From Bacteroidaceae bacterium (GTDB lineage Bacteria > Bacteroidota > Bacteroidia > Bacteroidales > Bacteroidaceae), in NCBI GenBank assembly GCA_902362375.1, contig CABIVS010000004.1, forward strand, positions 549,304 through 613,303: a stretch of DNA of 64,000 nucleotides, read 5' to 3'. Positions 1 through 64,000 of the stretch are shown piece by piece. The position numbers and the translations under genes are program-made. How positions within the stretch are numbered: the stretch's first letter is position 1; the number at the start of each line of letters is the position of its first letter. The notes beneath the pieces are model-generated. The model saw only the letters and a program-made list of their open reading frames with translations, ran no database searches and had not been told where the DNA came from.

Positions 1-720
1 ATCCGCAGAAGAACCATTCGTAATCACATCCACTTTCACTGTCCGCTGGTCAATATCCGGAGTAGTTTTCAACTGTACGATGTGCGAAGCTGATACCGGT
101 TCTAACCACACTGTCTGCCAAATGCCTGTGACAGGAGTATACCATATTGTATGAGGATTTTCCAACTGTTTTCCTCGCGGTTGTTCACCCTGTTGAGTTG
201 GGTCCCATACTTTCACTACCAATTGATTTTCACCTCTGTTTAGTGCAGAAGTAATATTGAAAGAGAAGGGAGCAAATCCCCCTGTATGTTCGCCAACTTT
301 AATGCCGTTCACCCAAACATCCGTTTGCCAGTCTACACCTCCGAAATGCAATAGGATTTGTTTTCCACGCCATGAGGAAGGGATATCAAACATACGCTGA
401 TACCATAACTCCTGCTGATCACCTACCGTTTTGCCCACACCGGACAAGGCTGATTCTACAGCAAAGGGAACTAATATCTCTCCTTGATACTCTTCAGGAG
501 CCAATTCTCCCCTTTTAGTAATTACATAGTTCCATATACCGTTCAGATTCCTCCATTCCTGACGTTCCATAATAGGCCGAGGATATTCCGGAAGTACGTT
601 TTCCGGATTTAACCGTTCTCCCCAACCTGTTTTTATTTTATCACCGACAGGTTTCCACTGCGCCAACATAAAATTACAATATACTAACCCTAAAAATAGG
701 ATCCATAAGCTTTTTCTCAT
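1..720 (-). CDS. Glycoside hydrolase family 2 protein, N-terminal part (cut by window edge)
   Basis: Starts at the ATG complementary to 718-720 and runs off the left edge still open, so only about 240 residues are seen. It begins with a signal peptide, then the GH2 sugar-binding (jelly-roll) domain with the typical stretch around WYQR-FDIP-SWRGK and DVWVNG, and enters the Ig-like domain. The catalytic barrel lies outside the window. It is almost the same protein as the first 250 residues of the next gene (754-2565): the two run in parallel through the signal peptide and sugar-binding domain with scattered conservative changes, so this is a tandem duplication. It ends the leftward hydrolase run seen here. 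Role inferred: a periplasmic or surface exo-glycosidase (beta-galactosidase/glucuronidase-like) acting with the other enzymes of the locus. Confidence 0.9.
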   Translation of the reverse strand, partial: MRKSLWILFLGLVYCNFMLAQWKPVGDKIKTGWGERLNPENVLPEYPRPIMERQEWRNLNGIWNYVITKRGELAPEEYQGEILVPFAVESALSGVGKTVGDQQELWYQRMFDIPSSWRGKQILLHFGGVDWQTDVWVNGIKVGEHTGGFAPFSFNITSALNRGENQLVVKVWDPTQQGEQPRGKQLENPHTIWYTPVTGIWQTVWLEPVSASHIVQLKTTPDIDQRTVKVDVITNGSSAD

Positions 721-753
721 AATAAGTGTATTCTAAATATTAACTTTCATTTA

Positions 754-2565
754 TTATCTGTCAAGAGAATTACAAATTTCTTGATTAATACTCCTGACTA
801 TGGATTCATTCACTTTGATTACCTTCCGGTCGTAAGTAATCAGCCCGTTCACTTCCCCTTCCACATCCGTAATCTGAGTATAAACAGCTGCAGAAAATCC
901 TTTCTTTATCAATTCTAGCAACTGATTGGCATAATTTAGGTATTCATCCGTCACCTCTTCCGGAGTGTCATACTGCACATAGCCCCAGTTCTTGTCAGGC
1001 AACCAAAGATGGTCTTTCAAAGCCAGACCGATCCCCCCGTATTCGCCAAGCACAGTAGGGCGAACAGGATCATACAGATAGAGATTCGGTTCTGGATAAT
1101 GGTGTAAGTCAAGCATGTCACCGCATGCGTAATGATTGCCTCCACTTGCCGGATTCACCAAACGCCCGGGATCGTACTCCTTGGTCCATGCAGCAATCTC
1201 CGTTGTCTTGAACTGTCCCCACGCTTCATTGAAAGGCACCCACACACCAACACTCGGATAGGAATACAGACAATCGATGATTTCCTTCCACTCCTTGCGG
1301 TAATTGGCTTCGGAACCGACGGAACGGGCCACTTCCGTACCGTTGAAATAGTCTCGCATCTGCCATTGTGGACTGGGACCTCCGCTCGGCATGTCCTGCC
1401 ATACAATCAGTCCGATCCTGTCACAATGGGTATACCAACGTGCCGGTTCCACTTTGATGTGCTTACGCACCATATTATAACCGAAGTCCTTTATTTTCTT
1501 CAGGTCATATGCCAAGGCTTCGTCCGTAGGTGCCGTATATAGTCCGTCCGGCCACCACCCCTGGTCAAGCGGACCAAACTGAAAATAATCTTTGTTGTTG
1601 AGTTGCAACCGAGTGAATCCCCACTTATCTTTGCAAACAGAGAATTTTCGGAAGGCCGTATAACTCTTCACTTTATCCACTGCCTTCCCGTCTTTGTACA
1701 ACGTAACCTCCATGTCGTAAAGCGAAGGAGATTCCGGTGACCAAAGCTTTACATCCTCCGGCATCGGCAGCTCTATCGGCAGTCCGCCCAGCGAAGCCCC
1801 TGTAGCTACCGGTTTGTTATCGGCCAATAACCGGACTTCCACCTTATCCGCTGAAGGACCATTCGTAATCACATCTACCTTCACCTTCCGTGCATCAATA
1901 TCCGGAGTTGTTTTCAATTGTGCGATGTGCAAAGCCGATACCGGCTCTAACCACACCGTCTGCCAGATGCCCGTGACGGGTGTGTACCATATCGAATTGG
2001 GGGATTCTACCTGTTTCCCTCTTGGTTGCTCGCCACGGTCAGTAGGGTCCCACACTTTGACAACCAACCGATTTTCTCCCTTATTCAACGCCGAAGTGAT
2101 ATCAAAGCTGAAAGGGGCAAATCCTCCCGTATGCCGGCCGACCTTTACATCATTCACCCAGACATCCGTCTGCCAGTCTACGCCTCCAAAATGCAGCAAA
2201 ACCTGTTTGCCACGCCACGATGCGGGGATATCAAACGTACGCTGATACCACAATTCCTGATGTTCTCCCACTGTCTTCCCCACTCCGGACAAGGCGGATT
2301 CTACTGCAAACGGGACCAATATCTCACCTTGATACACTTCCGGGGCAGGAGCACCTTTTTTCGTAATCGCATAGTCCCAGCTTCCGTTCAGATTCTTCCA
2401 CTCCGGACGCTCCATAATCGGGCGAGGATATTCTGGAAGTACATTCTTCGGATTCAACTGTTCTCCCCAAGATGTTTTTATTTTATCGCCGACAAGTTTC
2501 CATTGAGCTAATATAAAATTACAATATACCAACCCTAAACATATTATCCAATTTTTTTTTCTCAT
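754..2565 (-). CDS. Glycoside hydrolase family 2 enzyme
   Basis: 603 residues, short for a GH2 enzyme but complete. A signal peptide (about 1-21) precedes the sugar-binding domain (about 45-210), an Ig-like domain (about 210-305) and the TIM barrel. The acid/base glutamate is in PFNEAWG (E447) and the likely nucleophile in GEYGG (E508), both typical of GH2. GH2 enzymes remove beta-linked galactose, glucuronate, mannose or, in some members, alpha-L-arabinose from chain ends; which one applies here cannot be read from the sequence. It lies 33 bp upstream of its near-duplicate at 1-720 and 18 bp downstream of the GH78-like gene, so it belongs to the same leftward transcript. Confidence 0.92.
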   Translation of the reverse strand: MRKKNWIICLGLVYCNFILAQWKLVGDKIKTSWGEQLNPKNVLPEYPRPIMERPEWKNLNGSWDYAITKKGAPAPEVYQGEILVPFAVESALSGVGKTVGEHQELWYQRTFDIPASWRGKQVLLHFGGVDWQTDVWVNDVKVGRHTGGFAPFSFDITSALNKGENRLVVKVWDPTDRGEQPRGKQVESPNSIWYTPVTGIWQTVWLEPVSALHIAQLKTTPDIDARKVKVDVITNGPSADKVEVRLLADNKPVATGASLGGLPIELPMPEDVKLWSPESPSLYDMEVTLYKDGKAVDKVKSYTAFRKFSVCKDKWGFTRLQLNNKDYFQFGPLDQGWWPDGLYTAPTDEALAYDLKKIKDFGYNMVRKHIKVEPARWYTHCDRIGLIVWQDMPSGGPSPQWQMRDYFNGTEVARSVGSEANYRKEWKEIIDCLYSYPSVGVWVPFNEAWGQFKTTEIAAWTKEYDPGRLVNPASGGNHYACGDMLDLHHYPEPNLYLYDPVRPTVLGEYGGIGLALKDHLWLPDKNWGYVQYDTPEEVTDEYLNYANQLLELIKKGFSAAVYTQITDVEGEVNGLITYDRKVIKVNESIVRSINQEICNSLDR

Positions 2566-2583
2566 GCCATCTCTATTTTTAAT

Positions 2584-4353
2584 TTATCGTACAATTGTAA
2601 TTTCCTTCGGTGCCTCTATCTCCGATATAATATTTCCTTTTGCATTTTTTTCGTGCTTTACACGAATTATCCCATATGGAGTAGGGAACGTACCTTCCAC
2701 GTGTTGCAGATTTCCCAAATGAGGTTCAATCTTTACTTTTTTACATTTGGCTTCTAATGGAATAATACCCAATACATGACGTGACAACCAAGCAGTAGGA
2801 CCTGACGCCCAGCCATGACACAGACTGTGCCTCAATCCTTTATAGCAGTAATCTCCTCCCATTGAATGGATGTCAAACTTCCCTAAAGGAACAAATTCAT
2901 CTATCCTGCCAGCATTTCGAAGGTCATTGTAGTTGAGGTCTTCCCAAAAAGTTGTAGCACCCAAGTCAAGCATGCCTCCCCAATAATCGGAGATTATCTG
3001 TAATGCTCCGGCATAATCGCCAGCCAATGCCATCGCTTCCAACATATAATATCCATAAAATGTAGAAAAGCCCTTTGCACCATCAACAGCAATCACACTC
3101 CGATTTATCTCTTTTGCCTTATTCAATCCAGAAATAGCCAGCAATGCTGCCGCCTGTTTATTATTCTTATGGTCGGGGATATATTTCCGGAGACGTTTTA
3201 CAGCCTCTTTACATTGCTTAGAGAGTTCTTCATCCTGCAACCAATCAGCAAGGTCTCTTCCTGCTTCCAAAGCCCAAACCATTAAAGCCTGTAAGCCGGC
3301 ATGTATCACTTCTGGAGATTCCGAAGTCGGCCAATCCAGAAAACGAATACCATTCTGCAGGTTTTCTTTATTTCCTTCTATATTAGCTATGATCTGTTTC
3401 AATAATCCAGTGAGATATGTATGCTGTTCTTTCAAATACTCCTTATCTCCTTGGTACAAATACAAATCACGCTGAATAAGAATCCACCACAAGGAATAAG
3501 AACACATCCCGTTCATCCATCCTGGTAACGGTGTGTCGTCCCGAGCTATATTCAAACTTTTATTAACCACCTCATTCGTTCCAAACACACTGTTAATGGT
3601 CATCACTTCGGGGTGCATATCTCCTACCCAAACCAAACGGTCACGTTTTATACCATCCCACAGGCAACTCTGCATGTTCAGATGAACTGTATATGCACCA
3701 GTCTCCCATATCCGGTTCAAACGCTCATTATCTGATTGGAAAGAACCTAAATAAGGAATATCCCGAAACTTAAAAGCCGCTTGAACCGAACGAAGAGACA
3801 ATTCCTCATCTTTTTCCAACAAATCAATCCGAACAAAGCGGAATCCTGTATCTCCTATCTCCAAAGAGCCTAACCAAGGAAGCTCGATTTCGAAATCACG
3901 CATGGCATGGTCGTTGGTTGCCGATGATTCTGGAGACTTTATTGATGTATCACTCATTGCCTCCGTAACAGATTCTCCGAAACGTATCCGTACCCTCAAT
4001 GGACGATTAATAGAACGAACGGCTGTAGTTATTAATAATCCGCCATGAAGCTCTTTCCCAAAGTCTAACAGAATACCCGCTTGTCCTGACATACGCGTGC
4101 TTAAAACACAATTCTGCTGGGAAGCCACGGTTATCTGTCCGGAAAAATCGCACAACAGATTTTCCGGATTCCGAACACTTCTTCCTTCCGAGTCCGACAT
4201 CCAAACAATGCGTGAAGGCTGTACATACTGCACTGTTCGCGCATCTTTTACACAGCGTCCTAACAAGCCTTTCTGCAAAACATTGTTTTGTGCTACTGCC
4301 GACAAAATACTTCCGAGAAATAACAATAAAAATAAATTCTGTCTATATTTCAT
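2584..4353 (-). CDS. Alpha-L-rhamnosidase-like six-hairpin glycosidase (GH78-like)
   Basis: 589 residues with a signal peptide ending near VAQ. A short N-terminal beta region is followed by an (alpha/alpha)6-type barrel: the stretch IKRDRLVWVGDMHPE and following SLWWILIQRDLYLYQGD resemble bacterial rhamnosidase-family barrels, and a C-terminal beta domain follows (PHLGNLQHVEGTFPTPYG). It is shorter than classical GH78 enzymes such as the one at 11747-14476 because it lacks much of the N-terminal beta-sandwich set. Family assignment to GH78 is by resemblance; a related six-hairpin family is possible. Spacing to neighbours is 18 and 26 bp, so it is part of the leftward hydrolase run. Confidence 0.78.
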   Translation of the reverse strand: MKYRQNLFLLLFLGSILSAVAQNNVLQKGLLGRCVKDARTVQYVQPSRIVWMSDSEGRSVRNPENLLCDFSGQITVASQQNCVLSTRMSGQAGILLDFGKELHGGLLITTAVRSINRPLRVRIRFGESVTEAMSDTSIKSPESSATNDHAMRDFEIELPWLGSLEIGDTGFRFVRIDLLEKDEELSLRSVQAAFKFRDIPYLGSFQSDNERLNRIWETGAYTVHLNMQSCLWDGIKRDRLVWVGDMHPEVMTINSVFGTNEVVNKSLNIARDDTPLPGWMNGMCSYSLWWILIQRDLYLYQGDKEYLKEQHTYLTGLLKQIIANIEGNKENLQNGIRFLDWPTSESPEVIHAGLQALMVWALEAGRDLADWLQDEELSKQCKEAVKRLRKYIPDHKNNKQAAALLAISGLNKAKEINRSVIAVDGAKGFSTFYGYYMLEAMALAGDYAGALQIISDYWGGMLDLGATTFWEDLNYNDLRNAGRIDEFVPLGKFDIHSMGGDYCYKGLRHSLCHGWASGPTAWLSRHVLGIIPLEAKCKKVKIEPHLGNLQHVEGTFPTPYGIIRVKHEKNAKGNIISEIEAPKEITIVR

Positions 4354-4379
4354 AAATTCATTTCAAAATATCCCCATTT

Positions 4380-6875
4380 TTATTCTTTGTCATTTATCGT
4401 GATACGTGATGCTTCTATCACACTTCTCGAATCTCGGCATAGTTCAACATCGTATTCTCCTATCTCCACTTTCCAACCTCCTTGACGGACATCATAATAA
4501 GAAAATGCTTCTTCGTCTAACTCAAAGTCCACCCGAACCGATTCTCCGGCAGGCACAAAGACTTTTTTAAACCACTTCAACTCGTGCTGCGGGCGCTCGA
4601 CGGAAGGACGAATCGGTTTGACGTACACTTGCACCAACTCACTGCCGTCTCTGCTACCGGTATTGTGCACTTCCACACTGCCGGAGACAATCGTCTTCCC
4701 TGTCTTTTTGAGTTGCAGGTTACGGTAGTCGAACGTCGTATAACTCAATCCGTAGCCGAACGTGAACTCCGGTTCCGTCTGTGCCGTATCAAAATAGCGG
4801 TAGCCCACTTTCAGCCCTTCGGTATACAGCACATTGTCATTGTCCTGATAGCCGAACTTGTAGCTCGGGGCATCCTCCAGTTTCTTTGGCCAGGTGAACG
4901 GCATCCGTCCGGAGGGATTCGTCTTTCCAAACAGGATATTGGCAACCGCCGTTCCGCCTTCCATACCCGGATACCATGCCTCTGTCAGCGACACCACATT
5001 CGGGAGCCAGCCACCGATTTCCAAAGGCGAACCGTTGATTAGCACTACATGCGTATGTTTATTCAATTTGGCCAGGCGGTTAATCAGTGTCTCCTGAAGC
5101 TGCGGGAAGGCAAGGCTCAGACGGTCGCGTCCTTCCGTATCCAGGCTATGGTCGATCCCCCCCACAAAGACCACCGCATCCGATTTCCTGGCGGCGCGCT
5201 CAATCTGTTTCCACTGTCGGGCTGCCAGTTCGGTCTGAGGGCTTTGCCATTCCACACGCACGGCGGCATCCCCCTTGTCTTTCTTATAGATAAGGCACAG
5301 ACGAAGCATCACACCTTTCTTCAGATCCAAGCTGGCGGAAACCGTCCCTTCTCCCTTACCCGGATGGGCAATGGTGACAGGAGCGCCTGCCCATTCATTA
5401 TTGTAGACATAAGCAATACCGCCACCCGCTGTAAACCGGAAGGTATATTTCCCGTCTACCGGCGGAACAAACTTCATCTCAAAACGGACCTCCTGGAACT
5501 TGTCCGCCGGAATGGAGGCATCAGGAGACTTCATTTCCCACATGAAGTCTACAGATGGTTCCGTACGGGTAAGGATAGGCTGCTCGTTCCCTTGTACAAA
5601 GTACTGTGCCGTGAAACCTGCACCCTCCGGAGACATTTCGGCCGACAAAGGACGGAAATCGCCCAGTTCGTCTGAGGAGATGTAGCTTACTTTGCTGTCG
5701 CCCAACAGACGCTTGATTCCTTGCAGCACCGTCACTTCATAGGTGGACTCCATCCAGGAGCTGCCGCCCATACCGCCCAGGCAAAAGCGTTTGTCGGCAT
5801 TCGGGCCTATCACCAATACGTTCTTCAGTCTTTGTGCATTCATCGGAAGGGCGTTTTTCTCGTTCTTCAACAATACGATGCCTTGTTCCGCCACCTCCAG
5901 TGCCGTCCGGTGATGTTCCGGTGTGGAGATGGTAGCACCTGCCGACCGGTCTTCACGGTCGAGGATGCCGATGTAGTCGTAGACGCGCAAGATACGACGT
6001 ACCTTATCGTCAATGATATCCATAGAAACACGGCCCGCCTTCACCGCATTCAGCAATGCCGTACCGAAACCGCAAGCATCGCCGCCAGGCATGGAGACAT
6101 CCAGACCGGCAAAGGCTGCCTTTTCCGTCGAACGGGTCTGGAGCCAGTCGGTCATGATAAATCCCCGGAACCCCCACCGATTCTTCAGGATGTCCGTCTG
6201 CATCTTCCGGCTATCGCTCACAAACTCATAGTTCATGCCGTTGGCGGAAGTCATGACCGTCTGTACGTCCGCCTCTTCCACTGCCGCCTTAAAGGCAGGC
6301 AGGTAGATTTCGTGCATGGTACGGTCGTCAATCACAGACATATAATAGTTGCGGTTGTTTTCCCGGTTGTTGCAGGCGTAGTGTTTCAGGCAAGCGGCCA
6401 CGCCCTGGCTTTGGATACCTTTCACTTGCGCCACTGTCAAGGCACTGTTCAGACAGGGGTCCTCGGTATAATACTCGAAGAAACGTCCGCAAAGCGGATC
6501 ACGCAGGATATTACATGCCGGTCCCAGCAGGATGCTGCGATTCATGGCGCGCAACTCTTCCCCCATGACATTGCCGGCACGCTCCACCATCTCGGGATTC
6601 CACGTAGCACCGAACAGGATGCCGGAAGGGAAAGCAGTAGCACCGGCACGCCCGTTTGGACCGCGCGGCCCGTCGCACCACCCCACATCGGGGATATTCA
6701 ATCGGGGGATTCCCTTGAAACAGGAGAATCCACCCGAACAAAGGGACACTTTCTCTTCCACCGTCAGTGCGGAAAGAAGTGCTTCTATTTTCTTTTCTCT
6801 ATCTTGTGCCTGCATGCAAACCGCTACAATCAATAACAGAAAACAAGCATACCATCGTTTTTCAACTATTTTCAT
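4380..6875 (-). CDS. Glycoside hydrolase family 3 with PA14 insertion
   Basis: 831 residues, secreted (signal peptide to about residue 23). The N-terminal GH3 barrel carries the nucleophile aspartate in GFIMTDW (D243), preceded by the KHYACNN substrate-binding motif near residue 165. After the second GH3 domain begins, a PA14 insertion (roughly residues 420-550, GAGFTAQYF to VRVEWQSP) interrupts it, as in many Bacteroidales beta-glucosidases and exo-xylosidases; a C-terminal fibronectin III-like domain (about 740-820) closes the protein. GH3 enzymes release beta-linked glucose, xylose or alpha-L-arabinofuranose; the PA14 domain usually shapes the active site for oligosaccharides. Sits 26 bp and 23 bp from its neighbours in the leftward run. 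Confidence 0.93.
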   Translation of the reverse strand: MKIVEKRWYACFLLLIVAVCMQAQDREKKIEALLSALTVEEKVSLCSGGFSCFKGIPRLNIPDVGWCDGPRGPNGRAGATAFPSGILFGATWNPEMVERAGNVMGEELRAMNRSILLGPACNILRDPLCGRFFEYYTEDPCLNSALTVAQVKGIQSQGVAACLKHYACNNRENNRNYYMSVIDDRTMHEIYLPAFKAAVEEADVQTVMTSANGMNYEFVSDSRKMQTDILKNRWGFRGFIMTDWLQTRSTEKAAFAGLDVSMPGGDACGFGTALLNAVKAGRVSMDIIDDKVRRILRVYDYIGILDREDRSAGATISTPEHHRTALEVAEQGIVLLKNEKNALPMNAQRLKNVLVIGPNADKRFCLGGMGGSSWMESTYEVTVLQGIKRLLGDSKVSYISSDELGDFRPLSAEMSPEGAGFTAQYFVQGNEQPILTRTEPSVDFMWEMKSPDASIPADKFQEVRFEMKFVPPVDGKYTFRFTAGGGIAYVYNNEWAGAPVTIAHPGKGEGTVSASLDLKKGVMLRLCLIYKKDKGDAAVRVEWQSPQTELAARQWKQIERAARKSDAVVFVGGIDHSLDTEGRDRLSLAFPQLQETLINRLAKLNKHTHVVLINGSPLEIGGWLPNVVSLTEAWYPGMEGGTAVANILFGKTNPSGRMPFTWPKKLEDAPSYKFGYQDNDNVLYTEGLKVGYRYFDTAQTEPEFTFGYGLSYTTFDYRNLQLKKTGKTIVSGSVEVHNTGSRDGSELVQVYVKPIRPSVERPQHELKWFKKVFVPAGESVRVDFELDEEAFSYYDVRQGGWKVEIGEYDVELCRDSRSVIEASRITINDKE

Positions 6876-6898
6876 TCTAATGTTATTTATATCATTAT

Positions 6899-9800
6899 TT
6901 ATTTATAATCTATCGCCTCAATGCTCACCGGTCCTACCAATCCGGATTTCTGCAAAGGAGAGGAAGCGTTCCACGGATTGCAAGGCGACCACGTAGGACG
7001 TTCTTCGGGAGCAAGTGCACAATCGCCAATCAGCCGGTTCATCCAGGTGTTCACCACACTCACTTCTATCCGGTTGTCACCGGTTTGTACGGCATCCGAT
7101 ATATCCAGCCGATAAGGGGCAGTCCATACACCTCCGACCTCTTTTCCGTTCACTTTCACCTTTGCCATCACCATCACCTCCCCTAAATTGATGAAAAGGG
7201 AGGAAGGAAGCGGTTCCGGCAAGTCAAACTTGGTCCGATAGACGACTTCTCCCGAATAATACCGGACAGCATCGTCTTCGCTGGTGCTCCAGTCGAACAA
7301 GGTGTCGATAACAACTGGCGTTGACGGTCCTCGTTGCTCCGGGTCGAACGTCAGGGTCCACGGGCCGGACAGGACGGTTATGGTCTGCGGTTCCGGATAG
7401 TTGGTACTGCCACTTCCACTAAGCGACTGCTGCATTTCCGCACGCTTTGCCATCCCCGTATCCATTGAATCCTTTACTGTTCTGAACACCACAAACGCGC
7501 TTTCCAACGGTTCCAACTCCAGGGGGACAGCCGTGGTCTCTCCGTTTTCTTCGTATACGTTCAAAGTACGGCATGTTCCCGTAGCGGGATTCCACAACTC
7601 AGGCTGGCAGCCGCTTACACGGAAAACCGGTGAGAAAGCCACCTTTTCGGACGACTGATTGGCAAGGAAGTAAATATCCATATCGGGCAGCCGGCGATGA
7701 CAGTAAACTACCGGAAGGTCTGCCTCGAGGGCACAATCCGGCAAGCAGTGTATTGTAGCCAAAGCTTCCGGCATATCCATGCCACTCAATATCCAACCTT
7801 TTCCGAAACAGACACTGTGGGGCTGCGTATTGTCGGCGTCTCCCCACAATTGGCCGGCCATATCACGTACACGCTCATCGGCATGAGGATAGTCCTGATA
7901 ACTCGGTGAACGCTCCGGGCGGGGACCGAGAATGACACCGCCGTCTGCCACCAATTGTTTCAGTTTTGCCAACAGTTCGGGACGCATCGTTTTTAGTTCC
8001 GGCAACACCAGCATCCGGTAGGACGTGCCGTGAGAAAGAGTCAACAGACCGTCCTTCACAGTCATGTCACGAAGAATCACCTCCGCATTGATATAGTCGA
8101 ACTGATATCCTTTCGGAAGAGCAGGCTGTGTGATGCCCGTCATTTTGGGCGTATCCTCACCGATGAAGTAGCAAACATCCGCCACATTCAGTCCCTGTTG
8201 CAGCATGAAGTTGCAACGTTTCAGGTAGCCGGTGAACAAATCCAGGTGGGAATACCAGGTATTGTTACGGTTGAACTCGTTACCGTACCAGGTGTTCAGA
8301 CCCGGACGTTTGTATTCCGGTTTCTGAGAGATATACACATGGAGCAGGCTGTTGTTGATACCTTCCGAGAAGAATAGGTCGCCCCGCTGTTTCATCACCT
8401 TGGGATACCGGCTGTAGGCAGCTCCACCACAGGTGAACGATTCGGAAGAGACTTTCCGCTTCCCGTAGATATGGGCACAGGAAGAAGCAGCGCGGTTTTC
8501 CACATTGCCCAAGTCCCCTTCGCTCCAGAACTCGCCGGCCACTTCGTCCGCCTGGCCTCCGTATTGGAGGAACTCACCCATAAATCCCCAATGGCCGTAG
8601 TTTTCCAGCCAGGTGGTCAGGCCATGCTGATGACACAGGCGGGTCAGTTCGCCGACGTGGTTGTAGGACAATTGTTCCGCCACTAATTTGCGTATGTCCC
8701 ACAAGAAACGGTCTGACGCATCCTGGCTTTCCACCACCGTTCCGTCAAAGACCGGAAGGAACGGAACAGCGCTGTATCCGTAAGCGCGTTCAAACGAAGC
8801 GAGGAAGTCGTCTGTAAAGTTCTGTCCTCCCACTTCGTAGCTGTCTGCCACCACCACTTTCCAGGTCTTGCGGTCTTCGGCAGGAATACGTCTGTATATC
8901 TCACCGATGAAAGCGTCGAAGTGTGCCTGCAAGTGAGTTTTGCTCATCTTGTCCACTTCCAGCCCCAATCCGTCTCCCTCTAAGGCGGGGGAATTGGTGA
9001 CATAGGTGGGCAGCATGCCGGTACGTACAATTTCCCATTCACCCTGCGGGGCGTCCCACAAAAGCGTGTCTCCCTGCAAGAAGGCGGAAATGTCCGTCAC
9101 CTGGCAGGCGTGTACCGACAGGGAAGCATCGTCCGCTTCGGCCTGTACCGGCCACTGGTACTCTTTCCAGTAAGGCAAAGGCTCCTGAAACATCTTGGCA
9201 AATGTCTTCTCTTCAAAATTCTCCACCACAGGCAGGGAAGAGAGAATAATCTCCCGAAAGCCGCAACCGGGATTCAGACCGGTGAATTCCAACCGGAACT
9301 CCTTGCCCGTCGTGGCGGGAAACGAGACGGAGACCGGAGCGTAAGGTTCAAAGCCCACATCCAAACGGTCCCTGCGCCGGTCTATCCGGAAGCTCTTCAC
9401 CTTTTCATAACCGCTCTCTCCCTTTACCGACAAAACCGCCTGTGCGAAAACAGGAACGGGCGAGGGATGACAACGGAGACTGCGGAGGGTGACCGCAGTA
9501 TCTGTCCGGAAGTCAAGAGAGACATCGGATTGCGTAAAGCGTACCTCTGTTGCCGGATCGCCGTCAATCAGACAGTCTGCATCCGGAACGGCATTACCGG
9601 AGCCAACGGAGAGCCGGCAATTGTCCAGATGAAGAGTCACCTCTTTCTCTTTTAAAGAAGGATAGGCAAGTACCCTTACATCCTGAAAGTCCGGTGAGGG
9701 CTTAGGGAGAGGAAGCCGCACCGCTTGTCCGCCCGACAAACGGGCACGGACGGATGTTAGGCGGCGCATCGACTGCTCCGGTCTGACCCACGCACCTCCC

Positions 9801-10186
9801 GCCTGACTCCAGCCAGCGGAGTTGAATATACCGATTTCGATATCCAGCTCTGCGGCTTTCTTCAAGGCTGCATGCAGAATCTCCCACCATTCGTCCGACA
9901 GAAAACGGACATCACCCGTAGGCACTTCGTGGGGTTGCAGGCCGATGTTGGCAATAAAGGCGCGGTTGATGCCCGCCGCCTTCATCGATTCCAAATCACC
10001 GATGACACCTTCCTTGGAAATATTACCCGACAGCCAATGCCAGTAGACGGTAGTCTGAATGGAGTCCGGCAAGTGGGTGAAACCGTTGCGGAGCTCTTCG
10101 TAACTCACTGCCTGGTCCGGTGACTGGCAGGAAAACGAAGAGAAGCCGAAAGCTGCAATAGCAATTATTTGTGCAAATTTGTTCAT
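6899..10186 (-). CDS. Glycoside hydrolase family 106 alpha-L-rhamnosidase-like lipoprotein
   Basis: 1095 residues, the length typical of GH106. The N-terminus has a lipoprotein signal with a lipobox ending at the Cys of FSSFSC. The start TTVYWHWLSGNISKEG and IGIFNSAGWSQAGG are characteristic of GH106 alpha-L-rhamnosidases, as is the long barrel with VADSYEVGGQNFT and FWSEGDLG; the C-terminal 150 residues form a GH2-type galactose-binding-like domain ending in RIEVSVVNTWMNRLIGD. It would remove terminal alpha-L-rhamnose. The gene is noticeably more G+C-rich than the SusC/SusD genes and the defence operon. Spacing to neighbours is 23 and 37 bp. Confidence 0.88.
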   Translation of the reverse strand: MNKFAQIIAIAAFGFSSFSCQSPDQAVSYEELRNGFTHLPDSIQTTVYWHWLSGNISKEGVIGDLESMKAAGINRAFIANIGLQPHEVPTGDVRFLSDEWWEILHAALKKAAELDIEIGIFNSAGWSQAGGAWVRPEQSMRRLTSVRARLSGGQAVRLPLPKPSPDFQDVRVLAYPSLKEKEVTLHLDNCRLSVGSGNAVPDADCLIDGDPATEVRFTQSDVSLDFRTDTAVTLRSLRCHPSPVPVFAQAVLSVKGESGYEKVKSFRIDRRRDRLDVGFEPYAPVSVSFPATTGKEFRLEFTGLNPGCGFREIILSSLPVVENFEEKTFAKMFQEPLPYWKEYQWPVQAEADDASLSVHACQVTDISAFLQGDTLLWDAPQGEWEIVRTGMLPTYVTNSPALEGDGLGLEVDKMSKTHLQAHFDAFIGEIYRRIPAEDRKTWKVVVADSYEVGGQNFTDDFLASFERAYGYSAVPFLPVFDGTVVESQDASDRFLWDIRKLVAEQLSYNHVGELTRLCHQHGLTTWLENYGHWGFMGEFLQYGGQADEVAGEFWSEGDLGNVENRAASSCAHIYGKRKVSSESFTCGGAAYSRYPKVMKQRGDLFFSEGINNSLLHVYISQKPEYKRPGLNTWYGNEFNRNNTWYSHLDLFTGYLKRCNFMLQQGLNVADVCYFIGEDTPKMTGITQPALPKGYQFDYINAEVILRDMTVKDGLLTLSHGTSYRMLVLPELKTMRPELLAKLKQLVADGGVILGPRPERSPSYQDYPHADERVRDMAGQLWGDADNTQPHSVCFGKGWILSGMDMPEALATIHCLPDCALEADLPVVYCHRRLPDMDIYFLANQSSEKVAFSPVFRVSGCQPELWNPATGTCRTLNVYEENGETTAVPLELEPLESAFVVFRTVKDSMDTGMAKRAEMQQSLSGSGSTNYPEPQTITVLSGPWTLTFDPEQRGPSTPVVIDTLFDWSTSEDDAVRYYSGEVVYRTKFDLPEPLPSSLFINLGEVMVMAKVKVNGKEVGGVWTAPYRLDISDAVQTGDNRIEVSVVNTWMNRLIGDCALAPEERPTWSPCNPWNASSPLQKSGLVGPVSIEAIDYK

Positions 10187-10223
10187 ATCATCTTTTATCT
10201 GACGAATCTAATATCATGAAAGT

Positions 10224-11708
10224 TCAATCATTTCGAGTACAGCCTTTCCAGTCATCCGTGCGGAAAGGAGAAGCGGGAAGTCCGGCACCATTGTACAAGT
10301 TACAGTCCGGATTATTTGCCCACGCATAGCGGACAGCAACGGGAAAAGGAACCTCCGGTGAACTGACCACTACACAATCGCCCTCAATGCGGGCTGTCGC
10401 CCAATGAAACTTATGGTCATAACCGGCAATGGCAAAACCTTTCAGTTCATTGCGTTCCCCCGTCTCTTTCACACTTGCCTCACTCTCACCGAAACCAATT
10501 TTCAACCCACCGTCTACATGGTCGAAAGAAAGAATCATCTTATTTCCTTCTATGCGATACGAACGATACATCGGACCTGAATACGGAAGCGACGTCTCAC
10601 CGTAAGTCTGCGCACGGGCAATCAACGAGAGCCGCTTGCCCACCGTCTGTTTATCCTTGGGATGAATATCGGCAGCGTCTCCCTTATCTATAATGACTGC
10701 CATACCTGTATTTTTCAGTGTAAGAGCACGTGTCTGAGCCTCACGTAGTTCTGCCCATTCCGATTCGGCAGGCTCGGCAAGCATCGGAGTAAAAGCCGCC
10801 AACTGTACAAAATAGAACGGGAAATCCACTCCCCAATCCTGCCGCCAGTTAGTGATGAGCAAGGGAAATAAGTCGCGATACTGATAGGCCCGACGGACAT
10901 TGTTTTCGCCCTGATACCAGATAGCACCGTGAAAACGGTAAGGTATCAACGGATGAATCATTGCATTATAAATGGCTGTCCCTGTATGCGGGCTCACTTC
11001 TTCTGTTAGCGGTAAGGAAGCAACGGAATCTACCTTTTCCGCAAAAGCCGGTAATTTCCGCAGAAATTCTCCGCTGATCCACGGTTCAATGTCCGTACCG
11101 CCCCAGGAAGAGTGTATCAGACCGACAGGTACGTTCAATTTTTTCGCCAGTTCACGACCGAAGAAATAAGCAGTTGTGGAAAACTCCGGGATAGTAGCAG
11201 GTGAGCAAACCTGCCAGCTGTTGTTTCGCACCTTGATATCGCTTCGAGGTTGTGAAGAAGTAACGTGCTCCACATGAAACAGACGGATTTCGGGATGGTC
11301 GGCATCTGCTATTTCCTGTTCGTAATTATCCGGTTTGCCCCAGCCTATAAACGGCATTTCCATATTGCTTTGCCCGGAGCAAAGCCATACTTCGCCTACC
11401 ATGACATTGTTCAGTACCAATGTCTCACCATCACTGATGGTCAAGCGGTAAGGTCCGCCGGCAGCAGGCGTCTGAATATCAATACGCCACTTGCCGTTCT
11501 TGTCTGCTTTAGTGACGTACTGTCTGTTATCCCATGAGGAAGTTAATTTCACCTTCTTTTCGGGTTTGGCTTCTCCCCATACAGGTGCCACGGTCTGTTG
11601 CTGTAAAACCATATGGTCTGAAAACATGGGTGGCAATACGATTTTGGCAGAAGCTGTTCCTGACAGCAAAACTAGGAACAACACTCCATAATGAACGAAT
11701 CTTTTCAT
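10224..11708 (-). CDS. Sialate O-acetylesterase-like carbohydrate esterase (SGNH type)
   Basis: 494 residues with a cleavable signal peptide (about 1-22). The start LPPMFSDHMVLQQ and the block GEVWLCSGQSNMEMP, with catalytic serine S114, are diagnostic of the sialate O-acetylesterase family; the partner Asp-His is probably in the ADIHPKDKQ stretch near the C-terminal third. In plant-glycan loci this family removes O-acetyl groups from sugars rather than acting on sialic acid, so a pectin- or hemicellulose-deacetylating role is inferred from context (neighbours GH106 and GH78). Lies 37 and 38 bp from its neighbours in the same transcript. Confidence 0.9.
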   Translation of the reverse strand: MKRFVHYGVLFLVLLSGTASAKIVLPPMFSDHMVLQQQTVAPVWGEAKPEKKVKLTSSWDNRQYVTKADKNGKWRIDIQTPAAGGPYRLTISDGETLVLNNVMVGEVWLCSGQSNMEMPFIGWGKPDNYEQEIADADHPEIRLFHVEHVTSSQPRSDIKVRNNSWQVCSPATIPEFSTTAYFFGRELAKKLNVPVGLIHSSWGGTDIEPWISGEFLRKLPAFAEKVDSVASLPLTEEVSPHTGTAIYNAMIHPLIPYRFHGAIWYQGENNVRRAYQYRDLFPLLITNWRQDWGVDFPFYFVQLAAFTPMLAEPAESEWAELREAQTRALTLKNTGMAVIIDKGDAADIHPKDKQTVGKRLSLIARAQTYGETSLPYSGPMYRSYRIEGNKMILSFDHVDGGLKIGFGESEASVKETGERNELKGFAIAGYDHKFHWATARIEGDCVVVSSPEVPFPVAVRYAWANNPDCNLYNGAGLPASPFRTDDWKGCTRND

Positions 11709-11746
11709 TTTATATATTACTCTTTATTACTATATTTTCCTATAAG

Positions 11747-14476
11747 TTATTTTCCGAAATGATAAGTACCCGAACTCAGCTCCACCTGCCAATACGCTTC
11801 CTGCGAAGTTATCCCACGGATACCTTCTACCTGTACCGGCTTCTCCGGATGCAATGCCAGGGGGAGGTAGAGAGTGGCGGAACAGTTGGCGGGAATGGTC
11901 ACCGTCCACGACAGGCTGTCGCCATTACGTTCCCACCGGCTGCCAATAGTACCGGAAACGGAACGGTACGTAGCAGAAACACGTCCGAGCCCATCGGGAA
12001 AACAGGGTTTCATCTCGATGTGGCGGAAGCCGGTGGAGCCTTCGGCATTTTTGATACCGGCAAGGTTCTCGTAATACCAGATAACCAAATCGCCAAGCAG
12101 CATCACGTGATTGGCGGAATTCATATCCGGTGCCGCCGTGTCGCCATTCCAAAGTTCCCAGATGGTGGTGGCGCCTCTTTTTGCCATGTATCCCCAGCTC
12201 GGATAAGTCTCCTGCGTCGCCAGTTTATAGGCAAGCTCCTGCCGACCGTATTTGGTCAGGCAACGCATCAGATACTGGATGCCGACTACGCCAGTACTGA
12301 CATGTCCATCGCGTTCTACTTCAGTTTTCTCTATGACATTGTTGAGCACCCGTTGTTCGTAACCTTCGGGCACTAAGCCATAGTAAAGAGGAAGCAGATT
12401 GCCTGTCACTGCATTATTGCCATATTGGGCAGTCTCGTAATTGAACAGATGACGGTTAAGCCCCTCTTTCAAAGAAGCAGCACAAGACAGATAGCCTTCC
12501 GTATCTGCCGGATGCCCTGCCAGTCGGGCGAAGTCCGCCATCAGATGTAGAATATGCCAGAAGACGGTGGTACTCAATATGCGACCGTCCGGTTTGCGGG
12601 TAGGGTCATTCGAGTGGATCAGTTCCAAAGATTCGGGTGGCAGACACCAGTCACCAAAACAATCGCGAATGACCAGCCCATCCAATACATACTGCCGGAT
12701 GATAAGCTCCGCCCAACGCTTCATCGAGGGATAGTGCTTTACGATACCGAACTTGTCACCAAAGTGGCGGTACATCATCTCGGCGGCAAAGATGTAAGCA
12801 CCGGACCAGGTAATATCATCTGCCCGTTCGTACCAGTATTGGGGAGAGACGACGGAAATGCAACCGTTGTCGCCTTGCGAGCATTCGATGTCCTGAAGCC
12901 ACTTGCGGTAGAGCAGGCAGTTTTCGAAGATGAAGCTCTCGCCCCAGCAGCCTGTGGTGCGGTCCCCCATCCATCCATGGCGCTCGTCGCGCTGCGGGCA
13001 GTCGGTAGGCATGTTCCGGTAATTACCACGGATACCCCAGTATGCATTGCTGTACACTTGGTTGATGATGCGGTTGTCGGTCTCAAACGTGCCAATAGTC
13101 GCCATATCGTCATAGAGTACTTCCACTTCGAGGTCTTTCACTGCCGGCATTTCCATCAGTCCGTCCAGTTCAATGTAGCGGAAGCCATGGAATACGAAAG
13201 CAGGCTTCCAAGTGTATTCACCGTCAGCTGCGGCAGTGAACAAGTCGGTAGCCTTTGCCGAACGGAGGTTTGCCACATAGAGCGTACTGTCGGGATTGAG
13301 AAGTTCGGAAAAGCGCATGGTCACCACACTGTCTTTTCGGGCGGTGAAGGTGGCGTTCAGACGTCCGACCATGTTCTGCCCCATGTCCACCAGGTATTTG
13401 CCAGTGGGCATCCGTGTGATACTGACCGGACGGACGCGCTCCATCGCCCGGATAGGCGGGCAAGGCTGCGCACATAACTGCCCGGCAGGAGCGGAAACAA
13501 CATCCGCCGGCTGCCAGCCGGTGTCGTCATAACCGGAACGGTTCCAGCCGGGGAGTTCCTTGCGGGCGTCATACTCCTCACCATCGTATTCGTTGTTGGC
13601 TATAATCGGACCTTTGGAAGTCACTTTCCAGCTGCCGTCGGTCACGACTGCCTGACGGCTGCCATCCTCATACTCCACTTCCAACCGGGCAAGCAGGCGG
13701 GGAAGACCGAAACCGGCGATAGGCTTACCCTGGGCACGAAGCCAGAAATAACGGCCGTTGCCGAGAATCACGCCTAAGGTATTGTCACCTTTATTCAACA
13801 GACGGGTGACATCGTAGGTGTTATAATAGACCAACTTACTATAAAAAGTAAGCGCAGGTGCCAGAAAATCATCACCGATACGTTCACCGTTCAGATAGGC
13901 TTCGTACGTGCCAAGCCCACTGATGTAAAGCATAGCGCGGCGGATGTCCTTCTGTCCGCCGGCAAACTCCTTGCGCAAATAGCGGGCGGCAAGACGGGTG
14001 TACAGGCTGTCCTGATTCTCGCCCGGATTGGAGAGACGGTCTTCGCCAATCCATTCGGCTTGCCAACGGTCTGCACTGATGGCAGTGGAGAAACGGTGTG
14101 CCTTACTCCAGGAGGTGGTACCCTCATTCGTATAGGCACGGACTTTCCAATAATAATCAGTGCCCTGCTCCAAAGCCTGCCCGTCATAGGATGCCTGCAT
14201 GACATCTGAGGCTACTTTACCGCTATTCCAGACCAAAGAGGATTCGGAATCCAACCCTTCAAGAGTAGTAGCCACTTTGATTTCGTAGGCATTCTGTTCC
14301 ACTCCTTTCCGGTCAGAGCCCAAATGCCATGAGAAAACGGGATGCGGGACGGAAACGCTTAAAGGCGCTTCCTGCATCTCAAGACGCGGGCATTCCAAAC
14401 GGACCGCATCCGAACATCCCGTTGCTATACAAATGTATAGCAGGACACACAATAGTTGTATCTTTTTATATGTCAT
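11747..14476 (-). CDS. Alpha-L-rhamnosidase, GH78
   Basis: 909 residues, full GH78 length. Lipoprotein signal with lipobox before C21 (CIATGC). The N-terminal Ig-like domain (about 30-130) is followed by the beta-sandwich domain with AMLYISGLGTYEAYLNG and then the six-hairpin barrel. The catalytic motif DCPQRDER (residues 492-499, E498) followed by HGWMGD is the GH78 hallmark; HVMLLGDLVIWYYENLAGI and FRHIEMKP are typical C-terminal stretches. Predicted to hydrolyse terminal alpha-L-rhamnosides at the cell surface or in the periplasm. It is the second or third rhamnosidase-type enzyme in this locus, which is the best clue to the substrate. Confidence 0.94.
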   Translation of the reverse strand: MTYKKIQLLCVLLYICIATGCSDAVRLECPRLEMQEAPLSVSVPHPVFSWHLGSDRKGVEQNAYEIKVATTLEGLDSESSLVWNSGKVASDVMQASYDGQALEQGTDYYWKVRAYTNEGTTSWSKAHRFSTAISADRWQAEWIGEDRLSNPGENQDSLYTRLAARYLRKEFAGGQKDIRRAMLYISGLGTYEAYLNGERIGDDFLAPALTFYSKLVYYNTYDVTRLLNKGDNTLGVILGNGRYFWLRAQGKPIAGFGLPRLLARLEVEYEDGSRQAVVTDGSWKVTSKGPIIANNEYDGEEYDARKELPGWNRSGYDDTGWQPADVVSAPAGQLCAQPCPPIRAMERVRPVSITRMPTGKYLVDMGQNMVGRLNATFTARKDSVVTMRFSELLNPDSTLYVANLRSAKATDLFTAAADGEYTWKPAFVFHGFRYIELDGLMEMPAVKDLEVEVLYDDMATIGTFETDNRIINQVYSNAYWGIRGNYRNMPTDCPQRDERHGWMGDRTTGCWGESFIFENCLLYRKWLQDIECSQGDNGCISVVSPQYWYERADDITWSGAYIFAAEMMYRHFGDKFGIVKHYPSMKRWAELIIRQYVLDGLVIRDCFGDWCLPPESLELIHSNDPTRKPDGRILSTTVFWHILHLMADFARLAGHPADTEGYLSCAASLKEGLNRHLFNYETAQYGNNAVTGNLLPLYYGLVPEGYEQRVLNNVIEKTEVERDGHVSTGVVGIQYLMRCLTKYGRQELAYKLATQETYPSWGYMAKRGATTIWELWNGDTAAPDMNSANHVMLLGDLVIWYYENLAGIKNAEGSTGFRHIEMKPCFPDGLGRVSATYRSVSGTIGSRWERNGDSLSWTVTIPANCSATLYLPLALHPEKPVQVEGIRGITSQEAYWQVELSSGTYHFGK

Positions 14477-14518
14477 AGATTCTAATTAATGCTTACGTTA
14501 GTTATTGCCATTCAATGG

Positions 14519-16831
14519 TTAGTTGTTGGCACTCAATGTAAAACGACGACGTTCCACACGTTGGCTGTCAGGACCTATCATCACTTCAAAATCCCCCGGT
14601 TCGCAAACGTATTGCAGCTCCGAGTTGTAGAACTTAAGCAGTTCCGAGGTGAGGGTGAAGGTCACTTCCTTCGATTCCCCTTTCTTCAAATGGATACGTC
14701 GGAAACCTTTCAGTTGTTTCAGTGGGCGGGAGATACTTCCTACCAAGTCACGGATATAAAGTTGTACGATTTCATCCCCGTCATAGTCACCGGTATTCTT
14801 CACGGTAATAGATACTTTAATATTTCCCTGTTCCGTCATGCGGTCAGCACTCAGGGTCATGGGAGAGTATTCGTAGGTAGTATAGGACAGACCGTAACCG
14901 AACGGATAAAGCGGTGTGTTGGGGACATCCAAATAAGCACTTGTAAACTTGACAAACTTGCTACCTTCCGCCAACGGCCGGCCAGTAGGCAGTTCATCAT
15001 AGTGAATAGGAATTTGTCCTATGTTGCGCGGGAAGGAAGCTGTCAGCTTGCCCGAAGGATTGACATCGCCAAACAGAACATCGGCAATAGCATCACCCGC
15101 CTCACTGCCCGGAAACCAAACATTGAGGATGGCAGGCACATGTTCCGTCTCCCAGTCCATCACCACGGGACGCCCCATGAAGTAAACCAATACCACCGGT
15201 TTGCCCGTATTCAGCAAGCGTTCGAGCAAAGCCCGCTGGGAGGCAGGAAGGGTCAGTTCCGAACGGCTGCTGCTCTCACCACTCATCATCTCGTGCTCGC
15301 CGAGGAAAGCAACAATAACATCCGCCTGTTCGGCTACGCGGACAGCCTCATCTGCCTCTTCCGGTGTACCGGGCTGCCATTTGAAATCTTGGCCCTTGTC
15401 TAATAGATAATTCTGTATCTGTTCGGCATTGGCTTCATCTTCAAAACCACAACCACGGGCATAAAGCAATTCTACATTTTCTCCCATTGCTTTGCGGAAA
15501 GATTCTAAAATTGTAGCATATTTCTCGGTAGCACCTGGAAAACTCCAAGTGCCTTGGATCTCCTTCCGATCATTCAGAAAAGGACCGATAAGTGCCACTT
15601 TTCCTTCTTTCTTCAGCGGAAGGAGCCGATTCTCGTTTTTCATCAACACGAAAGTCTCCGTTGCCAACTGTCGGGCAACATCACGATGCTCTTTCATGTA
15701 CATCTGCTTTGTAGGACGAGACACATCACAATATTTATACGGATCTTTAAACAAACCCAATTTATATTTGGCTTCCAAAATCCGACGGCAAGCTTTGTTA
15801 ATCTGTTCTTCCGACACACGTCCTTCTGCTACAGACTTTTCAAGGGTACGCATAAATGCTTCTGACCCTAAGTCCATGTCCAATCCGGCATTGACAGCCA
15901 AAGCTGCCACATCTTGTGTATCTCCCATACCATGCGCACACATCTCCTGAACGGAGCTGGCATCGCTTACTACAAAACCGTCAAATCCCCAGTCGTTGCG
16001 CAACAGTTCGGTCAGCAGCCACTTGTTACCAGTGGCCGGTATACCATCTACTACGTTGAATGCACTCATTACAGAACTTACACCGGCTTCGATCGCTGCC
16101 TTATAAGGCGGCATATACTCATTATACATACGCAAACGACTCATATCCACTGTATTATAATCACGTCCCGCATCCGGTGCACCATATAGTGCAAAATGCT
16201 TTACGCATGCCATTACTTCATCGTTACGACGGAAAGTGTTGTCTCCCTGATAGCCTCGCACCATGGCTTCTGCAATCCGCGACCCCAAAAACACATCTTC
16301 TCCCGAACCTTCGGACATGCGCCCCCAACGGGCATCCCGGCAAATATCTACCATAGGTGAATAAGTCCAGCAGATACCATCGGCACTCGCCTCAATAGCA
16401 GCAATACGAGCAGATTTCTCTATAGCCTCCATATTCCAACTGCAAGACAGCCCTAAAGGAATGGGAAACATCGTTTCATAACCGTGAATCACATCCATTC
16501 CAAATATAACCGGAATGCCCAACCGGCTTTCCTTAACGGCAATTTCCTGTATTTTCTGGATGCTGTTCACCCCTTTCAAACTGAGAATTCCACCGACTTC
16601 TCCCTTTCGGATCCGTTCGGCAATGTCACTGCTCACAATCGGACCGGTGTAAATATCTCCTGCCCCACAAAGATTCAGTTGCCCGATTTTCTCATGAAGC
16701 GTCATCTTCGACATCAGATTGTCAATGAAGCGATTCTTCTTCACATCCGAAGAAGGCTGAACAGCTGACAGGGTACTCGTAAATAACAGTCCAACCGATA
16801 ATAGATGAATTGTTTTCTGTAAAATAGTCAT
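14519..16831 (-). CDS. Glycoside hydrolase family 3, BglX-type beta-glucosidase
   Basis: 770 residues, the usual length for BglX-type enzymes, with a signal peptide (about 1-23). GH3 N-domain with KHFALYGAPDAGRDY near 211-225 and the nucleophile aspartate in FVVSDASSVQEM (D290); GH3 C-domain with GRPVVMDWETEHVPAIL and FPGSEAG; fibronectin III-like C-terminus ending near QRVERRRFTLSANN. Removes beta-linked glucose (or xylose) from oligosaccharides in the periplasm. Separated from the upstream glycan-binding gene by a 144-bp gap containing a large inverted repeat, so expression of the hydrolase half of the run may be set separately from the SusC/D half. Confidence 0.94.
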   Translation of the reverse strand: MTILQKTIHLLSVGLLFTSTLSAVQPSSDVKKNRFIDNLMSKMTLHEKIGQLNLCGAGDIYTGPIVSSDIAERIRKGEVGGILSLKGVNSIQKIQEIAVKESRLGIPVIFGMDVIHGYETMFPIPLGLSCSWNMEAIEKSARIAAIEASADGICWTYSPMVDICRDARWGRMSEGSGEDVFLGSRIAEAMVRGYQGDNTFRRNDEVMACVKHFALYGAPDAGRDYNTVDMSRLRMYNEYMPPYKAAIEAGVSSVMSAFNVVDGIPATGNKWLLTELLRNDWGFDGFVVSDASSVQEMCAHGMGDTQDVAALAVNAGLDMDLGSEAFMRTLEKSVAEGRVSEEQINKACRRILEAKYKLGLFKDPYKYCDVSRPTKQMYMKEHRDVARQLATETFVLMKNENRLLPLKKEGKVALIGPFLNDRKEIQGTWSFPGATEKYATILESFRKAMGENVELLYARGCGFEDEANAEQIQNYLLDKGQDFKWQPGTPEEADEAVRVAEQADVIVAFLGEHEMMSGESSSRSELTLPASQRALLERLLNTGKPVVLVYFMGRPVVMDWETEHVPAILNVWFPGSEAGDAIADVLFGDVNPSGKLTASFPRNIGQIPIHYDELPTGRPLAEGSKFVKFTSAYLDVPNTPLYPFGYGLSYTTYEYSPMTLSADRMTEQGNIKVSITVKNTGDYDGDEIVQLYIRDLVGSISRPLKQLKGFRRIHLKKGESKEVTFTLTSELLKFYNSELQYVCEPGDFEVMIGPDSQRVERRRFTLSANN

Positions 16832-16876
16832 TCGTTTATTTTCTTTATCAATTTGTTGTACATAAAAAGAAACAAT

Positions 16877-16940
16877 AGTGTCCCTATATAGACACTATAG
16901 TGGCGATATAGAGACACTACGGTTTCTATATAGGGACACT
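16877..16940. repeat. 64-bp nested inverted repeat between glycan-binding and GH3 genes
   Basis: A 16-base arm at 16877-16892 (AGTGTCCCTATATAGA) is the exact reverse complement of 16925-16940. Between them are two further variants of the same element (CTATATAGACACTA near 16883 and GATATAGAGACACTAC near 16905). The whole can fold as one long hairpin or as smaller alternatives. There is no long T-run, so it is not a classical intrinsic terminator; it could be an mRNA-processing or stability element that separates the SusC/D transcript from the hydrolase transcript. Confidence 0.85.
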
Positions 16941-16975
16941 GGGACATAGATATATACCCATCAACGGGATATCGG

Positions 16976-18115
16976 TTATTTCCCGGGACGTAACTTAACG
17001 TTCCTTATTTCAAATGTTATGGGAACATTCTTTTCGATAGTAGGTCCCGTACCGAAAATAAAACGATACTGGCTGGTGATGGTTCCCCATCTCACAGGCA
17101 AAGTTTCGATATCATTATTTATATCAAATGAAACACTCTTCCATTCCGTGCTTGCAGATAATGTACCTTTGTCCTTATAGTTTCCCGCAATCGTCCCCCA
17201 CTCAAACGGATAATACATAAGAGTAAGACTAAAGCTATCAACACACCGATACTGGAACGTCAACGACAGGTCATTCCGACGAATATTGCTACCCAACGGT
17301 TCCCAAATAATGTAACGTTCGTCAGCAGTCGGATCGAGCATCAGTTTATAACTGTACTCTTCCACAACCTCCACACTGTTGATACCCACTGTTCCATAAT
17401 CAAAATTGACAGCTGTTTTCCGATCCGGATCATACCATATCTGTATGATGTCTCTCGGGTCTACAATAGACGCAACGGTGATTGTCTTGGACGAAGTCTT
17501 CTTTCCATCCGCCACGTTCCGAGCATATATTGTAAATTCCGTTTCTCCAAACGAGAGGTCGGAAACAGCATAGCTTCCTGAAGCAGTAGCATTTACCTCT
17601 TCTTCCACATACATTCCCAAACCATTGATATATGAAAGGTGCAACGCTACTTCCACTTCCGTTTCGTTGGTCCACAAAAGTCGTGCTCCAGCCTCTGTCG
17701 CTTCCATACGAACAGACTCCATGACGTATGCTGCGGCACCTGTACGCTCTTGCGGTGTGCCCTTAATCAGCACCGGAACGGAAGGGGCACCACTCACACT
17801 ATATGCCGTCAACGTAAACTCATACTCGTTTGTGTCCGTAAAGCCTGTCACCAATGCAGATGTCACACCATCCGCACCGGCACTATACCGACTCACTTTT
17901 TTGTTCACCGTTTCTCCAGCAGCATTCCTGTAAGAAAGCAACGTATAGTAATAGCTGTCAGTAACAGGATTTTTCCACTTCATAGCAACTGACCCAATGA
18001 ACGGCGTACATTCCACCTCTGTCACCGGTTCCATTCCTCCATTCACGTCCTCATCATCGCTACACGCAAACAAGAACGACAAAATGCCCATTAAATATAA
18101 AATATGTTTTTTCAT
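16976..18115 (-). CDS. SusE-like surface glycan-binding lipoprotein (fibronectin-like modules)
   Basis: 379 residues. Lipoprotein signal with Cys18 in SFLFAC followed by SDDEDV, an acidic run typical of surface-exported Bacteroidales lipoproteins. Two fibronectin-type beta modules follow (about 30-120 and 125-215; DUF4959-type arrangement is my best match), then a C-terminal beta-sandwich-like domain (about 225-379) that ends in ITFEIRNVKLRPGK. That ending resembles the C-terminal modules of the lipoproteins at 27988 and 30342 (VKNVRLVPAQ), so all three probably share a carbohydrate-binding module type. It follows SusD directly, the standard place for a SusE/F-like protein that holds the glycan at the cell surface. 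Confidence 0.8.
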   Translation of the reverse strand: MKKHILYLMGILSFLFACSDDEDVNGGMEPVTEVECTPFIGSVAMKWKNPVTDSYYYTLLSYRNAAGETVNKKVSRYSAGADGVTSALVTGFTDTNEYEFTLTAYSVSGAPSVPVLIKGTPQERTGAAAYVMESVRMEATEAGARLLWTNETEVEVALHLSYINGLGMYVEEEVNATASGSYAVSDLSFGETEFTIYARNVADGKKTSSKTITVASIVDPRDIIQIWYDPDRKTAVNFDYGTVGINSVEVVEEYSYKLMLDPTADERYIIWEPLGSNIRRNDLSLTFQYRCVDSFSLTLMYYPFEWGTIAGNYKDKGTLSASTEWKSVSFDINNDIETLPVRWGTITSQYRFIFGTGPTIEKNVPITFEIRNVKLRPGK

Positions 18116-18148
18116 GATTCCTTCATTTTGTTATCTATACATTGTGAC

Positions 18149-19954
18149 TTACCATCCCGGATTCTGCCAATTCGTTCCGGTATATCCTTCCATTTTGTCT
18201 ACTTCCGCCTGACGAATCGGAAACATCAAATACTTATCCGAATTCGTGTCACGTTGCATCAGTTTGATGCGGCTATAAGTGCACGAACCATCCAAAGCCC
18301 TGTCAATCTTCATACCTGTCACAAAGCCATCGGTCTCTTGCAAAATCTTCCAACGACGCACATCAAAGAAACGGTGTTCCTCAAAAGCAAGCTCCACCCG
18401 ACGCTCATTCCGATATCGTTTGCCAAATGCATCTTGCGACAATCCACGCGGCAAACTGGGCATACCAGCACGGGCACGCACTACATCCACTGCCGCTCTG
18501 GCCGACAAAGCCTGACCACCTACAGTAGATTTTACAAGAATATCCGGTCCTTTTGCCTGATAGGCCGCTTCCGCAAAATTCAGATACAATTCCGCCAAAC
18601 GGAAAATACGGATAAAGCCGTCGCCATCAATTTCGATGCCCGAACGATAGTTGTTGAACTTCCGCAGATAATAACCTGTACGTGTATAACGAATATCCGT
18701 CACATCGTCTGAGATTCCGCAATTTCCTCCTACATACGTTTCTACCATCTCCATACGGCTGTCCAGATAACGCCTTGCCCCGTTATAATAGATAGAAGCA
18801 TAAAAACGCGGATCACGGTTAGCATACGGATCATTTTTTTGATACCTCACATTGTCTTCATTATAATTAGGTTCCAAATGGTCGGCATCCAAATAAGGGC
18901 GGTCTAAGTTCAGCACCGGCTGTCCGTCAATGGTCTCGTAGGCATCAATCAGTTCTTGCGAAGGTCCGGCTCCCGCTTTTTCCATACCACGTGTAATCGG
19001 AGTGCCCGCCCACTTCCATACATTCGTGCGCGCACCGGATTCATAAATCGTCTCTTTGTCCCACGAGCGGCTGGGATCAGAACGGGTAAAGAAATAATAT
19101 TCGTAAGCATTGTTGGCCACTGTAGCCGCCGGTTTAGTATCATACAATTTGAAACCATGAACCAAACACTGGTCCAACGCCTCTTTCGTTATTTCCGTAG
19201 CCTTCTCCCAAGTATATTTGCTTGTTCCGTCATTCCACAGCGGACTGGCAGCATACAATGCCGTCTGCGACATCACAGCATAAGCAAAAGCACGTGTTAT
19301 CTTACCTCTCTCCGAGTCATTGATATTCCAACGGAAGCCGAAATTACCGATAGGTTCTTCCGTAGCCAAAGCCTTTCGGCATTCGCTGATGATAAAGTCG
19401 GCACATTCTTCAAATGTAGAACGCCTGTCGGCTGTATAGTCATGGTTTGTTCCATACGGAACCTTCAGCAAAGGCACACCACCGTAACGTTTGATGAGCT
19501 GCAGATAATAATAAGCACGAGCCACTCTTATCTGAGCCTCCCAACCTTCTTTTTCCACTTCCCGAAAATCATAAGTAGCCACTTCCGGGTCATTGATATA
19601 AAGCAGGAAAGTGTTACATTTCCGAATGCCGGAATAATAATGCGCCCAAACATCACCCAAAGGGTTATAACTGGAAGTGGTGTATCCATTGTACCAGTTG
19701 GAAATGTTTCCGTCGGCATAATCACTGGCATCTTGTGCTTCATCGCAAAAAGAAGCAAGGGGACTGTTGTCATAGCTGAATCCCACCGACAATATATGAC
19801 TGGTACAGTTGTTGTAATAGTTCACCGTCCGTTCGTAATGACTGAAAATATCCTTATAAGACACACGACCGTCCGATCGGATATCCAAATCGGCACACGA
19901 TGCACCTGTTAATGTCCAACCGGCAAGTATTAACAATTTGATTATTTTTTTCAT
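18149..19954 (-). CDS. susD: SusD-like starch-binding outer-membrane lipoprotein (pair 2)
   Basis: 601 residues. Lipobox ends at Cys20 (LTGASC). The TPR-rich N-terminal half (ARAYYYLQLIKRYGGVPLL near residue 160 is the classic SusD motif) and the C-terminal RNERRVELAFEEHRFFDVRRWK stretch are diagnostic; the last residues GYTGTNWQNPGW are the usual SusD ending. SusD caps the SusC transporter and binds the incoming oligosaccharide. It is 12 bp downstream of its SusC partner at 19967. Confidence 0.96.
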   Translation of the reverse strand: MKKIIKLLILAGWTLTGASCADLDIRSDGRVSYKDIFSHYERTVNYYNNCTSHILSVGFSYDNSPLASFCDEAQDASDYADGNISNWYNGYTTSSYNPLGDVWAHYYSGIRKCNTFLLYINDPEVATYDFREVEKEGWEAQIRVARAYYYLQLIKRYGGVPLLKVPYGTNHDYTADRRSTFEECADFIISECRKALATEEPIGNFGFRWNINDSERGKITRAFAYAVMSQTALYAASPLWNDGTSKYTWEKATEITKEALDQCLVHGFKLYDTKPAATVANNAYEYYFFTRSDPSRSWDKETIYESGARTNVWKWAGTPITRGMEKAGAGPSQELIDAYETIDGQPVLNLDRPYLDADHLEPNYNEDNVRYQKNDPYANRDPRFYASIYYNGARRYLDSRMEMVETYVGGNCGISDDVTDIRYTRTGYYLRKFNNYRSGIEIDGDGFIRIFRLAELYLNFAEAAYQAKGPDILVKSTVGGQALSARAAVDVVRARAGMPSLPRGLSQDAFGKRYRNERRVELAFEEHRFFDVRRWKILQETDGFVTGMKIDRALDGSCTYSRIKLMQRDTNSDKYLMFPIRQAEVDKMEGYTGTNWQNPGW

Positions 19955-19966
19955 TATACTACACGA

Positions 19967-22828
19967 TTAAAAAGTTAAGCTTACTCCGATATTATACACT
20001 CTGTAAGGCTGGAATTTGTCCATTGCTCCCACCTCAGGATCAATATACTTGGAGCGCATCTTGTCAAAAGTAAGCAAATTCTGCCCACTCAAAGAAAAAC
20101 GGATGTTTTCCGCACTAATCTTCTTAGAAATGTGTTTAGGCAACGTATAAGCTATCTCCATATTCTTCAAGCGCAAATATGAACCGTTCCAAACAAAGAA
20201 GCTATTTGTCTGATGATTGGTCGACTTATTCAACGACAAAGCCGGATACTCTATTTTCTCTCCGTTATTCCATCGTTCCTGCGTCCATGCGTGTTGATGA
20301 ATGTCATTGAACACTCCTTGGTAAGCATTTTCGTAAACACCTGTTCCGCCTACTACTGTAGACACCTTGTTGACCCCTTGGAACAATACACTGAATTCCA
20401 ATCCTTTGTACTTGAATCCGGCAGAGATATTGTAACTTTGGCGGGGAAGATTGGAATATCCGATAGGTGCCATATCCTTTTCGTCAATCACTTTATCACC
20501 ATTCAGGTCCTGATAGATAAAGTCGCCAATGCGAGGAGTTCCGAAAGCATAAGTCAATCCACGGGCTTCCAATTCCTCTTTGAAATTGAACATTCCGTTG
20601 CCATTGCTATAATCGATGAGATATCCCCATACTTGTCCCAGCGTTTGTCCTTCGGTACGATAACGATAGGCATAGTCGGTCGAATAAGGTGATTCATTGA
20701 TACTGATAACTTTGTTTTTATTAAAACTGAATGAACCTCCGGCATAAAACGACCAATCATTATTCAGACGTTTCTCATACATCGCTTCTACTTCAAAACC
20801 GTGATTTTCCATCTTTCCCCAGTTGGTTCGCGGATAATTGCCTAAAGAGACACCTTGATATTCGGGAATTGTGCCGGAACTATTTATCAACATATTGTCA
20901 CAGAGCGACTTATACCAATCAAATGATACCGTCAGTTCATTGAACAACCCTAAATCGAATCCATAATTTTGCTTTTTCATTTTCTCCGCAGTCAGATTCG
21001 GATTACCTTTCAGGCCTTCATTACCATTTATATCAATATAGTCTAAATATAAGAAACGGGCTCCTCCCAACTGGTCATTAGCCGTAATACCATACGACGC
21101 CCGCAATTTCAGGTTGCTCAACCAGTCTGCTCCGTCCATAAACGCTTCGTCCGATATAATCCATGCACCCGAAACGGCAGGGGTGGCTATATAGCGTCTA
21201 TCAGGATGAAATTGTTCCGAACCGGAATAGCCCACATCCGCCTTTATGAAATAACGATTCTTATATCCATACGTAGCAGTCAATCCGAGGCTTTCGCGCT
21301 TGTATGGCATATTGCTTTTCTGCAGCTCTTGATTGAGATAGAATATATATCCCATTGCATCAATGCTATGGTCACCGAACACACGGCTATAATTGACATT
21401 AGCATATAGGTTCAGATTATAATCCATCGTAGAAGCTTTACCATATACAAGCGGGGTATTGGCAGTAGACCCCTGCTGGGTGAAATACAATCCATTCATA
21501 TCTTTGGTACGTATATACCGTTCGAAATCCTGCGTAGTAGCGGTTTGGTTGAGTGTACTGGTCTGATAGGCCATCAACCCTCCAATAGACAAACCTTTTG
21601 CCAAAAAGCTCAGATCCACATTCAATCCCGCTTGGGCAGTGATATTTATAGAAAGATTCTTGATATATCCCGAACGATTTAACATTCCGTATACCGGTAA
21701 TGTTTCATCTTCATGCGTCACTACCTGACCTCCATTCTCATACCCATCTCCACTAGGAGTCAACGGGCCATACATAGTCGGTGGCAACGTAAACAAATGA
21801 CTATAAATGTCGAAATTCCCGTATCCGGTAGTTTTTTCGTTTTTAATATTTCCTGCCAGACGAAGAAAACCACTCAAATAAGAATTGAACTTCACATCCA
21901 CATTGGAGCGGAAATTAAACCAGTCATTTTTCGGTTCCGGATTGTATTTTCTATCCGGCTCTTCTACTATTTTGAAAGGCGATTGCTGATGCAAATAATT
22001 AATATTCGAAAAGTATTGTACTTTCTCATTACCTCCACGAACAGTTACTCCCGCACGAGACATCAGTGTCAGCGGACGAACAAACATATCATACCAGTTA
22101 TTATTCGGATACAACTCGCTATCACCTGCTTGAAACTGTTCAACATCCCATTGCGAAAATTGAGAGTAGCGTCCTAACCCGTCATTGTAACCTGCTTGGT
22201 TTCTCAAATTCACATATTCACCTGAATTGACAAAAAGAGGCGTGCGAGTCATTTGCTGGAAAGACTGGTCATAAGTAACCGTCACGTTTGCTTTGCCAAC
22301 GTAACCACGTTTGGTTTTAATGGATATCACCCCATTTGCCCCCTGAATACCATACAAAGAAAGCACAGCAGCGTCTTTCAATACAGTAACAGACTCTATT
22401 TCTTCTGGTGTTATATAAGCGTAATTTGTATTGGGACATAAAACACCATCCAAGATAACCATCGGTGTTGTTCCGTTGATAGTAGAAAGACCGCGTACCC
22501 ACCATGACATACCTATAGATTCTGTACTATAAGCACCTCTTGACAGTTCCATATCTGTCTCTCGTGTCATCAGACCGGAAAGGCGTCCGGCAAATGTTCG
22601 AGGAAGGCTGGCATCTGGCGTTTTCTTTAATTCTGTCCCGAACACTCTTGATACAGCTCCTGTCACTGCTCTTTTGGGCAAAGATATATATCCCAAGTCA
22701 ATCATCTCTTCCTCGTCCGAAATCTGAAACTCGGTGGAAGTTACCTCCTGTCCCCAGCTTGCTGTTGCAGGAACCAACAGACAAACAGACATGACGCATA
22801 CGGATATTTTATTCTTTATGTAATTCAT
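19967..22828 (-). CDS. susC: SusC-like TonB-dependent transporter lacking the N-terminal carboxypeptidase-like domain (pair 2)
   Basis: 953 residues, about 130 shorter than the SusC at 24712. After a signal peptide (to about residue 26) there is only a short acidic linker before the plug domain; the usual carboxypeptidase-D-like beta domain (GKVVD..GEPVIGANV) is absent. The plug has the SusC signatures VRGLSTINGTTPMVILDGV and TVLKDAAVLSLYGIQGANGVISIKTKRG. The remaining ~700 residues form the 22-strand barrel, ending in the terminal aromatic GVSLTF. It imports oligosaccharides with the SusD at 18149 using TonB energy. The missing domain is real in the sense that the start is preceded by no in-frame extension that resembles it. 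Confidence 0.94.
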   Translation of the reverse strand: MNYIKNKISVCVMSVCLLVPATASWGQEVTSTEFQISDEEEMIDLGYISLPKRAVTGAVSRVFGTELKKTPDASLPRTFAGRLSGLMTRETDMELSRGAYSTESIGMSWWVRGLSTINGTTPMVILDGVLCPNTNYAYITPEEIESVTVLKDAAVLSLYGIQGANGVISIKTKRGYVGKANVTVTYDQSFQQMTRTPLFVNSGEYVNLRNQAGYNDGLGRYSQFSQWDVEQFQAGDSELYPNNNWYDMFVRPLTLMSRAGVTVRGGNEKVQYFSNINYLHQQSPFKIVEEPDRKYNPEPKNDWFNFRSNVDVKFNSYLSGFLRLAGNIKNEKTTGYGNFDIYSHLFTLPPTMYGPLTPSGDGYENGGQVVTHEDETLPVYGMLNRSGYIKNLSINITAQAGLNVDLSFLAKGLSIGGLMAYQTSTLNQTATTQDFERYIRTKDMNGLYFTQQGSTANTPLVYGKASTMDYNLNLYANVNYSRVFGDHSIDAMGYIFYLNQELQKSNMPYKRESLGLTATYGYKNRYFIKADVGYSGSEQFHPDRRYIATPAVSGAWIISDEAFMDGADWLSNLKLRASYGITANDQLGGARFLYLDYIDINGNEGLKGNPNLTAEKMKKQNYGFDLGLFNELTVSFDWYKSLCDNMLINSSGTIPEYQGVSLGNYPRTNWGKMENHGFEVEAMYEKRLNNDWSFYAGGSFSFNKNKVISINESPYSTDYAYRYRTEGQTLGQVWGYLIDYSNGNGMFNFKEELEARGLTYAFGTPRIGDFIYQDLNGDKVIDEKDMAPIGYSNLPRQSYNISAGFKYKGLEFSVLFQGVNKVSTVVGGTGVYENAYQGVFNDIHQHAWTQERWNNGEKIEYPALSLNKSTNHQTNSFFVWNGSYLRLKNMEIAYTLPKHISKKISAENIRFSLSGQNLLTFDKMRSKYIDPEVGAMDKFQPYRVYNIGVSLTF

Positions 22829-22855
22829 ATTCTATTTTTTCTATTTATACTAATA

Positions 22856-24691
22856 TTACCATCCGGGATTCTGCCAATTGACTCCGGTAACAGCTTCCAT
22901 ACGAGCCGCCTCTTCTACCGGAAGAGGTAAAAGCAAATCACGCATATCGCATCCTCCACGTTCTTTTGTCCAAATATTATATCTCTCATACTTAAACGTG
23001 CCATTAGGTTGCCGAATAGGACGCATACCAGTCAACCAACTGCAAGTGGTCTTCAGATTACCATCCGGCTTCTGCCAGCGGCGCAAGTCAAAGTAACGAC
23101 ACTCTTCCCAAGCCAGTTCTACCTGACGCTCGTTACGCACACGCAAAATCATTTCTGCCTGGGATAAATTATCCGGCAATTTAGGCATTCCTACCCGAGC
23201 TCTGATTTCATCTACCGCATCTTTTGCATCAGGCAGATGACCAGCTTCTGCCGCAGCTTCGGCATAATTCAGGATGATTTCTGCCAAACGAAAATACTTC
23301 CAAGGAGGTGTCTGAACATCATATTGTGAACCTCCACTCGCTCCCGGCTGCACAAATTTACAATGGTAATAGCCTGTACGGGTAAAGTCGTCGACAGAAG
23401 GAGTCAAATCAATAGCATTTGTTCCTCCCTCAAAAGTCTCCACCTTTCTCGGGATACCCTGATACGTATAATCAGCACCATTATACAACATCGTTTCAAC
23501 CATACGTGGATCCCGATTGGCATATGGATTATCCTCATCATACATGCTATTTTTATTGAAATTCGGTCGCAAATGCTTTTCATCCAAATAAGGTTTTTCC
23601 AAATTCAGGATAGGTTCTCCATCTATCGTATTGAACGCATCAGCCAATTCCTGTGTAGGACAAGTACCAGCCGAATAAGTCTGATCCAACCCACTTCCGA
23701 TATAACCGATGTGCCATACAAAACAAGTGTGTCCGTAGTGTTGCCAAATGGTTTCTTTGTCACGAGGTTCCGCACTATAATCGGCCGCCTGGTTGATTAA
23801 TTGGCGAAGAGCAGCAGCTTTGCCCGTTCCAAAAGTATTAGGATCTGTACATACTTTAAATAATTCATACCCGTTCTCTTTCAATTGGTTGACGGCCTGT
23901 CTATTTTGTAAATATGCCTCCTCCCAATAATTTTCTCCTTCATTAAACAACGGACTGGCAGCAAATAACAACATTTTCGATTTAATAGCCCATGCCAGTG
24001 CTTTCGTTGCCCTTAAAGCTTCAGAAGATGAAGTCAGTCTCCATGGCAAATGTTCGGAATAAATCGCCGCATCACAATCTTCCTCAATGAATTTAACTAC
24101 ATTATAAACCGGTTCTCGTGTCAATGTAGAAAAATCAGCATCAAAATTGATAGACTCTCTTAATATGGGAAGTTTGCCGAACCATTTCACCAATTCCGAA
24201 TAAAAATATGCACGCAAGACATGCGCTTCTGCACGTAACCGATCACGTTCCACTTCACTACGTACGGCAGCATTATCAATATGTTCCAAAAATTGGGAAC
24301 ATAACCGAATCTGTGTCCAATAACGCCCCCAATAATTATTGGTATTCCATAACCAGGTTTGTTCACCACCTAAATAGGCATCCCTAAGCGGGTGTTCTGA
24401 AGCAGATTCCTTACCTGCATATATTTGACCAACTGTTTCATTCGATCCATCCCACGAAGACCACCCGTCATCGCTCAAAGCAGTTGGTACAGGTGTCCAT
24501 CCCCAATAAAAATAACCTTTTCGTGAAAGATTTGCATAGCAAGAGTTTAAGAAAGCTCCCACTTTGTCTGGGTCGGAAAAGACTTCCTCCATTGTCAATG
24601 TTCCGTCAGGGGCTACATCAAGCACATCCGAACATGAAGTTAATCCACTTAGAACTACCACAGAAGATGCCAGCCAATATTTTAGTTTCAT
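22856..24691 (-). CDS. susD: SusD-like outer-membrane lipoprotein (pair 1)
   Basis: 611 residues with lipobox at Cys20 (LSGLTSC). SusD signatures: HVLRAYFYSELVKWFGKLPIL near residue 160 and RNERQVELAWEECRYFDLRRWQ near the C-terminus, ending in GVNWQNPGW. Clearly related to but diverged from the SusD at 18149. It is 20 bp downstream of its SusC partner (24712-27954). Two SusC/SusD pairs in one operon suggest two oligosaccharide sizes or branches are imported. Confidence 0.96.
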   Translation of the reverse strand: MKLKYWLASSVVVLSGLTSCSDVLDVAPDGTLTMEEVFSDPDKVGAFLNSCYANLSRKGYFYWGWTPVPTALSDDGWSSWDGSNETVGQIYAGKESASEHPLRDAYLGGEQTWLWNTNNYWGRYWTQIRLCSQFLEHIDNAAVRSEVERDRLRAEAHVLRAYFYSELVKWFGKLPILRESINFDADFSTLTREPVYNVVKFIEEDCDAAIYSEHLPWRLTSSSEALRATKALAWAIKSKMLLFAASPLFNEGENYWEEAYLQNRQAVNQLKENGYELFKVCTDPNTFGTGKAAALRQLINQAADYSAEPRDKETIWQHYGHTCFVWHIGYIGSGLDQTYSAGTCPTQELADAFNTIDGEPILNLEKPYLDEKHLRPNFNKNSMYDEDNPYANRDPRMVETMLYNGADYTYQGIPRKVETFEGGTNAIDLTPSVDDFTRTGYYHCKFVQPGASGGSQYDVQTPPWKYFRLAEIILNYAEAAAEAGHLPDAKDAVDEIRARVGMPKLPDNLSQAEMILRVRNERQVELAWEECRYFDLRRWQKPDGNLKTTCSWLTGMRPIRQPNGTFKYERYNIWTKERGGCDMRDLLLPLPVEEAARMEAVTGVNWQNPGW

Positions 24692-24711
24692 ATAGTTATT
24701 CCTTTCTTCTA

Positions 24712-27700
24712 TTAAAATACAACATTCACACCAAAGTTCACCATCTTAGTCAATGGATAGTTCACCTCCCAGCTTTGTTCTGGGTCAATCGTATCTGTCT
24801 TGATCTTCTTCCAAGTAATCAGGTTATTTCCATTGACATAAACACGCACCTTGGACAAATCAACTTTCTGTAACCATGATTTGGGAAGAGTGTATCCTAA
24901 TTCGATATTCTTCAGACGTAAGAAGCTACGGTCCATAATAAAATAGTCGTTCGCCATATGATTGGTATTTGCCACCGCAGCCAAAGCGGGATACTCTATC
25001 TTCTCCCCATTAGCATAACGCTCTGGAGTCCACGCATGCATATGTACATCCGTATAAATACCTTCATTACCCAACTCCGTAGCTCCCCAACTATTGTACA
25101 AACGAGAAGCCTTACCAATGCCTGAAAAATGGAAAGAGAAATCAACACCTTTCCACTCCACCGCTCCAGTCAGTCCGTATGTAATACGTGGTACATCCGT
25201 ATATTTAATAGGTGCCTGATCTTTTTCATTAATCTCACCGTCACCATTCACATCTTGATACTTGAAATCTCCTAAACGCGGTGTACCAATCTTATACATT
25301 CTCTTCGCCTCTTCCAGTTCTTCCACAGTATTGATATAACCGTTTCCATTACTGTAATCTATCAGATAACCGAACTGCTGTCCGATGCTGTAACCGGTCT
25401 TACGATATCGGTATGCATAGTCTTTGCTCAAAATAGCTTCGTCCATATTGCGCTGTTCATTTTTATTATAAGCAAAGTTTCCCTTAATAGAGAAGAACAG
25501 TCCAGAGTCCAACCGTTTCTGATAGCCGGTTTCAATTTCAAATCCTTGATTATTGACAACTCCCATGTTCACTTTCGGCAGATTACCAATAGCCACTCCT
25601 TGTAACTCGGGAACAGTACCCCGAACAATCAAAATGTCTTCGCGTTTTTCCTTGAAATAATCGAATGAAAAAGAGAAATCATTAAACAGCTTCAAATCAA
25701 CGCCGTAGTTTTGTTTGTAAGCTACTTCCCAAGTCAGATTTTCATTTCCAAGCTTTCCCATGTTGATAGCCTGACCACGTCCCAAAGACGAAACAAAGCC
25801 ACTGCCTGTAGAAATATTAGTTAAATATAAAAAACGTTCACTCCCCAATTTATCATTACCGACTTTACCATACGAAGCACGTAATTTCAAATGAGTAAGA
25901 ACTCTGTTATCACGTAAAAAAGCTTCGTTGCTAGCAACCCAACCGGCTGAAAATGCAGGAAAGAAGCCGAAACGCTGATTTTTAGCAAACTGCTCAGAAC
26001 CGTTATAACCCATATTTAATTCCGCTAAATAACGACTATCGTAAGCGTATGTAGCACGTCCAGAAATACCTATCATATTATATGGAAGGTCGGCAGCCGC
26101 TTTTTGCCAGTTATCCCGTTGTACCAGCATCATGGCAGAAACATCATGTTTGCCAAACTGACGTGCATAATTGATTGAATACTGCAAGTTTAAGTAGTAA
26201 TTGGATGAATTTGAACGACTGGGAGCACCAATAACATTCTGCTGATTGACCGTTACAGCTTTGTAATAACACTTCTCCTCTGCTGTTCGTGCCGGTGCCG
26301 CCTGATAAAGGTCAAATAAGCGAGTAGCAGTAAGAGAGGTAGAAGAAGCCGCATCAAATGCAACCATGAATTTCGTACTCAAACCTTTGATGATGAAGCC
26401 AAGTCCCCAATCAAGAGTCAAGGAAGAATTCAAATTCATATTGGTACTCTCCTGATAGCCACGTCTGTTTAAATCTCCATATTTATTAACTTTTGCATCT
26501 GTTGTGAAAATAGATGATACCACTTCATTTACCGGAACTTCCGTTCCTTCTGGTGTTGTATATCCGGCAACCGTTACTGGACCTGGGGCAGTAGGAGGAG
26601 TAGCCCATACACGAGCTATCATATCTGCAGTCATACTATTTACATCTCCACCATATAAATCACGACATTGTGGAGAATTAACCTTCTCAAGATAAGAAGC
26701 CAAATTCAATGATATTTTCAAATTGGAGGCCAAATTGAAATCGAGATTAGAGCGGAAGTTATATCGATTCATTTTATAGCTCGGATCATATCCCAATGAT
26801 TCCTTAGGCTCTGTTTTAAATTGTCCACCCTGTCCGATGTACCCAACGTTGATGAAATAATTGATTTTTTCGGTTCCTCCGTTCATATTTACATTGACAC
26901 GTGTTTGAGGTGCCCACTTCTTAAAGAAGTCCGACATGACGTCACGGTCCGGATAAAAAACTGGATCAGACCCATTTTTATACATATCAATCATATAGTC
27001 AGTATAAGGTAATTCGCCTTTGGCACCGTCATTCTGAAAAGCCTGATTACGTAAGGCGGCGTATTCCCAGGAATGGATCCGATCTATTTTAGTCACAAAT
27101 TGTTGTAAACTATAGTCTACTGAAACACTTAACTCAGTCTTACCTACTTCTCCTCTTCGTGTAGTAATCAAGATAACTCCATTAGCGCCCCGAACTCCGA
27201 ATACAGCCGTTGCAGAAGCATCTTTCAAAATTGTAACAGAAGCGACCTCATTCGGATCCAATGTGGAAATCCCATCGCGCGGAACGCCATCAATCAGAAT
27301 CAGAGGACTCACTCCATTGGTCGTACTGGCACCGCGCAAATAAAGCGTCACATCGTCTGCTCCCGGACGTCCGGAAGTCTGCATGGTGGTCAACCCCGGC
27401 AAACGTCCCGAGAGTGCAGCTGCCAAGTTAGCCTGCGAACTTTTCAGCAAGTCTTCTGTCTGAATGGAAGCAACAGAACCGGTTACCGAGATTTTCTTCT
27501 GCGAACCATATCCCACTACTACCACTTCTTCCAACGCCTTTGAGTCTTCCGACAAAACGACTGTCACAAAGTTTCGTCCCTTTGTTGCAACTTCTTTTTT
27601 CACATATCCAATATAGGACACTTCAATTACCGCATCCGGTTTTACACGAAGCGAGAATGCGCCATTTAAGTCGGAAATCACACCATTTCCATGAGCATTT

Positions 27701-27954
27701 TTTTCTATGACATTGGCACCAATAACAGGTTCACCATTCGTATCAACCACTTTACCGGTCAGTACTTTCACTTGAGCTACTTCTTCCGGTACATTGCTTA
27801 GGAAAGCCTGACTTTCCGTTTCGTTCGCCGAATATATATTCGACGAACACAGCGAAGCGGAAATCAAGAAGAACAACAGCAACATCTTTACTTTACCTGT
27901 TTGTTCGCAACAGGGCAAAGCAGCGTGACTATATTTGTTGAACAATTGCTTCAT
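24712..27954 (-). CDS. susC: SusC-like TonB-dependent transporter (pair 1)
   Basis: 1080 residues, full SusC architecture. A signal segment (about 1-43) precedes the carboxypeptidase-D-like domain (VLTGKVVDTNGEPVIGANVI, about 65-140), the linker EEVVVVGYGSQKK (a TonB-box-like stretch typical of Bacteroidales), the plug with LRGASTTNGVSPLILIDGVPRD and VTILKDASATAVFGVRGANGVILITTRRG, and the 22-strand barrel ending in FGVNVVF. Imports surface-processed oligosaccharides. It is the first transporter of the leftward operon, 33 bp downstream of the DUF5722-type gene. Confidence 0.97.
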   Translation of the reverse strand: MKQLFNKYSHAALPCCEQTGKVKMLLLFFLISASLCSSNIYSANETESQAFLSNVPEEVAQVKVLTGKVVDTNGEPVIGANVIEKNAHGNGVISDLNGAFSLRVKPDAVIEVSYIGYVKKEVATKGRNFVTVVLSEDSKALEEVVVVGYGSQKKISVTGSVASIQTEDLLKSSQANLAAALSGRLPGLTTMQTSGRPGADDVTLYLRGASTTNGVSPLILIDGVPRDGISTLDPNEVASVTILKDASATAVFGVRGANGVILITTRRGEVGKTELSVSVDYSLQQFVTKIDRIHSWEYAALRNQAFQNDGAKGELPYTDYMIDMYKNGSDPVFYPDRDVMSDFFKKWAPQTRVNVNMNGGTEKINYFINVGYIGQGGQFKTEPKESLGYDPSYKMNRYNFRSNLDFNLASNLKISLNLASYLEKVNSPQCRDLYGGDVNSMTADMIARVWATPPTAPGPVTVAGYTTPEGTEVPVNEVVSSIFTTDAKVNKYGDLNRRGYQESTNMNLNSSLTLDWGLGFIIKGLSTKFMVAFDAASSTSLTATRLFDLYQAAPARTAEEKCYYKAVTVNQQNVIGAPSRSNSSNYYLNLQYSINYARQFGKHDVSAMMLVQRDNWQKAAADLPYNMIGISGRATYAYDSRYLAELNMGYNGSEQFAKNQRFGFFPAFSAGWVASNEAFLRDNRVLTHLKLRASYGKVGNDKLGSERFLYLTNISTGSGFVSSLGRGQAINMGKLGNENLTWEVAYKQNYGVDLKLFNDFSFSFDYFKEKREDILIVRGTVPELQGVAIGNLPKVNMGVVNNQGFEIETGYQKRLDSGLFFSIKGNFAYNKNEQRNMDEAILSKDYAYRYRKTGYSIGQQFGYLIDYSNGNGYINTVEELEEAKRMYKIGTPRLGDFKYQDVNGDGEINEKDQAPIKYTDVPRITYGLTGAVEWKGVDFSFHFSGIGKASRLYNSWGATELGNEGIYTDVHMHAWTPERYANGEKIEYPALAAVANTNHMANDYFIMDRSFLRLKNIELGYTLPKSWLQKVDLSKVRVYVNGNNLITWKKIKTDTIDPEQSWEVNYPLTKMVNFGVNVVF

Positions 27955-27987
27955 TTTTTTATCAGATTAGTTAATATTTAAAAGTCA

Positions 27988-30249
27988 TCAATAATCCGTC
28001 ACATCGTGCATAATCTCATCCCAATTATTCACACCGACATATTTCAAATACGGATCAAGCACTTCACTTTCTTTCGTCGTCCCGAATGCCTGATAGACAT
28101 ACCATGATGGTTTTCTGCCCCATTCACCATATTTCGGATCGTTTCTCCGATAATGCAATCCCAAATTCAAATTCCCTTCCACATCGTTATCCGAAATGGC
28201 ATGCCAAATCAACGTTTGGATACCAGACAAACGTTTCACTTTATTCAGTGCATATGCAGCACATGCAGCCTGAAGCTGGAGTTCCTCATCTGTATAATTG
28301 GGAGTACTGGAGCCGTTTTCTGTCAACCAACAGTCGCGTTGCTTTGTGCCTTTATACTTATTGACCGGCATTTTTATCCATTTATCCAAAACTTCAAGAT
28401 TTTTAAAAGTCAGCAAGCGAGTATTCATTGAAAAAGTAGCACTTGGGTCAAGCCACGTCTTTGAACTGAATTTTTCTGGATAAGAATGATAACCTACTCC
28501 CCAATAGAAATCGCCCTCTTTCGCGCTAAATTGATTCAATAGATCAAATATTTTCTTTACCGAGAATTCTGTTCTTGTAGGCTTAATACTCTCACGTGTC
28601 CACGATTGTGTTACTGGTACTAAAATCTGCGCATGCGGATTGTACTGGCGGATAATATTATGTCCCATGCGGAAAGACTTTGTAACATAATCCACGTAAT
28701 ACGTTAATGGTTTGTAGCCAATGTTATTCCAGTTGAAAGGGTCATCTATCTCATTGTGCAGTACATAACGGTGAATACGTCCGTGTGTACCATCAGAATA
28801 TCTGGAAGCAAGGAAATCAAGTGCTGCTGCATAATAGTTCACGCTTTCCGGCTGGTCAAGATTGACCATTGAGAAAGCACCGATAGTTCCTTCCGGTTCG
28901 GAATAATCTGGATGCTGGAGAAGCATTCCTAATTCATGGTCATAGTTCAACCACGCATTCTTGTCCTTAGGTGTTTCAGGGCGAATGGTAATAACCGTAA
29001 AAACAGCAACATTGCGTTTTTGATATTCCAACAATTCCTGATCTACACTTTCAAAATAACCTTTACTAAAATAATAATCTTTTCCACAATAACGATGAAC
29101 AATCACCTGATCACCAACAGCCTGTGCCTTTGCCATAGAAGACCACATTACTGCTGTCACCGGAATACCTTTCAGCACAGCTTTCAGTCCTAACGCATCC
29201 AAGTCTGCCAGTTCCAGTGCCGTCCCTCCCGACTCTCCACCTTTAGTGATGTCTCCCTGATAATCAGGTAACGACGACGCTTTAGATTGATCAATCAGAT
29301 CTGCATCCGCATAACGACCGAAAGAGATCAATTCGTCTTTATCATTAACGGTACGCACTAATGCCCATTTAGACAACAAACGATCATATTTGCAACCATC
29401 ATATTCGGTGATGCGATCGAACGTAGCGGTGAAGGTTCCGTTAGTGATATCCGTTTTGCATTTTTTAAATTGAGTCAGAAGTAACAAGTTTTCATAAGGA
29501 GTTACTTCAGCCAAGCTACATGTACCACTTCCGTTATAACGTCCTGTGACAGTCACTTTGTCTGCTGTCACCTGCACTTGAGTAATTTCCGAAGCATAAC
29601 TACTCTTTAAATAGTTAGTCAGCTCTGTTTCCAGTTTTTCAATGGCCTGTAGTTTGTTCTTTTCCGCTTCTATAGCCTCCTGTTCCACACTATTCATACC
29701 TCTCAGACGGATGTTACGCAGATAAATCATCACATCTTTATCGCCTCCCAAATCTATCCGGAGATAATCCTGCGGATTTCCCCAACCATATTTTTCGATT
29801 ACAGTATACAGGTTGCACGAAAATGTTTTCCAGGTACTAGGCGAAGCTTCTGCGCTGCCACAGTTTTCCATACGTTCACTTGACAATGGATTAGCAAAAA
29901 AAACTTGAATTCCATCTATGTTTTTAGAAGACTTATATTCGAATGTTAAAACGACAGAACTTTCCGGATTTTTTCTTTCTAAAGGAACTGTACAGAACCA
30001 AGGATCTGCACCTGTCGTCAGTATTTTGTATTCTCCATTGTTACTTTGGTTTATATTCAGATCATTGACTGAACCAGTATTTATTTTCAAGTTGTTGACT
30101 GACGTTTCTTGTTCGGGAGACGTCGGTTTACTGCCATCGACCTCATCCTGAACGGGATCGCTACTGCTGCAAGCACATACAGTAGCCACACCAAGAAACA
30201 AATAAGAAATGTATGTGTATAATAATTTCATGAATATCTTTTTTTCCAA
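27988..30249 (-). CDS. DUF5722-type putative glycoside hydrolase lipoprotein
   Basis: 753 residues. The lipoprotein signal has its Cys in VCACSSSD, which could also be read from the internal Met (MKLLYTY) at residue 7. Residues about 45-190 form a beta-sandwich module of the kind found in the neighbouring glycan-binding proteins (ending YLRNIRLRGM). The C-terminal ~500 residues look like a TIM-barrel hydrolase: HRYVLHNEIDDPF offers a candidate acid/base glutamate, and DCWLTENGSS a second candidate glutamate. I recall this arrangement as the DUF5722 family; no activity can be assigned from sequence. Its position before SusC suggests a surface endo-acting enzyme. Confidence 0.75.
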   Translation of the reverse strand: MEKKIFMKLLYTYISYLFLGVATVCACSSSDPVQDEVDGSKPTSPEQETSVNNLKINTGSVNDLNINQSNNGEYKILTTGADPWFCTVPLERKNPESSVVLTFEYKSSKNIDGIQVFFANPLSSERMENCGSAEASPSTWKTFSCNLYTVIEKYGWGNPQDYLRIDLGGDKDVMIYLRNIRLRGMNSVEQEAIEAEKNKLQAIEKLETELTNYLKSSYASEITQVQVTADKVTVTGRYNGSGTCSLAEVTPYENLLLLTQFKKCKTDITNGTFTATFDRITEYDGCKYDRLLSKWALVRTVNDKDELISFGRYADADLIDQSKASSLPDYQGDITKGGESGGTALELADLDALGLKAVLKGIPVTAVMWSSMAKAQAVGDQVIVHRYCGKDYYFSKGYFESVDQELLEYQKRNVAVFTVITIRPETPKDKNAWLNYDHELGMLLQHPDYSEPEGTIGAFSMVNLDQPESVNYYAAALDFLASRYSDGTHGRIHRYVLHNEIDDPFNWNNIGYKPLTYYVDYVTKSFRMGHNIIRQYNPHAQILVPVTQSWTRESIKPTRTEFSVKKIFDLLNQFSAKEGDFYWGVGYHSYPEKFSSKTWLDPSATFSMNTRLLTFKNLEVLDKWIKMPVNKYKGTKQRDCWLTENGSSTPNYTDEELQLQAACAAYALNKVKRLSGIQTLIWHAISDNDVEGNLNLGLHYRRNDPKYGEWGRKPSWYVYQAFGTTKESEVLDPYLKYVGVNNWDEIMHDVTDY

Positions 30250-30341
30250 TGTATTTATGCCAATATATCAGTCACTCCGAGCAAATATCTCGGAATGACT
30301 AACAATATTCCTATCTTAGTTTTTTATGAAAGAAAAACAAA

Positions 30342-32099
30342 TTATTGTGCCGGAACAAGTCTTACGTTTTTCACTTTTACATTCAGGGGTTTATTATAAT
30401 ATTCTCCATCCTTATTTTGATTGAGAGAACCGCCAAAATGAATACGGAGTACTTGGCCTTTACCTCCCCAGTTGTTATGATTAGAGCGATCGAGCAAAGC
30501 AGAGCTATATTTCACCCAAGTATTTGTAGCATCCAAATTCTTTATAAAATCAGAATTGTTTTTGTGCTCATACTCATTATCGCCCCCCCCATTTTTATTG
30601 AAATACATCACACGGAAGTCATCCAGTACGTACGGTACTTGATATTCGAATTCCAGATTATAAGTGACACCGGCAAGCAAGTCTGCGTCCAATTCTTTAG
30701 TGTACACTTCATACTCTGTATAATATTTCCAATCATCTGAAGGGTCTCCGAAACGACCAGTGAAAGTAATATCGTATTCACCATTTTTCTCACTCCAAGT
30801 GGTTAAGCCTCTACTCATTTGACCTGCATCAGCTTCAAGTTCCAGTTTCACTTCACCTTCAACAGGCTTTTCGTCCTCACGTTTTTCTCTTACATACAAA
30901 TGAACATCTTTGAGCTCAAGCTTATCAAGGCCGCTAAGTTCAGGATGTAGTAAATCTGCATCATTCGCATTGCGAATCATAAAACGAATCTGTTGATCGT
31001 TTCCATCCACATTAAGTCCCCACCGAGGAGTCTTTGTTGTGATTGAGCGTGACAGATTGTGTGTAAAAGTAGCCCAGCCATCCTTATCCGGATTATTGTT
31101 GACACTTGCCTTTATCTTACTGTCAGTAAATGAAGCTGGCCAATCTACTCCCGGACTTTCAAAAGGATAAAGTCCGGTAGTTAAGGTAAAATCTACATCA
31201 GCTTTGTATTTAAAAATCAATTCTACCACTTGGTTATCTTCTATTGTCAAAGAACGAGTCAAAGGATCAGTCGCAATAAAATGCTCAGCGGCAATCCCAG
31301 AAGCATTATAACTGTCATTTATAAGAAGAGTATATTCATCGTTATTTTTTGTGAAAGAAATTCCACTATATATTCCATAAGCGTTTTCTTTATCCCAATG
31401 TGCTCCACGATTCGGGGTAAATGTAAGTGGGTATTTATTAAGATCGGGATCTTCGACTGGATCGGGATTTTCATCAGTCTCTTCCAAATAGATATCTTTA
31501 ATTTTAAGTACTGAATTCGCAACTGCAGGTTCAATATTCAGACGAATCATATGGTCTTTAATCCCCCAATTAAATGTTTCCAAGTCTCTTGTCAAAACAA
31601 AACCAGCGGCAGCATAACCGTCTTCATCCACATCTACATTTTTGCTGGACGCTAATACACCTTTATATACTTCTTCACCAACCGCTGGTGTCAGGTATTG
31701 CAAACTTAACCGACTAATTTCCGCATCACACTGATACGAGAATGTTAGTTTTACATTTCTTTTTATCAAGTCTGCCTCCAATGGCTTTGTCACAATAAAG
31801 TGCCCGTCGCCCTCTGTAAATAGCAGTTGGTATCCATTCTTTTCGCCTTCGATCTTAGAAACTGTAATATTTTTCTTCGTTTCCACTCCAGCTGGGAAGT
31901 TTGTTGTACCGTCTATATCAAAGAACAAAGCAGTTCCTTTGGTATCAGGAATCTCCGGCTCATCACCGTCATCATCGCCACCCGGATTTACAGGTGTTTC
32001 AGGCTCAGGTTCATCCAATAGCTTATCATCATCGTCGCCACACGAACCAGATAGACAAGCAAATACCATTATCAGACTTAACGTCATCAAACGACTCAT
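30342..32099 (-). CDS. Surface glycan-binding lipoprotein with three repeated beta modules
   Basis: I place the start at the Met complementary to 32097-32099, giving MSRLMTLSLIMVFACLSGSC, a clean lipoprotein signal, rather than at the upstream Met at 32231, which would put 44 odd residues before it. After Cys comes a DDDD-rich linker with many E, P, G and D. Three similar beta-sandwich modules follow, each with a K/EFxYQ/KxD-like strand (KLTFSYQCDAE, ELIFKYKADVD, NLEFEYQVPYV) and each ending in an IKDIYLEE / LKDVHLYVRE / VKNVRLVPAQ motif. This is probably the locus SGBP that retains the polysaccharide on the cell surface. First gene of the leftward operon. Confidence 0.8.
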   Translation of the reverse strand: MSRLMTLSLIMVFACLSGSCGDDDDKLLDEPEPETPVNPGGDDDGDEPEIPDTKGTALFFDIDGTTNFPAGVETKKNITVSKIEGEKNGYQLLFTEGDGHFIVTKPLEADLIKRNVKLTFSYQCDAEISRLSLQYLTPAVGEEVYKGVLASSKNVDVDEDGYAAAGFVLTRDLETFNWGIKDHMIRLNIEPAVANSVLKIKDIYLEETDENPDPVEDPDLNKYPLTFTPNRGAHWDKENAYGIYSGISFTKNNDEYTLLINDSYNASGIAAEHFIATDPLTRSLTIEDNQVVELIFKYKADVDFTLTTGLYPFESPGVDWPASFTDSKIKASVNNNPDKDGWATFTHNLSRSITTKTPRWGLNVDGNDQQIRFMIRNANDADLLHPELSGLDKLELKDVHLYVREKREDEKPVEGEVKLELEADAGQMSRGLTTWSEKNGEYDITFTGRFGDPSDDWKYYTEYEVYTKELDADLLAGVTYNLEFEYQVPYVLDDFRVMYFNKNGGGDNEYEHKNNSDFIKNLDATNTWVKYSSALLDRSNHNNWGGKGQVLRIHFGGSLNQNKDGEYYNKPLNVKVKNVRLVPAQ

Positions 32100-32761
32100 T
32101 TTTTCATTCAAATGAAGCAAATCATTCATTAAATTACTCATTGATCTCATAATTAAATTGTATTGATTAGTTAATATAAAGATTGTTTTAATACCTGTCA
32201 GTAATCTTTTATAGAAAAGAAATGCCTGCAAAGAAGAAGACTCAGCTAATTTCTGTTCTTCTAGAATTATATTATAATACCTATCAAAAAAACTTTCATT
32301 AATTAAAAAAACAGGATATCATTTCTAATATGACCACTCACAGATTATGAATGATAGAAAAGGGAAGCATCTACACAAAAAGACGCAATACATTATTTCA
32401 AGTATACATAATATTAATTTTTAAGGTTAATTACTTTTGAGTATATAATGTGTTACATAGGCATTTTTTTTAATGATTACTATTTAATCTTCACTTCTAT
32501 TACTCTTCTGGTTGCAAAAGTAATATTATAAAAGAAAAATAACAATATACTGTTTGACAGAGATACTGCATTATTTGACAGCATACAAATATTTAAACTA
32601 TCACACTTATGAAATATCAAAGAATATATTTGATAACTAAATTTTAAATGATAAATTTGCACCCATTAATAATTATAATTTATTTCTATTACTCTTCCTC
32701 TTATATTATATTTATTAATAACCTTTCCATTGTAAAATGGAACTTTTTTCCCTTTAAATGC
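32100..32761. promoter_or_regulatory. AT-rich divergent regulatory region of the glycan locus
   Basis: About 660 bp without a convincing gene, very A+T-rich, between the leftward surface-protein/SusC operon and the rightward GH2-GH127 pair. On the minus strand the complement of 32514-32522 reads TACTTTTGC, a fit to the Bacteroides sigma -7 box TAnnTTTG; a matching -33 TTTG-like element is not clear. This would give the SusC operon a ~400-nt leader. A weak rightward frame from 32648 fuses to the GH2 gene but looks like leader sequence rather than protein (see the GH2 entry). No regulator-binding palindrome stands out. Confidence 0.45.
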
Positions 32762-35140
32762 ATGAAACATAGTATTTTCACTTTATTACCAACACGTGGA
32801 TTATTAAGTATTTCATTTATATTGTTTACTTTGTCTATTATGGCACAACAAGAACCACGAATTGATTATTTATTCAATTTTAATTGGAAACATAAAATAG
32901 GCGATGAGCCAACAGCTAAGGAACCTGTCTTTGACGACACGTACTGGGAAATGATTAATGTACCGCATGACGGAAGTATCCATGGTCCATTTGACAAAGC
33001 AAACGGAACACAAGAGAACGGATTTCGCCCAAGGCATATAGGTTGGTACAGAAAGACATTCATAATACCTTATAATATTGAAAATAAACAAATATCCATT
33101 GAGTTCGAAGGAGTCTATAGAGATGCAGAGGTATGGCTCAATGGAACATATTTGGGAAAACAAGCCAATGGATATATAGGATTTACATATGATATTACAA
33201 AATACGTGTTACCCAATAAAGAGAATGTAATTGCAGTGCGTTATGACAACACATACATTAGTTCACGTTGGTATACCGGAGAGGGTATTTATAGAAATGT
33301 GTGGTTGCATATTACAAATCCAATATGTATTGCAGAGAATGGCACTTATATCACGACTCCTTTTATTGATGGAAACAAAGCTAAAGTTGACATACAAACT
33401 GAAGTAATGAACCAAACTAGTTCGACGTCACTCGTGACTCTAAAAACAGAAATCTACTCACCAGAAGGTAAACATTTGAAATCAACAACCAGTGTCGTTC
33501 CTTTAGCTGCCCATGAAACTTATTCGTTTAAACAAGCTGTTATTGTTAATAGTCCAGAGAAATGGGATATTGAATCGCCTAAAATATATACTGCTCAAAG
33601 TTATGTTATTATAGACAATCAGATAGTAGACAAGTACAATAGCAGCTTTGGAATCAGAACGGTAGAATTCAATGCAAATCAAGGCTTTCTTTTAAATGGC
33701 AGGAAAGTATTCCTGAAAGGAGTAAATATTCATCACGATTTAGGTCCGTTAGGTAGTGCTTTCTTTGAGAAAGGTATGAGAAGACGCCTAATAGGACTCA
33801 AAGAGATGGGATGTAACGCCATAAGACTAGCACACAATCCGCACGCAAAGGCAGTGTTAGATATGTGTGACGAAATGGGAATATTGGTATTTGCCGATTG
33901 TTTCGACAAATGGGATACTCCAACTTGGAATCATTATGGTCCAAATATATCTTTTGACAACTATTGGAGAAAAGATTTAGAGTGGTTCTTGAAAAGGGAC
34001 AGAAATCATCCCAGTATCTTTATTTGGAGCGTAGGAAATGAAGTATTTGACACCGGAACGATTCATCGAATGAACGATTATTTTGTCCCTATGCTGAAAA
34101 ATATGGTAGATTTTGTCCACAAATTTGAACCCTCCCGTAAGGTCACTTGCGGTCTATTCCCAGCCAGGAAAGAAGAGGAACCCGTACCTATGGCTTTTGA
34201 AATGGATGTGGTCAGCGACAATTATATGGGCCACTACTATGCTAAGGACCATGAAAGATTCCCTCAGCTTGTTTTCTTGCAAAGCGAAACCAGTACCCGA
34301 AATGGCGGAGACGATTTCTTCATATATGATCATTCATACACTTGCGGACAATTCTACTGGGGAGGAACCGACTATTTCGGAGAATCTATCCAATGGCCTT
34401 CCAAGGGTTGGAACGGTATTATTGATTGGTGTGACTTCTGGAAACCATTGAGCTACTTTATCCAAAGCTTATACTCAGACAAGAATATGGTTAAAATCGC
34501 CGTTTGCAGTGAAAAAGAGAACAAAAGCGACATCATTTGGAATAATGTAGCTCTCAATTTCCAAAATATGTCATTAAGCTGGAACTGGGAAGCCAACCAA
34601 CCACTTAACCTTTATACATTCACTACAGCCGAGGAGGTAGAGCTATTCATCAACAACCAATCACAAGGAGTGAAAAGATTAAAAGACTACCCAAACAGAA
34701 AAATCCCATGGCAACTCACTTTTAAACCGGGTATCATAAGAGCAGTGGCACGTATTAATGGGAAAGAGGTTGCTATTGATGAAATTAAAACAGCAGACAA
34801 ACCTCATTCCATTTTACTATCGACAGATTCCACCACTATCCACTCAGACGGAATGGATCTTGCTTACATTACGGTTAGTGTTGTAGACAAGAATGGTCTA
34901 TTGGTACCTGATGCGGAAAATAATATCCATTTTACCATTGAAGGGGCTGGAGAACTGGCCGGCGTTGGTAATGGTAACAGAAATTCTGATGAACAGTTTG
35001 TAACAAACAGCCGTAAAGCATACAACGGTAAGTGCCTGCTAATTATCCGAAGTACAACGAAATCGGGTCAAATAAAAATTAAGGCAAGCAGTAAAGGATT
35101 AAAACAAGCAACATTAATCCTAAACACATCAAACCATTAA
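32762..35140 (+). CDS. Glycoside hydrolase family 2 beta-galactosidase-like enzyme
   Basis: I start at 32762 (MKHSIFTLLP..., signal peptide ending SIMAQQ) because the 38 residues that an upstream ATG at 32648 would add are hydrophobic, low-complexity and not family-like. 792 residues: sugar-binding domain (about 30-190), Ig-like domain, TIM barrel and C-terminal Ig/DUF4982-like domains. Acid/base glutamate in FIWSVGNEVF (E427) and likely nucleophile in FLQSETST (E509). GH2 exo-enzyme, probably periplasmic, possibly beta-galactosidase. It is the first of two rightward genes across from the SusC operon and 49 bp before the GH127 gene. Confidence 0.92.
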   Translation: MKHSIFTLLPTRGLLSISFILFTLSIMAQQEPRIDYLFNFNWKHKIGDEPTAKEPVFDDTYWEMINVPHDGSIHGPFDKANGTQENGFRPRHIGWYRKTFIIPYNIENKQISIEFEGVYRDAEVWLNGTYLGKQANGYIGFTYDITKYVLPNKENVIAVRYDNTYISSRWYTGEGIYRNVWLHITNPICIAENGTYITTPFIDGNKAKVDIQTEVMNQTSSTSLVTLKTEIYSPEGKHLKSTTSVVPLAAHETYSFKQAVIVNSPEKWDIESPKIYTAQSYVIIDNQIVDKYNSSFGIRTVEFNANQGFLLNGRKVFLKGVNIHHDLGPLGSAFFEKGMRRRLIGLKEMGCNAIRLAHNPHAKAVLDMCDEMGILVFADCFDKWDTPTWNHYGPNISFDNYWRKDLEWFLKRDRNHPSIFIWSVGNEVFDTGTIHRMNDYFVPMLKNMVDFVHKFEPSRKVTCGLFPARKEEEPVPMAFEMDVVSDNYMGHYYAKDHERFPQLVFLQSETSTRNGGDDFFIYDHSYTCGQFYWGGTDYFGESIQWPSKGWNGIIDWCDFWKPLSYFIQSLYSDKNMVKIAVCSEKENKSDIIWNNVALNFQNMSLSWNWEANQPLNLYTFTTAEEVELFINNQSQGVKRLKDYPNRKIPWQLTFKPGIIRAVARINGKEVAIDEIKTADKPHSILLSTDSTTIHSDGMDLAYITVSVVDKNGLLVPDAENNIHFTIEGAGELAGVGNGNRNSDEQFVTNSRKAYNGKCLLIIRSTTKSGQIKIKASSKGLKQATLILNTSNH

Positions 35141-35189
35141 CTATCTTAAAATAATTATTTTAACATAACAATTTAATAAAAAAGACATC

Positions 35190-37043
35190 ATGAAAATAAA
35201 CAAATTAACTCTTTTCCTTACAGCAGTTACTAGCCTATTTGCATGTGAGACTTCACAAAAAGCTACTCCTTTTCAAAAAAATGAACCGATAAACTTCTCA
35301 CAAGTGAAAATCACCGATAATTTTTGGTTACCTCGCATCCACAAACATGCAGAAATAACTATCCCATCCTGTCTGCACCAATGCGAAATAGAAACCCAAC
35401 GCGTGAAAAATTTTGCTATTGCCGGTGGATTAGAACAAGGCGAATTCAAAGGAGTATTTTTCGACGATTCTGACCTTTACAAGATGATAGAAGGCTGTTC
35501 CTACTCACTCATTAATCATCCGAATCCCGACCTAGAGAAAAAACTAGATGAGATAATTGCTAAAATTGCATCTGCCCAACAAGAAGACGGTTATCTGATG
35601 ACTTACTTCACCTTGGTCAATCCAAAGGGGAAATGGACCAATATGGATTGGCACGAGATGTACTGTTGCGGACATTTAATAGAGGCAGCCGTTGCCTACT
35701 ACAATGCTACAGGAAAACATTCTTTATTGGACGTGGCCATTAAGTTTGCCGACCATATAGACAACACATTTGGCGAAGGAAAACGGAACTGGGTGGCCGG
35801 TCATCAGGAAATAGAGTTGGCATTGGTGAAACTTTATCGTCTAACAAAGGACGAACGCTATCTGAAGTTATCTCACTGGCTGTTGGAACAACGAGGTCGT
35901 GGAAACGGTGATTGGAGCCAAACGCCCCTAGGCAAAGATCATTTTCAAGATGTAGAACCTGTTAGTCAACTTTCTAAAATCAGCGGACATGCAGTACGGG
36001 CAATGTATATGTTTACAGGTATGGCAGATGTGGCGTCCATTACACAAGACAGCACTTATATTCATGCACTTGACCGTCTGTGGAACGATGTAATCTATAC
36101 AAAAATGTATGCCACTGGTGGAATAGGATCATCACGGAAAAACGAAGGTTTCACAGAAGATTATGATCTGCCCAATGCCGAAGCCTATTGTGAGACATGT
36201 GCTTCTGTGGGAATGGTGTTTTGGAATCAACGGATGAATATGCTGGAAGGTGATGGAAAATACATTAATATATTAGAAAAATCTATGTATAATGGCGCCT
36301 TAGCTGGTATCTCCTTGTCTGCTGATCATTTTTTCTATGTTAATCCTTTGGAATCGGATGGTACACACCATCGTCAGCCATGGTATGATACCGCTTGTTG
36401 TCCTAGTCAGATCTCTCGTTTTTTGCCCTCCATCGGCAATTACATTTATGCCACTTCTGCAGATGCACTATGGGTCAATCTATATATAGCAAGTGAAACG
36501 AACACAACCATAGATAACATACCTGTAAAAATTGCACAAACAACTAACTATCCTTGGGAAGGGAAAGTAAAAATCACAGTAAGTCCCCAACAAAAGAAAA
36601 ACTTTACAATGAAACTCCGTCTACCCGACTGGTGTAAAGAATATACTTTAACCATCAATGGAAAAGAATGCCAAACAATCACGGATATGCAATATTTACT
36701 AATTAATCGTACTTGGGAAGAAAACGATACAATAACTTTCGATATGGCTATGCCTGTAGAAGTTATAGCAGCTGACCCACGTGTAAAAGCCAATGTCGGA
36801 AAGAGATGCTTACAAAGAGGTCCATTAGTATATTGTATGGAAGAGGTTGACAACTCTAATTATGAAACAGTGACACTCTCCCCTTCCACGAATTATACTA
36901 CTAAATTTGAGCCAGGGTTACTGAATGGAATAATAACAATAACAGCTACTCAAGGTACAGACACATATAAATTTATCCCCTATTATGCTTGGGACAATCG
37001 TGAAGCCGGAAAAATGAAAGTGTGGGTAAAGTATGTAGAATAG
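35190..37043 (+). CDS. Beta-L-arabinofuranosidase, GH127 (DUF1680)
   Basis: 617 residues, lipoprotein-type signal with Cys19 (SLFAC). The GH127 zinc/catalytic set is intact: CETC with E335 and C337, and the pair C403-C404 in ACCPSQ, matching Glu338/Cys340/Cys417/Cys418 of the characterised enzyme HypBA1; in that family a cysteine is the nucleophile. GDW..TPLGKDHFQ and GHAVRAMYM are also typical. It would cleave terminal beta-L-arabinofuranose, a sugar found in extensin and some rhamnogalacturonan side chains. It ends the rightward pair and is followed by an intrinsic terminator at 37145. Confidence 0.92.
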   Translation: MKINKLTLFLTAVTSLFACETSQKATPFQKNEPINFSQVKITDNFWLPRIHKHAEITIPSCLHQCEIETQRVKNFAIAGGLEQGEFKGVFFDDSDLYKMIEGCSYSLINHPNPDLEKKLDEIIAKIASAQQEDGYLMTYFTLVNPKGKWTNMDWHEMYCCGHLIEAAVAYYNATGKHSLLDVAIKFADHIDNTFGEGKRNWVAGHQEIELALVKLYRLTKDERYLKLSHWLLEQRGRGNGDWSQTPLGKDHFQDVEPVSQLSKISGHAVRAMYMFTGMADVASITQDSTYIHALDRLWNDVIYTKMYATGGIGSSRKNEGFTEDYDLPNAEAYCETCASVGMVFWNQRMNMLEGDGKYINILEKSMYNGALAGISLSADHFFYVNPLESDGTHHRQPWYDTACCPSQISRFLPSIGNYIYATSADALWVNLYIASETNTTIDNIPVKIAQTTNYPWEGKVKITVSPQQKKNFTMKLRLPDWCKEYTLTINGKECQTITDMQYLLINRTWEENDTITFDMAMPVEVIAADPRVKANVGKRCLQRGPLVYCMEEVDNSNYETVTLSPSTNYTTKFEPGLLNGIITITATQGTDTYKFIPYYAWDNREAGKMKVWVKYVE

Positions 37044-37144
37044 TCTGTTAATAGTTCACCTTAATATTTATAGATGAATTAAATAAAAAAGATGAATATT
37101 CTTTTTAATATCTCCAACTTATAACAGATATATTTTAAGATTTT

Positions 37145-37185
37145 AATAGACAACTGATTTACAACAAATTAGTTGTCTATTTTTA
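37145..37185 (+). terminator. Intrinsic terminator after GH127
   Basis: AATAGACAACT (37145-37155) pairs perfectly with AGTTGTCTATT (37171-37181) across a 15-base loop, and a T-run follows. It closes the rightward GH2-GH127 transcript and marks the end of the glycan locus. Confidence 0.85.
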
Positions 37186-37569
37186 CCCCCCTTCTAAAAA
37201 TACAACTTCAGTGTTATAAACTGATATTTTTCTATACAGAAGATAAAAGATTGATCATATACATCAAGTGTTTTGAAACCCTTCCTTTTAAAGTCTCTAT
37301 TTATAATAATAAGGCTCACAATTATCCGCTTTATCATTATAGTAAGACCAGAACTTTGATTTTATAAATAAAAGGTTGACTATCGACTTATGAAAAGATT
37401 GCAATGATTCCGCCGCTGTCTCATCTTTCAGATATTTTTAAGAAAAAGTATTCATCCAGAAACATCCTCATTTTTTCTTCTATGGATTTATGCACAATCA
37501 ATTTATAAATAAAAATATTTAAGTTAAAGGCATTAAGCATGAGGTATTCTTATTTATCTTAGTCACAAA
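37186..37569. other. AT-rich intergenic stretch, nothing recognised
   Basis: About 380 bp of AT-rich sequence between the GH127 terminator and the hairpin cluster. Short open frames exist but none resembles a known protein. The left junction of the conjugative element could lie here, but I cannot see a direct repeat that would prove it. Confidence 0.5.
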
Positions 37570-37800
37570 AAATGATATTTTTATCATGCGACTTTGGAGC
37601 ATGATTAGCTACAATTGTTTAACGGCTTCTGCCGTTAAACAATTTCGTTTTCGTTAAACGAAAACACAACTTGCTGTCCCCTCCACGGGGACAACGTTTT
37701 TCAATAGGACTGTGTATTGCCCTACCCATCGGACTTTTCGACGAAAAATTTAAGGAATTAACACATTTCGTGTCCTTGTTTTCCGAGCTAAACATGGTTA
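37570..37800. repeat. Cluster of perfect hairpins at the left side of the conjugative element
   Basis: At least five inverted repeats lie within 230 bp: ATGATA/TATCAT and CATGC/GCATG near 37572-37602; a 13-bp perfect stem with a 4-base loop at 37614-37643 (ATTGTTTAACGGC, TTCT, then its complement); GTTTTCGTT/AAACGAAAAC at 37647-37665; TGTCCCC/GGGGACA at 37675-37693; and TTTTCGACGAAAA near 37737. No gene is convincing here. Such structured DNA is expected at element ends, single-strand origins or transfer origins; which one is not decided by the sequence. Confidence 0.8.
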
Positions 37801-37822
37801 TACTCGGCACATTTGATTGATT

Positions 37823-38450
37823 TTACACATTCCCAAAAGGAGAATTTAATGATATTCCACAAGTGTATATCGGGATTTACTGTTTATACACAACTGACAT
37901 ATAATTAGTTATTGGTATTATGCATTCGCAAATGGAGAATATAAGTATATTCCACAGGCTTCTGGGGGCGATAGTTACTTTCGGTACACAATCATTATAT
38001 TATTAGTTATTGGTTCTACGCATTTGTAAATGGAGAATATAAATATATTCCACAGACATCTGGGGGCGATAGTTACTTTCGGCACACAATCATTATATTA
38101 TTAGTTATTGGTTCTACACATTTGTAAATGGAGAATATAAATATATTCCACAGACATCTGGGGGCGATAGTTACTTTCGGCACACAATCATTATATTATT
38201 AGTTATTGGTTCTACACATTTGTAAATGGAGAATATAAATATATTCCACAGACATCTGGGGGCGATAGTTACTTTCGGCACACAATCATTATATTATTAG
38301 TTATTGGTTCTACACATTTGTAAATGGAGAATATAAATATATTCCATAAGCATATGGGGGGGGCGGTAGTTACTTTCGGTACATTATCATTATATTATCA
38401 GTTATTGGTTCTACGCATTTGCAAATGGAGAATTTAAGTATATTCCACAA
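37823..38450. repeat. Seven tandem copies of a ~98-bp repeat
   Basis: The core AATGGAGAATATAAATATAT recurs with the same phase at about 37933, 38031, 38129, 38227 and 38325 (period 98), with diverged end copies at about 37838 (95 bp before) and 38426 (101 bp after). The middle copies are essentially identical and share an imperfect palindrome (GGAGAATATAAATATATTCC) plus a G-rich segment (CTGGGGGCGATAGTTACTTT). There are no unique spacers, so it is not CRISPR. It sits just upstream of the first gene of the element and looks like an iteron or multi-site protein-binding region. Confidence 0.9.
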
Positions 38451-38590
38451 GCGTCCTTACTGTAAGAAGGGGTGACTAAAACTGACTTTCAGTGACTATA
38501 ACAGACAGGATATTCTATAAGATTATTCCATACCTTTATTTTGTCTTGGAATATTATAAATAAAAGTGTCTAATTTAACACGATAGTAAT

Positions 38591-38986
38591 ATGGAATATT
38601 TAGAAAAGAAGAAAGTTGCTCCCGGCAGTATAGACGAAAAGGACTTTATCAGTAAGGTCGCTCAAAAAAGTATGGCGGGCAGGTTTGTATCAAATGAACC
38701 TGATATGGTACCGGATGTTTCTGAAACTGAAAGAAAAGCTCCCACAGACGGAGAGGTTGAAGAATTTAAAAGAAAATATATGGTTTCCGTACCTAAAGGC
38801 ACTACCTGCAAAACCATATATATTGATGGTAAGTTACATCGGGATATCGCAACTTTGGTCAAGGCTGCAGGGTGTGGCACCATTTCCGGTTTTGTCACTC
38901 AGGTGCTGAAAGATTATTTAGAAAAGAACAAGGAGCTGATTGACGCTCTAATGGGAAAAGCCTATCAGTCCTGGAAGAAAAAGTAA
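38591..38986 (+). CDS. DUF3408-type conjugative element protein
   Basis: 131 residues. The C-terminal half (KTIYIDGKLHRDIATLVKAA then TISGFVTQVLKDYLEKNKE) matches the small DNA-binding-like proteins found in tra regions of Bacteroidales conjugative transposons; the ribbon-helix-helix-like pattern is inferred. The N-terminal half is charged and probably disordered. It is immediately followed (no gap) by a paralogue at 38987 and shares its C-terminal pattern with the protein at 41865. First gene after the 98-bp repeat array, so it could be the protein that binds it. Confidence 0.75.
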   Translation: MEYLEKKKVAPGSIDEKDFISKVAQKSMAGRFVSNEPDMVPDVSETERKAPTDGEVEEFKRKYMVSVPKGTTCKTIYIDGKLHRDIATLVKAAGCGTISGFVTQVLKDYLEKNKELIDALMGKAYQSWKKK

Positions 38987-39379
38987 ATGCCTATGAAAAA
39001 TTCCGGGAAAAAGAAGGTAGATCCCCGTCGAATTGACAAGCAGGCTATCAGAGAGTTGGTGGGAGGCAAATCCCCGCAACGTATTGTCACCAGGCCTCCG
39101 GAAGAAACGGATACAGCAAGTATCGTTTCTGAACAACCTGCCGGACAGACAAAACAACCCGGCAGGATGCTTGATCACGAAACGACATTTCTTCATGGCA
39201 TCCGGAGCGAAAAACGTAAATCCCTGCACATTGATGCCGGCCTGCATCAGCAGCTTTGCTCCCTGATATGGGCGATCGGATATGGCGATATTACTATGGA
39301 GGGGCTTGTCAACAGACTTCTGACGCAACATTTCGAAGAATACAAAGACGTGCTCAATGCAATGACAGAAGACAGGTAA
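38987..39379 (+). CDS. DUF3408-type conjugative element protein (paralogue)
   Basis: 130 residues, starting on the base after the stop of the preceding gene. C-terminal RKSLHIDAGLHQQLCSLIWA then MEGLVNRLLTQHFEEYKDVL aligns with the neighbour and with the protein at 41865. Charged N-terminal tail (KKKVDPRRIDKQ). Likely DNA binding or partition-related in the transfer system, inferred from family context. A 162-bp gap with no recognised gene follows. Confidence 0.75.
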   Translation: MPMKNSGKKKVDPRRIDKQAIRELVGGKSPQRIVTRPPEETDTASIVSEQPAGQTKQPGRMLDHETTFLHGIRSEKRKSLHIDAGLHQQLCSLIWAIGYGDITMEGLVNRLLTQHFEEYKDVLNAMTEDR

Positions 39380-39541
39380 TCTTCTGTTATTTCAGTAGCT
39401 TGTAATCATATTAATACACTCGACAAGGGTAGTTAGCCTAAGCGAAACTAAGTTAATCCATTGATAATAAAAGGTGTACGATTATGACGTATGGGAATAT
39501 TGTCGTATCTTAGATGTATGAAAATAAAGGATTAATAAGCT

Positions 39542-40483
39542 ATGAATGAAAGAGTTAGAAATATTTTAGAGCAGTCTACGACAAAGACGAGCAAGATTCA
39601 GCAGCTGCTTCTGCTGGGATTGACCAGACGTGAAATCGCCGACCTTGTGACCAGAGGCAATTACGGCTTCGTACATAATGTGTATAAAAAAATGCTTGAG
39701 AGGGGTACTTTCGTTCCCTGCCAGGCAGGACAGGTAACCGTTCCGGTATTGGACTACAGCTTCACCCGCAGGTTCGGTATAGAAATTGAGGCTTACAACT
39801 GCACGCAGGAAAAGCTGCTCCATGAGCTTCGCGAAGCCGGTATCTGCGTCGCTATCGAAGGCTATACCCATCGCACGACGGAGCATTGGAAACTGGTCAC
39901 TGACAGCAGTTTGAGCGGCAATGACACATTCGAACTGGTCAGTCCGATCCTGGTAGGTGAAGCCGGGCTGAAAGAACTTGAGACGGTTTGCTGGGTACTT
40001 GACCTCTGTAATGCCAAGGTGAACGACAGTTGCGGATTCCATGTACATATGGATGCTGCCAATTTCAGTATGGAAACCTGGAAAAATCTCGCTTTGACCT
40101 ACAAACATCTGGAACCGGTCATTGACTCCTTCATGCCGGGATCACGCCGTAATAACCAATACTGCCGGAGTCTGCATGGCATTTCCGATACGGCTATCAG
40201 CAGGGCATCCACGATTACCGACCTCCAGCATGTATTTAACAACCGTCGCTATTACAAACTAAATCTGGAAGCCTATTCCCGCCATCGGACAGTTGAATTC
40301 CGGCAACATTCCGGAACGACCAACTATACAAAGATGGAAAAATGGATCAAATTTCTAAATGGTTTGGTTACCTTTGCTTCGGCTGCAAGCCTTCCCGACA
40401 GGACCACTTTGGAGAGTCTGCCTTTCCTCGGTGAAAAAGAGAAATTATTTTTTAAGTTACGGACTAAAAAATTAGCAGGATGA
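39542..40483 (+). CDS. Amidoligase-like protein (Amidoligase_2 family)
   Basis: 313 residues. The N-terminal 50 residues include a helix-turn-helix-like stretch (LTRREIADLVTRGNYGFVHN). From residue 75 the protein shows the marks of carboxylate-amine/amidoligase (glutamine-synthetase-fold) proteins: RRFGIEIEAYN with paired glutamates (80-84), TDSSLSGNDTFELVSPIL (120-137), CGFHVHMDAANF (164-175) and VEFRQHSGTTNYTKME (251-266). Members are known on plasmids and conjugative elements and are predicted to form amide bonds on small molecules or peptides (Iyer and Aravind); substrate here unknown. It overlaps the next gene by 4 bp, so the two are translationally coupled. Confidence 0.82.
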   Translation: MNERVRNILEQSTTKTSKIQQLLLLGLTRREIADLVTRGNYGFVHNVYKKMLERGTFVPCQAGQVTVPVLDYSFTRRFGIEIEAYNCTQEKLLHELREAGICVAIEGYTHRTTEHWKLVTDSSLSGNDTFELVSPILVGEAGLKELETVCWVLDLCNAKVNDSCGFHVHMDAANFSMETWKNLALTYKHLEPVIDSFMPGSRRNNQYCRSLHGISDTAISRASTITDLQHVFNNRRYYKLNLEAYSRHRTVEFRQHSGTTNYTKMEKWIKFLNGLVTFASAASLPDRTTLESLPFLGEKEKLFFKLRTKKLAG

Positions 40484-40710
40484 TACAGAATTATGAATTG
40501 GCGGATGGCGGTAGGATAACCGCCTCCAGCCCCGAAGAATTCGTCCGGCTGCTCCGTGAGGGCAGCTGGTTCGACCATGATTGTACGGACGAGGAGTTTA
40601 TGAACAACTTTGCCGGTCGCTATAAAGAGCTACATGGCGTAACGGTTTCTACCGATACGCCGGAGCATTTCATGGCAGATTTGCGTAAATACGGTTACAT
40701 AAGACCTTAA
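40480..40710 (+). CDS. Small acidic protein coupled to the amidoligase, function unknown
   Basis: 76 residues, ATGA overlap with the amidoligase stop. I do not recognise a family. It is acidic, with EEFVRLLREGSWFDHDCTDEEFMNNFAGRY and TPEHFMADLRKYGYI, two short helical repeats that could bind a partner. Because amidoligases often act on a small partner protein or with a cyclotransferase, a substrate or accessory role is a reasonable guess, not shown. Confidence 0.7.
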   Translation: MIQNYELADGGRITASSPEEFVRLLREGSWFDHDCTDEEFMNNFAGRYKELHGVTVSTDTPEHFMADLRKYGYIRP

Positions 40711-40736
40711 GAGTAGAGAAATCCTTTATTGTAATG

Positions 40737-40784
40737 ATCCCTGCCCGGCTTTCCGCTTTCGGTTTCCGGGTGGGGATTTTTTTC
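40737..40784 (+). terminator. Intrinsic terminator after the amidoligase pair
   Basis: ATCCC and GCCCGG (40737-40748) pair with CCGGG and GGGGAT (40766-40776) with one mismatch bulge, followed by a run of seven T. It ends the upstream transcript. Confidence 0.8.
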
Positions 40785-41072
40785 TTTCATCGCAATTCCG
40801 TGAGATACAAATCTTCCACTCCGGCACATACGTGCCTGATTCTTCCTCACTCGTCAGAAGGTAACGATCAATGCACATAATCGCTAATATTTTAAAGAAC
40901 AAATATCAACCACCGGTTCCTTTCCTGACAATAACCGACTACGGATGACTATACATGACAGGGTATTTTATCTTATTGGCGGAATCTTTTCCTTTACACC
41001 GCAAAATATGATACCGCCTAAGGTTTCAGGTTTTTACACGATTGCATTATTATCCTTTAACAATAGAATAAA
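40785..41072. promoter_or_regulatory. Intergenic region before traA, probable tra promoter region
   Basis: About 290 bp without a gene, following a strong terminator and preceding the tra run, so the traA promoter must lie here or the operon depends on readthrough. I see an imperfect inverted repeat (TTGGCGG near 40977 and CCGCCTAA near 41013) but no clear Bacteroides -33/-7 pair. No tRNA-like fold was found in it. Confidence 0.4.
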
Positions 41073-41852
41073 ATGAAAAAAGAACCGTTATTTATTGCCT
41101 TTGCCAGCCAGAAGGGTGGTGTCGGAAAGTCGACTTTCACCGTTCTTGCCGCCAGCATCCTGCATTACCAGAAAGGCTATCGGGTGGGAGTCGTGGATTG
41201 CGACGCCCCCCAGCACAGTATCTTCAACATGCGTGAACGTGACATGGAAAGTGTGGAAAAGAGTGATTTCCTGAAAGTCGCCCTCTACCGCCAGCACGAA
41301 CAGCTCCAGAAACTTGCTTATCCGGTTATCAGGAGCGATCCGGAGAAAGCGATGAAGGACATACATGATTATATGCAAAAAGAAGGAGCCGAATTTGACA
41401 TTGTCCTTTTCGACCTGCCGGGAACGTTGCGATCCGAAGGAGTGATTTACACCATCTCCTCGATGGATTATATTTTCGTGCCTCTCAAAGCGGACAATAT
41501 CGTCATGCAGAGTTCCCTTGAATTTGCCGAAGTTGTCGGGGAAGAATTAGTAGCCCGTCACAATTGCAATTTGAAAGGTGTCCATCTCTTTTGGAATATG
41601 ATTGACCGCCGTGAGAGAAAAGAGACTTGTCAGGCATGGGATACGGTCATGCGGAAAGCGGATATGAAACTGTTGGATACACGTATTCCCGATACGAAAC
41701 GCTACAACAAGGAACTCAGCCATACCCGTAACAATATCTTCCGTTCCACCCTGTTTCCACCGGACAACCGTGAGATAAAAGGTTCCGGCCTTTTGGAACT
41801 GCTGGACGAGATCAGCTGGATTGCCGGCTTGAAATCCTCTTCTACTTTATAA
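41073..41852 (+). CDS. traA: TraA, ParA-family ATPase of the conjugative element
   Basis: 259 residues. Deviant Walker A KGGVGKS (residues 14-20) with the leading lysine typical of ParA/MinD; VVDCDAPQHS is the A' motif and FDLPG the Walker B. This is the usual first gene of Bacteroidales tra operons (called TraA in CTnDOT-type elements). It probably helps place the element or transfer machinery in the cell. Both TGG codons followed by A in this gene are ordinary (FWNM, SWIA), unlike in traE, G, K and M. Confidence 0.9.
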   Translation: MKKEPLFIAFASQKGGVGKSTFTVLAASILHYQKGYRVGVVDCDAPQHSIFNMRERDMESVEKSDFLKVALYRQHEQLQKLAYPVIRSDPEKAMKDIHDYMQKEGAEFDIVLFDLPGTLRSEGVIYTISSMDYIFVPLKADNIVMQSSLEFAEVVGEELVARHNCNLKGVHLFWNMIDRRERKETCQAWDTVMRKADMKLLDTRIPDTKRYNKELSHTRNNIFRSTLFPPDNREIKGSGLLELLDEISWIAGLKSSSTL

Positions 41853-41864
41853 TATATGTATAGC

Positions 41865-42173
41865 ATGGAAAATATCAGAAAAAAGAAAAGTGCTTCCAAC
41901 GGCAGGAAGAAGACGATTGAAGCTCCTGTCACCGTGGAAGAGATAGCAGCCTATGAGGAAATGTTCCTCTGTGATGACCGGTGTGCCTCAAGAAAGTCTT
42001 TGCATATCAACGTCCAATACCACCGCCGCATCTTGTCGTTGGTTTGTGCCACCGGACGAAGCGGAGTGACTGTAGCCGGTTTTGTCAACCGTCTTTTGGA
42101 ACTTCATTTTGCCGAAAAAGGTAAAGTGTTTGACGCTGTACGGGATAAGCATTACCAGTCATTGAAATCATAA
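41865..42173 (+). CDS. DUF3408-type tra protein (TraB/TraC position)
   Basis: 102 residues from the ATG at 41865 (MENIRKKKSA); an in-frame ATG at 41856 is possible. The basic N-terminus (KKKSASNGRKK) is followed by RKSLHINVQYHRRILSLVCA and VAGFVNRLLELHFAEKGKVF, the same C-terminal pattern as the proteins at 38591 and 38987. It stands between traA and traD, the position of TraB/TraC in related elements. Probably DNA binding. Confidence 0.8.
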   Translation: MENIRKKKSASNGRKKTIEAPVTVEEIAAYEEMFLCDDRCASRKSLHINVQYHRRILSLVCATGRSGVTVAGFVNRLLELHFAEKGKVFDAVRDKHYQSLKS

Positions 42174-42177
42174 GGGC

Positions 42178-42939
42178 ATGGAATACCTTTTTATTATCCT
42201 GTTCATCTACGCCTCTTACCTGAGCATTGAAAAGTATATCCATACGGGCGGCATTTTCTCCTGGAGAGGCGGAAAGGAGAAAAAGGAACATCGGGGTTCA
42301 CCTACCGTCATTCATCCGGAAATATCCCCGGCAGAGGCCGAAATCATAGGCAAAAGCCGGTACCGGATGCGACAATCACTGACAATGGATGACAATAGCG
42401 GACAGTCTGAATCTGGTATTGAAAAGAGAGATATCTTTACTCCCGAAAAGGAAACAGGGCCGGTTCTTCAAGCGCACGAAACCCTTGAGAAGAATACGAA
42501 ATACCCGGAAGTTCCGGCTCCCTTCCAACGGCTGAACTATCCTGAAATCGACTATATACAGGAGGATTCCCCTTCTTCCGGTGAAGAAAAAGAGGAAATT
42601 CCCGAACGCTATGAGATTACGGGATACGTACAGCGGAGCAATCCCCACCGGGCAACCGGTGTCACCTTTGACGATTTGGACATGATTGAGAAAGTGATGA
42701 CATCGGACGGATCTACGGAAACGGAACAGGAACAAGCCCGGCAGACCTTCCGAAAGCTGGAAGGCACGAACATGGAAAGGGTTCTGCAAGCGAGTGTCCT
42801 GGGAAGCAGCGATAGACTGAAACGGTATATGCGCTTGTATGTAGATAAGGGCGAGCCCCATTTATTGACAGGAAAAAACAAGGACGACATTCTCCGGGAA
42901 TTTGATATAACGGAGCATGTACCTGCAACAGATAAATAA
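42178..42939 (+). CDS. traD: TraD-like conjugative transposon protein
   Basis: 253 residues, ATG 4 bp after the preceding stop. An N-terminal membrane helix (EYLFIILFIYASYLSIEKYI) is followed by a charged, probably disordered middle and a conserved C-terminal stretch (GVTFDDLDMIEKVM, RQTFRKLEGTNMERVLQ, LLTGKNKDDILREFDI). It matches the TraD position of Bacteroidales tra operons, a protein of unknown function. The end of the gene is followed within 10 bp by the leader-peptide array. Confidence 0.75.
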   Translation: MEYLFIILFIYASYLSIEKYIHTGGIFSWRGGKEKKEHRGSPTVIHPEISPAEAEIIGKSRYRMRQSLTMDDNSGQSESGIEKRDIFTPEKETGPVLQAHETLEKNTKYPEVPAPFQRLNYPEIDYIQEDSPSSGEEKEEIPERYEITGYVQRSNPHRATGVTFDDLDMIEKVMTSDGSTETEQEQARQTFRKLEGTNMERVLQASVLGSSDRLKRYMRLYVDKGEPHLLTGKNKDDILREFDITEHVPATDK

Positions 42940-42942
42940 ACA

Positions 42943-42975
42943 ATGAATATGAGAAAGTATTTTGATTCCGGTTGA
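42943..42975 (+). CDS. Mini-ORF 1 of the leader array: ...KYFDSG then TGA
   Basis: From the inner ATG at 42949 it reads MRKYFDSG and stops at TGA 42973-42975, followed by TCC; an ATG two codons upstream is in frame. If the TGA is read, the frame continues SGCCEPLK, then a second TGA (43000-43002, followed by A), then SV and TAA. That tail lines up codon for codon with the tail of mini-ORF 2 (SGHGEFLKRSV then TAA). Function inferred as a regulatory leader peptide. Confidence 0.6.
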   Translation: MNMRKYFDSG

Positions 42976-43029
42976 TCCGGGTGCTGTGAGCCTTTAAAAT
43001 GAAGTGTATAATTTTTAAAACGAAAAAGC

Positions 43030-43056
43030 ATGAGAGATTTCTTTGACTCCGGTTGA
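43030..43056 (+). CDS. Mini-ORF 2 of the leader array: MRDFFDSG then TGA
   Basis: Eight codons and TGA at 43054-43056, followed by TCC. Reading through the TGA gives SGHGEFLKRSV and TAA at 43090-43092. Preceded by a purine-rich run (CGAAAAAGC) as a possible ribosome-binding site. Confidence 0.6.
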   Translation: MRDFFDSG

Positions 43057-43110
43057 TCCGGGCATGGCGAGTTTTTGAAACGTAGTGTATAACCCTTTAA
43101 AAAAGAAGAC

Positions 43111-43137
43111 ATGACTGGCTTCTATGATTCAGGTTGA
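43111..43137 (+). CDS. Mini-ORF 3 of the leader array: MTGFYDSG then TGA
   Basis: Eight codons and TGA at 43135-43137, followed by TTC. Readthrough would add FFLFIKADIQNK and end at TAA 43174-43176. Preceded by AAAAAAGAAGAC. Confidence 0.6.
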   Translation: MTGFYDSG

Positions 43138-43202
43138 TTCTTTCTCTTTATCAAAGCGGACATTCAAAACAAGTAATTAACCCCTTAAAAACGGAGGTAC
43201 CT

Positions 43203-43229
43203 ATGATTGGTTACTATGACTCAGGTTGA
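43203..43229 (+). CDS. Mini-ORF 4 of the leader array: MIGYYDSG then TGA
   Basis: Eight codons with a strong ribosome-binding site (GGAGG, 7 bases before the ATG) and TGA at 43227-43229, followed by TCC TAA, so readthrough adds only Ser. Last of four tandem copies with the shared ending aromatic-aromatic-Asp-Ser-Gly-TGA; the copies differ at third codon positions (GAT/GAC, TCC/TCA), which suggests the peptide is under selection. Confidence 0.65.
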   Translation: MIGYYDSG

Positions 43230-43262
43230 TCCTAAAAAAGACATCGTGGTTGCAAGCAGTGG

Positions 43263-43284
43263 ACCGCAGGAAGTTTCCTGCGGT
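43263..43284 (+). promoter_or_regulatory. Perfect 10-bp hairpin between leader array and traE
   Basis: ACCGCAGGAA (43263-43272), two-base loop, TTCCTGCGGT (43275-43284). A T-rich segment follows only after about 14 bases, so as a terminator it would be weak; an attenuator or ribosome-access switch controlled by the leader peptides is a reasonable reading. traE starts 46 bp further on. Confidence 0.65.
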
Positions 43285-43330
43285 TCATTTGAAAGGAGTT
43301 TTTTATTCACATTTAATTAGTAGATTGTAT

Positions 43331-43639
43331 ATGAAAAGACATTTTAAAAAGACGGTTGCGCTTATCGCATGAATAGCTGTTTCCACCCTGAGTGCCTATG
43401 CCGAGGGGGACGGAAGTGCCGGTATCACAAAGGCCACATCCATGCTTGCCAGCTATTTCGATCCGGCCACGAAGTTGATATATGCCGCAGGAGCCATTGT
43501 AGGGCTGATAGGCGCGATAAAAGTTTATTCCAAGTTTTCTTCAGGAGACCCCGATACCGGAAAAACTGCCGGATCCTGGTTTGGAGCCTGTGTTTTCCTG
43601 ATTGTCGCCGCGACCGTCCTGCGTTCATTCTTCCTGTAA
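43331..43639 (+). CDS. traE: TraE (DUF4134-type) with in-frame TGA in the signal segment
   Basis: 102 residues if the in-frame TGA at 43370-43372 (codon 14, followed by A) is read as Trp. N-terminus MKRHFKKTVALIA-(TGA)-IAVSTLSAYAEG is a signal peptide; the rest (SYFDPATKLIYAAGAIVGLIGAIKVY, DTGKTAGSWFGACVFLIVA) matches TraE of Bacteroidales conjugative transposons, a small membrane protein of VirB2/pilin-like size. With a normal stop the product would be 13 residues; an internal ATG at 43442 would lack the signal peptide. The other Trp in the gene is TGG (followed by T). No frameshift. Confidence 0.85.
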
Positions 43640-43650
43640 TATAGACGGTT

Positions 43651-44001
43651 ATGGAATACAATATCAACAAAGGGATCGGACGCAGCGTGGAGTTTAACGG
43701 CCTGCAGGCACAATATCTTTACTTCTTCGTAGGCGGCCTGCTTGCCATCTTCCTGCTGTTCGTCATCTTTTATATGATAGGTATTGACCGGTGGTTCTGC
43801 ATCGGCTTCGGTGTCCTTTCCGCTTTCGGGCTGATCTTCGGGATGTTCCACCTGAACAAGAAGTACGGTCCCAATGGCTTGATGAAGCTGGCAGCAGTCA
43901 AATACCACCCGTTTTATATCATCAATCGCAAACGTATATCTTCCTTATTTAAAAAACGTATTCATGAGAAATATATTAAAAGCCGCAACGCTGGAAAGTA
44001 A
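43651..44001 (+). CDS. traF: TraF (DUF4133-type), VirB3-like
   Basis: 116 residues, uninterrupted. Two adjacent membrane helices (residues about 24-70), then a basic C-terminal half (KYHPFYIINRKRISSLFKKRIHEKYIKSR). Position before traG and the size fit the VirB3-like TraF. Its 3' end overlaps the start of traG by 38 bp, which couples their translation. Its single Trp codon is TGG followed by T. Confidence 0.88.
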   Translation: MEYNINKGIGRSVEFNGLQAQYLYFFVGGLLAIFLLFVIFYMIGIDRWFCIGFGVLSAFGLIFGMFHLNKKYGPNGLMKLAAVKYHPFYIINRKRISSLFKKRIHEKYIKSRNAGK

Positions 44002-46465
44002 GTTTCCTATCCTGTCGGTGGAAGAAGGATGCATCCTCTCCAAGGATGCGGACGTGACCATCGGCTTCAAGGTCTTCTTGCCGGAGCTGTTCACGGTCAC
44101 TTCCGCAGACTATGAATCCATGCACGGCACATGAACAAAGGCAGTCAAGGTACTGCCGAATTACACGATAGTGCACCGGCAGGACTGGTTCCTGAAAGAG
44201 AATTATAAGGCCGACACGCAGAAGGACAAAATGAGTTTTCTGGACCGTTCCTTTGAGCTCCACTTCAATGAACGGCCTTTCCTGAACCATTTTGCCTACC
44301 TGTTCATCACCAAGACAACCAAAGAACGGAGCCGCAAAGAGAGCAACTTCTCCATTCTCTGCCGGGGAAACATCATCCCGAAGGAAGTCCGAGACAAGGA
44401 TGCGGTCAGCCGCTTTCTGGAGAGTGTTGACCAGTTCGAATGTATCCTGAATGACTCGGCCTTCATCCGCCTGGAACGGCTGACCACCGATGAAATTGTC
44501 GGCACGCCGCAGCGTGCCGGGCTGATCGAGAAATATTTCTCCCTTTCACAACAGGACACGACCACACTGAAGGATATACAGATGAGCGCATCAAAGATGC
44601 GCATCGGGGACAATATCCTCTGTGTACACACCCTTTCCGATGTGAACGATCTTCCCGGCTCTGTCCGGACGGATACCCGGTATGAGAAATACTCCACCGA
44701 CCGTAGCGACTGCCGTCTGAGTTTTGCCGCTCCAGTGGGGCTTATGCTTTCCTGTGACCATATCTACAACCAATATTTGTTCATAGACGATTCAGCGGAA
44801 ATCCTGCAACGTTTTGAGAAAACGGCACGCAACATGCATTCGCTCTCCAAGTACAGCCGTGCCAACCAGCTCAACAAACAATGGATCGACGCTTATCTGG
44901 ACGAAGCACATTCTTTTGGTTTGACTGCCATCCGTTGCCATTGCAATGTCATGGCATGGTCGGACAGCCGGGAGAAGCTAAAGGTGATAAAAAACGACAC
45001 CGGTTCGGCTTTAGCACTGATGGGATGCAAGCCCCGTTACAATACCATTGACGCGCCTACCCTGTACTGGGCGGGCATTCCCGGCGGTGAGGGTGATTTT
45101 CCTGCCGAGGAGTCCTTCTATACTTTCATCGAGCAGGGAGTCTGCTTCTTTACCGGGGAGACGAACTATGCGGATTCCCTGTCGCCTTTCGGCATCAAGA
45201 TGGCAGACCGGACCAACGGGAAACCCCTGCATCTGGACATCTCGGACGAGCCGATGCGCCGTGGTATCATCACGAACCGAAACAAACTGGTTATCGGTCC
45301 TTCCGGTTCGGGCAAGTCATTTTTTATGAACCATTTAGTGAGGCAGTATTGGGAACAGAATACTCACATTATACTGATTGATATCGGGAACAGTTACAAG
45401 GGTTTATGCGACCTGATCCACCAGCGTACAAACGGGGAGGATGGCGTGTATTATACGTATAGCGAAAAACACCCGATAGCTTTCAACCCCTTTTTTACAG
45501 CGGATAAGATCTTTGACCTGGAGAAGAAAGAGTCCATTAAAACGCTGATTATGTCCCTTTGGAAAAGGGATACGGAAGTAATCACCCGTGCCGAGGAAGT
45601 GGCCCTCTCAATGGCGGTCAACCTGTTTCTTGAAAAGATAAAGGAGGATGTTGAGCTGGTTCCTTCCTTTAATACTTTCTACGAGTTCGTACAGGGAGAG
45701 TTCCGTGGAATACTGGAGGAGAAACATTACCGCGAGAAGGATTTCGACCTCACTAACTTTCTGAATGTATTGGCTCCATATTACCGTGGTGGAGAATATG
45801 ATTATCTGCTGAATTCAGATGAGCAGCTCGACCTGCTGAACAAGCGTTTTGTAGTATTTGAAATTGACGAAATTAAGGAGCATAAAATTCTTTTTCCAGT
45901 GGTAACGGTCATTATCATGGAGGCTTTTATCAACAAAATGAGACGGTTACATGGGGTTCGGAAGATGATAGTTGTGGAAGAGGCATGAAAGGCAATCGCC
46001 CGTGAAGGCATGGCGGATTATATTAAATTTTTGTACAAAACCGTCCGCAAATATTTCGGGGAAGCCGTAGTTGTTACGCAGGAGTTGGATGACATCGTGT
46101 CAAGTCCTATTATCAAAGATACCATCATTAACAATGCCGATTGTAAGATTTTGTTGGACCAGCGAAAGTATATCAACAAGTTCGATTCCGTGCAATCCCT
46201 GCTGGGATTGACCGACAAGGAGAAAGGGCAGATTCTGTCCATCAACCAGGCCAATGATCCGGCAAGAAAATATAAGGAAGTTTGAATTGGCTTGGGCGGA
46301 GTCCGGTCTGCGGTCTACGCCACGGAGACCTCGGTTGAGGAGTACCTCACTTATACCACGGAGGAAACTGAGAAACTCGAAGTCACGCAAATGACGGAGA
46401 AGCTGGGCGGCAATATGGAGCAGGCCATCCGTATGCTGGCAAGTGAGAAGAAAAAGAAAAAATAA
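43964..46465 (+). CDS. traG: TraG, VirB4-like conjugation ATPase with three in-frame TGA codons
   Basis: 833 residues when TGA at 44132-44134 (codon 57), 45986-45988 (codon 675) and 46283-46285 (codon 774) are read through; all three are followed by A and nothing else breaks the frame. The start overlaps traF. Walker A GPSGSGKS lies near residues 445-452. The second TGA is in VVEEA-(TGA)-KAIAREG, exactly where VirB4-type ATPases have the conserved Trp of the extended Walker B (D/E-E-A-W). The C-terminal part (FGEAVVVTQELDDI, ILLDQRKYINKFDSVQSLLG) is typical TraG. Six other Trp codons are TGG, two of them followed by A. This ATPase powers assembly of the type IV secretion channel. Confidence 0.88.
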
Positions 46466-46483
46466 GGTTAAAATCAAGAAGTA

Positions 46484-47116
46484 ATGAAAAAGAAAGTTTT
46501 AAGTCTATTGTTTGTCCTGCCGGCTTTAATTGTGCCGGCAAGCGTGCAGGCGCAGTGGGTGGTGTCCGATCCGGGCAACTTGGTCCAAGGTATCGTGAAC
46601 AGTGTGAATGAGATGGTGGAAACCTCACAAACGGCGCAGAATGCCCTTTCCACATGGAAGGAAACCTCGAAAATATTCGAACAGGGACGGGAGTATTACG
46701 AGAAGCTGCGCAAGGTGAACGACCTGATCAGCGGCAGCGAGAAAGTCAAGGAGTCCGTCCTGATGCTGGGCGATATTTCCGAGATTTATGTGAACAATTT
46801 CGGCAAGATGCTGACCGACAAGAATTTCAGCCAGCGGGAATTGGACGCGATAGCCTCCGGTTATAATACGATCATGAAGAAAAGCAGCCGCAGCATTGCC
46901 GAACTGAAGAATATCATCAATCCCACCGGCATGTCCATGAACGACAAGGAGCGTATAGACCTGGTAAACCGGGTATATGGAGAAATGACGCATTACAAGA
47001 AGCTTGCGAACTATTATACCCGAAAGAACCTGCATGTATCCTACCTGCGTGCCAAACAGAAAAATGAACAACAGCAGGTATTTGATTTGTATGGCAAAGA
47101 CGAGCGTTACTGGTAA
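46484..47116 (+). CDS. traI: TraI (DUF4141-type), periplasmic conjugation protein
   Basis: 210 residues, uninterrupted. Signal peptide (to about ASVQAQ), then a helical protein with TAQNALSTWKETSKIFEQGREYYEKL, as in TraI/TrbJ-like proteins of Bacteroidales elements. All three Trp codons are TGG, including one followed by A, so TGA use is not uniform across the operon. 18 bp after traG. Confidence 0.88.
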   Translation: MKKKVLSLLFVLPALIVPASVQAQWVVSDPGNLVQGIVNSVNEMVETSQTAQNALSTWKETSKIFEQGREYYEKLRKVNDLISGSEKVKESVLMLGDISEIYVNNFGKMLTDKNFSQRELDAIASGYNTIMKKSSRSIAELKNIINPTGMSMNDKERIDLVNRVYGEMTHYKKLANYYTRKNLHVSYLRAKQKNEQQQVFDLYGKDERYW

Positions 47117-47140
47117 TCATTCAATTAAAATAAGAACAGT

Positions 47141-48160
47141 ATGTTGCTAATGTCTATTTCATTTGAAAACTTACACCAGATTCTCCGAAATCTGTACGAT
47201 ACGATGACCAGGCTCTGCCAGCCGATGATGGATATGGGAATGGCACTGGCCGCACTGGGAGCCTTGTTCTACATCGCTTACCGGGTATGGCAGTCCCTTT
47301 CCCGTGCCGAGCCGATAGATGTTTTTTCGATGCTCCGACCTTTCGTACTGGGTATCTGTATCCTCTTTTTCGATATAATGGTGCTGGGAACCCTTAACGG
47401 TATCTTCAGTCCCATTGTCCAGGGAACCGGCACTCTACTCCGGGACCAGACCTTCGATTTGCAGAAATACCAGCAGGAGAAGGACAAGCTCCGGGCGGAT
47501 ATGCTGGCAAAAACCATGATGACCGGAAGCGTCTTTGCCTCTAACGAGGAGCTGGATGCTGAACTGGAGAACATGGGCTGGAGCGAGGAGGAGCATACGG
47601 CTTTGCAAACAATGTATGAGGTTTCCTATTCTTTCTCCCTACAGGGGATCACCCAGATGATCATGCGCAAACTGCTGGAGATCCTTTTCCAGTCCGCTAC
47701 GCTGGTCATCGACACGATCCGCACCTTCTTTTTGATTGTATTGAGTATTCTTGGGCCGATAGCTTTTGCCTTGAGTGTATTCGACGGTCTGCAGAACACG
47801 CTCGTCCAGTGGCTGGCACGCTATATCAGTGTCTACCTCTGGCTGCCGGTATCAGACCTCTTCGGGGCGATGCTCGCCAAGATACAGATGCTTATCCTGC
47901 AGGAGGAGATGAACCTGATGGCTAACCCGATGAGCATCATCGATGTGGACGGTTCCTCGACCATCTATCTGATTTTTATGCTCATTGGTATTATTGGATA
48001 TTTCTGTGTACCGACGGTTTCAAACTGGATCGTTCAGGCCGGAGGCATGAGTGCCTATAACCGGAATGTGAACAATACGGCATCCAAAGTGACCAATGTG
48101 GCGGGTGCCGCGGCAGGTGCTTCAACGGGGAATGTCGGAGCAGTATTATTGAAAAAGTAG
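47141..48160 (+). CDS. traJ: TraJ, VirB6/TrbL-like inner-membrane channel protein
   Basis: 339 residues with several membrane helices (about 30-55, 70-90, 180-215, 235-255, 270-300) and the conserved ISVYLWLPVSDLFGAMLAKIQ and FCVPTVSNWIVQAGG stretches of TraJ. Glycine/alanine-rich tail. All Trp codons are TGG, two of them followed by A. An earlier in-frame start at 47141 is favoured over 47150 (MSISFENL), but either is possible. Confidence 0.9.
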   Translation: MLLMSISFENLHQILRNLYDTMTRLCQPMMDMGMALAALGALFYIAYRVWQSLSRAEPIDVFSMLRPFVLGICILFFDIMVLGTLNGIFSPIVQGTGTLLRDQTFDLQKYQQEKDKLRADMLAKTMMTGSVFASNEELDAELENMGWSEEEHTALQTMYEVSYSFSLQGITQMIMRKLLEILFQSATLVIDTIRTFFLIVLSILGPIAFALSVFDGLQNTLVQWLARYISVYLWLPVSDLFGAMLAKIQMLILQEEMNLMANPMSIIDVDGSSTIYLIFMLIGIIGYFCVPTVSNWIVQAGGMSAYNRNVNNTASKVTNVAGAAAGASTGNVGAVLLKK

Positions 48161-48182
48161 GAATGTAAAAAGTATAAGAATT

Positions 48183-48806
48183 ATGGAATTCAAGAGTTTT
48201 AAGAACATCGAATCCTCGTTCAGGCAGATACGCCTGTTCACGCTGGTCTTTCTGGGTATTTGCGCATCGCTCACGACCTATGCCATCTGAAAGTCCTACC
48301 TGTTCGCTAACCGGCAGCGGGAGAAGGTGTATGTGCTGGATCAGGGCAAGTCATTGATGCTGGCATTGTCACAGGATGCGGCGTTGAACCGTCCGGTGGA
48401 AGCCCGCGAGCATGTGCGCCGCCTACATGAGCTGTTCTTTACGCTGGCTCCCGACAAGGCCGCCATCGAATCCAACATCAACCGTGCCATGTATCTGGCG
48501 GACAAGAGCCTTTACGGGTATTACAAGGATTGGAACGAAAAAGGATATTATAACCGGCTGATCAGCGGCAATATCAACCAGACCGTCCTGGTGGACAGCA
48601 TGCAGTGTGACTTCGATAACTATCCCTACCGGATCATCACCTTTGCCCGGCAGATGGTTGTCCGCAGCAGCAATATTACCGAGCGTTCCCTGGTCACCCG
48701 TTGTTTCCTGCAGAGTGTAACCCGGTCGGATAATAATCCGCAAGGCTTTATGGCGGAGCGTTTCGAGATTCTGGAGAACAGGGATATAAGGACCGTTGAA
48801 CGCTAA
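48183..48806 (+). CDS. traK: TraK, VirB8-like protein with in-frame TGA in its membrane anchor
   Basis: 207 residues when TGA at 48288-48290 (codon 36, followed by A) is read. MEFKSFKNIESSFRQIRLF and TLVFLGICASLTTYAI-(TGA)-KSYLFANRQREKVYVLDQGKSLMLAL: the TGA closes the single N-terminal membrane helix where TraK homologues have Trp (…VWKAY…). The periplasmic part (SQDAALNRPVEAREHVRRLHELFFTLAPDK, SDNNPQGFMAERFEILENRDI) is typical TraK. Stopping at the TGA would give 35 residues. The one other Trp is TGG followed by A. Confidence 0.88.
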
Positions 48807-48819
48807 AAAGAACAGGATA

Positions 48820-49095
48820 ATGAAAAGCAGAAAAATAAAAACAGAAATCGGTGAAAAACTGAAGGGCGTTTGCGAAAGCCTGTCGGAGAAAGAGCGTAAG
48901 GGAGTGCTTGTCGGCATGCTGGTTATCAGCACGATCTTGTGTGGTGTCACGGTAGCGCGCGCTTTCGGACGTTTCCTTTCTCACGGCACACAAAAGGAGC
49001 TGCCGTTTGGCAGGCATGTTCCGGCAGATTCACTCCACCGGACAGATAAAGACAGTATTATGTATCATTCTAAATCAACGGATAATGGAAGATAA
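48820..49095 (+). CDS. traL: TraL (DUF3989-type) small membrane protein
   Basis: 91 residues from the ATG at 48820 (MKSRKIKTEIGEKLKG); an in-frame ATG at 48796 would overlap traK. One membrane helix (GVLVGMLVISTILCGVTVA). No Trp at all. It overlaps traM by 11 bp. Standard between traK and traM in Bacteroidales elements. Confidence 0.82.
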   Translation: MKSRKIKTEIGEKLKGVCESLSEKERKGVLVGMLVISTILCGVTVARAFGRFLSHGTQKELPFGRHVPADSLHRTDKDSIMYHSKSTDNGR

Positions 49096-50386
49096 AGAAT
49101 TGGAAAAGCCCGAAGCGGCAGAAGAAACGGCGGTACAGCCGGAAACCGGCAGAGCCTTGCAGGATGAGCCGGGGAGAGAGAAGAGGGTGCTTACCCCGGA
49201 AGAAATTGAGAAAAGAAGGAAGTTTATTGTGATTCCGGCCTTTATACTGGTATTCCTGGGGGTCATGTACTGAATATTTGCCCCGTCCGGTAAGGAGAAC
49301 GGGACGAAAGTTTCCGGCAACTCCGGGTTCAACGTGAATGTCCCGGAGCCTACCACGGCCAAGCTGTTGGATAAGAAGACCGCCGCTTACGAGAAGCAGC
49401 AGGCGGAAGTGGAGGAAAAAAGCCGGATGAAATCGCTGGAACAGCTTGCCGGGACGTTGCTGGATGGTGGAAAAATAACACCCGATGCCAACGAAAAAGA
49501 CGGGGACAGGCTGCAACAGTCAGTCAAGACCTACGAGCAAATTTCCAGCCAGCTGGATGATTTCTATGAGACTCCCGAAAAAACTGTAAACAGCGATCTG
49601 GAGAGAAAAGTGGAGGAGTTGAACAAGAAGCTGGAAGAAGCGGAAAAAGAAAAGGACCGGAGGGCTTCCCGTGAAGAACTGATGGAGCGTTCCTACAAGA
49701 TGGCGGCAAAATATCTGAATCCGGATAAGGATACCATAAAAGAAGAAACAACCGGAGAAGAACTGCCGGAAGCTGTTCCGGTACAGCGGGCGGAGCATCA
49801 GACCACCTCCGGCCTTTCACAGCCGGTTACGGATTCCGCCTTTATCGCTTCACTCGTCGTTGAAAGGAATCACGGTTTCAATACAGCCGTAGGCAGCAGT
49901 TACCGGATGGGGACAAATACCATTGCCGCCTGCATTTCGGAAAACCAGACTGTCGAACAGGGAGGCAGGGTAAGACTCAGGCTGCTCCAACCCCTGCAAG
50001 CCGGAAACATCACCGTTCCTGCCAACAGCCTGGTAACGGGTGCGGCGGTAATCCAGGGGGAACGGCTGGATATCCTAATCAGCAGCATCGAATATGCGGG
50101 GAATATCATCCCCGTGCAGCTGGCGGCCTATGATGTGGATGGGCAGAAAGGAATCTTTGTTCCCGGCTCCGATACCCGCAGTGCGGCAAAGGATGCGGCG
50201 GGGACGGTCAGCGAGAGCATGGGAAACAGCGTATCGTTTGCACGTTCCGCCGGGCAGCAGGTGGTGATGGACCTGACGCGCGGAGTCATGCAGGGCGGCA
50301 CACGGTTAATCGCCGGACGGGTTCGCGCGGTCAAGGTGACACTGAAAGCCGGATATAAGGTGCTGTTGGTCACAAAGAAACAATAA
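49085..50386 (+). CDS. traM: TraM, VirB10-like protein with in-frame TGA in its membrane anchor
   Basis: 433 residues when TGA at 49271-49273 (codon 63, followed by A) is read. The anchor reads IPAFILVFLGVMY-(TGA)-IFAPSGKENG; homologues have Trp or an aromatic before this IFAPSG motif. Then a coiled coil (about 85-200) and the VirB10/TrbI-like C-terminal domain (NTIAACISENQTVEQGGRVRLRLLQP, AVDLTRGVMQGGTRLIAG-like). Truncation at the TGA would leave 62 residues; a downstream ATG at 49334 would lack the anchor. No other Trp codon in the gene. Confidence 0.88.
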
Positions 50387-50419
50387 CGGATTATTCACTT
50401 TAATAAAAAAGATAAGACA

Positions 50420-51319
50420 ATGAAAACAGTTATAGCATTCTTGATGGCTGTTCTGGCCTCGGTATCCGGTTTTTCACAGGAGGAAAGACCGGCAAATCCA
50501 GTCAGGATTCTGACGGCGGGCCAGCATATCACCCCTTATAAAATTGAGGTCACTTTCAGCAAGACGGTGCATATCCTTTTTCCTTCCGAAGTACGCTATG
50601 TAGACCTGGGCAGTAACAATATCATTGCGGGCAAAGCCGACGGGGTGGAGAATGTAGTACGTGTAAAAGCGGCGGTAAAAGAGTTCCCGGGTGAGACAAA
50701 CTTCTCGGTTATTACAGGCGACGGTTCCTTTTTTTCTTTCAATGTGGTTTATAAAGAGGAGCCTTCTACGCTGAATATCAATATGGACCAATGGATGAAC
50801 CCGGACGAAGGGGAAAAGAAAGGAGGCAGTTCCATCCGTATCACGGAGCTGGGTGAAGAAGATCCGACGGTCATCGCCAGCGTGATGTACACCATCCACC
50901 GGCTGGACCGCAGGGACGTGAAGCATATCGGATGCCGTCAGTTCGGGGTGCAGGTTCTTCTGAAAGGTATTTACGTGCATAAGGACCTGCTCTTCTTCCA
51001 CGTTTCCCTGACGAATAATTCCCATGTGCCTTTCGATGTGGATTTCATGCGGTTTAAAATAGTAGATAAGAAGATAGCCAAACGGACGGCGCAGCAGGAA
51101 ACCTATATCGAACCGGTACGCACGCTCAATGCCCTGACACGCATCGAGGGAAAAGGTACGGGACGTATCGTGTATGCTTTCCCGAAGATAATTATTCCTG
51201 ATGACAAGTTATTGGAAGTGGAAATCTACGAGAAAGCAGGAGGCCGCCACCAGCGGTTCTATATTGAGAATAGTGATCTGGTGGATGCGCGTGTCATGAA
51301 TGAATTAATCAAGGAGTAA
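50420..51319 (+). CDS. traN: TraN, VirB9-like protein
   Basis: 299 residues, signal peptide ending near SGFSQEE. The sequence YKIEVTFSKTVHILFPSEVRYVDLGSNNIIAGKADGVENVVRVKA is the hallmark of TraN (DUF4138). It forms the periplasmic/outer-membrane collar of the channel with TraM. Uninterrupted; its Trp codon is TGG followed by A. 3 bp before traO. Confidence 0.92.
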   Translation: MKTVIAFLMAVLASVSGFSQEERPANPVRILTAGQHITPYKIEVTFSKTVHILFPSEVRYVDLGSNNIIAGKADGVENVVRVKAAVKEFPGETNFSVITGDGSFFSFNVVYKEEPSTLNINMDQWMNPDEGEKKGGSSIRITELGEEDPTVIASVMYTIHRLDRRDVKHIGCRQFGVQVLLKGIYVHKDLLFFHVSLTNNSHVPFDVDFMRFKIVDKKIAKRTAQQETYIEPVRTLNALTRIEGKGTGRIVYAFPKIIIPDDKLLEVEIYEKAGGRHQRFYIENSDLVDARVMNELIKE

Positions 51320-51321
51320 TC

Positions 51322-51906
51322 ATGAAAAGGGTTTTATTTATTATGTTATGTATTTGTCTGCCCTTTGCGGCAGACAAATCCTTTGCCCAACGCTATTTGC
51401 CGGGACAACAGGGCATCCAGCTTACGCTTGGCGGTGTAGACAACTTCGGTTCCAATGTAAAGCATTTAGGCGGTAACTTTCAGGTGGACCTGGCTTTGAG
51501 CCGGTATAATCGGAACCATTCCCGCTGGTTGTTCGGGGTGGATTATGTGAAGAAACACTATTCCTATAAGGAGATTGCAATACCCAAAGCACAGTTTACC
51601 GGGGAAATAGGTTATTTCGTGCCGTTCTTCTCGGACCGTGACAAGAACGTGTTCTTCTCTGCCGGGCTTTCCGGACTGGCCGGCTATGAGACGACCAACT
51701 GGAACAGGAAGCTGCTCTATGACGGGGCAGCACTAAAGAATGACGGCTGCTTCATTTACGGTTTTGTTCCGGCTTTCGAGATGGAAGTGTTCCTTTCGGA
51801 CAGGCTGGTGCTTCTTTTCAATGTCCGCCAAAGGATATTCTTCGGTTCGTCCGTTGGACATTTCCACACGGTGGTCGCCGCCGGATTCAAGTACATTTTT
51901 AATTAG
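51322..51906 (+). CDS. traO: TraO, outer-membrane-type conjugation protein
   Basis: 194 residues with a signal peptide (about 1-22, KSFAQ). Alternating strands and repeated glycine/aromatic pattern (GIQLTLGGVDNFG, HSRWLFGVDYVKKHYSYKE, ending in FKYIFN) suggest a small beta-barrel, as in TraO proteins. Uninterrupted, with a TGG followed by A. Confidence 0.85.
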   Translation: MKRVLFIMLCICLPFAADKSFAQRYLPGQQGIQLTLGGVDNFGSNVKHLGGNFQVDLALSRYNRNHSRWLFGVDYVKKHYSYKEIAIPKAQFTGEIGYFVPFFSDRDKNVFFSAGLSGLAGYETTNWNRKLLYDGAALKNDGCFIYGFVPAFEMEVFLSDRLVLLFNVRQRIFFGSSVGHFHTVVAAGFKYIFN

Positions 51907-51913
51907 GGATAGC

Positions 51914-52396
51914 ATGGAAAAAAATAATTGGAATATAGACCGGATGCTGCACTGGCTGGACATAAAAATAGAACGGGAAAACCGGGACATAGCCAAGCTG
52001 GAGAAACAGATGGACGGGAATTTTCTGTACTATTTCGAGTGGAATGCGGAGAGCCTGTACAAATCCCACTTTATGTCAGACTGTTATAAGAAACTCCGCC
52101 AGGCGGTGGATGGAATAAAAGACATCAATAAAATCAGGAATGTCCTCAAGGAGAATGCCGCCTGCTGTGAGAAGAAACTGCTGGACGGCCAATTGGATTG
52201 CCGAAGTTCCAGCCGGGGGGCGAACATGGTCCATTCCATGAGGCTGGAATGTATGCAGCAGCTGATAAAGGATTACCGGGAATTTGCGAATATTCTTTCA
52301 GTAACACCTCCTGAAGAAAATCAGCAGCAGGCACATAAAACCGGAAAGAAAGAAGGACCGCCTGAAAAGAAGATAAAATGGGGTGTCAGGCGTTAG
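51914..52396 (+). CDS. Tra-associated protein, unknown function (paralogue of 52916-53401)
   Basis: 160 residues from the ATG at 51914, 8 bp after traO. Helical and charged, with a basic tail rich in K. It aligns along its length with the gene at 52916: GNFLYYFEWNAESLYKSHFM against SNYLYFFGWHADDLYKAYYM, and SMRLECMQQLIKDYREFANIL against SLEMECKQELLKDLRKLNRIL. I do not recognise the family. Lying between traO and traQ it stands where traP would be, but it does not look like a primase. Confidence 0.8.
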   Translation: MEKNNWNIDRMLHWLDIKIERENRDIAKLEKQMDGNFLYYFEWNAESLYKSHFMSDCYKKLRQAVDGIKDINKIRNVLKENAACCEKKLLDGQLDCRSSSRGANMVHSMRLECMQQLIKDYREFANILSVTPPEENQQQAHKTGKKEGPPEKKIKWGVRR

Positions 52397-52445
52397 CCAT
52401 GCCACCGGATTCAAGTAAATTATTAATTTAATAAAACGTAAAGTC

Positions 52446-52904
52446 ATGAAGATAAAATTAATTGCAAGCAGTATCATGTTCACATTGCTGTGCCTGCTGG
52501 GTAGCTGTGACGATAAACTGGAAGTGCAGCAGGCTTATGATTTCTCCCTTACCTCGTGGTATCTTCAGAAAACCATCTCCCCGGATGAGACCGTGGAGAT
52601 TCGTCTGACACTGAACCGCAGCGGAAACTATGAGGAAGCCCGCTATCAAATCGGTTATATACAGATGGAGGGTAGCGGTGAAGTATACGACAAGAAGAAT
52701 GTCCGGCTGGTGAACCGGGAGATGCAACCGTTGGATTCGATTGCGGAGTTGGACGGCAGCGATCCTTGCCGGCAGGTATTCACACTCTTCTATCGTAACC
52801 GGAGCAGCAAGAATGCGGAGATTAAGTTTGTGGTGACGGATAATTTCCACCAGAAAAGAGAACTGGATGTGTCTTTTCAGAGCGAAACGGATACGAAACA
52901 ATAA
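52446..52904 (+). CDS. traQ: TraQ (DUF3872-type) lipoprotein
   Basis: 152 residues. Lipoprotein signal with Cys at residue 20 (LLCLLGSC), then KLEVQQAYDFSLTSWYLQKTISPDETVEIRLTL, the conserved start of TraQ. A beta-rich domain follows. Conserved in Bacteroidales tra operons; its role in the channel is not established. Confidence 0.9.
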   Translation: MKIKLIASSIMFTLLCLLGSCDDKLEVQQAYDFSLTSWYLQKTISPDETVEIRLTLNRSGNYEEARYQIGYIQMEGSGEVYDKKNVRLVNREMQPLDSIAELDGSDPCRQVFTLFYRNRSSKNAEIKFVVTDNFHQKRELDVSFQSETDTKQ

Positions 52905-52915
52905 ACGGGGCAGCG

Positions 52916-53401
52916 ATGGATAAAAGTGATTTAAGGATCGAACAGTTGAAGCAATATCTTGACAAGAAGAAAGGTGTTGTGGAAAGCAATATAAAAGAGT
53001 ATAGCGCACAACTGAAAAGCAACTATCTTTATTTCTTTGGTTGGCATGCCGATGACTTGTATAAGGCCTATTATATGGATAAAAATTACAAGACTATTCA
53101 GGAGTCGATTGATGCCGCTGAAACGCCGAAGGACATTGAAGGGATTTTGAAGCGTTGTACCCTGTATTTAGAAGATGATCTCCTGCACGGTCCGCTTGTT
53201 GCAAGGAGTACCAGTCCGATGTCGAATATGGCCCATTCCCTGGAGATGGAATGCAAACAGGAATTACTCAAGGACCTACGGAAATTAAATAGAATTCTTC
53301 AGAATGAGACTGTCTGTGAAAGAATGAGGCCGCAAGAAGCACCGCGACAAGAGATTGTGCCTGTGAAAGAAAAAAAGAGAACGGGACCACGGTTGAGATA
53401 A
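52916..53401 (+). CDS. Tra-associated protein, unknown function (paralogue of 51914-52396)
   Basis: 161 residues, 11 bp after traQ. Related along its length to the gene at 51914, so the two copies bracket traQ. Predicted helical with a coiled-coil-like N-terminus (IEQLKQYLDKKKGVVESNIKEYSAQLKSN) and a basic tail (KEKKRTGPRLR). No enzyme motif seen. It is the last rightward gene of the tra run and is followed by a terminator. Confidence 0.8.
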   Translation: MDKSDLRIEQLKQYLDKKKGVVESNIKEYSAQLKSNYLYFFGWHADDLYKAYYMDKNYKTIQESIDAAETPKDIEGILKRCTLYLEDDLLHGPLVARSTSPMSNMAHSLEMECKQELLKDLRKLNRILQNETVCERMRPQEAPRQEIVPVKEKKRTGPRLR

Positions 53402-53418
53402 TATCAATTAAAAGCAAT

Positions 53419-53453
53419 AAAAAAGCTACTGAATTTTGTTTCAGTAGCTTTTT
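53419..53453. terminator. Bidirectional intrinsic terminator between tra run and leftward operon
   Basis: AAAAAGCTACTGAA and TTCAGTAGCTTTTT form a perfect stem around a short loop with A-run and T-run on either side, so it can end both the rightward tra transcript and the leftward BRO/methyltransferase transcript. Confidence 0.9.
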
Positions 53454-53478
53454 ATTTATCACAGTCTTACAATTCCGG

Positions 53479-54252
53479 TTATACCAGATAAGACTCTAAA
53501 AGATTATGTATGAATAACCGGCCCTTTTCCGTCCAAACGGTCAACATAGCCGTTCCGGTTTCTCCTGTACGGCTTTCCCATACATGGGTTCGGGTTACCG
53601 TATAGCCTTGATTCTGGTAAGGAGCTTTGAGTAGCCACTGACCGGATTGGCGGAACTGGATGCCTGCCCATCGGAGCCGCTTGTTCAGCATGCCGGCAGT
53701 CATTCCCAATTCTTTAGCTATCTGCGTGGTTGTGTAGGTACTTTGGGATTGCAGGACTTTGTCGTAATAAGTGACTTTAGGGGCCTGTAACTTCAGTTTC
53801 AGGAAGACAAGGCTGTTTTCCTTTTCCAACACGGAAATACGGCTGTCTCGCTCTTTTAGACGCTTCTGTGCGAGCAATACGGCACGGGCAAGCAGTTCAT
53901 TATCCGTCTCTCCGTTCTTTTTCAGGAGATAACCACCGTCCTTCAGTGTTTCAGGCACCAGTTCATCAAATATCCAGCTCTCGAATTTTTCGGCGGCAGG
54001 CAGTTTGCTGCCAGCGATCAGGCGGTACACATTCCCTTCATTGATGTATTTTATCTTCTGTACGGCACTGCGCGTGGGTGTGTCGTAAATCGCGACGCCC
54101 ATTGGTTTACAGTGTCTTGCAACGGCATCCCTCGGATTGGCATAGCCCAGTGCGGAGGCTATGTCGGACGCGCAAAACCATATTTTCCCATCAATATCCA
54201 ATGTCCGGATGCGTCCGAACTCAGGATGTTCAAATATTGATACTTTATTCAT
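53479..54252 (-). CDS. BRO-N / KilAC-type phage antirepressor-like protein
   Basis: 257 residues. N-terminal BRO domain (about 1-115: FCASDIASALGYANPRDAV, KYINEGNVYRLIAGSKLPAAEKFESWIFDELVP) and a C-terminal KilAC-like DNA-binding domain (about 160-255: ITTQIAKELGMTAGMLNKRLRWAGIQFRQSGQWLLKAPYQ-like pattern, with HVWESRTGE). Such proteins act as antirepressors or transcription regulators in phages and elements. Its ATG overlaps the end of the methyltransferase gene by 8 bp, so the two are co-translated. Trp codons are all TGG, some followed by A. Confidence 0.9.
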   Translation of the reverse strand: MNKVSIFEHPEFGRIRTLDIDGKIWFCASDIASALGYANPRDAVARHCKPMGVAIYDTPTRSAVQKIKYINEGNVYRLIAGSKLPAAEKFESWIFDELVPETLKDGGYLLKKNGETDNELLARAVLLAQKRLKERDSRISVLEKENSLVFLKLKLQAPKVTYYDKVLQSQSTYTTTQIAKELGMTAGMLNKRLRWAGIQFRQSGQWLLKAPYQNQGYTVTRTHVWESRTGETGTAMLTVWTEKGRLFIHNLLESYLV

Positions 54253-55513
54253 GACTGTTTAATTTATAGGTTTCTTCTATTGCTTTGAATATCTCGTAGA
54301 CTACCTGGGGGACGATGGCGTTTCCGTATCCTTTGATGGATTTATCTCTTCACTGAGAAAAGGAGACACCGTCCAACTTGGCGGAAAACCCATCATCTCA
54401 GCTACAAACAGTGGGTTGAGTTGGAAACTCTTTCCAGTCCGGGCGAAGAAATCGGGAAGGCTGTTCTTTTCCGGTATCCGGCCTCTCTTCTCGAGGCTCT
54501 CCAGGCTTGCCGCACCTTTCCAGTCCCTCGCCGTCGGCGTGGGCAGAAGTTCCGCCATCCTCCCAAGCCCTACACTCCAGACATGGCCTTTCTGATTGAT
54601 CTTCCGTATCTTCCCTTTCGGTGTCACAATAATCCTGTCGTTTTTCCCCATTACAGCCCCCACACCGGCATCGCTGGCTACCGGAGTGGGCAGCATCCCG
54701 TAAAAATCCAGAAAGTCGCTCAGGCCGTCGGGCTGTTTCTCCCCATTGAGTTGGCTGTGAGGGGATGGCGCATGGAGCTGTTTCCATTTGTGGACTCTCT
54801 CCGGATGGTGTATTTCCGTGGCCGGCGGGGTAGGAAGAAGCATCGCACGGATGGTCTCCGGCAGTCCCTGCTGGCTGCTGTTCGGCTCCCTCAGTTTGTA
54901 ATCCTGCGCAGTCACGGTGGGCAATAAACCAAACCCGGTCCCTCCTGTGGGGCGCACCGACGGCGCAAGCCGGTATAAGTATCGGCTGGACGGAATATCC
55001 TTCACGTTCAAGATCACGGCAAATGGTTTCAACGACATATTGCTGCCGTCTTTTAAATACAGGCTCACTCTCTCCGAATAGAGTGGATTGGCTTCCCACT
55101 TCAGTCTCCTGACCGGGCTGTACCATCGTGAGGATGCCAGCAACATTTTCACCAATGACCCAATCAGGCCTGATTTCATGTATGACCCGGAGCATGTGAG
55201 GCCAGAGGTAACGGTTATCATCCGCTCCTTTTCTTTGGCCTGCGACGGAAAAGGGTTGACAAGGAAAACCTCCTGTAAGGACATTAATTTTTCCTCTTCA
55301 CTGTTTGAAGTCTGTTTTTGTGATGTCTGTATAACTTTTCGCATCTTTAAACCAGTAATTTAAAACCGCGTTACAAAAATCATCTATCTCACAATGGAAA
55401 GCGTTCTGCCATCCCATTCATTCGGCTGCCAGATCAGGGGCACCGAATCCGCTGAAAAGGGAAGCATGTACCAAACGCTTCTCTTTTTTAGTACTTTGCT
55501 TTTCTTCTTTCAT
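54245..55513 (-). CDS. DNA cytosine-5 methyltransferase with four in-frame TGA codons
   Basis: 422 codons from the ATG complementary to 55511-55513 to the TAA at 54245-54247. Motif I FSGFGAPDLAAE-(TGA)-MGWQ, motif IV GGFPCQPFSVAGQRKG with catalytic Cys, motif VI PDWVIGENVAG, motif VIII APHRRDRVWFIAH and the final motif YGNAIVPQVVYEIF are all in one frame. TGA codons: 32 (55418-55420), 72 (55298-55300, KQ-TGA-RGK), 372 (54398-54400) and 388 (54350-54352, SQ-TGA-RDK). Codons 32, 72 and 388 are followed by A and sit where homologues have Trp; codon 372 is followed by G and its family residue is uncertain. Seven Trp codons followed by other bases, and one followed by A, stay TGG. Active only if TGA is decoded. 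Confidence 0.82.
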
Positions 55514-55515
55514 TG

Positions 55516-55863
55516 TTATTCATTATTTAAAGGTTCAATATTCATGGCTTTCGCATCTATCTTGCGGTAGACATTCCCCATTTCCAACATGTTCTTCAGT
55601 CGGAGCAGGTCGGTGATTTCATAGACAGTCATGCCTTTGTGCGTTGTGAAGCGGATATATCCCTTCTGCCGCTGTATCTCCACTTCTTCGGGAGTCATCT
55701 GTAAAACTTCACAGATTTCCTGCAAAGTCAAGGTCAGACTTATTTGTTTGACAGTATAGATGTAGGTCAGGATGTCCAGCATCTGGATACATTTACGGTG
55801 GGATTTGACAAGTGCCGCAAATTTGTTTCGTTCAATGACGATTACTTTACTTTGATTTTCCAT
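55516..55863 (-). CDS. Small DNA-binding regulator of the element, unknown
   Basis: 115 residues, stop two bases before the methyltransferase start. LTLTLQEICEVLQMTPEEVEIQRQKGYIRFTTHKGMTVYEITDLLRLKNML looks like a winged or MerR/excisionase-like helix-turn-helix with a wing. Common beside a second small HTH protein in Bacteroidales elements. Likely regulates excision or the operon; inferred. Confidence 0.75.
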   Translation of the reverse strand: MENQSKVIVIERNKFAALVKSHRKCIQMLDILTYIYTVKQISLTLTLQEICEVLQMTPEEVEIQRQKGYIRFTTHKGMTVYEITDLLRLKNMLEMGNVYRKIDAKAMNIEPLNNE

Positions 55864-55875
55864 ATGAGTTGTTAT

Positions 55876-56196
55876 TTATGAGTTAATAGAATCGGATATA
55901 AAATCTTTTTGTTTGCATTCTTCTCTCAGGAACTTGTGTACGTCCGAGGCCCAGAAGTAAATCTTGCCGCTGAGTTTGAAATAGGGCAGCTTGCCGGAGT
56001 TGCGCCAACGGATCAGTGTCCGGTCACATACTTTCAACATCAGGCGCATGTCCCGGCTGTCCAGCATCTGTTTGCCGTTGAAACTGGTTACTGCTTCCAG
56101 TGCAGTTTCCAGCTTGCTTATCAGTTTTCGTTGTTCCTCAAAGTTTTCTTTGATCATCGCTTTGAGCTTTTCAATGTCATTGCCATTCTCTTCCAT
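55876..56196 (-). CDS. Excisionase-like helix-turn-helix protein
   Basis: I start at the ATG complementary to 56194-56196 (MEENGNDIEKLKAMI), giving 106 residues; an upstream ATG at 56265 adds 23 residues not typical of the family. A coiled-coil N-terminus (about 8-40) precedes LDSRDMRLMLKVCDRTLIRWRNSGKLPYFKLSGKIYFWASDVHKFL, the HTH_17/MerR-type domain of element-encoded excisionase-like proteins. First gene of the leftward four-gene operon. Confidence 0.85.
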   Translation of the reverse strand: MEENGNDIEKLKAMIKENFEEQRKLISKLETALEAVTSFNGKQMLDSRDMRLMLKVCDRTLIRWRNSGKLPYFKLSGKIYFWASDVHKFLREECKQKDFISDSINS

Positions 56197-56277
56197 ACGG
56201 ATATTCCTTTGTTTGAGTGAGTTGCCTATCTTATCTTCGGCTGCAAAGTTTAAAAAAACGGGCATAAAAAAATAGGG

Positions 56278-56300
56278 CTGACGGTAACCGTCAGCTCCAC
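56278..56300 (-). terminator. Palindrome with T-run upstream of the HTH gene
   Basis: GCTGACGGT and ACCGTCAGC form a perfect palindrome; on the minus strand it is followed by CCTATTTTTTT. It would stop transcripts coming from the IS66 side before they enter the leftward operon. Confidence 0.75.
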
Positions 56301-56438
56301 ATTTTCTTCGTAACTCACTTTATATCAATGTGAATTTTAGAATATTTTTCTCTTTCAGTGTAAGCATCCATAAAGTACACTATAAAAAATGGCTGTATCT
56401 CCTTTCCTGGTAAGCAGCCATCTATCGTTGTATCTCCA

Positions 56439-58028
56439 TCATTCTTTATTCTTTTCCTTCCATTTGTGTGGCAACATTTGTAACAGTTCCTCATAATTTG
56501 CCTTCTGCATATATGGCATTCTTGCTATAACGTCATTCAGATAAGTGCGCGGATTTACTTTATGCGCTTTGCACGTAGCCAGTAACGAACAGACGACACT
56601 CATGCTGACGGCCGCCTGATGGTCTCCACAGAACAAGTAGTTCTTTCTACCCAATGTGATTGGTCGGATGGCATTTTCCGCCAGATTGTTATCAATATGG
56701 ATACGTCCATCCTGCAGATACCTCATCATATTCTCCCAGCGGGTATAGGCATAGGTTATCGCCTTTCCGGTCAGGCTGTTTGGGCTGTATTTTATCCCTT
56801 CTGTTTCCATCCATAGCTTCAAGGCATCCATAATAGGTCCGGCAAGTTCCTGACGTTTTCCCATTCGTTCATTTTCTGTAAGCTGCTTCTGGTCACAGTC
56901 ATGTTCTATGCGATATAGAAGCTGTATTTCTTTTAAGGCATGTTCCGCCATCTGCCTGTTTTCAGCAAGTGCCTGCTCAAAATACCTGCGTATATGAGCC
57001 ATGCAGTTAACAAGGCGCACATTCGGGTTGACCTTGAAAGCCGATTCGTAACCCTCAAAGCCGTCACATTGGAAATAACCCTTGAAGTCTTTAGCCAGTT
57101 GCCCTATCACCGTACCTGACCGTGATCCTTTGTCATAATGGAAAAGCACCAGTCGTTCGACTACCGCCCTGACCATCCACAAGTATTCCTTGTTGGTCTG
57201 ATGTCCTGCCTTGTCCAGTACAGGTACGGTCGTTTCATCCCCCTGTATGTAGTCGGATTTCATGATTTCCTGCCTGAGTACCTCGTAAAGTGGCTTGAGA
57301 AGTTCAACCGCAGGCTTGAACCATCCGTCTATGGTACTTTCACTAGCTTTGAAGCCCAGGTGATGCAACTGTTTCACCTGGCGGTAGAAGGGAAGATGAT
57401 ACTCATATTTCTGCAGGAGTATCTCCGCCAAAAGTGTAGGTCCCGCTATTCCTTTGTATATAGGCAACAGCGGCATGGCGGCTATCTCCACTCCTTTTCT
57501 GCCGACCGGTGGAAGTGAAGTGTTGTCTTTAAGGGCATATTTGGGCCGTACAATCTCCTTTATATAAAGTTGTCCGGGCTTATGTTCCACCACACGGGTC
57601 ACTTCCTCACCAATCTTCCTGTACAGTTCCAGGTCAATGTCTTCCGGCTCGATGATTACCCTTTCAAGTACGGGAAGACCTTCCATTATCCTGCGGTTAT
57701 TCCGTTCCCGTTTCTTGCTCTCCACCGTTTCTTTTGTGATTGTCTGCACCGCTACTTCACGCGCTTTTTCCAGTTCAGCCGCGTTATCAGGAAGAAAGTC
57801 ACCGAACAGGTCAGGCTGGTTGGAATCAAGAGACGGGAGTTTCTCTGACTTGTGACCGAAAAGCTGGCGGTTCAGCCATGCGACTTGAGCCGTCAGCTCA
57901 TTGAGACGGTTCTGTAAGGATTCATTCTGCCGGGTAAGCCTGATAATGGTCTCAGCCTGGGATGCGTTCACCTGCTGCAGGGACTGCAGCATTGAGTTCA
58001 TCTGTGGAAGCATCTCTTCCTGAGTCAT
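56439..58028 (-). CDS. tnpC: IS66 transposase (TnpC, DDE type)
   Basis: 529 residues, full length. An N-terminal coiled coil (about 5-50), the IS66 N-terminal and zinc-binding-like domains, then the DDE domain with YIQGDETTVPVLD (first Asp), QCDGFEGYESAF (second Asp) and GRIHIDNNLAENAIRPITLGRKNYLFCGD (the conserved end with the catalytic Glu). No break seen, so it may be active. Confidence 0.97.
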   Translation of the reverse strand: MTQEEMLPQMNSMLQSLQQVNASQAETIIRLTRQNESLQNRLNELTAQVAWLNRQLFGHKSEKLPSLDSNQPDLFGDFLPDNAAELEKAREVAVQTITKETVESKKRERNNRRIMEGLPVLERVIIEPEDIDLELYRKIGEEVTRVVEHKPGQLYIKEIVRPKYALKDNTSLPPVGRKGVEIAAMPLLPIYKGIAGPTLLAEILLQKYEYHLPFYRQVKQLHHLGFKASESTIDGWFKPAVELLKPLYEVLRQEIMKSDYIQGDETTVPVLDKAGHQTNKEYLWMVRAVVERLVLFHYDKGSRSGTVIGQLAKDFKGYFQCDGFEGYESAFKVNPNVRLVNCMAHIRRYFEQALAENRQMAEHALKEIQLLYRIEHDCDQKQLTENERMGKRQELAGPIMDALKLWMETEGIKYSPNSLTGKAITYAYTRWENMMRYLQDGRIHIDNNLAENAIRPITLGRKNYLFCGDHQAAVSMSVVCSLLATCKAHKVNPRTYLNDVIARMPYMQKANYEELLQMLPHKWKEKNKE

Positions 58029-58101
58029 AATCCGTTTCTTTTAATTACACTATAAATGTACAAAATATATCCCGGACAGACAAGGAATACGACATCTATT
58101 T

Positions 58102-58470
58102 TTATACAGTATATACATTTCGTTCCGCCCTCAGACGTCTCAAACGCTGCCCGGGAGATTCACGGATTCCTTCCACCATAATGACAAGATCGCGCCATTC
58201 CATCGGATAGCTGCGCGATTTCTCGTCATATTCGGGAATCTTGAAATGACCGGCTTCAAGGCGCTTGACATACATCACCAGACCGCCATCCTCGGCATGG
58301 AGAAGCTTCATCAATTTACGGCTGCTGCCAATGAAGATGAATACATCACCGTTCCTGACACTGCAGCCCATACGCTCGTGTACCACACCGCAGAGAGAAC
58401 TGATACCCTTGCGCATATCAGTCCTGCCGGGGCAGAGAAAATACCGCATCGTATCATTCAGGCAGAACAT
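58102..58470 (-). CDS. tnpB: IS66 accessory protein TnpB (Orf2)
   Basis: 122 residues. MRYFLCPGRTDMRKGISSL and GDVFIFIGSSRKLMKLLHAEDGGLVMYVKRLEAGHF are the signature of IS66 Orf2/TnpB. It overlaps tnpA by 17 bp. Required for transposition of IS66 elements, biochemical role unclear. Confidence 0.96.
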   Translation of the reverse strand: MFCLNDTMRYFLCPGRTDMRKGISSLCGVVHERMGCSVRNGDVFIFIGSSRKLMKLLHAEDGGLVMYVKRLEAGHFKIPEYDEKSRSYPMEWRDLVIMVEGIRESPGQRLRRLRAERNVYTV

Positions 58471-58786
58471 GGCAACAGGCGTATTGGTTAATCAAACGGG
58501 AAGCGGCCTCTTCCATACCGGCACCCAAATGGGCACGGACGCCATTAGGAAACAACAGGGGCATTCCGGAAACAGAAGAGGAGGAAGCAATACAGGGGGA
58601 CGTCAGGCTGATGGGGGCTAAGACTGATTGGGGAGCAGATGTCTCGTGATCGGGAACACTGGAAGATTTACGTTTCCAATAATTGTACGTGGAGTAACTG
58701 ACATGTTCACGTTGCAGAAATTTCAGAAGACTCAGACCGCTTAAACGATGCAGTTCCTGTAAAGAGGTAAATTGTTCTTTTGTCAT
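58454..58786 (-). CDS. tnpA: IS66 accessory protein TnpA-like
   Basis: 110 residues. The N-terminal helix-turn-helix-like stretch (LSGLSLLKFLQREHVSYSTYNYWKRK) is typical of the first IS66 gene; the serine/proline-rich rest is variable in the family. First gene of the IS, transcribed leftward. Confidence 0.85.
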   Translation of the reverse strand: MTKEQFTSLQELHRLSGLSLLKFLQREHVSYSTYNYWKRKSSSVPDHETSAPQSVLAPISLTSPCIASSSSVSGMPLLFPNGVRAHLGAGMEEAASRLINQYACCHVLPE

Positions 58787-58879
58787 AATGAAAATATGTT
58801 AGAAGTTCATGCAATATTGCACAGGCAAAGGTGCTATGAAAATATGACAGAGAAAACGGGTACTTTATCGGATGCTTAC

Positions 58880-59266
58880 AAAGAAAAGGCACTTCCCAGA
58901 TATGTGCAAGGGTATATAAACGGCTCGTTCCTCGCCGCCCTTGCACACATCCGAAAACTGCCTTAAGAAGCATTTGTAAATCCAAAAAGAAAAAATTATA
59001 TTTGTAGAGATTTAAACGAAATAAGAACCAGACAGAGTTTGAATTACACTCCCCCAGCCTCTCTACAAATTATTCTCTTATTAATTTGTAACCATCCAAA
59101 ACATTGCTAACCTTTGTGCTACAGAGATATTTGAATTTATGCAGAGCAACGCAATGTAAAGCTGAACTTTCGCTACTTTATCGTTACCTGCTTCTTTTAA
59201 GATGCCTTTTAACTCTTTGATTCTTAAAAAAATAAAAGCAATTATTCCCTTTTTCCTCTAAAACAG
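58880..59266. other. Junction region between IS66 and the defence operon, with an 11-bp inverted repeat and a short coding-like remnant
   Basis: No complete gene. TGTGCAAGGG and CCCTTGCACA form a 10-bp inverted repeat near 58900-58946. ATTTGTAGAGA (59000-59010) and TCTCTACAAAT (59060-59070) form an 11-bp repeat closing a ~71-nt segment whose inside (GAGTTTGAATTACACTCCCC) looks vaguely like a T-arm; I cannot support a tRNA or tmRNA. On the minus strand 59081-59250 there is an open, protein-like stretch (RIKELKGILKEAGNDKVAKV, AQRLAMFWMVTN then TAA) without an ordinary ATG, following the NdpA-like gene; it may be a small gene with an unusual start or a remnant. Confidence 0.45.
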
Positions 59267-60319
59267 CTACTTTTCTTTCTCAAAGTATAATTTATAATAA
59301 TTCAGACCTGCATCAGAGTCGTACCCTTTTATGATACGCTCTTCCGCTCCTCGAATATTAAGTTCAAAGTTATCATCTAGTTTGATAGTTGACAGAACCG
59401 ATTTTCGTTTATTGACAGCTTTTTTGTCAATAATAATATTTTCTGAATCGATTTCATTCGCCCTACCAGATTCTTCAATAAATTCAGAAAACTTTTCAGA
59501 CAATTTTGTGTTTTGAAAAACTTTGGTAGAATATTCATCAAGTGACATTGATTCTGCTTCTGCTTCCAGTAATATCTTTTTAGAGCGAACAGCAATCATT
59601 GCTTTCTCTATTTTTGCTAACTTTTTATTCTCAAGTATCGAGGTATTAATGAATTCAGAACACAATTCAATAAGATTCGCTGTTTGATGGAGTCCATCTT
59701 TATAAGACTGAATGTGCAGAAAAGTATCTTTCCAGTATTTGGCATCCTCAGCTTTGTTTATTTTATCTATAACAGATATTTTATAGCCATCCTTAACTGC
59801 AGTATTATATATAATACAACCTTTGTCAATTTTTGAAAGACTGATCCCACTAGTCTTTTTAGCTACAAATCCATTTTCACTACGCTCAAGTTGCAATGCT
59901 TCCTGCCAAGTTTCTGATTTAATTAAAACAATCGCATCGACCACTTCATCTTCTATCGCACATTCTTCGAGATAAATAATGCTCAATTCTCCTGCTTTTA
60001 CTCTTGGGTGAACTGAGGTTTCGTAAAGGATTTTGGCAATATGATTTGATTGTGCTATAAAATCTTGAGGATTATTGAAGATGTTTCTTACAAATGTATA
60101 AACTGGATTTAATTCTAACGTAGACTCAAAATAGAAATGATAAAGATCGTCTGTTTTGAAGGATTTCAATATCAATCTAACCAAATCATTTTCAATTATA
60201 TCAAAAGTTAATTCACTAGATGAGAACCCTACCCCCTCACCATTTGATTTATTGCCCACATGATGGACAATCATCTTCTTTATATGTTCATTTTTCTGTT
60301 TCATTTCTCTTTTTTTCAA
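59267..60319 (-). CDS. NdpA/YejK-like nucleoid-associated protein in a defence-type operon
   Basis: 350 residues. KKMIVHHVGNKSNGEGVGFSSSELTFD near the start and the following pattern (ESTLELNPVYTFVRNIFNNPQDFI, VKAGELSIIYLEECAIED, TWQEALQLERSENGF) match the 37-kDa nucleoid-associated protein family. A shorter start at 60304 (MKQKNEHIKK) is possible. It overlaps the upstream DUF3732-type gene by about 32 bp. Stand-alone YejK binds the chromosome; here, inside an overlapping operon with an SMC-like ATPase and a nuclease-like protein, it more likely recognises invading or relaxed DNA. AT-rich like the rest of the operon. Confidence 0.82.
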   Translation of the reverse strand: MKKREMKQKNEHIKKMIVHHVGNKSNGEGVGFSSSELTFDIIENDLVRLILKSFKTDDLYHFYFESTLELNPVYTFVRNIFNNPQDFIAQSNHIAKILYETSVHPRVKAGELSIIYLEECAIEDEVVDAIVLIKSETWQEALQLERSENGFVAKKTSGISLSKIDKGCIIYNTAVKDGYKISVIDKINKAEDAKYWKDTFLHIQSYKDGLHQTANLIELCSEFINTSILENKKLAKIEKAMIAVRSKKILLEAEAESMSLDEYSTKVFQNTKLSEKFSEFIEESGRANEIDSENIIIDKKAVNKRKSVLSTIKLDDNFELNIRGAEERIIKGYDSDAGLNYYKLYFEKEK

Positions 60320-62210
60320 TTACTGTGTAAGGAATGAGTGCTTTATCTCCATCAAAATCTGCTTTTGTCGCAAAATATTCTAATTGATTAGTCCCAGTCC
60401 AATAAGATTCATCTGCATGCTCTATTAAGATAATTTGAAAATCATGATTATTTTCTATGGCATCTTTAATAAATCTATTTATCACTGAAAATGCATCCTT
60501 TAGCTTGATTTTATCTGTTGATTTAGTATCATCAGAAGCTTCGTAATACGGAATGCTTGGTTGGTCTATAAAAAGAAAAGAGCCAATATGATTATTGGGA
60601 TTTTCAAAGAGAAACTTGTGCAATCCCAAGAAAAAACACAAATGTAGGAACATATAATTTGATTGACTACCTATATTATTATAGTTCAAGATGGATTTTC
60701 CGTCACTAAGCTCCAAACGTTCATGTTTACGTTCATATCGTGTCTTGCACCCTTCAAAGTTTTCAAGTTGAGTAAATTGATCAAAGATACTTTGAATAGC
60801 TACATTCAGACCTGTACTTACTATTGTTGATCTCCGCAATTGTATCTTAGCTAATGTTTCTTCCGCCTTTGCTCTTTTCTCAGAATCTCCTACATAATCG
60901 TACTCTTTAATAGTTGATGATTGGTAACTTTGCCAAAGCTCTTTAAGGCGGGGAATCATAGACTTCAGTTGTCCTATTGCTAAATAGACAATAGATTCTT
61001 CAATAGGTTTTACTTTTATCTTAGATAACAGCTGCAACTGTTCTTCCAATTCTTTAATTTCTTTGTTAAGATTTTCAATTTGTTTCGAACTTACAAATTG
61101 AATTTCTTGAGCAGGCTTGAATTTTTCTCTTAGTGTAGACAAAGATGTTTGAAATTCATCTAAAATTTTCTTACTCCAAATAGTAATGCCATATTCTTCC
61201 AAATGACTCTTTAGATATTCTACAGGTTTTAAACTGTCACCAATCTGAATTATTTCGTTACAATAAGTATCATATTCTTTACGTGCTCGCAATATATTAT
61301 TTAATTGCAAATATTTTAGAGAAAGTTCCTTACGCAATTTTGAAGCATTATCATCAGCTGTTTTAATATTTTGTATCATATTTGGTTCATGACTTTCTAC
61401 CAATGCTTGCAGAAAATTAATCTTATCTTCTTCAGGCTGGCTCATAAAAGTAATACGATCTATTAAAGATGCATTTACAGCAATATCAATTGCTGTATTG
61501 AGATAATCCATATAACTTCTTTTTGCATTCTTATATTTGGTATTACGAACTTTAGTTGAGCGTTTTTCTGAATCAAGATTATCTAAAATCTTTTGTTGTT
61601 GCTTTTCCAATACGCTATCAATGCCTAAAAGAACATCCATCAAATAATCCCTTTTTGACTTTTCATCTATATAGATATCCTCAAAAAACTTATAATTTAG
61701 GAATTCATATTGCGAGGATATAATATTCTCTGTAAGAGCATTAAACATCAGAAAAGAGCGGAAAGACACGACTAATAAAGGCTCATCATTTTCTTTTCCC
61801 CAAGGATATAGGTAAGACTCTGTAGAAAGGCCGAATAATCTATCAATATCTTTACGAGCATCTGAAACTTGCTTATTAGTCGTATTAGGATAATAATTTT
61901 GAGGGAAGGCATCTTCAATCATATACACCTTATCCGCCCCAATGCCATCCTTGGGTTTTTTCCTACTTATCGAGTAGTGAATTCCGTTCAGATTAAATTC
62001 AATTCCATAATATTCGGTACATTCATTAATGATTGGTTCAACAATATTGGGTTTATCAGACATTAAACAATAATCAATAATTGCAAACAAATTGCTCTTA
62101 CCACGTGAAGAGTTACCTCGTACAACATTCACTTTATTATTTTCAAACGTAAGGCAAGTTTGATCCTCCCGCGAAAACCATAAGTATATTTTCTCTATAT
62201 AAAAATTCAT
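60288..62210 (-). CDS. DUF3732-type SMC-like ATPase (ABC component)
   Basis: 640 residues. Walker A GNSSRGKS (32-39) after VNVVR, with IIDYCL just after, as in DUF3732 proteins; long coiled coils (about 200-300 and 330-450); a signature-like NIGSQSNYMFLHLCFFLGLH and Walker B GSFLFIDQPS near residue 560, followed by IILIEHADESYW. This is the SMC/RecF-type ATPase of ABC-three-component systems. The ATG overlaps the stop of the middle component by 4 bp. Predicted to sense or load on foreign DNA and switch the effector; inferred from family context. Confidence 0.88.
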   Translation of the reverse strand: MNFYIEKIYLWFSREDQTCLTFENNKVNVVRGNSSRGKSNLFAIIDYCLMSDKPNIVEPIINECTEYYGIEFNLNGIHYSISRKKPKDGIGADKVYMIEDAFPQNYYPNTTNKQVSDARKDIDRLFGLSTESYLYPWGKENDEPLLVVSFRSFLMFNALTENIISSQYEFLNYKFFEDIYIDEKSKRDYLMDVLLGIDSVLEKQQQKILDNLDSEKRSTKVRNTKYKNAKRSYMDYLNTAIDIAVNASLIDRITFMSQPEEDKINFLQALVESHEPNMIQNIKTADDNASKLRKELSLKYLQLNNILRARKEYDTYCNEIIQIGDSLKPVEYLKSHLEEYGITIWSKKILDEFQTSLSTLREKFKPAQEIQFVSSKQIENLNKEIKELEEQLQLLSKIKVKPIEESIVYLAIGQLKSMIPRLKELWQSYQSSTIKEYDYVGDSEKRAKAEETLAKIQLRRSTIVSTGLNVAIQSIFDQFTQLENFEGCKTRYERKHERLELSDGKSILNYNNIGSQSNYMFLHLCFFLGLHKFLFENPNNHIGSFLFIDQPSIPYYEASDDTKSTDKIKLKDAFSVINRFIKDAIENNHDFQIILIEHADESYWTGTNQLEYFATKADFDGDKALIPYTVIEKKRNETEK

Positions 62211-62668
62211 AATTCAATTTTTAACACAGTGTACAATCTAGATAAATTATCATTAGCAATTATATTTAAAAGCCTTTCCGCTGCAATACAGATTAGATTC
62301 AAACGTTTGCTTTGACTTTTTTCTGTCATTTCGTCCAAAATTTCAAGTTTACTGACTGTTATTTGACCATTTTCAAGCCCAATAGCATCTACGTCAAGAA
62401 GAAGTGAAACTGCTTCATAAACTAATGGCAATAGCGAAAGGTATCTGTCATTGTAGTTGGCTAATGATAAATTGTTATGCATAATCAGATTTCCTACTTT
62501 ATATTCCAAATTTTCATTTTGCAATAATTTAACTATTTTGTCATCAAGAAGCATTGGTAATAATAATGCCAGTTCGGATATTTCAATTGAACCGAATTTC
62601 CTTAAAGCCACTCGAATTATGCCAACAACAAGCATAAAATTATTTCGAAGATAATATGATGATTTCAT
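62207..62668 (-). CDS. Small middle component of an ABC-three-component-type system
   Basis: 153 residues from the ATG complementary to 62666-62668, which overlaps the effector stop as ATGA; an ATG nine codons upstream is also in frame. All-helical (NNFMLVVGIIRVALRKFG, ISELALLLPMLLDDKIVKLL, LLPLVYEAVSLLLDVDAIGL), no enzyme motif. Its size and place between effector and SMC-like ATPase fit the 'middle component' of these systems, thought to be a small winged-helix-like adaptor. Confidence 0.75.
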   Translation of the reverse strand: MKSSYYLRNNFMLVVGIIRVALRKFGSIEISELALLLPMLLDDKIVKLLQNENLEYKVGNLIMHNNLSLANYNDRYLSLLPLVYEAVSLLLDVDAIGLENGQITVSKLEILDEMTEKSQSKRLNLICIAAERLLNIIANDNLSRLYTVLKIEL

Positions 62669-63900
62669 TTTTTTAAAAAGTGTTTCTTGAACCAATCATA
62701 GTGCCAGACTATACTTAACATATTAGACATTTTTAGATACCATCCGTTTGAAAATTCTTGATCGGTCTTGTATCCATTAATAGGTATTGTATCGTTCATT
62801 GTATTTGTGAACGTATTGCTACCGGCAGTCACTTTATCTTCCTCGCACACAGGGATACTTTTTCGATCTCTATTGATAATTATTTGTGTTTCCTTGTTGA
62901 ATAAGTTCTGCCAACGCGCTCTTGCTATATTATTTAATTTTCTTTCCAAAATATCTGTCATCAACTGAGTTTTAACAAAGCCTTGGAATGCATTCATAAA
63001 GCGATAATATCGAGTTAAATAATCAGATAAGAAATATTCTGTAGCATCTGTAGGATCATTAATAATTTCAATACTCTTCAACTGTTGCACCATTGGCATA
63101 TCTTGATAATTAAGCTGAGGATCAAATTCTTCATTTTCATAACCATCAAGAGTCAGAGATTCATCACTCATCAATTCTAAAATACTTTTATATTTTTGAG
63201 TAAACTCCTTGCCTGTAAAAGTAAAATTACCACCACAACTGATTTTATACTGAAAAAAATCCCCGATCAAGTTTTTCACTATTTGATCAGATTTTGTCGG
63301 AGCATGATAAATGTTAACAAAATGCTCATACATAGCAGTAAGGAAATTATCAAAATATACAATTCTTACTTTATGCAGGAATTCGTTTAATACAATTTTA
63401 TCAAATGAAATCAAAGCATTTAACACATAGTTATATGAATTTTCAGTTTTCAATTTTTCTTTTATAATATCCACAATATCTTCTATTAATATACTACCAT
63501 CCACAAGTTTTTTAATTTCAGCATATAGAAAATTATTTTCTTTTTTATTCGTGAGAATAATAAATCGCCCATTAGTAAAAAAGAGTTTTTTTTCCTCTAC
63601 CGTAGATAAATTATAGATACTAATCCAGTTATCAATTGTTTTCCAAAAATCACTATCAGCATCATTCATTTTTGCATCAATTTCCTTTGAATGCTTAACT
63701 TGATAGTACTCAATTATTTCCTTACCCCGTTCCTGTCTATGAATTACAAAATCATCCTCTTGTTCATAATTCAACCTATCATTCATTCCTAAATCCAATA
63801 GATAGTACATACATCCAGCAAACTGCACATCAAATCCGATTTGTTGAAAATAAGCAGAGTGTCGACTAATGAAATCTTCTTTTGTTAAAGGTTTACCCAT
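62665..63900 (-). CDS. Putative nuclease effector of an ABC-three-component-type system
   Basis: I start at the ATG complementary to 63898-63900 (MGKPLTKEDFISRH), giving 411 residues; the upstream ATG at 63975 adds an AT-rich 25-residue tail unlike the family. The N-terminal 130 residues contain an acidic pair (EQEDDFVIH, about 46-54) and EYYQVKHS (E64, K69), the E/D-x-QVK pattern of DUF4297/Cap4-type PD-(D/E)xK nucleases. The C-terminal 250 residues are helical and probably bind the middle component. Expected to cut DNA when the system is triggered; the trigger is unknown. Confidence 0.75.
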   Translation of the reverse strand: MGKPLTKEDFISRHSAYFQQIGFDVQFAGCMYYLLDLGMNDRLNYEQEDDFVIHRQERGKEIIEYYQVKHSKEIDAKMNDADSDFWKTIDNWISIYNLSTVEEKKLFFTNGRFIILTNKKENNFLYAEIKKLVDGSILIEDIVDIIKEKLKTENSYNYVLNALISFDKIVLNEFLHKVRIVYFDNFLTAMYEHFVNIYHAPTKSDQIVKNLIGDFFQYKISCGGNFTFTGKEFTQKYKSILELMSDESLTLDGYENEEFDPQLNYQDMPMVQQLKSIEIINDPTDATEYFLSDYLTRYYRFMNAFQGFVKTQLMTDILERKLNNIARARWQNLFNKETQIIINRDRKSIPVCEEDKVTAGSNTFTNTMNDTIPINGYKTDQEFSNGWYLKMSNMLSIVWHYDWFKKHFLKK

Positions 63901-64000
63901 AGCTGCATTATAAACTATTTTTAAATTTGTGTTTTTTTTATAAATCAGTATGCTTGTTGAATAATATCCGTTCATTCATTAACTCAATAATAAAAGCTAT
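63901..64000. other. Right edge, promoter side of the defence operon
   Basis: AT-rich 100 bp upstream of the effector start. TTTTTTTATAAATC-type runs only; no clear promoter box. Too short to say what lies beyond. Confidence 0.4.

Follow-up and report, generated by a model that had tools for sequence, protein, structure and literature searches.

Organisation of the transfer region

The window, meaning the whole stretch of 64,000 nucleotides that was analysed, carries a transfer operon that is preceded by four micro-ORFs and followed on the opposite strand by an antirepressor-like gene and a C5 DNA methyltransferase gene (Table 1). TraG, TraJ, TraK, TraM and TraN score above the curated cut-off of the Bacteroides conjugative transposon families, which places the operon in the CTnDOT type. 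An NCBIfam scan of 30 window ORFs named neither an integrase nor a relaxase; the plasmid record NZ_OY725938.1, from a relative, lists both an integrase and a MobV relaxase along with the same tra block. Bacteroides-type promoters gave 2 matches in the window against 1.8 expected, none of them inside the traD-traE gap.

Table 1 Features of the transfer region, with positions in the window
Feature	Position	Strand	In-frame TGA (codon)	Remarks
Micro-ORF 1, MRKYFDSG-TGA-T	42949..42975	+		Equivalent in 7/7 family-1 elements covering the region
Micro-ORF 2, MRDFFDSG-TGA-T	43030..43056	+		
Micro-ORF 3, MTGFYDSG-TGA-T	43111..43137	+		
Micro-ORF 4, MIGYYDSG-TGA-T	43203..43229	+		
traE	43331..43639	+	43370 (14)	Terminal TAA
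traF	43651..44001	+	Uninterrupted	Terminal TAA
traG, VirB4-type ATPase	43964..46465	+	44132 (57), 45986 (675), 46283 (774)	TIGR03783
traI	46484..47116	+	Uninterrupted	
traJ	47141..48160	+	Uninterrupted	TIGR03782
traK	48183..48806	+	48288 (36)	TIGR03781
orfL	48820..49095	+	Uninterrupted	
traM	49085..50386	+	49271 (63)	TIGR03779
traN	50420..51319	+	Uninterrupted	TIGR03780
traO, traP, traQ, orfR	51322..53401	+	Uninterrupted	No TGA terminators
BRO-N/KilAC antirepressor-like gene	53479..54252	-	Uninterrupted	PF02498, PF03374
C5 DNA methyltransferase	54245..55513	-	55418-55420 (32), 55298-55300 (72), 54350-54352 (388)	PF00145 in homologues listed

All nine in-frame TGA codons that the earlier note had reported in traE, traG, traK, traM and the methyltransferase gene were found again, each followed by A, and its tally of 13 Trp sites before A (nine TGA, four TGG) and 12 before another base (all TGG) proved exact. 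No TAA or TAG breaking the frames of these five genes was found in the window. A tenth in-frame TGA lies at methyltransferase codon 372 (54398-54400), is followed by G and occupies a non-Trp site, where G002 has Arg (CGA) and all 110 sequences aligned there, among 120 homologues listed, have Gly or Arg. With this tenth codon included, TGA is still associated with a following A in the window (Fisher p = 0.0036).

Residues at the TGA sites in homologues

Readthrough with Trp as the likely residue is backed by the homologue alignments, which for the tra genes comprised 80 loci. Codon 57 of traG is Trp in 75 of 79 aligned homologues and TGA in the other 4, which are close relatives; codon 675 is TGG in 78/79 and TGA in one; codon 774 is Trp in 52/75 and Phe in 23. 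At traK36 we found Trp in 57 of 72 (Phe in 9, TGA in 3, others in 3), and among the methyltransferase homologues listed, Trp stands at codon 32 in 101/115, at codon 72 in 116/116 and at codon 388 in 107/107 of those aligned. Of the nine sites, which the earlier note took for tryptophan positions, seven are mostly Trp in homologues; the two that differ are traE14, mostly Ala or Val, and traM63, Leu in 55/69. Reading of UGA as in selenoproteins was rejected, as no SECIS-type Rfam match was found and the homologues have mostly Trp rather than Cys or Sec.

Conservation of the TGA codons in related elements

In-frame TGAs are retained in 18 related elements including the window, which form three lineages (family 1, to which the window belongs, family 2 and a third lineage) and include the near-duplicates G001/G002, G410/L198 and two family-2 copies in G424. 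In G424, G412, G273 and G523 the elements lie on contigs of 4 to 6.8 Mb. The same sites recur throughout: traG57 is TGA in 17 of the 17 elements covering the codon (family 1 7/7, family 2 9/9, third lineage 1/1) and traK36 in 17 of 18 (8/8, 9/9 and 0/1, the third lineage having TGG). TGA is likewise found at traE14 in 7/7 family-1 elements and at traM63 in 8/8, in both cases also in the third lineage, and the family-2 element G521 has Ala and Phe at these sites. Other sites are more variable within family 1, with traG675 being TGA in the window only and TGG in 5 elements, and traG774 TGA in 5 and TGG in 3. In the methyltransferase, TGA occurs in family 1 at codon 32 in 6/6, at codon 72 in 2/7 and at codon 388 in 7/7, and in the third lineage at codons 32 and 72, with TGG at 388. 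TGAs at non-Trp sites include, besides methyltransferase codon 372 of the window, codon 283 of the same gene in G002; traM284 is TGA followed by C in 6/8 family-2 elements and in G429, Arg in G521 and Leu in G249.

The window differs by 8 to 15% in DNA from relatives with the same TGA codons, and in the family carrying two of the same TGAs, TraG is only 67% identical in protein to that of the window. The TGA-bearing lineages are separated by some 0.7 amino-acid substitutions per site and form a single clade (support 1.0), so the micro-ORF array and the TGAs may be one old gain rather than a repeated correlation. Across 157 genomes of the genus, TraK gave 142 matches, 126 without a stop, 1 with TAA and 15 with one TGA, and these 15 are the very loci where arrays were recognised, although in G001, G004 and G429 array and traK sit on different contigs. 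Across 393 genomes of the order, TraK gave 53 matches, with a stop only in the copy of the G002 clade. At the distant locus L071, traG675 is the only TGA, and the micro-ORF upstream is of the ordinary kind. Single-base frameshifts occur in three TGA-bearing elements (G424 traG at about codon 690, G001 traJ at about 247 and G429 traG at about 607), and in G001 traA and the amidoligase gene are frameshifted too; these may be sequencing errors or inactivations, and single elements may be dead.

The proposed rule that TGA is followed by A stood in the family of the window and broke down in the second. In family 1 (17 genes, eight elements) we counted 50 TGA before A, 2 TGA before another base, 101 TGG before A, 182 TGG before another base and 1 TAA, with both exceptional TGAs and the sole TAA falling within the methyltransferase two-frame stretch. 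The corresponding TGA and TGG counts in family 2 were 29, 16, 72 and 190, and traG57 is there invariably followed by G.

Selection and stop codon usage

Strong purifying selection acts behind the TGAs. Downstream of the first TGA, dN/dS in the interrupted genes of family 1 was 0.061, 0.062, 0.052 and 0.063 (dS 0.21-0.78; traG codons 686-695 entered twice, at an insertion in some relatives), compared with 0.087, 0.071, 0.054 and 0.060 in uninterrupted tra genes. The values for family 2 were 0.069, 0.057, 0.044 and 0.043 (dS 0.48-0.82), compared with 0.082, 0.059, 0.071 and 0.067. Codons upstream of the TGAs are also under selection (dN/dS 0.08-0.12 in family 1).

As expected of a reassigned codon, TGA is absent as a terminal stop within the operon, ending 0 of 129 genes in family 1 (counted from traA through the HTH gene; traG ends come from only 2 clade records, as the insertion splits the match in the rest) and 0 of 83 in family 2, compared with 162 of 723 in 76 other loci. 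For traF, those other elements have a TGA end in 66/75. UGA still terminates the amidoligase gene, the micro-ORFs and cargo genes of the TGA-bearing elements. Free interchange of TGA and TGG at Trp codons is not seen in family 1, where only 2 of 27 Trp sites are mixed as against 197 of 455 Lys/Glu/Gln sites, which are comparable in being two-fold.

Micro-ORF arrays upstream of traE

The TGA-bearing elements have three to five micro-ORFs upstream of traE that end in [FYH]-D-[S/T]-G, and all 63 counted (28 in seven family-1 and 35 in nine family-2 elements) stop at UGA in a scan that permitted UAA and UAG as well. Within family 1 they are 95% identical, compared with 82% for the spacers; in family 2, 9 of 35 stops have C at +4, a weak context. 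In other elements a single micro-ORF of another sequence, MKxx[DE]YG, lies upstream of traE in 62 of the 73 loci with enough upstream sequence, stopping at UGA in 37, UAG in 16 and UAA in 9, with uninterrupted genes downstream, indicating that the ancestral role of the micro-ORF was not UGA-specific. Among the elements examined, multiple UGA-only D-[S/T]-G micro-ORFs occurred only in those with in-frame TGAs.

The array pattern matched 28 of 157 genomes of the genus, and arrays were recognised in 12 of them (15 loci); in G356, the sole one inspected of the 16 other matching genomes, the stretch contains neither a micro-ORF nor a tra gene. G654 has one micro-ORF look-alike, in a stretch free of tra genes. 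The strict array pattern found 1/399 in the family sample, a count that misses the second family, since G249 and G273 in that sample went unmatched; a search for the single micro-ORF matched 3/393 genomes, two of them with single look-alikes, and is no evidence of absence. The array pattern fitted 23 stretches of viral contigs, four of which hold a short ORF ending in D-S-G, none of the array kind, and the single micro-ORF pattern had 0 matches. Covarying RNA structure was not found in the leader of the other elements, where RNAalifold gave three pairs only, at an energy of about zero.

tRNA genes of elements and hosts

The suppressor tRNA-Trp(UCA) that the earlier note had put forward as an example, on the element or in the cell, did not turn up in our partial screens of elements and hosts by ARAGORN and patterns. 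No tRNA was found on the window or on the related element stretches scanned, one flank of which holds a tmRNA. In the host G002, 57 of 62 tRNA matches were inspected and contained two tRNA-Trp, both with CCA and none with UCA anticodon. Searching 12 host genomes for a UCA pattern, with as many as 3 mismatches allowed, brought up no such tRNA, and the same search recovered tRNA-Trp(CCA) in 11 of the 12; a looser UCA pattern in G424 matched 21 places, none a tRNA. A tRNA-Trp with a 4-bp anticodon stem, as in the available part of PMC13092985, was also rejected, since the tRNA-Trp of G002 and G001, which have the CCA anticodon, have a 5-bp stem.

A proposed model of conditional UGA decoding

The conserved TGAs, the selection behind them, the lack of UGA as a terminal stop in the operon, the negative tRNA screens and the micro-ORF arrays make it very likely that these elements rely on a conserved and functional decoding of UGA without a dedicated tRNA. 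The transfer operon is probably gated by its in-frame UGA codons, at which Trp would be inserted during operon expression. The gate would cover the transfer operon of an old CTnDOT-type Bacteroides clade and, in the family of the window, the methyltransferase too. At low expression, UGA would cut the gated proteins short; at strong expression of the operon, it would be decoded as Trp efficiently enough to be of use, giving full-length proteins. The decoder may be the normal tRNA-Trp(CCA) of the host, acting while RF2 is limiting.

As for the cause, our leading candidate mechanism, which we hold tentatively and on analogy, is the trapping of RF2 by the micropeptides. Apidaecin lowers free RF2 and causes readthrough, according to the available text of PMC7544508, and nascent [FYH]-D-[S/T]-G peptides at their UGA stop might similarly keep RF2 bound to the ribosome, in which case transcribing the operon would itself license the genes downstream. 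The finding of a second and a third lineage adds weight both to UGA decoding without a dedicated tRNA and to RF2 trapping. Taken as a whole, the system could be an element-borne release-factor switch, in which the arrays trap RF2 at UGA and operon transcription makes UGA a Trp codon, licensing a secretion system that is UGA-gated at fixed codons in its ATPase, in TraK and in other parts. Such a switch, a speculative construction, would be a conditional code change without any tRNA, brought about by six- to ten-residue peptides that descend from the single family-wide leader micropeptide MKxx[DE]YG. Because cargo genes end in TGA, strong loss of RF2 would be costly.

Several other explanations have to be weighed. 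Sequencing error or G-to-A hypermutation in the strain of the window is refuted: although TGG-A turned into TGA-A is, on the other strand, a TC-to-TT change, the same codons are found in the diverged relatives, two of them even in the family with the distant TraG. Decay into pseudogenes might be suspected from the frameshifts in three elements and from the gene table of NZ_OY725938.1, a table that omits pseudogenes and in which traK is missing and the methyltransferase is in pieces, but for the tra genes taken together it is refuted by the dN/dS values downstream of the TGAs, 0.04-0.07 with dS reaching 0.82, which equal those of uninterrupted genes, and by the retention of the same traG codon across three lineages. 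It is also highly improbable that the genes are split, the true proteins being the short N-terminal piece and a second product restarted behind the stop. GTG codons do follow the early TGAs of traG, traK and traM after 13, 13 and 21 codons, yet full-length homologues span the sites, traG675 and traG774 lie deep inside the gene, the codons ahead of the TGAs are selected as well, and the early TGAs of traE, traK and traM fall within what we take to be signal-peptide or membrane segments. Decoding by a tRNA-Trp encoded elsewhere in the genome, either a UCA suppressor or an altered form, would find a precedent in stop-recoding gut phages described with suppressor tRNAs (available text of PMC9523058 and PMC12386605), and individual inspection covered 57 of 62 tRNA matches in G002 and a minority of the tRNAs in the other hosts; we regard it as very unlikely in view of the elements scanned, the CCA anticodons of G002 and G001 and the negative pattern screens in 12 genomes.

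Two readings that keep the genes functional deserve more weight. Basal misreading of UGA by the normal tRNA-Trp might suffice, in which case the TGAs would be volume controls and the micro-ORFs unrelated leaders. No extra decoding factor was found, and the scarce exchange of TGG and TGA is expected if UGA is decoded more poorly than UGG. Such leakiness amounts to a few per cent per codon, however, and with up to three UGAs in traG, and up to three at Trp sites in the methyltransferase, the product would be very rare; the operon without a terminal UGA points instead to substantial readthrough, and we consider constitutive leakiness unlikely. Somewhat less doubtful is the view that the micro-ORFs serve the tra operon as a conventional leader-peptide attenuator with no part in UGA decoding, UGA being made readable by another factor. 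It agrees with the lone micro-ORF of other loci, which has any stop and no need for UGA decoding, but multiple UGA-only D-[S/T]-G micro-ORFs were met only in the TGA-bearing elements.

Comparison with known systems

In the titles and abstract beginnings of the literature covered, which takes in few subscription papers and preprints, UGA in these tra genes and these micropeptides are unreported. If gating of this kind is true, mobile DNA can use readthrough of stop codons to gate an entire secretion system, and has done so stably through long evolutionary times; leader peptides six to ten residues long would then be candidate regulators of conjugation in gut Bacteroidota. Conditional recoding that needs no suppressor tRNA could be put to a direct test here. 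Present annotation would then misread such operons as broken, and elements deemed immobile through interrupted genes may be functional.

In the coat gene of phage Q-beta, the normal tRNA inserts Trp at a leaky UGA that selection has kept, giving one minor extended product, whereas several genes of the elements studied here need readthrough for any full-length product. Leader peptides of the TnaC type stall at a UGA stop, and their gene is likewise a short UGA-ended ORF upstream of an operon; the present micro-ORFs differ in their three to five copies, in having no known ligand and in the presence of UGA inside downstream genes. The crAss-like gut phages with suppressor-tRNA recoding are likewise mobile DNA of Bacteroidales with internal stops that are avoided as terminators. 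Unlike in those phages, we found no suppressor tRNA, only UGA is concerned, most Trp codons are TGG, and UGA ends cargo genes and micro-ORFs. CTnDOT-type conjugative transposons of Bacteroidota have the same tra gene families in the same order, but of 76 other loci only L071 has TGA at any of these sites; the regulation of CTnDOT tra genes includes the sRNA RteR, and the available text of PMC7366714 notes no role of stop codons. With apidaecin, as far as the accessible part of PMC7544508 goes, depletion of RF2 would likewise account for the readthrough of UGA, with the difference that the candidate peptide here, the putative trapper, is a nascent chain made from the leader of the operon.

Results

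The window contains, besides a glycan-use locus, an element whose CTnDOT-type transfer operon encodes TraG, TraJ, TraK, TraM and TraN proteins scoring above the NCBIfam cut-offs; similarity to relatives spans about 37.6 to 59.2 kb, and the NCBIfam scan of 30 window ORFs matched no drug-resistance family. All nine in-frame TGA codons described in the earlier note were recovered and its counts reproduced exactly, and a tenth was found at methyltransferase codon 372, an Arg/Gly site followed by G. An IS66 transposase with TnpA and TnpB lies near the element's right end, where similarity to the related genome G002 breaks, and tandem repeats of roughly 98 bases mark the left end of similarity to G003 (Table). 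The related Bacteroides finegoldii record L198 shares the transfer block and also has a Hachiman defence pair as well as a glycan-use locus.

A TraG scan of genome contigs gave 402 relatives, and the analysis retained the best 80; four of these loci (L001, L002, L003 and L051) are close to the window, with 85-92% DNA identity over long stretches. With G410 and G424, added by a pattern search of the genus, and NZ_OY725938.1 from a plasmid collection, family 1 comprises eight elements, the window included. The sites noticed in the window recur there, as the earlier note had suggested checking: among elements covering the site, traE codon 14 (traE14) and traG57 are TGA in 7/7, traK36 and traM63 in 8/8, and methyltransferase codons 32 and 388 in 6/6 and 7/7. 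Other sites vary, always before A, namely traG774 (TGA 5, TGG 3), traG675 (TGA in the window, TGG in five others) and methyltransferase codons 72 (TGA 2, TGG 5) and 223 (TGA 4, TGG 1). TGA is not a free synonym of TGG in family-1 tra genes: in five full elements only 2 of 27 Trp sites mix the two codons, 4 being all TGA and 21 all TGG, and A- and G-ending codons both occur at 197 of 455 Lys, Glu and Gln sites. In G001, G002, G003 and G410, traG is split at one shared position by a 2.49-kb insertion that the window and G424 lack; similar-sized insertions lie at other places in family 2 (traI of G410, traG of G273).

A second family is represented by a tra element of G521, with TraG 67% identical to the window's, four micro-ORFs and in-frame TGAs at traF47, traG57, traG675, traI53, traK36, traO46 and in a neighbour gene that, from its look, we take to be radical-SAM-like. 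A looser array pattern led to further members in G410 (a second element), G412, G424 (two), G429, G249, G273 and G523. TGA stands at traG57 before G and at traK36 before A in all nine elements, and at codon 152 of the radical-SAM-like gene in 8/8 covering it, while traF47, traG675, traI53 (also Ile), traO46, traG271 and radical-SAM-like codon 34 vary between TGA and TGG. A further G523 element, intermediate between the two families (TraG 70% and TraK 81% identical to the window's), has TGA at traE14, traE18, traG57, traM63 and methyltransferase codons 32 and 72, and TGG at traK36. In a FastTree phylogeny of traG, traJ, traK and traN (82 taxa, 1754 columns, seven too-short loci dropped), the 13 elements included that have in-frame TGAs in tra genes, here called gated, form one clade with support 1.0, in which this third lineage is sister to family 1 and a distance of 0.72 substitutions per site separates the window from G521.

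The distribution of TGA was followed with TraK searches. In 157 genomes of the genus, 142 matches comprised 15 with one TGA, one with TAA (G456) and 126 with neither, and the 15 TGA-bearing copies belong to the 15 loci with recognised micro-ORF arrays, array and traK being on separate contigs in G001, G004 and G429. In 393 genomes of the order, the only stop among 53 matches was in the clade's copy in G002, which has four other TraK copies without one. One of the 76 other genome-contig loci (best 80 of 402), L071, carries a single TGA, at the traG675 Trp codon. This locus, in a Prevotellaceae assembly, lies outside the gated clade and has an ordinary single micro-ORF and its TGA before A. That the nine codons stand at tryptophan positions held for most: homologues mostly have Trp at traG57, 675 and 774, traK36 and methyltransferase 32, 72 and 388, and other residues at traE14 and traM63, which lie in hydrophobic stretches. 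The non-Trp site traM284 is TGA-C in six of eight family-2 elements and G429, Arg in G521 and Leu in G249.

The traD-traE gap of family 1 is about 410 bases and contains four eight-codon ORFs in 7/7 elements covering it, with consensus M-x-x-[FY]-[FYH]-D-S-G and TGA-T stops in 28/28; between elements these micro-ORFs are 95% identical, whereas the spacers are 82% identical. The nine family-2 elements have 35 micro-ORFs, with three to five per element; these end in [FYH]-D-[S/T]-G and all stop at TGA (followed by T in 26, C in 9), and several of them flank the radical-SAM-like gene on both sides. The third lineage shows one, MAKYHDSS-TGA-T, in a record that is partly N, so that its array is not countable. 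Elsewhere the gap is mostly 115-180 bases, and before traE 62 of 73 other loci carry a single micro-ORF, M-x-x-x-x-Y-G, with Lys second in 62/62, Asp or Glu fifth in 61/62, and TGA, TAG or TAA stops in 37, 16 and 9; Y and G were imposed by the search, which 64 of 7400 random segments matched. Leader micropeptides are therefore a general feature of the family, present in the gated clade in a multiplied form that uses a single kind of stop. When 44 of the 62 micro-ORFs from the other loci are aligned, they are followed by a CCACTAAAAT motif and, in many cases, by a hairpin with loop CTATCCA.

The gated operons (tra genes and the family-2 radical-SAM-like gene) do not use UGA as a gene end. Of 136 family-1 gene ends, seven are TGA, in every case that of the amidoligase gene, which lies upstream of traA; TAA (92) and TAG (37) account for the rest, and the 83 family-2 ends are TAA (79) or TAG (4). 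In the 76 other loci (best 80 of 402), TGA ends 162 of 723 genes, for example 66 of 75 traF; if family 1 is counted as a single lineage and its genes as independent of each other, multiplying the non-TGA fractions across the tra genes gives about 0.016. Elsewhere in the window, and in the cargo genes of a related record, TGA does serve as a gene end.

Coordinates of features in the window and related records
Feature	Record	Position	Strand	Remark
Second reading frame over second half of methyltransferase gene	window	54301-55344	minus	
IS66 transposase region	window	56439-58786		
Tandem repeats	window	37630-38450		
traG insertion	L118	11863-14353		window site 46032/46035
Group II intron end	L118	14257-14353		Rfam match
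Radical-SAM-like gene between micro-ORFs	L250+L251 (G521), turned	1319-2224		family 2
7-residue micro-ORF MK[EQK]x[DE]YG	L004-L080, traD-traE gap	e.g. L049:8983-9006		
Hachiman pair and glycan-use locus	L198	10821-14995 and 22485-41316		

Discussion

The observation of the earlier note was right, and it is stronger than could be known from one sequence: UGA is very likely read as Trp, conserved and functional, in an old clade of conjugative elements. Sequence error is contradicted by the recurrence of the codons in divergent relatives, and decay by substitution patterns, which show that the proteins encoded behind the TGAs are under selection. Behind the first TGA of traE, traG, traK and traM, dN/dS between the window and G424, G003, G002 and G410 is 0.061, 0.062, 0.052 and 0.063 (dS 0.21, 0.52, 0.78 and 0.71), and 0.087, 0.071, 0.054 and 0.060 in uninterrupted tra genes. 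Behind traG57 and traK36 of family 2, G521 against G410, G273, G249 and G412 gives 0.069, 0.057, 0.044 and 0.043 (dS 0.73, 0.82, 0.63 and 0.48), and uninterrupted genes 0.082, 0.059, 0.071 and 0.067. In family 1, traE, F, G, I, J, K, M, N and O are all free of interrupting TAA and TAG codons. Single-base frameshifts in traG of G424 (near codon 690), traJ of G001 (near 247) and traG of G429 (near 607) could reflect sequencing errors or mark dead copies; the traA and amidoligase frames of G001 are also broken. The C5 methyltransferase gene, METHYLTRANSFERASE, is a less clean case. From about codon 140 of its second frame, dN/dS in that frame is 0.12-0.26 in five comparisons, indicating purifying selection, and that of the main frame there exceeds 1 (codons 216-371: 1.1 against G424, 2.3 against G410). 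This two-frame stretch also has odd codons, TGA-G at 372 (window) and 283 (G002) and TAA at 242 (G424). Dual coding or frameshifting in the 3' half is possible. Constraint on the second frame may be what holds codon 388 in place; the stretch under that selection does not include codons 32 and 72. The second frame reads like the C-terminal part of a methyltransferase, and P0121, a Bacteroides homologue, has PF14890 and an intein-like insert before the CQPF motif.

As for the cause, the suppressor tRNA-Trp(UCA) proposed in the earlier note is unlikely on present evidence. The window and the element stretches scanned contain no tRNA (one flank has a tmRNA), and in G002 the 57 of 62 tRNA matches read include no UCA tRNA and two tRNA-Trp, both CCA. 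A UCA pattern with up to three mismatches matched only other tRNAs in 12 genomes, recovering tRNA-Trp(CCA) in all except G003, and none of the 21 places matched by a looser pattern in G424 is a tRNA. A plausible cause, and one that can be tested, is release-factor trapping by the micropeptide arrays: D-[S/T]-G nascent peptides would hold RF2 at the micro-ORF stops, and operon transcription would lower RF2 until normal tRNA-Trp reads UGA. Readthrough would have to be substantial, because there are up to three UGAs per gene. That micro-ORF peptides trap RF2 is what we infer, and it may be wrong without toppling the rest. In the window, every Trp-site UGA is followed by A and every micro-ORF stop by U; PMC5289835 describes reduced readthrough with U at +4 and leaky UGA-C. 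These contexts fit micro-ORF stops engaging RF2 and internal UGAs being misread, and family 2 fits less well, given traG57 before G and nine micro-ORF stops before C. For apidaecin, PMC7544508 describes release factors being held on ribosomes, which strips free RF2 and leads to readthrough.
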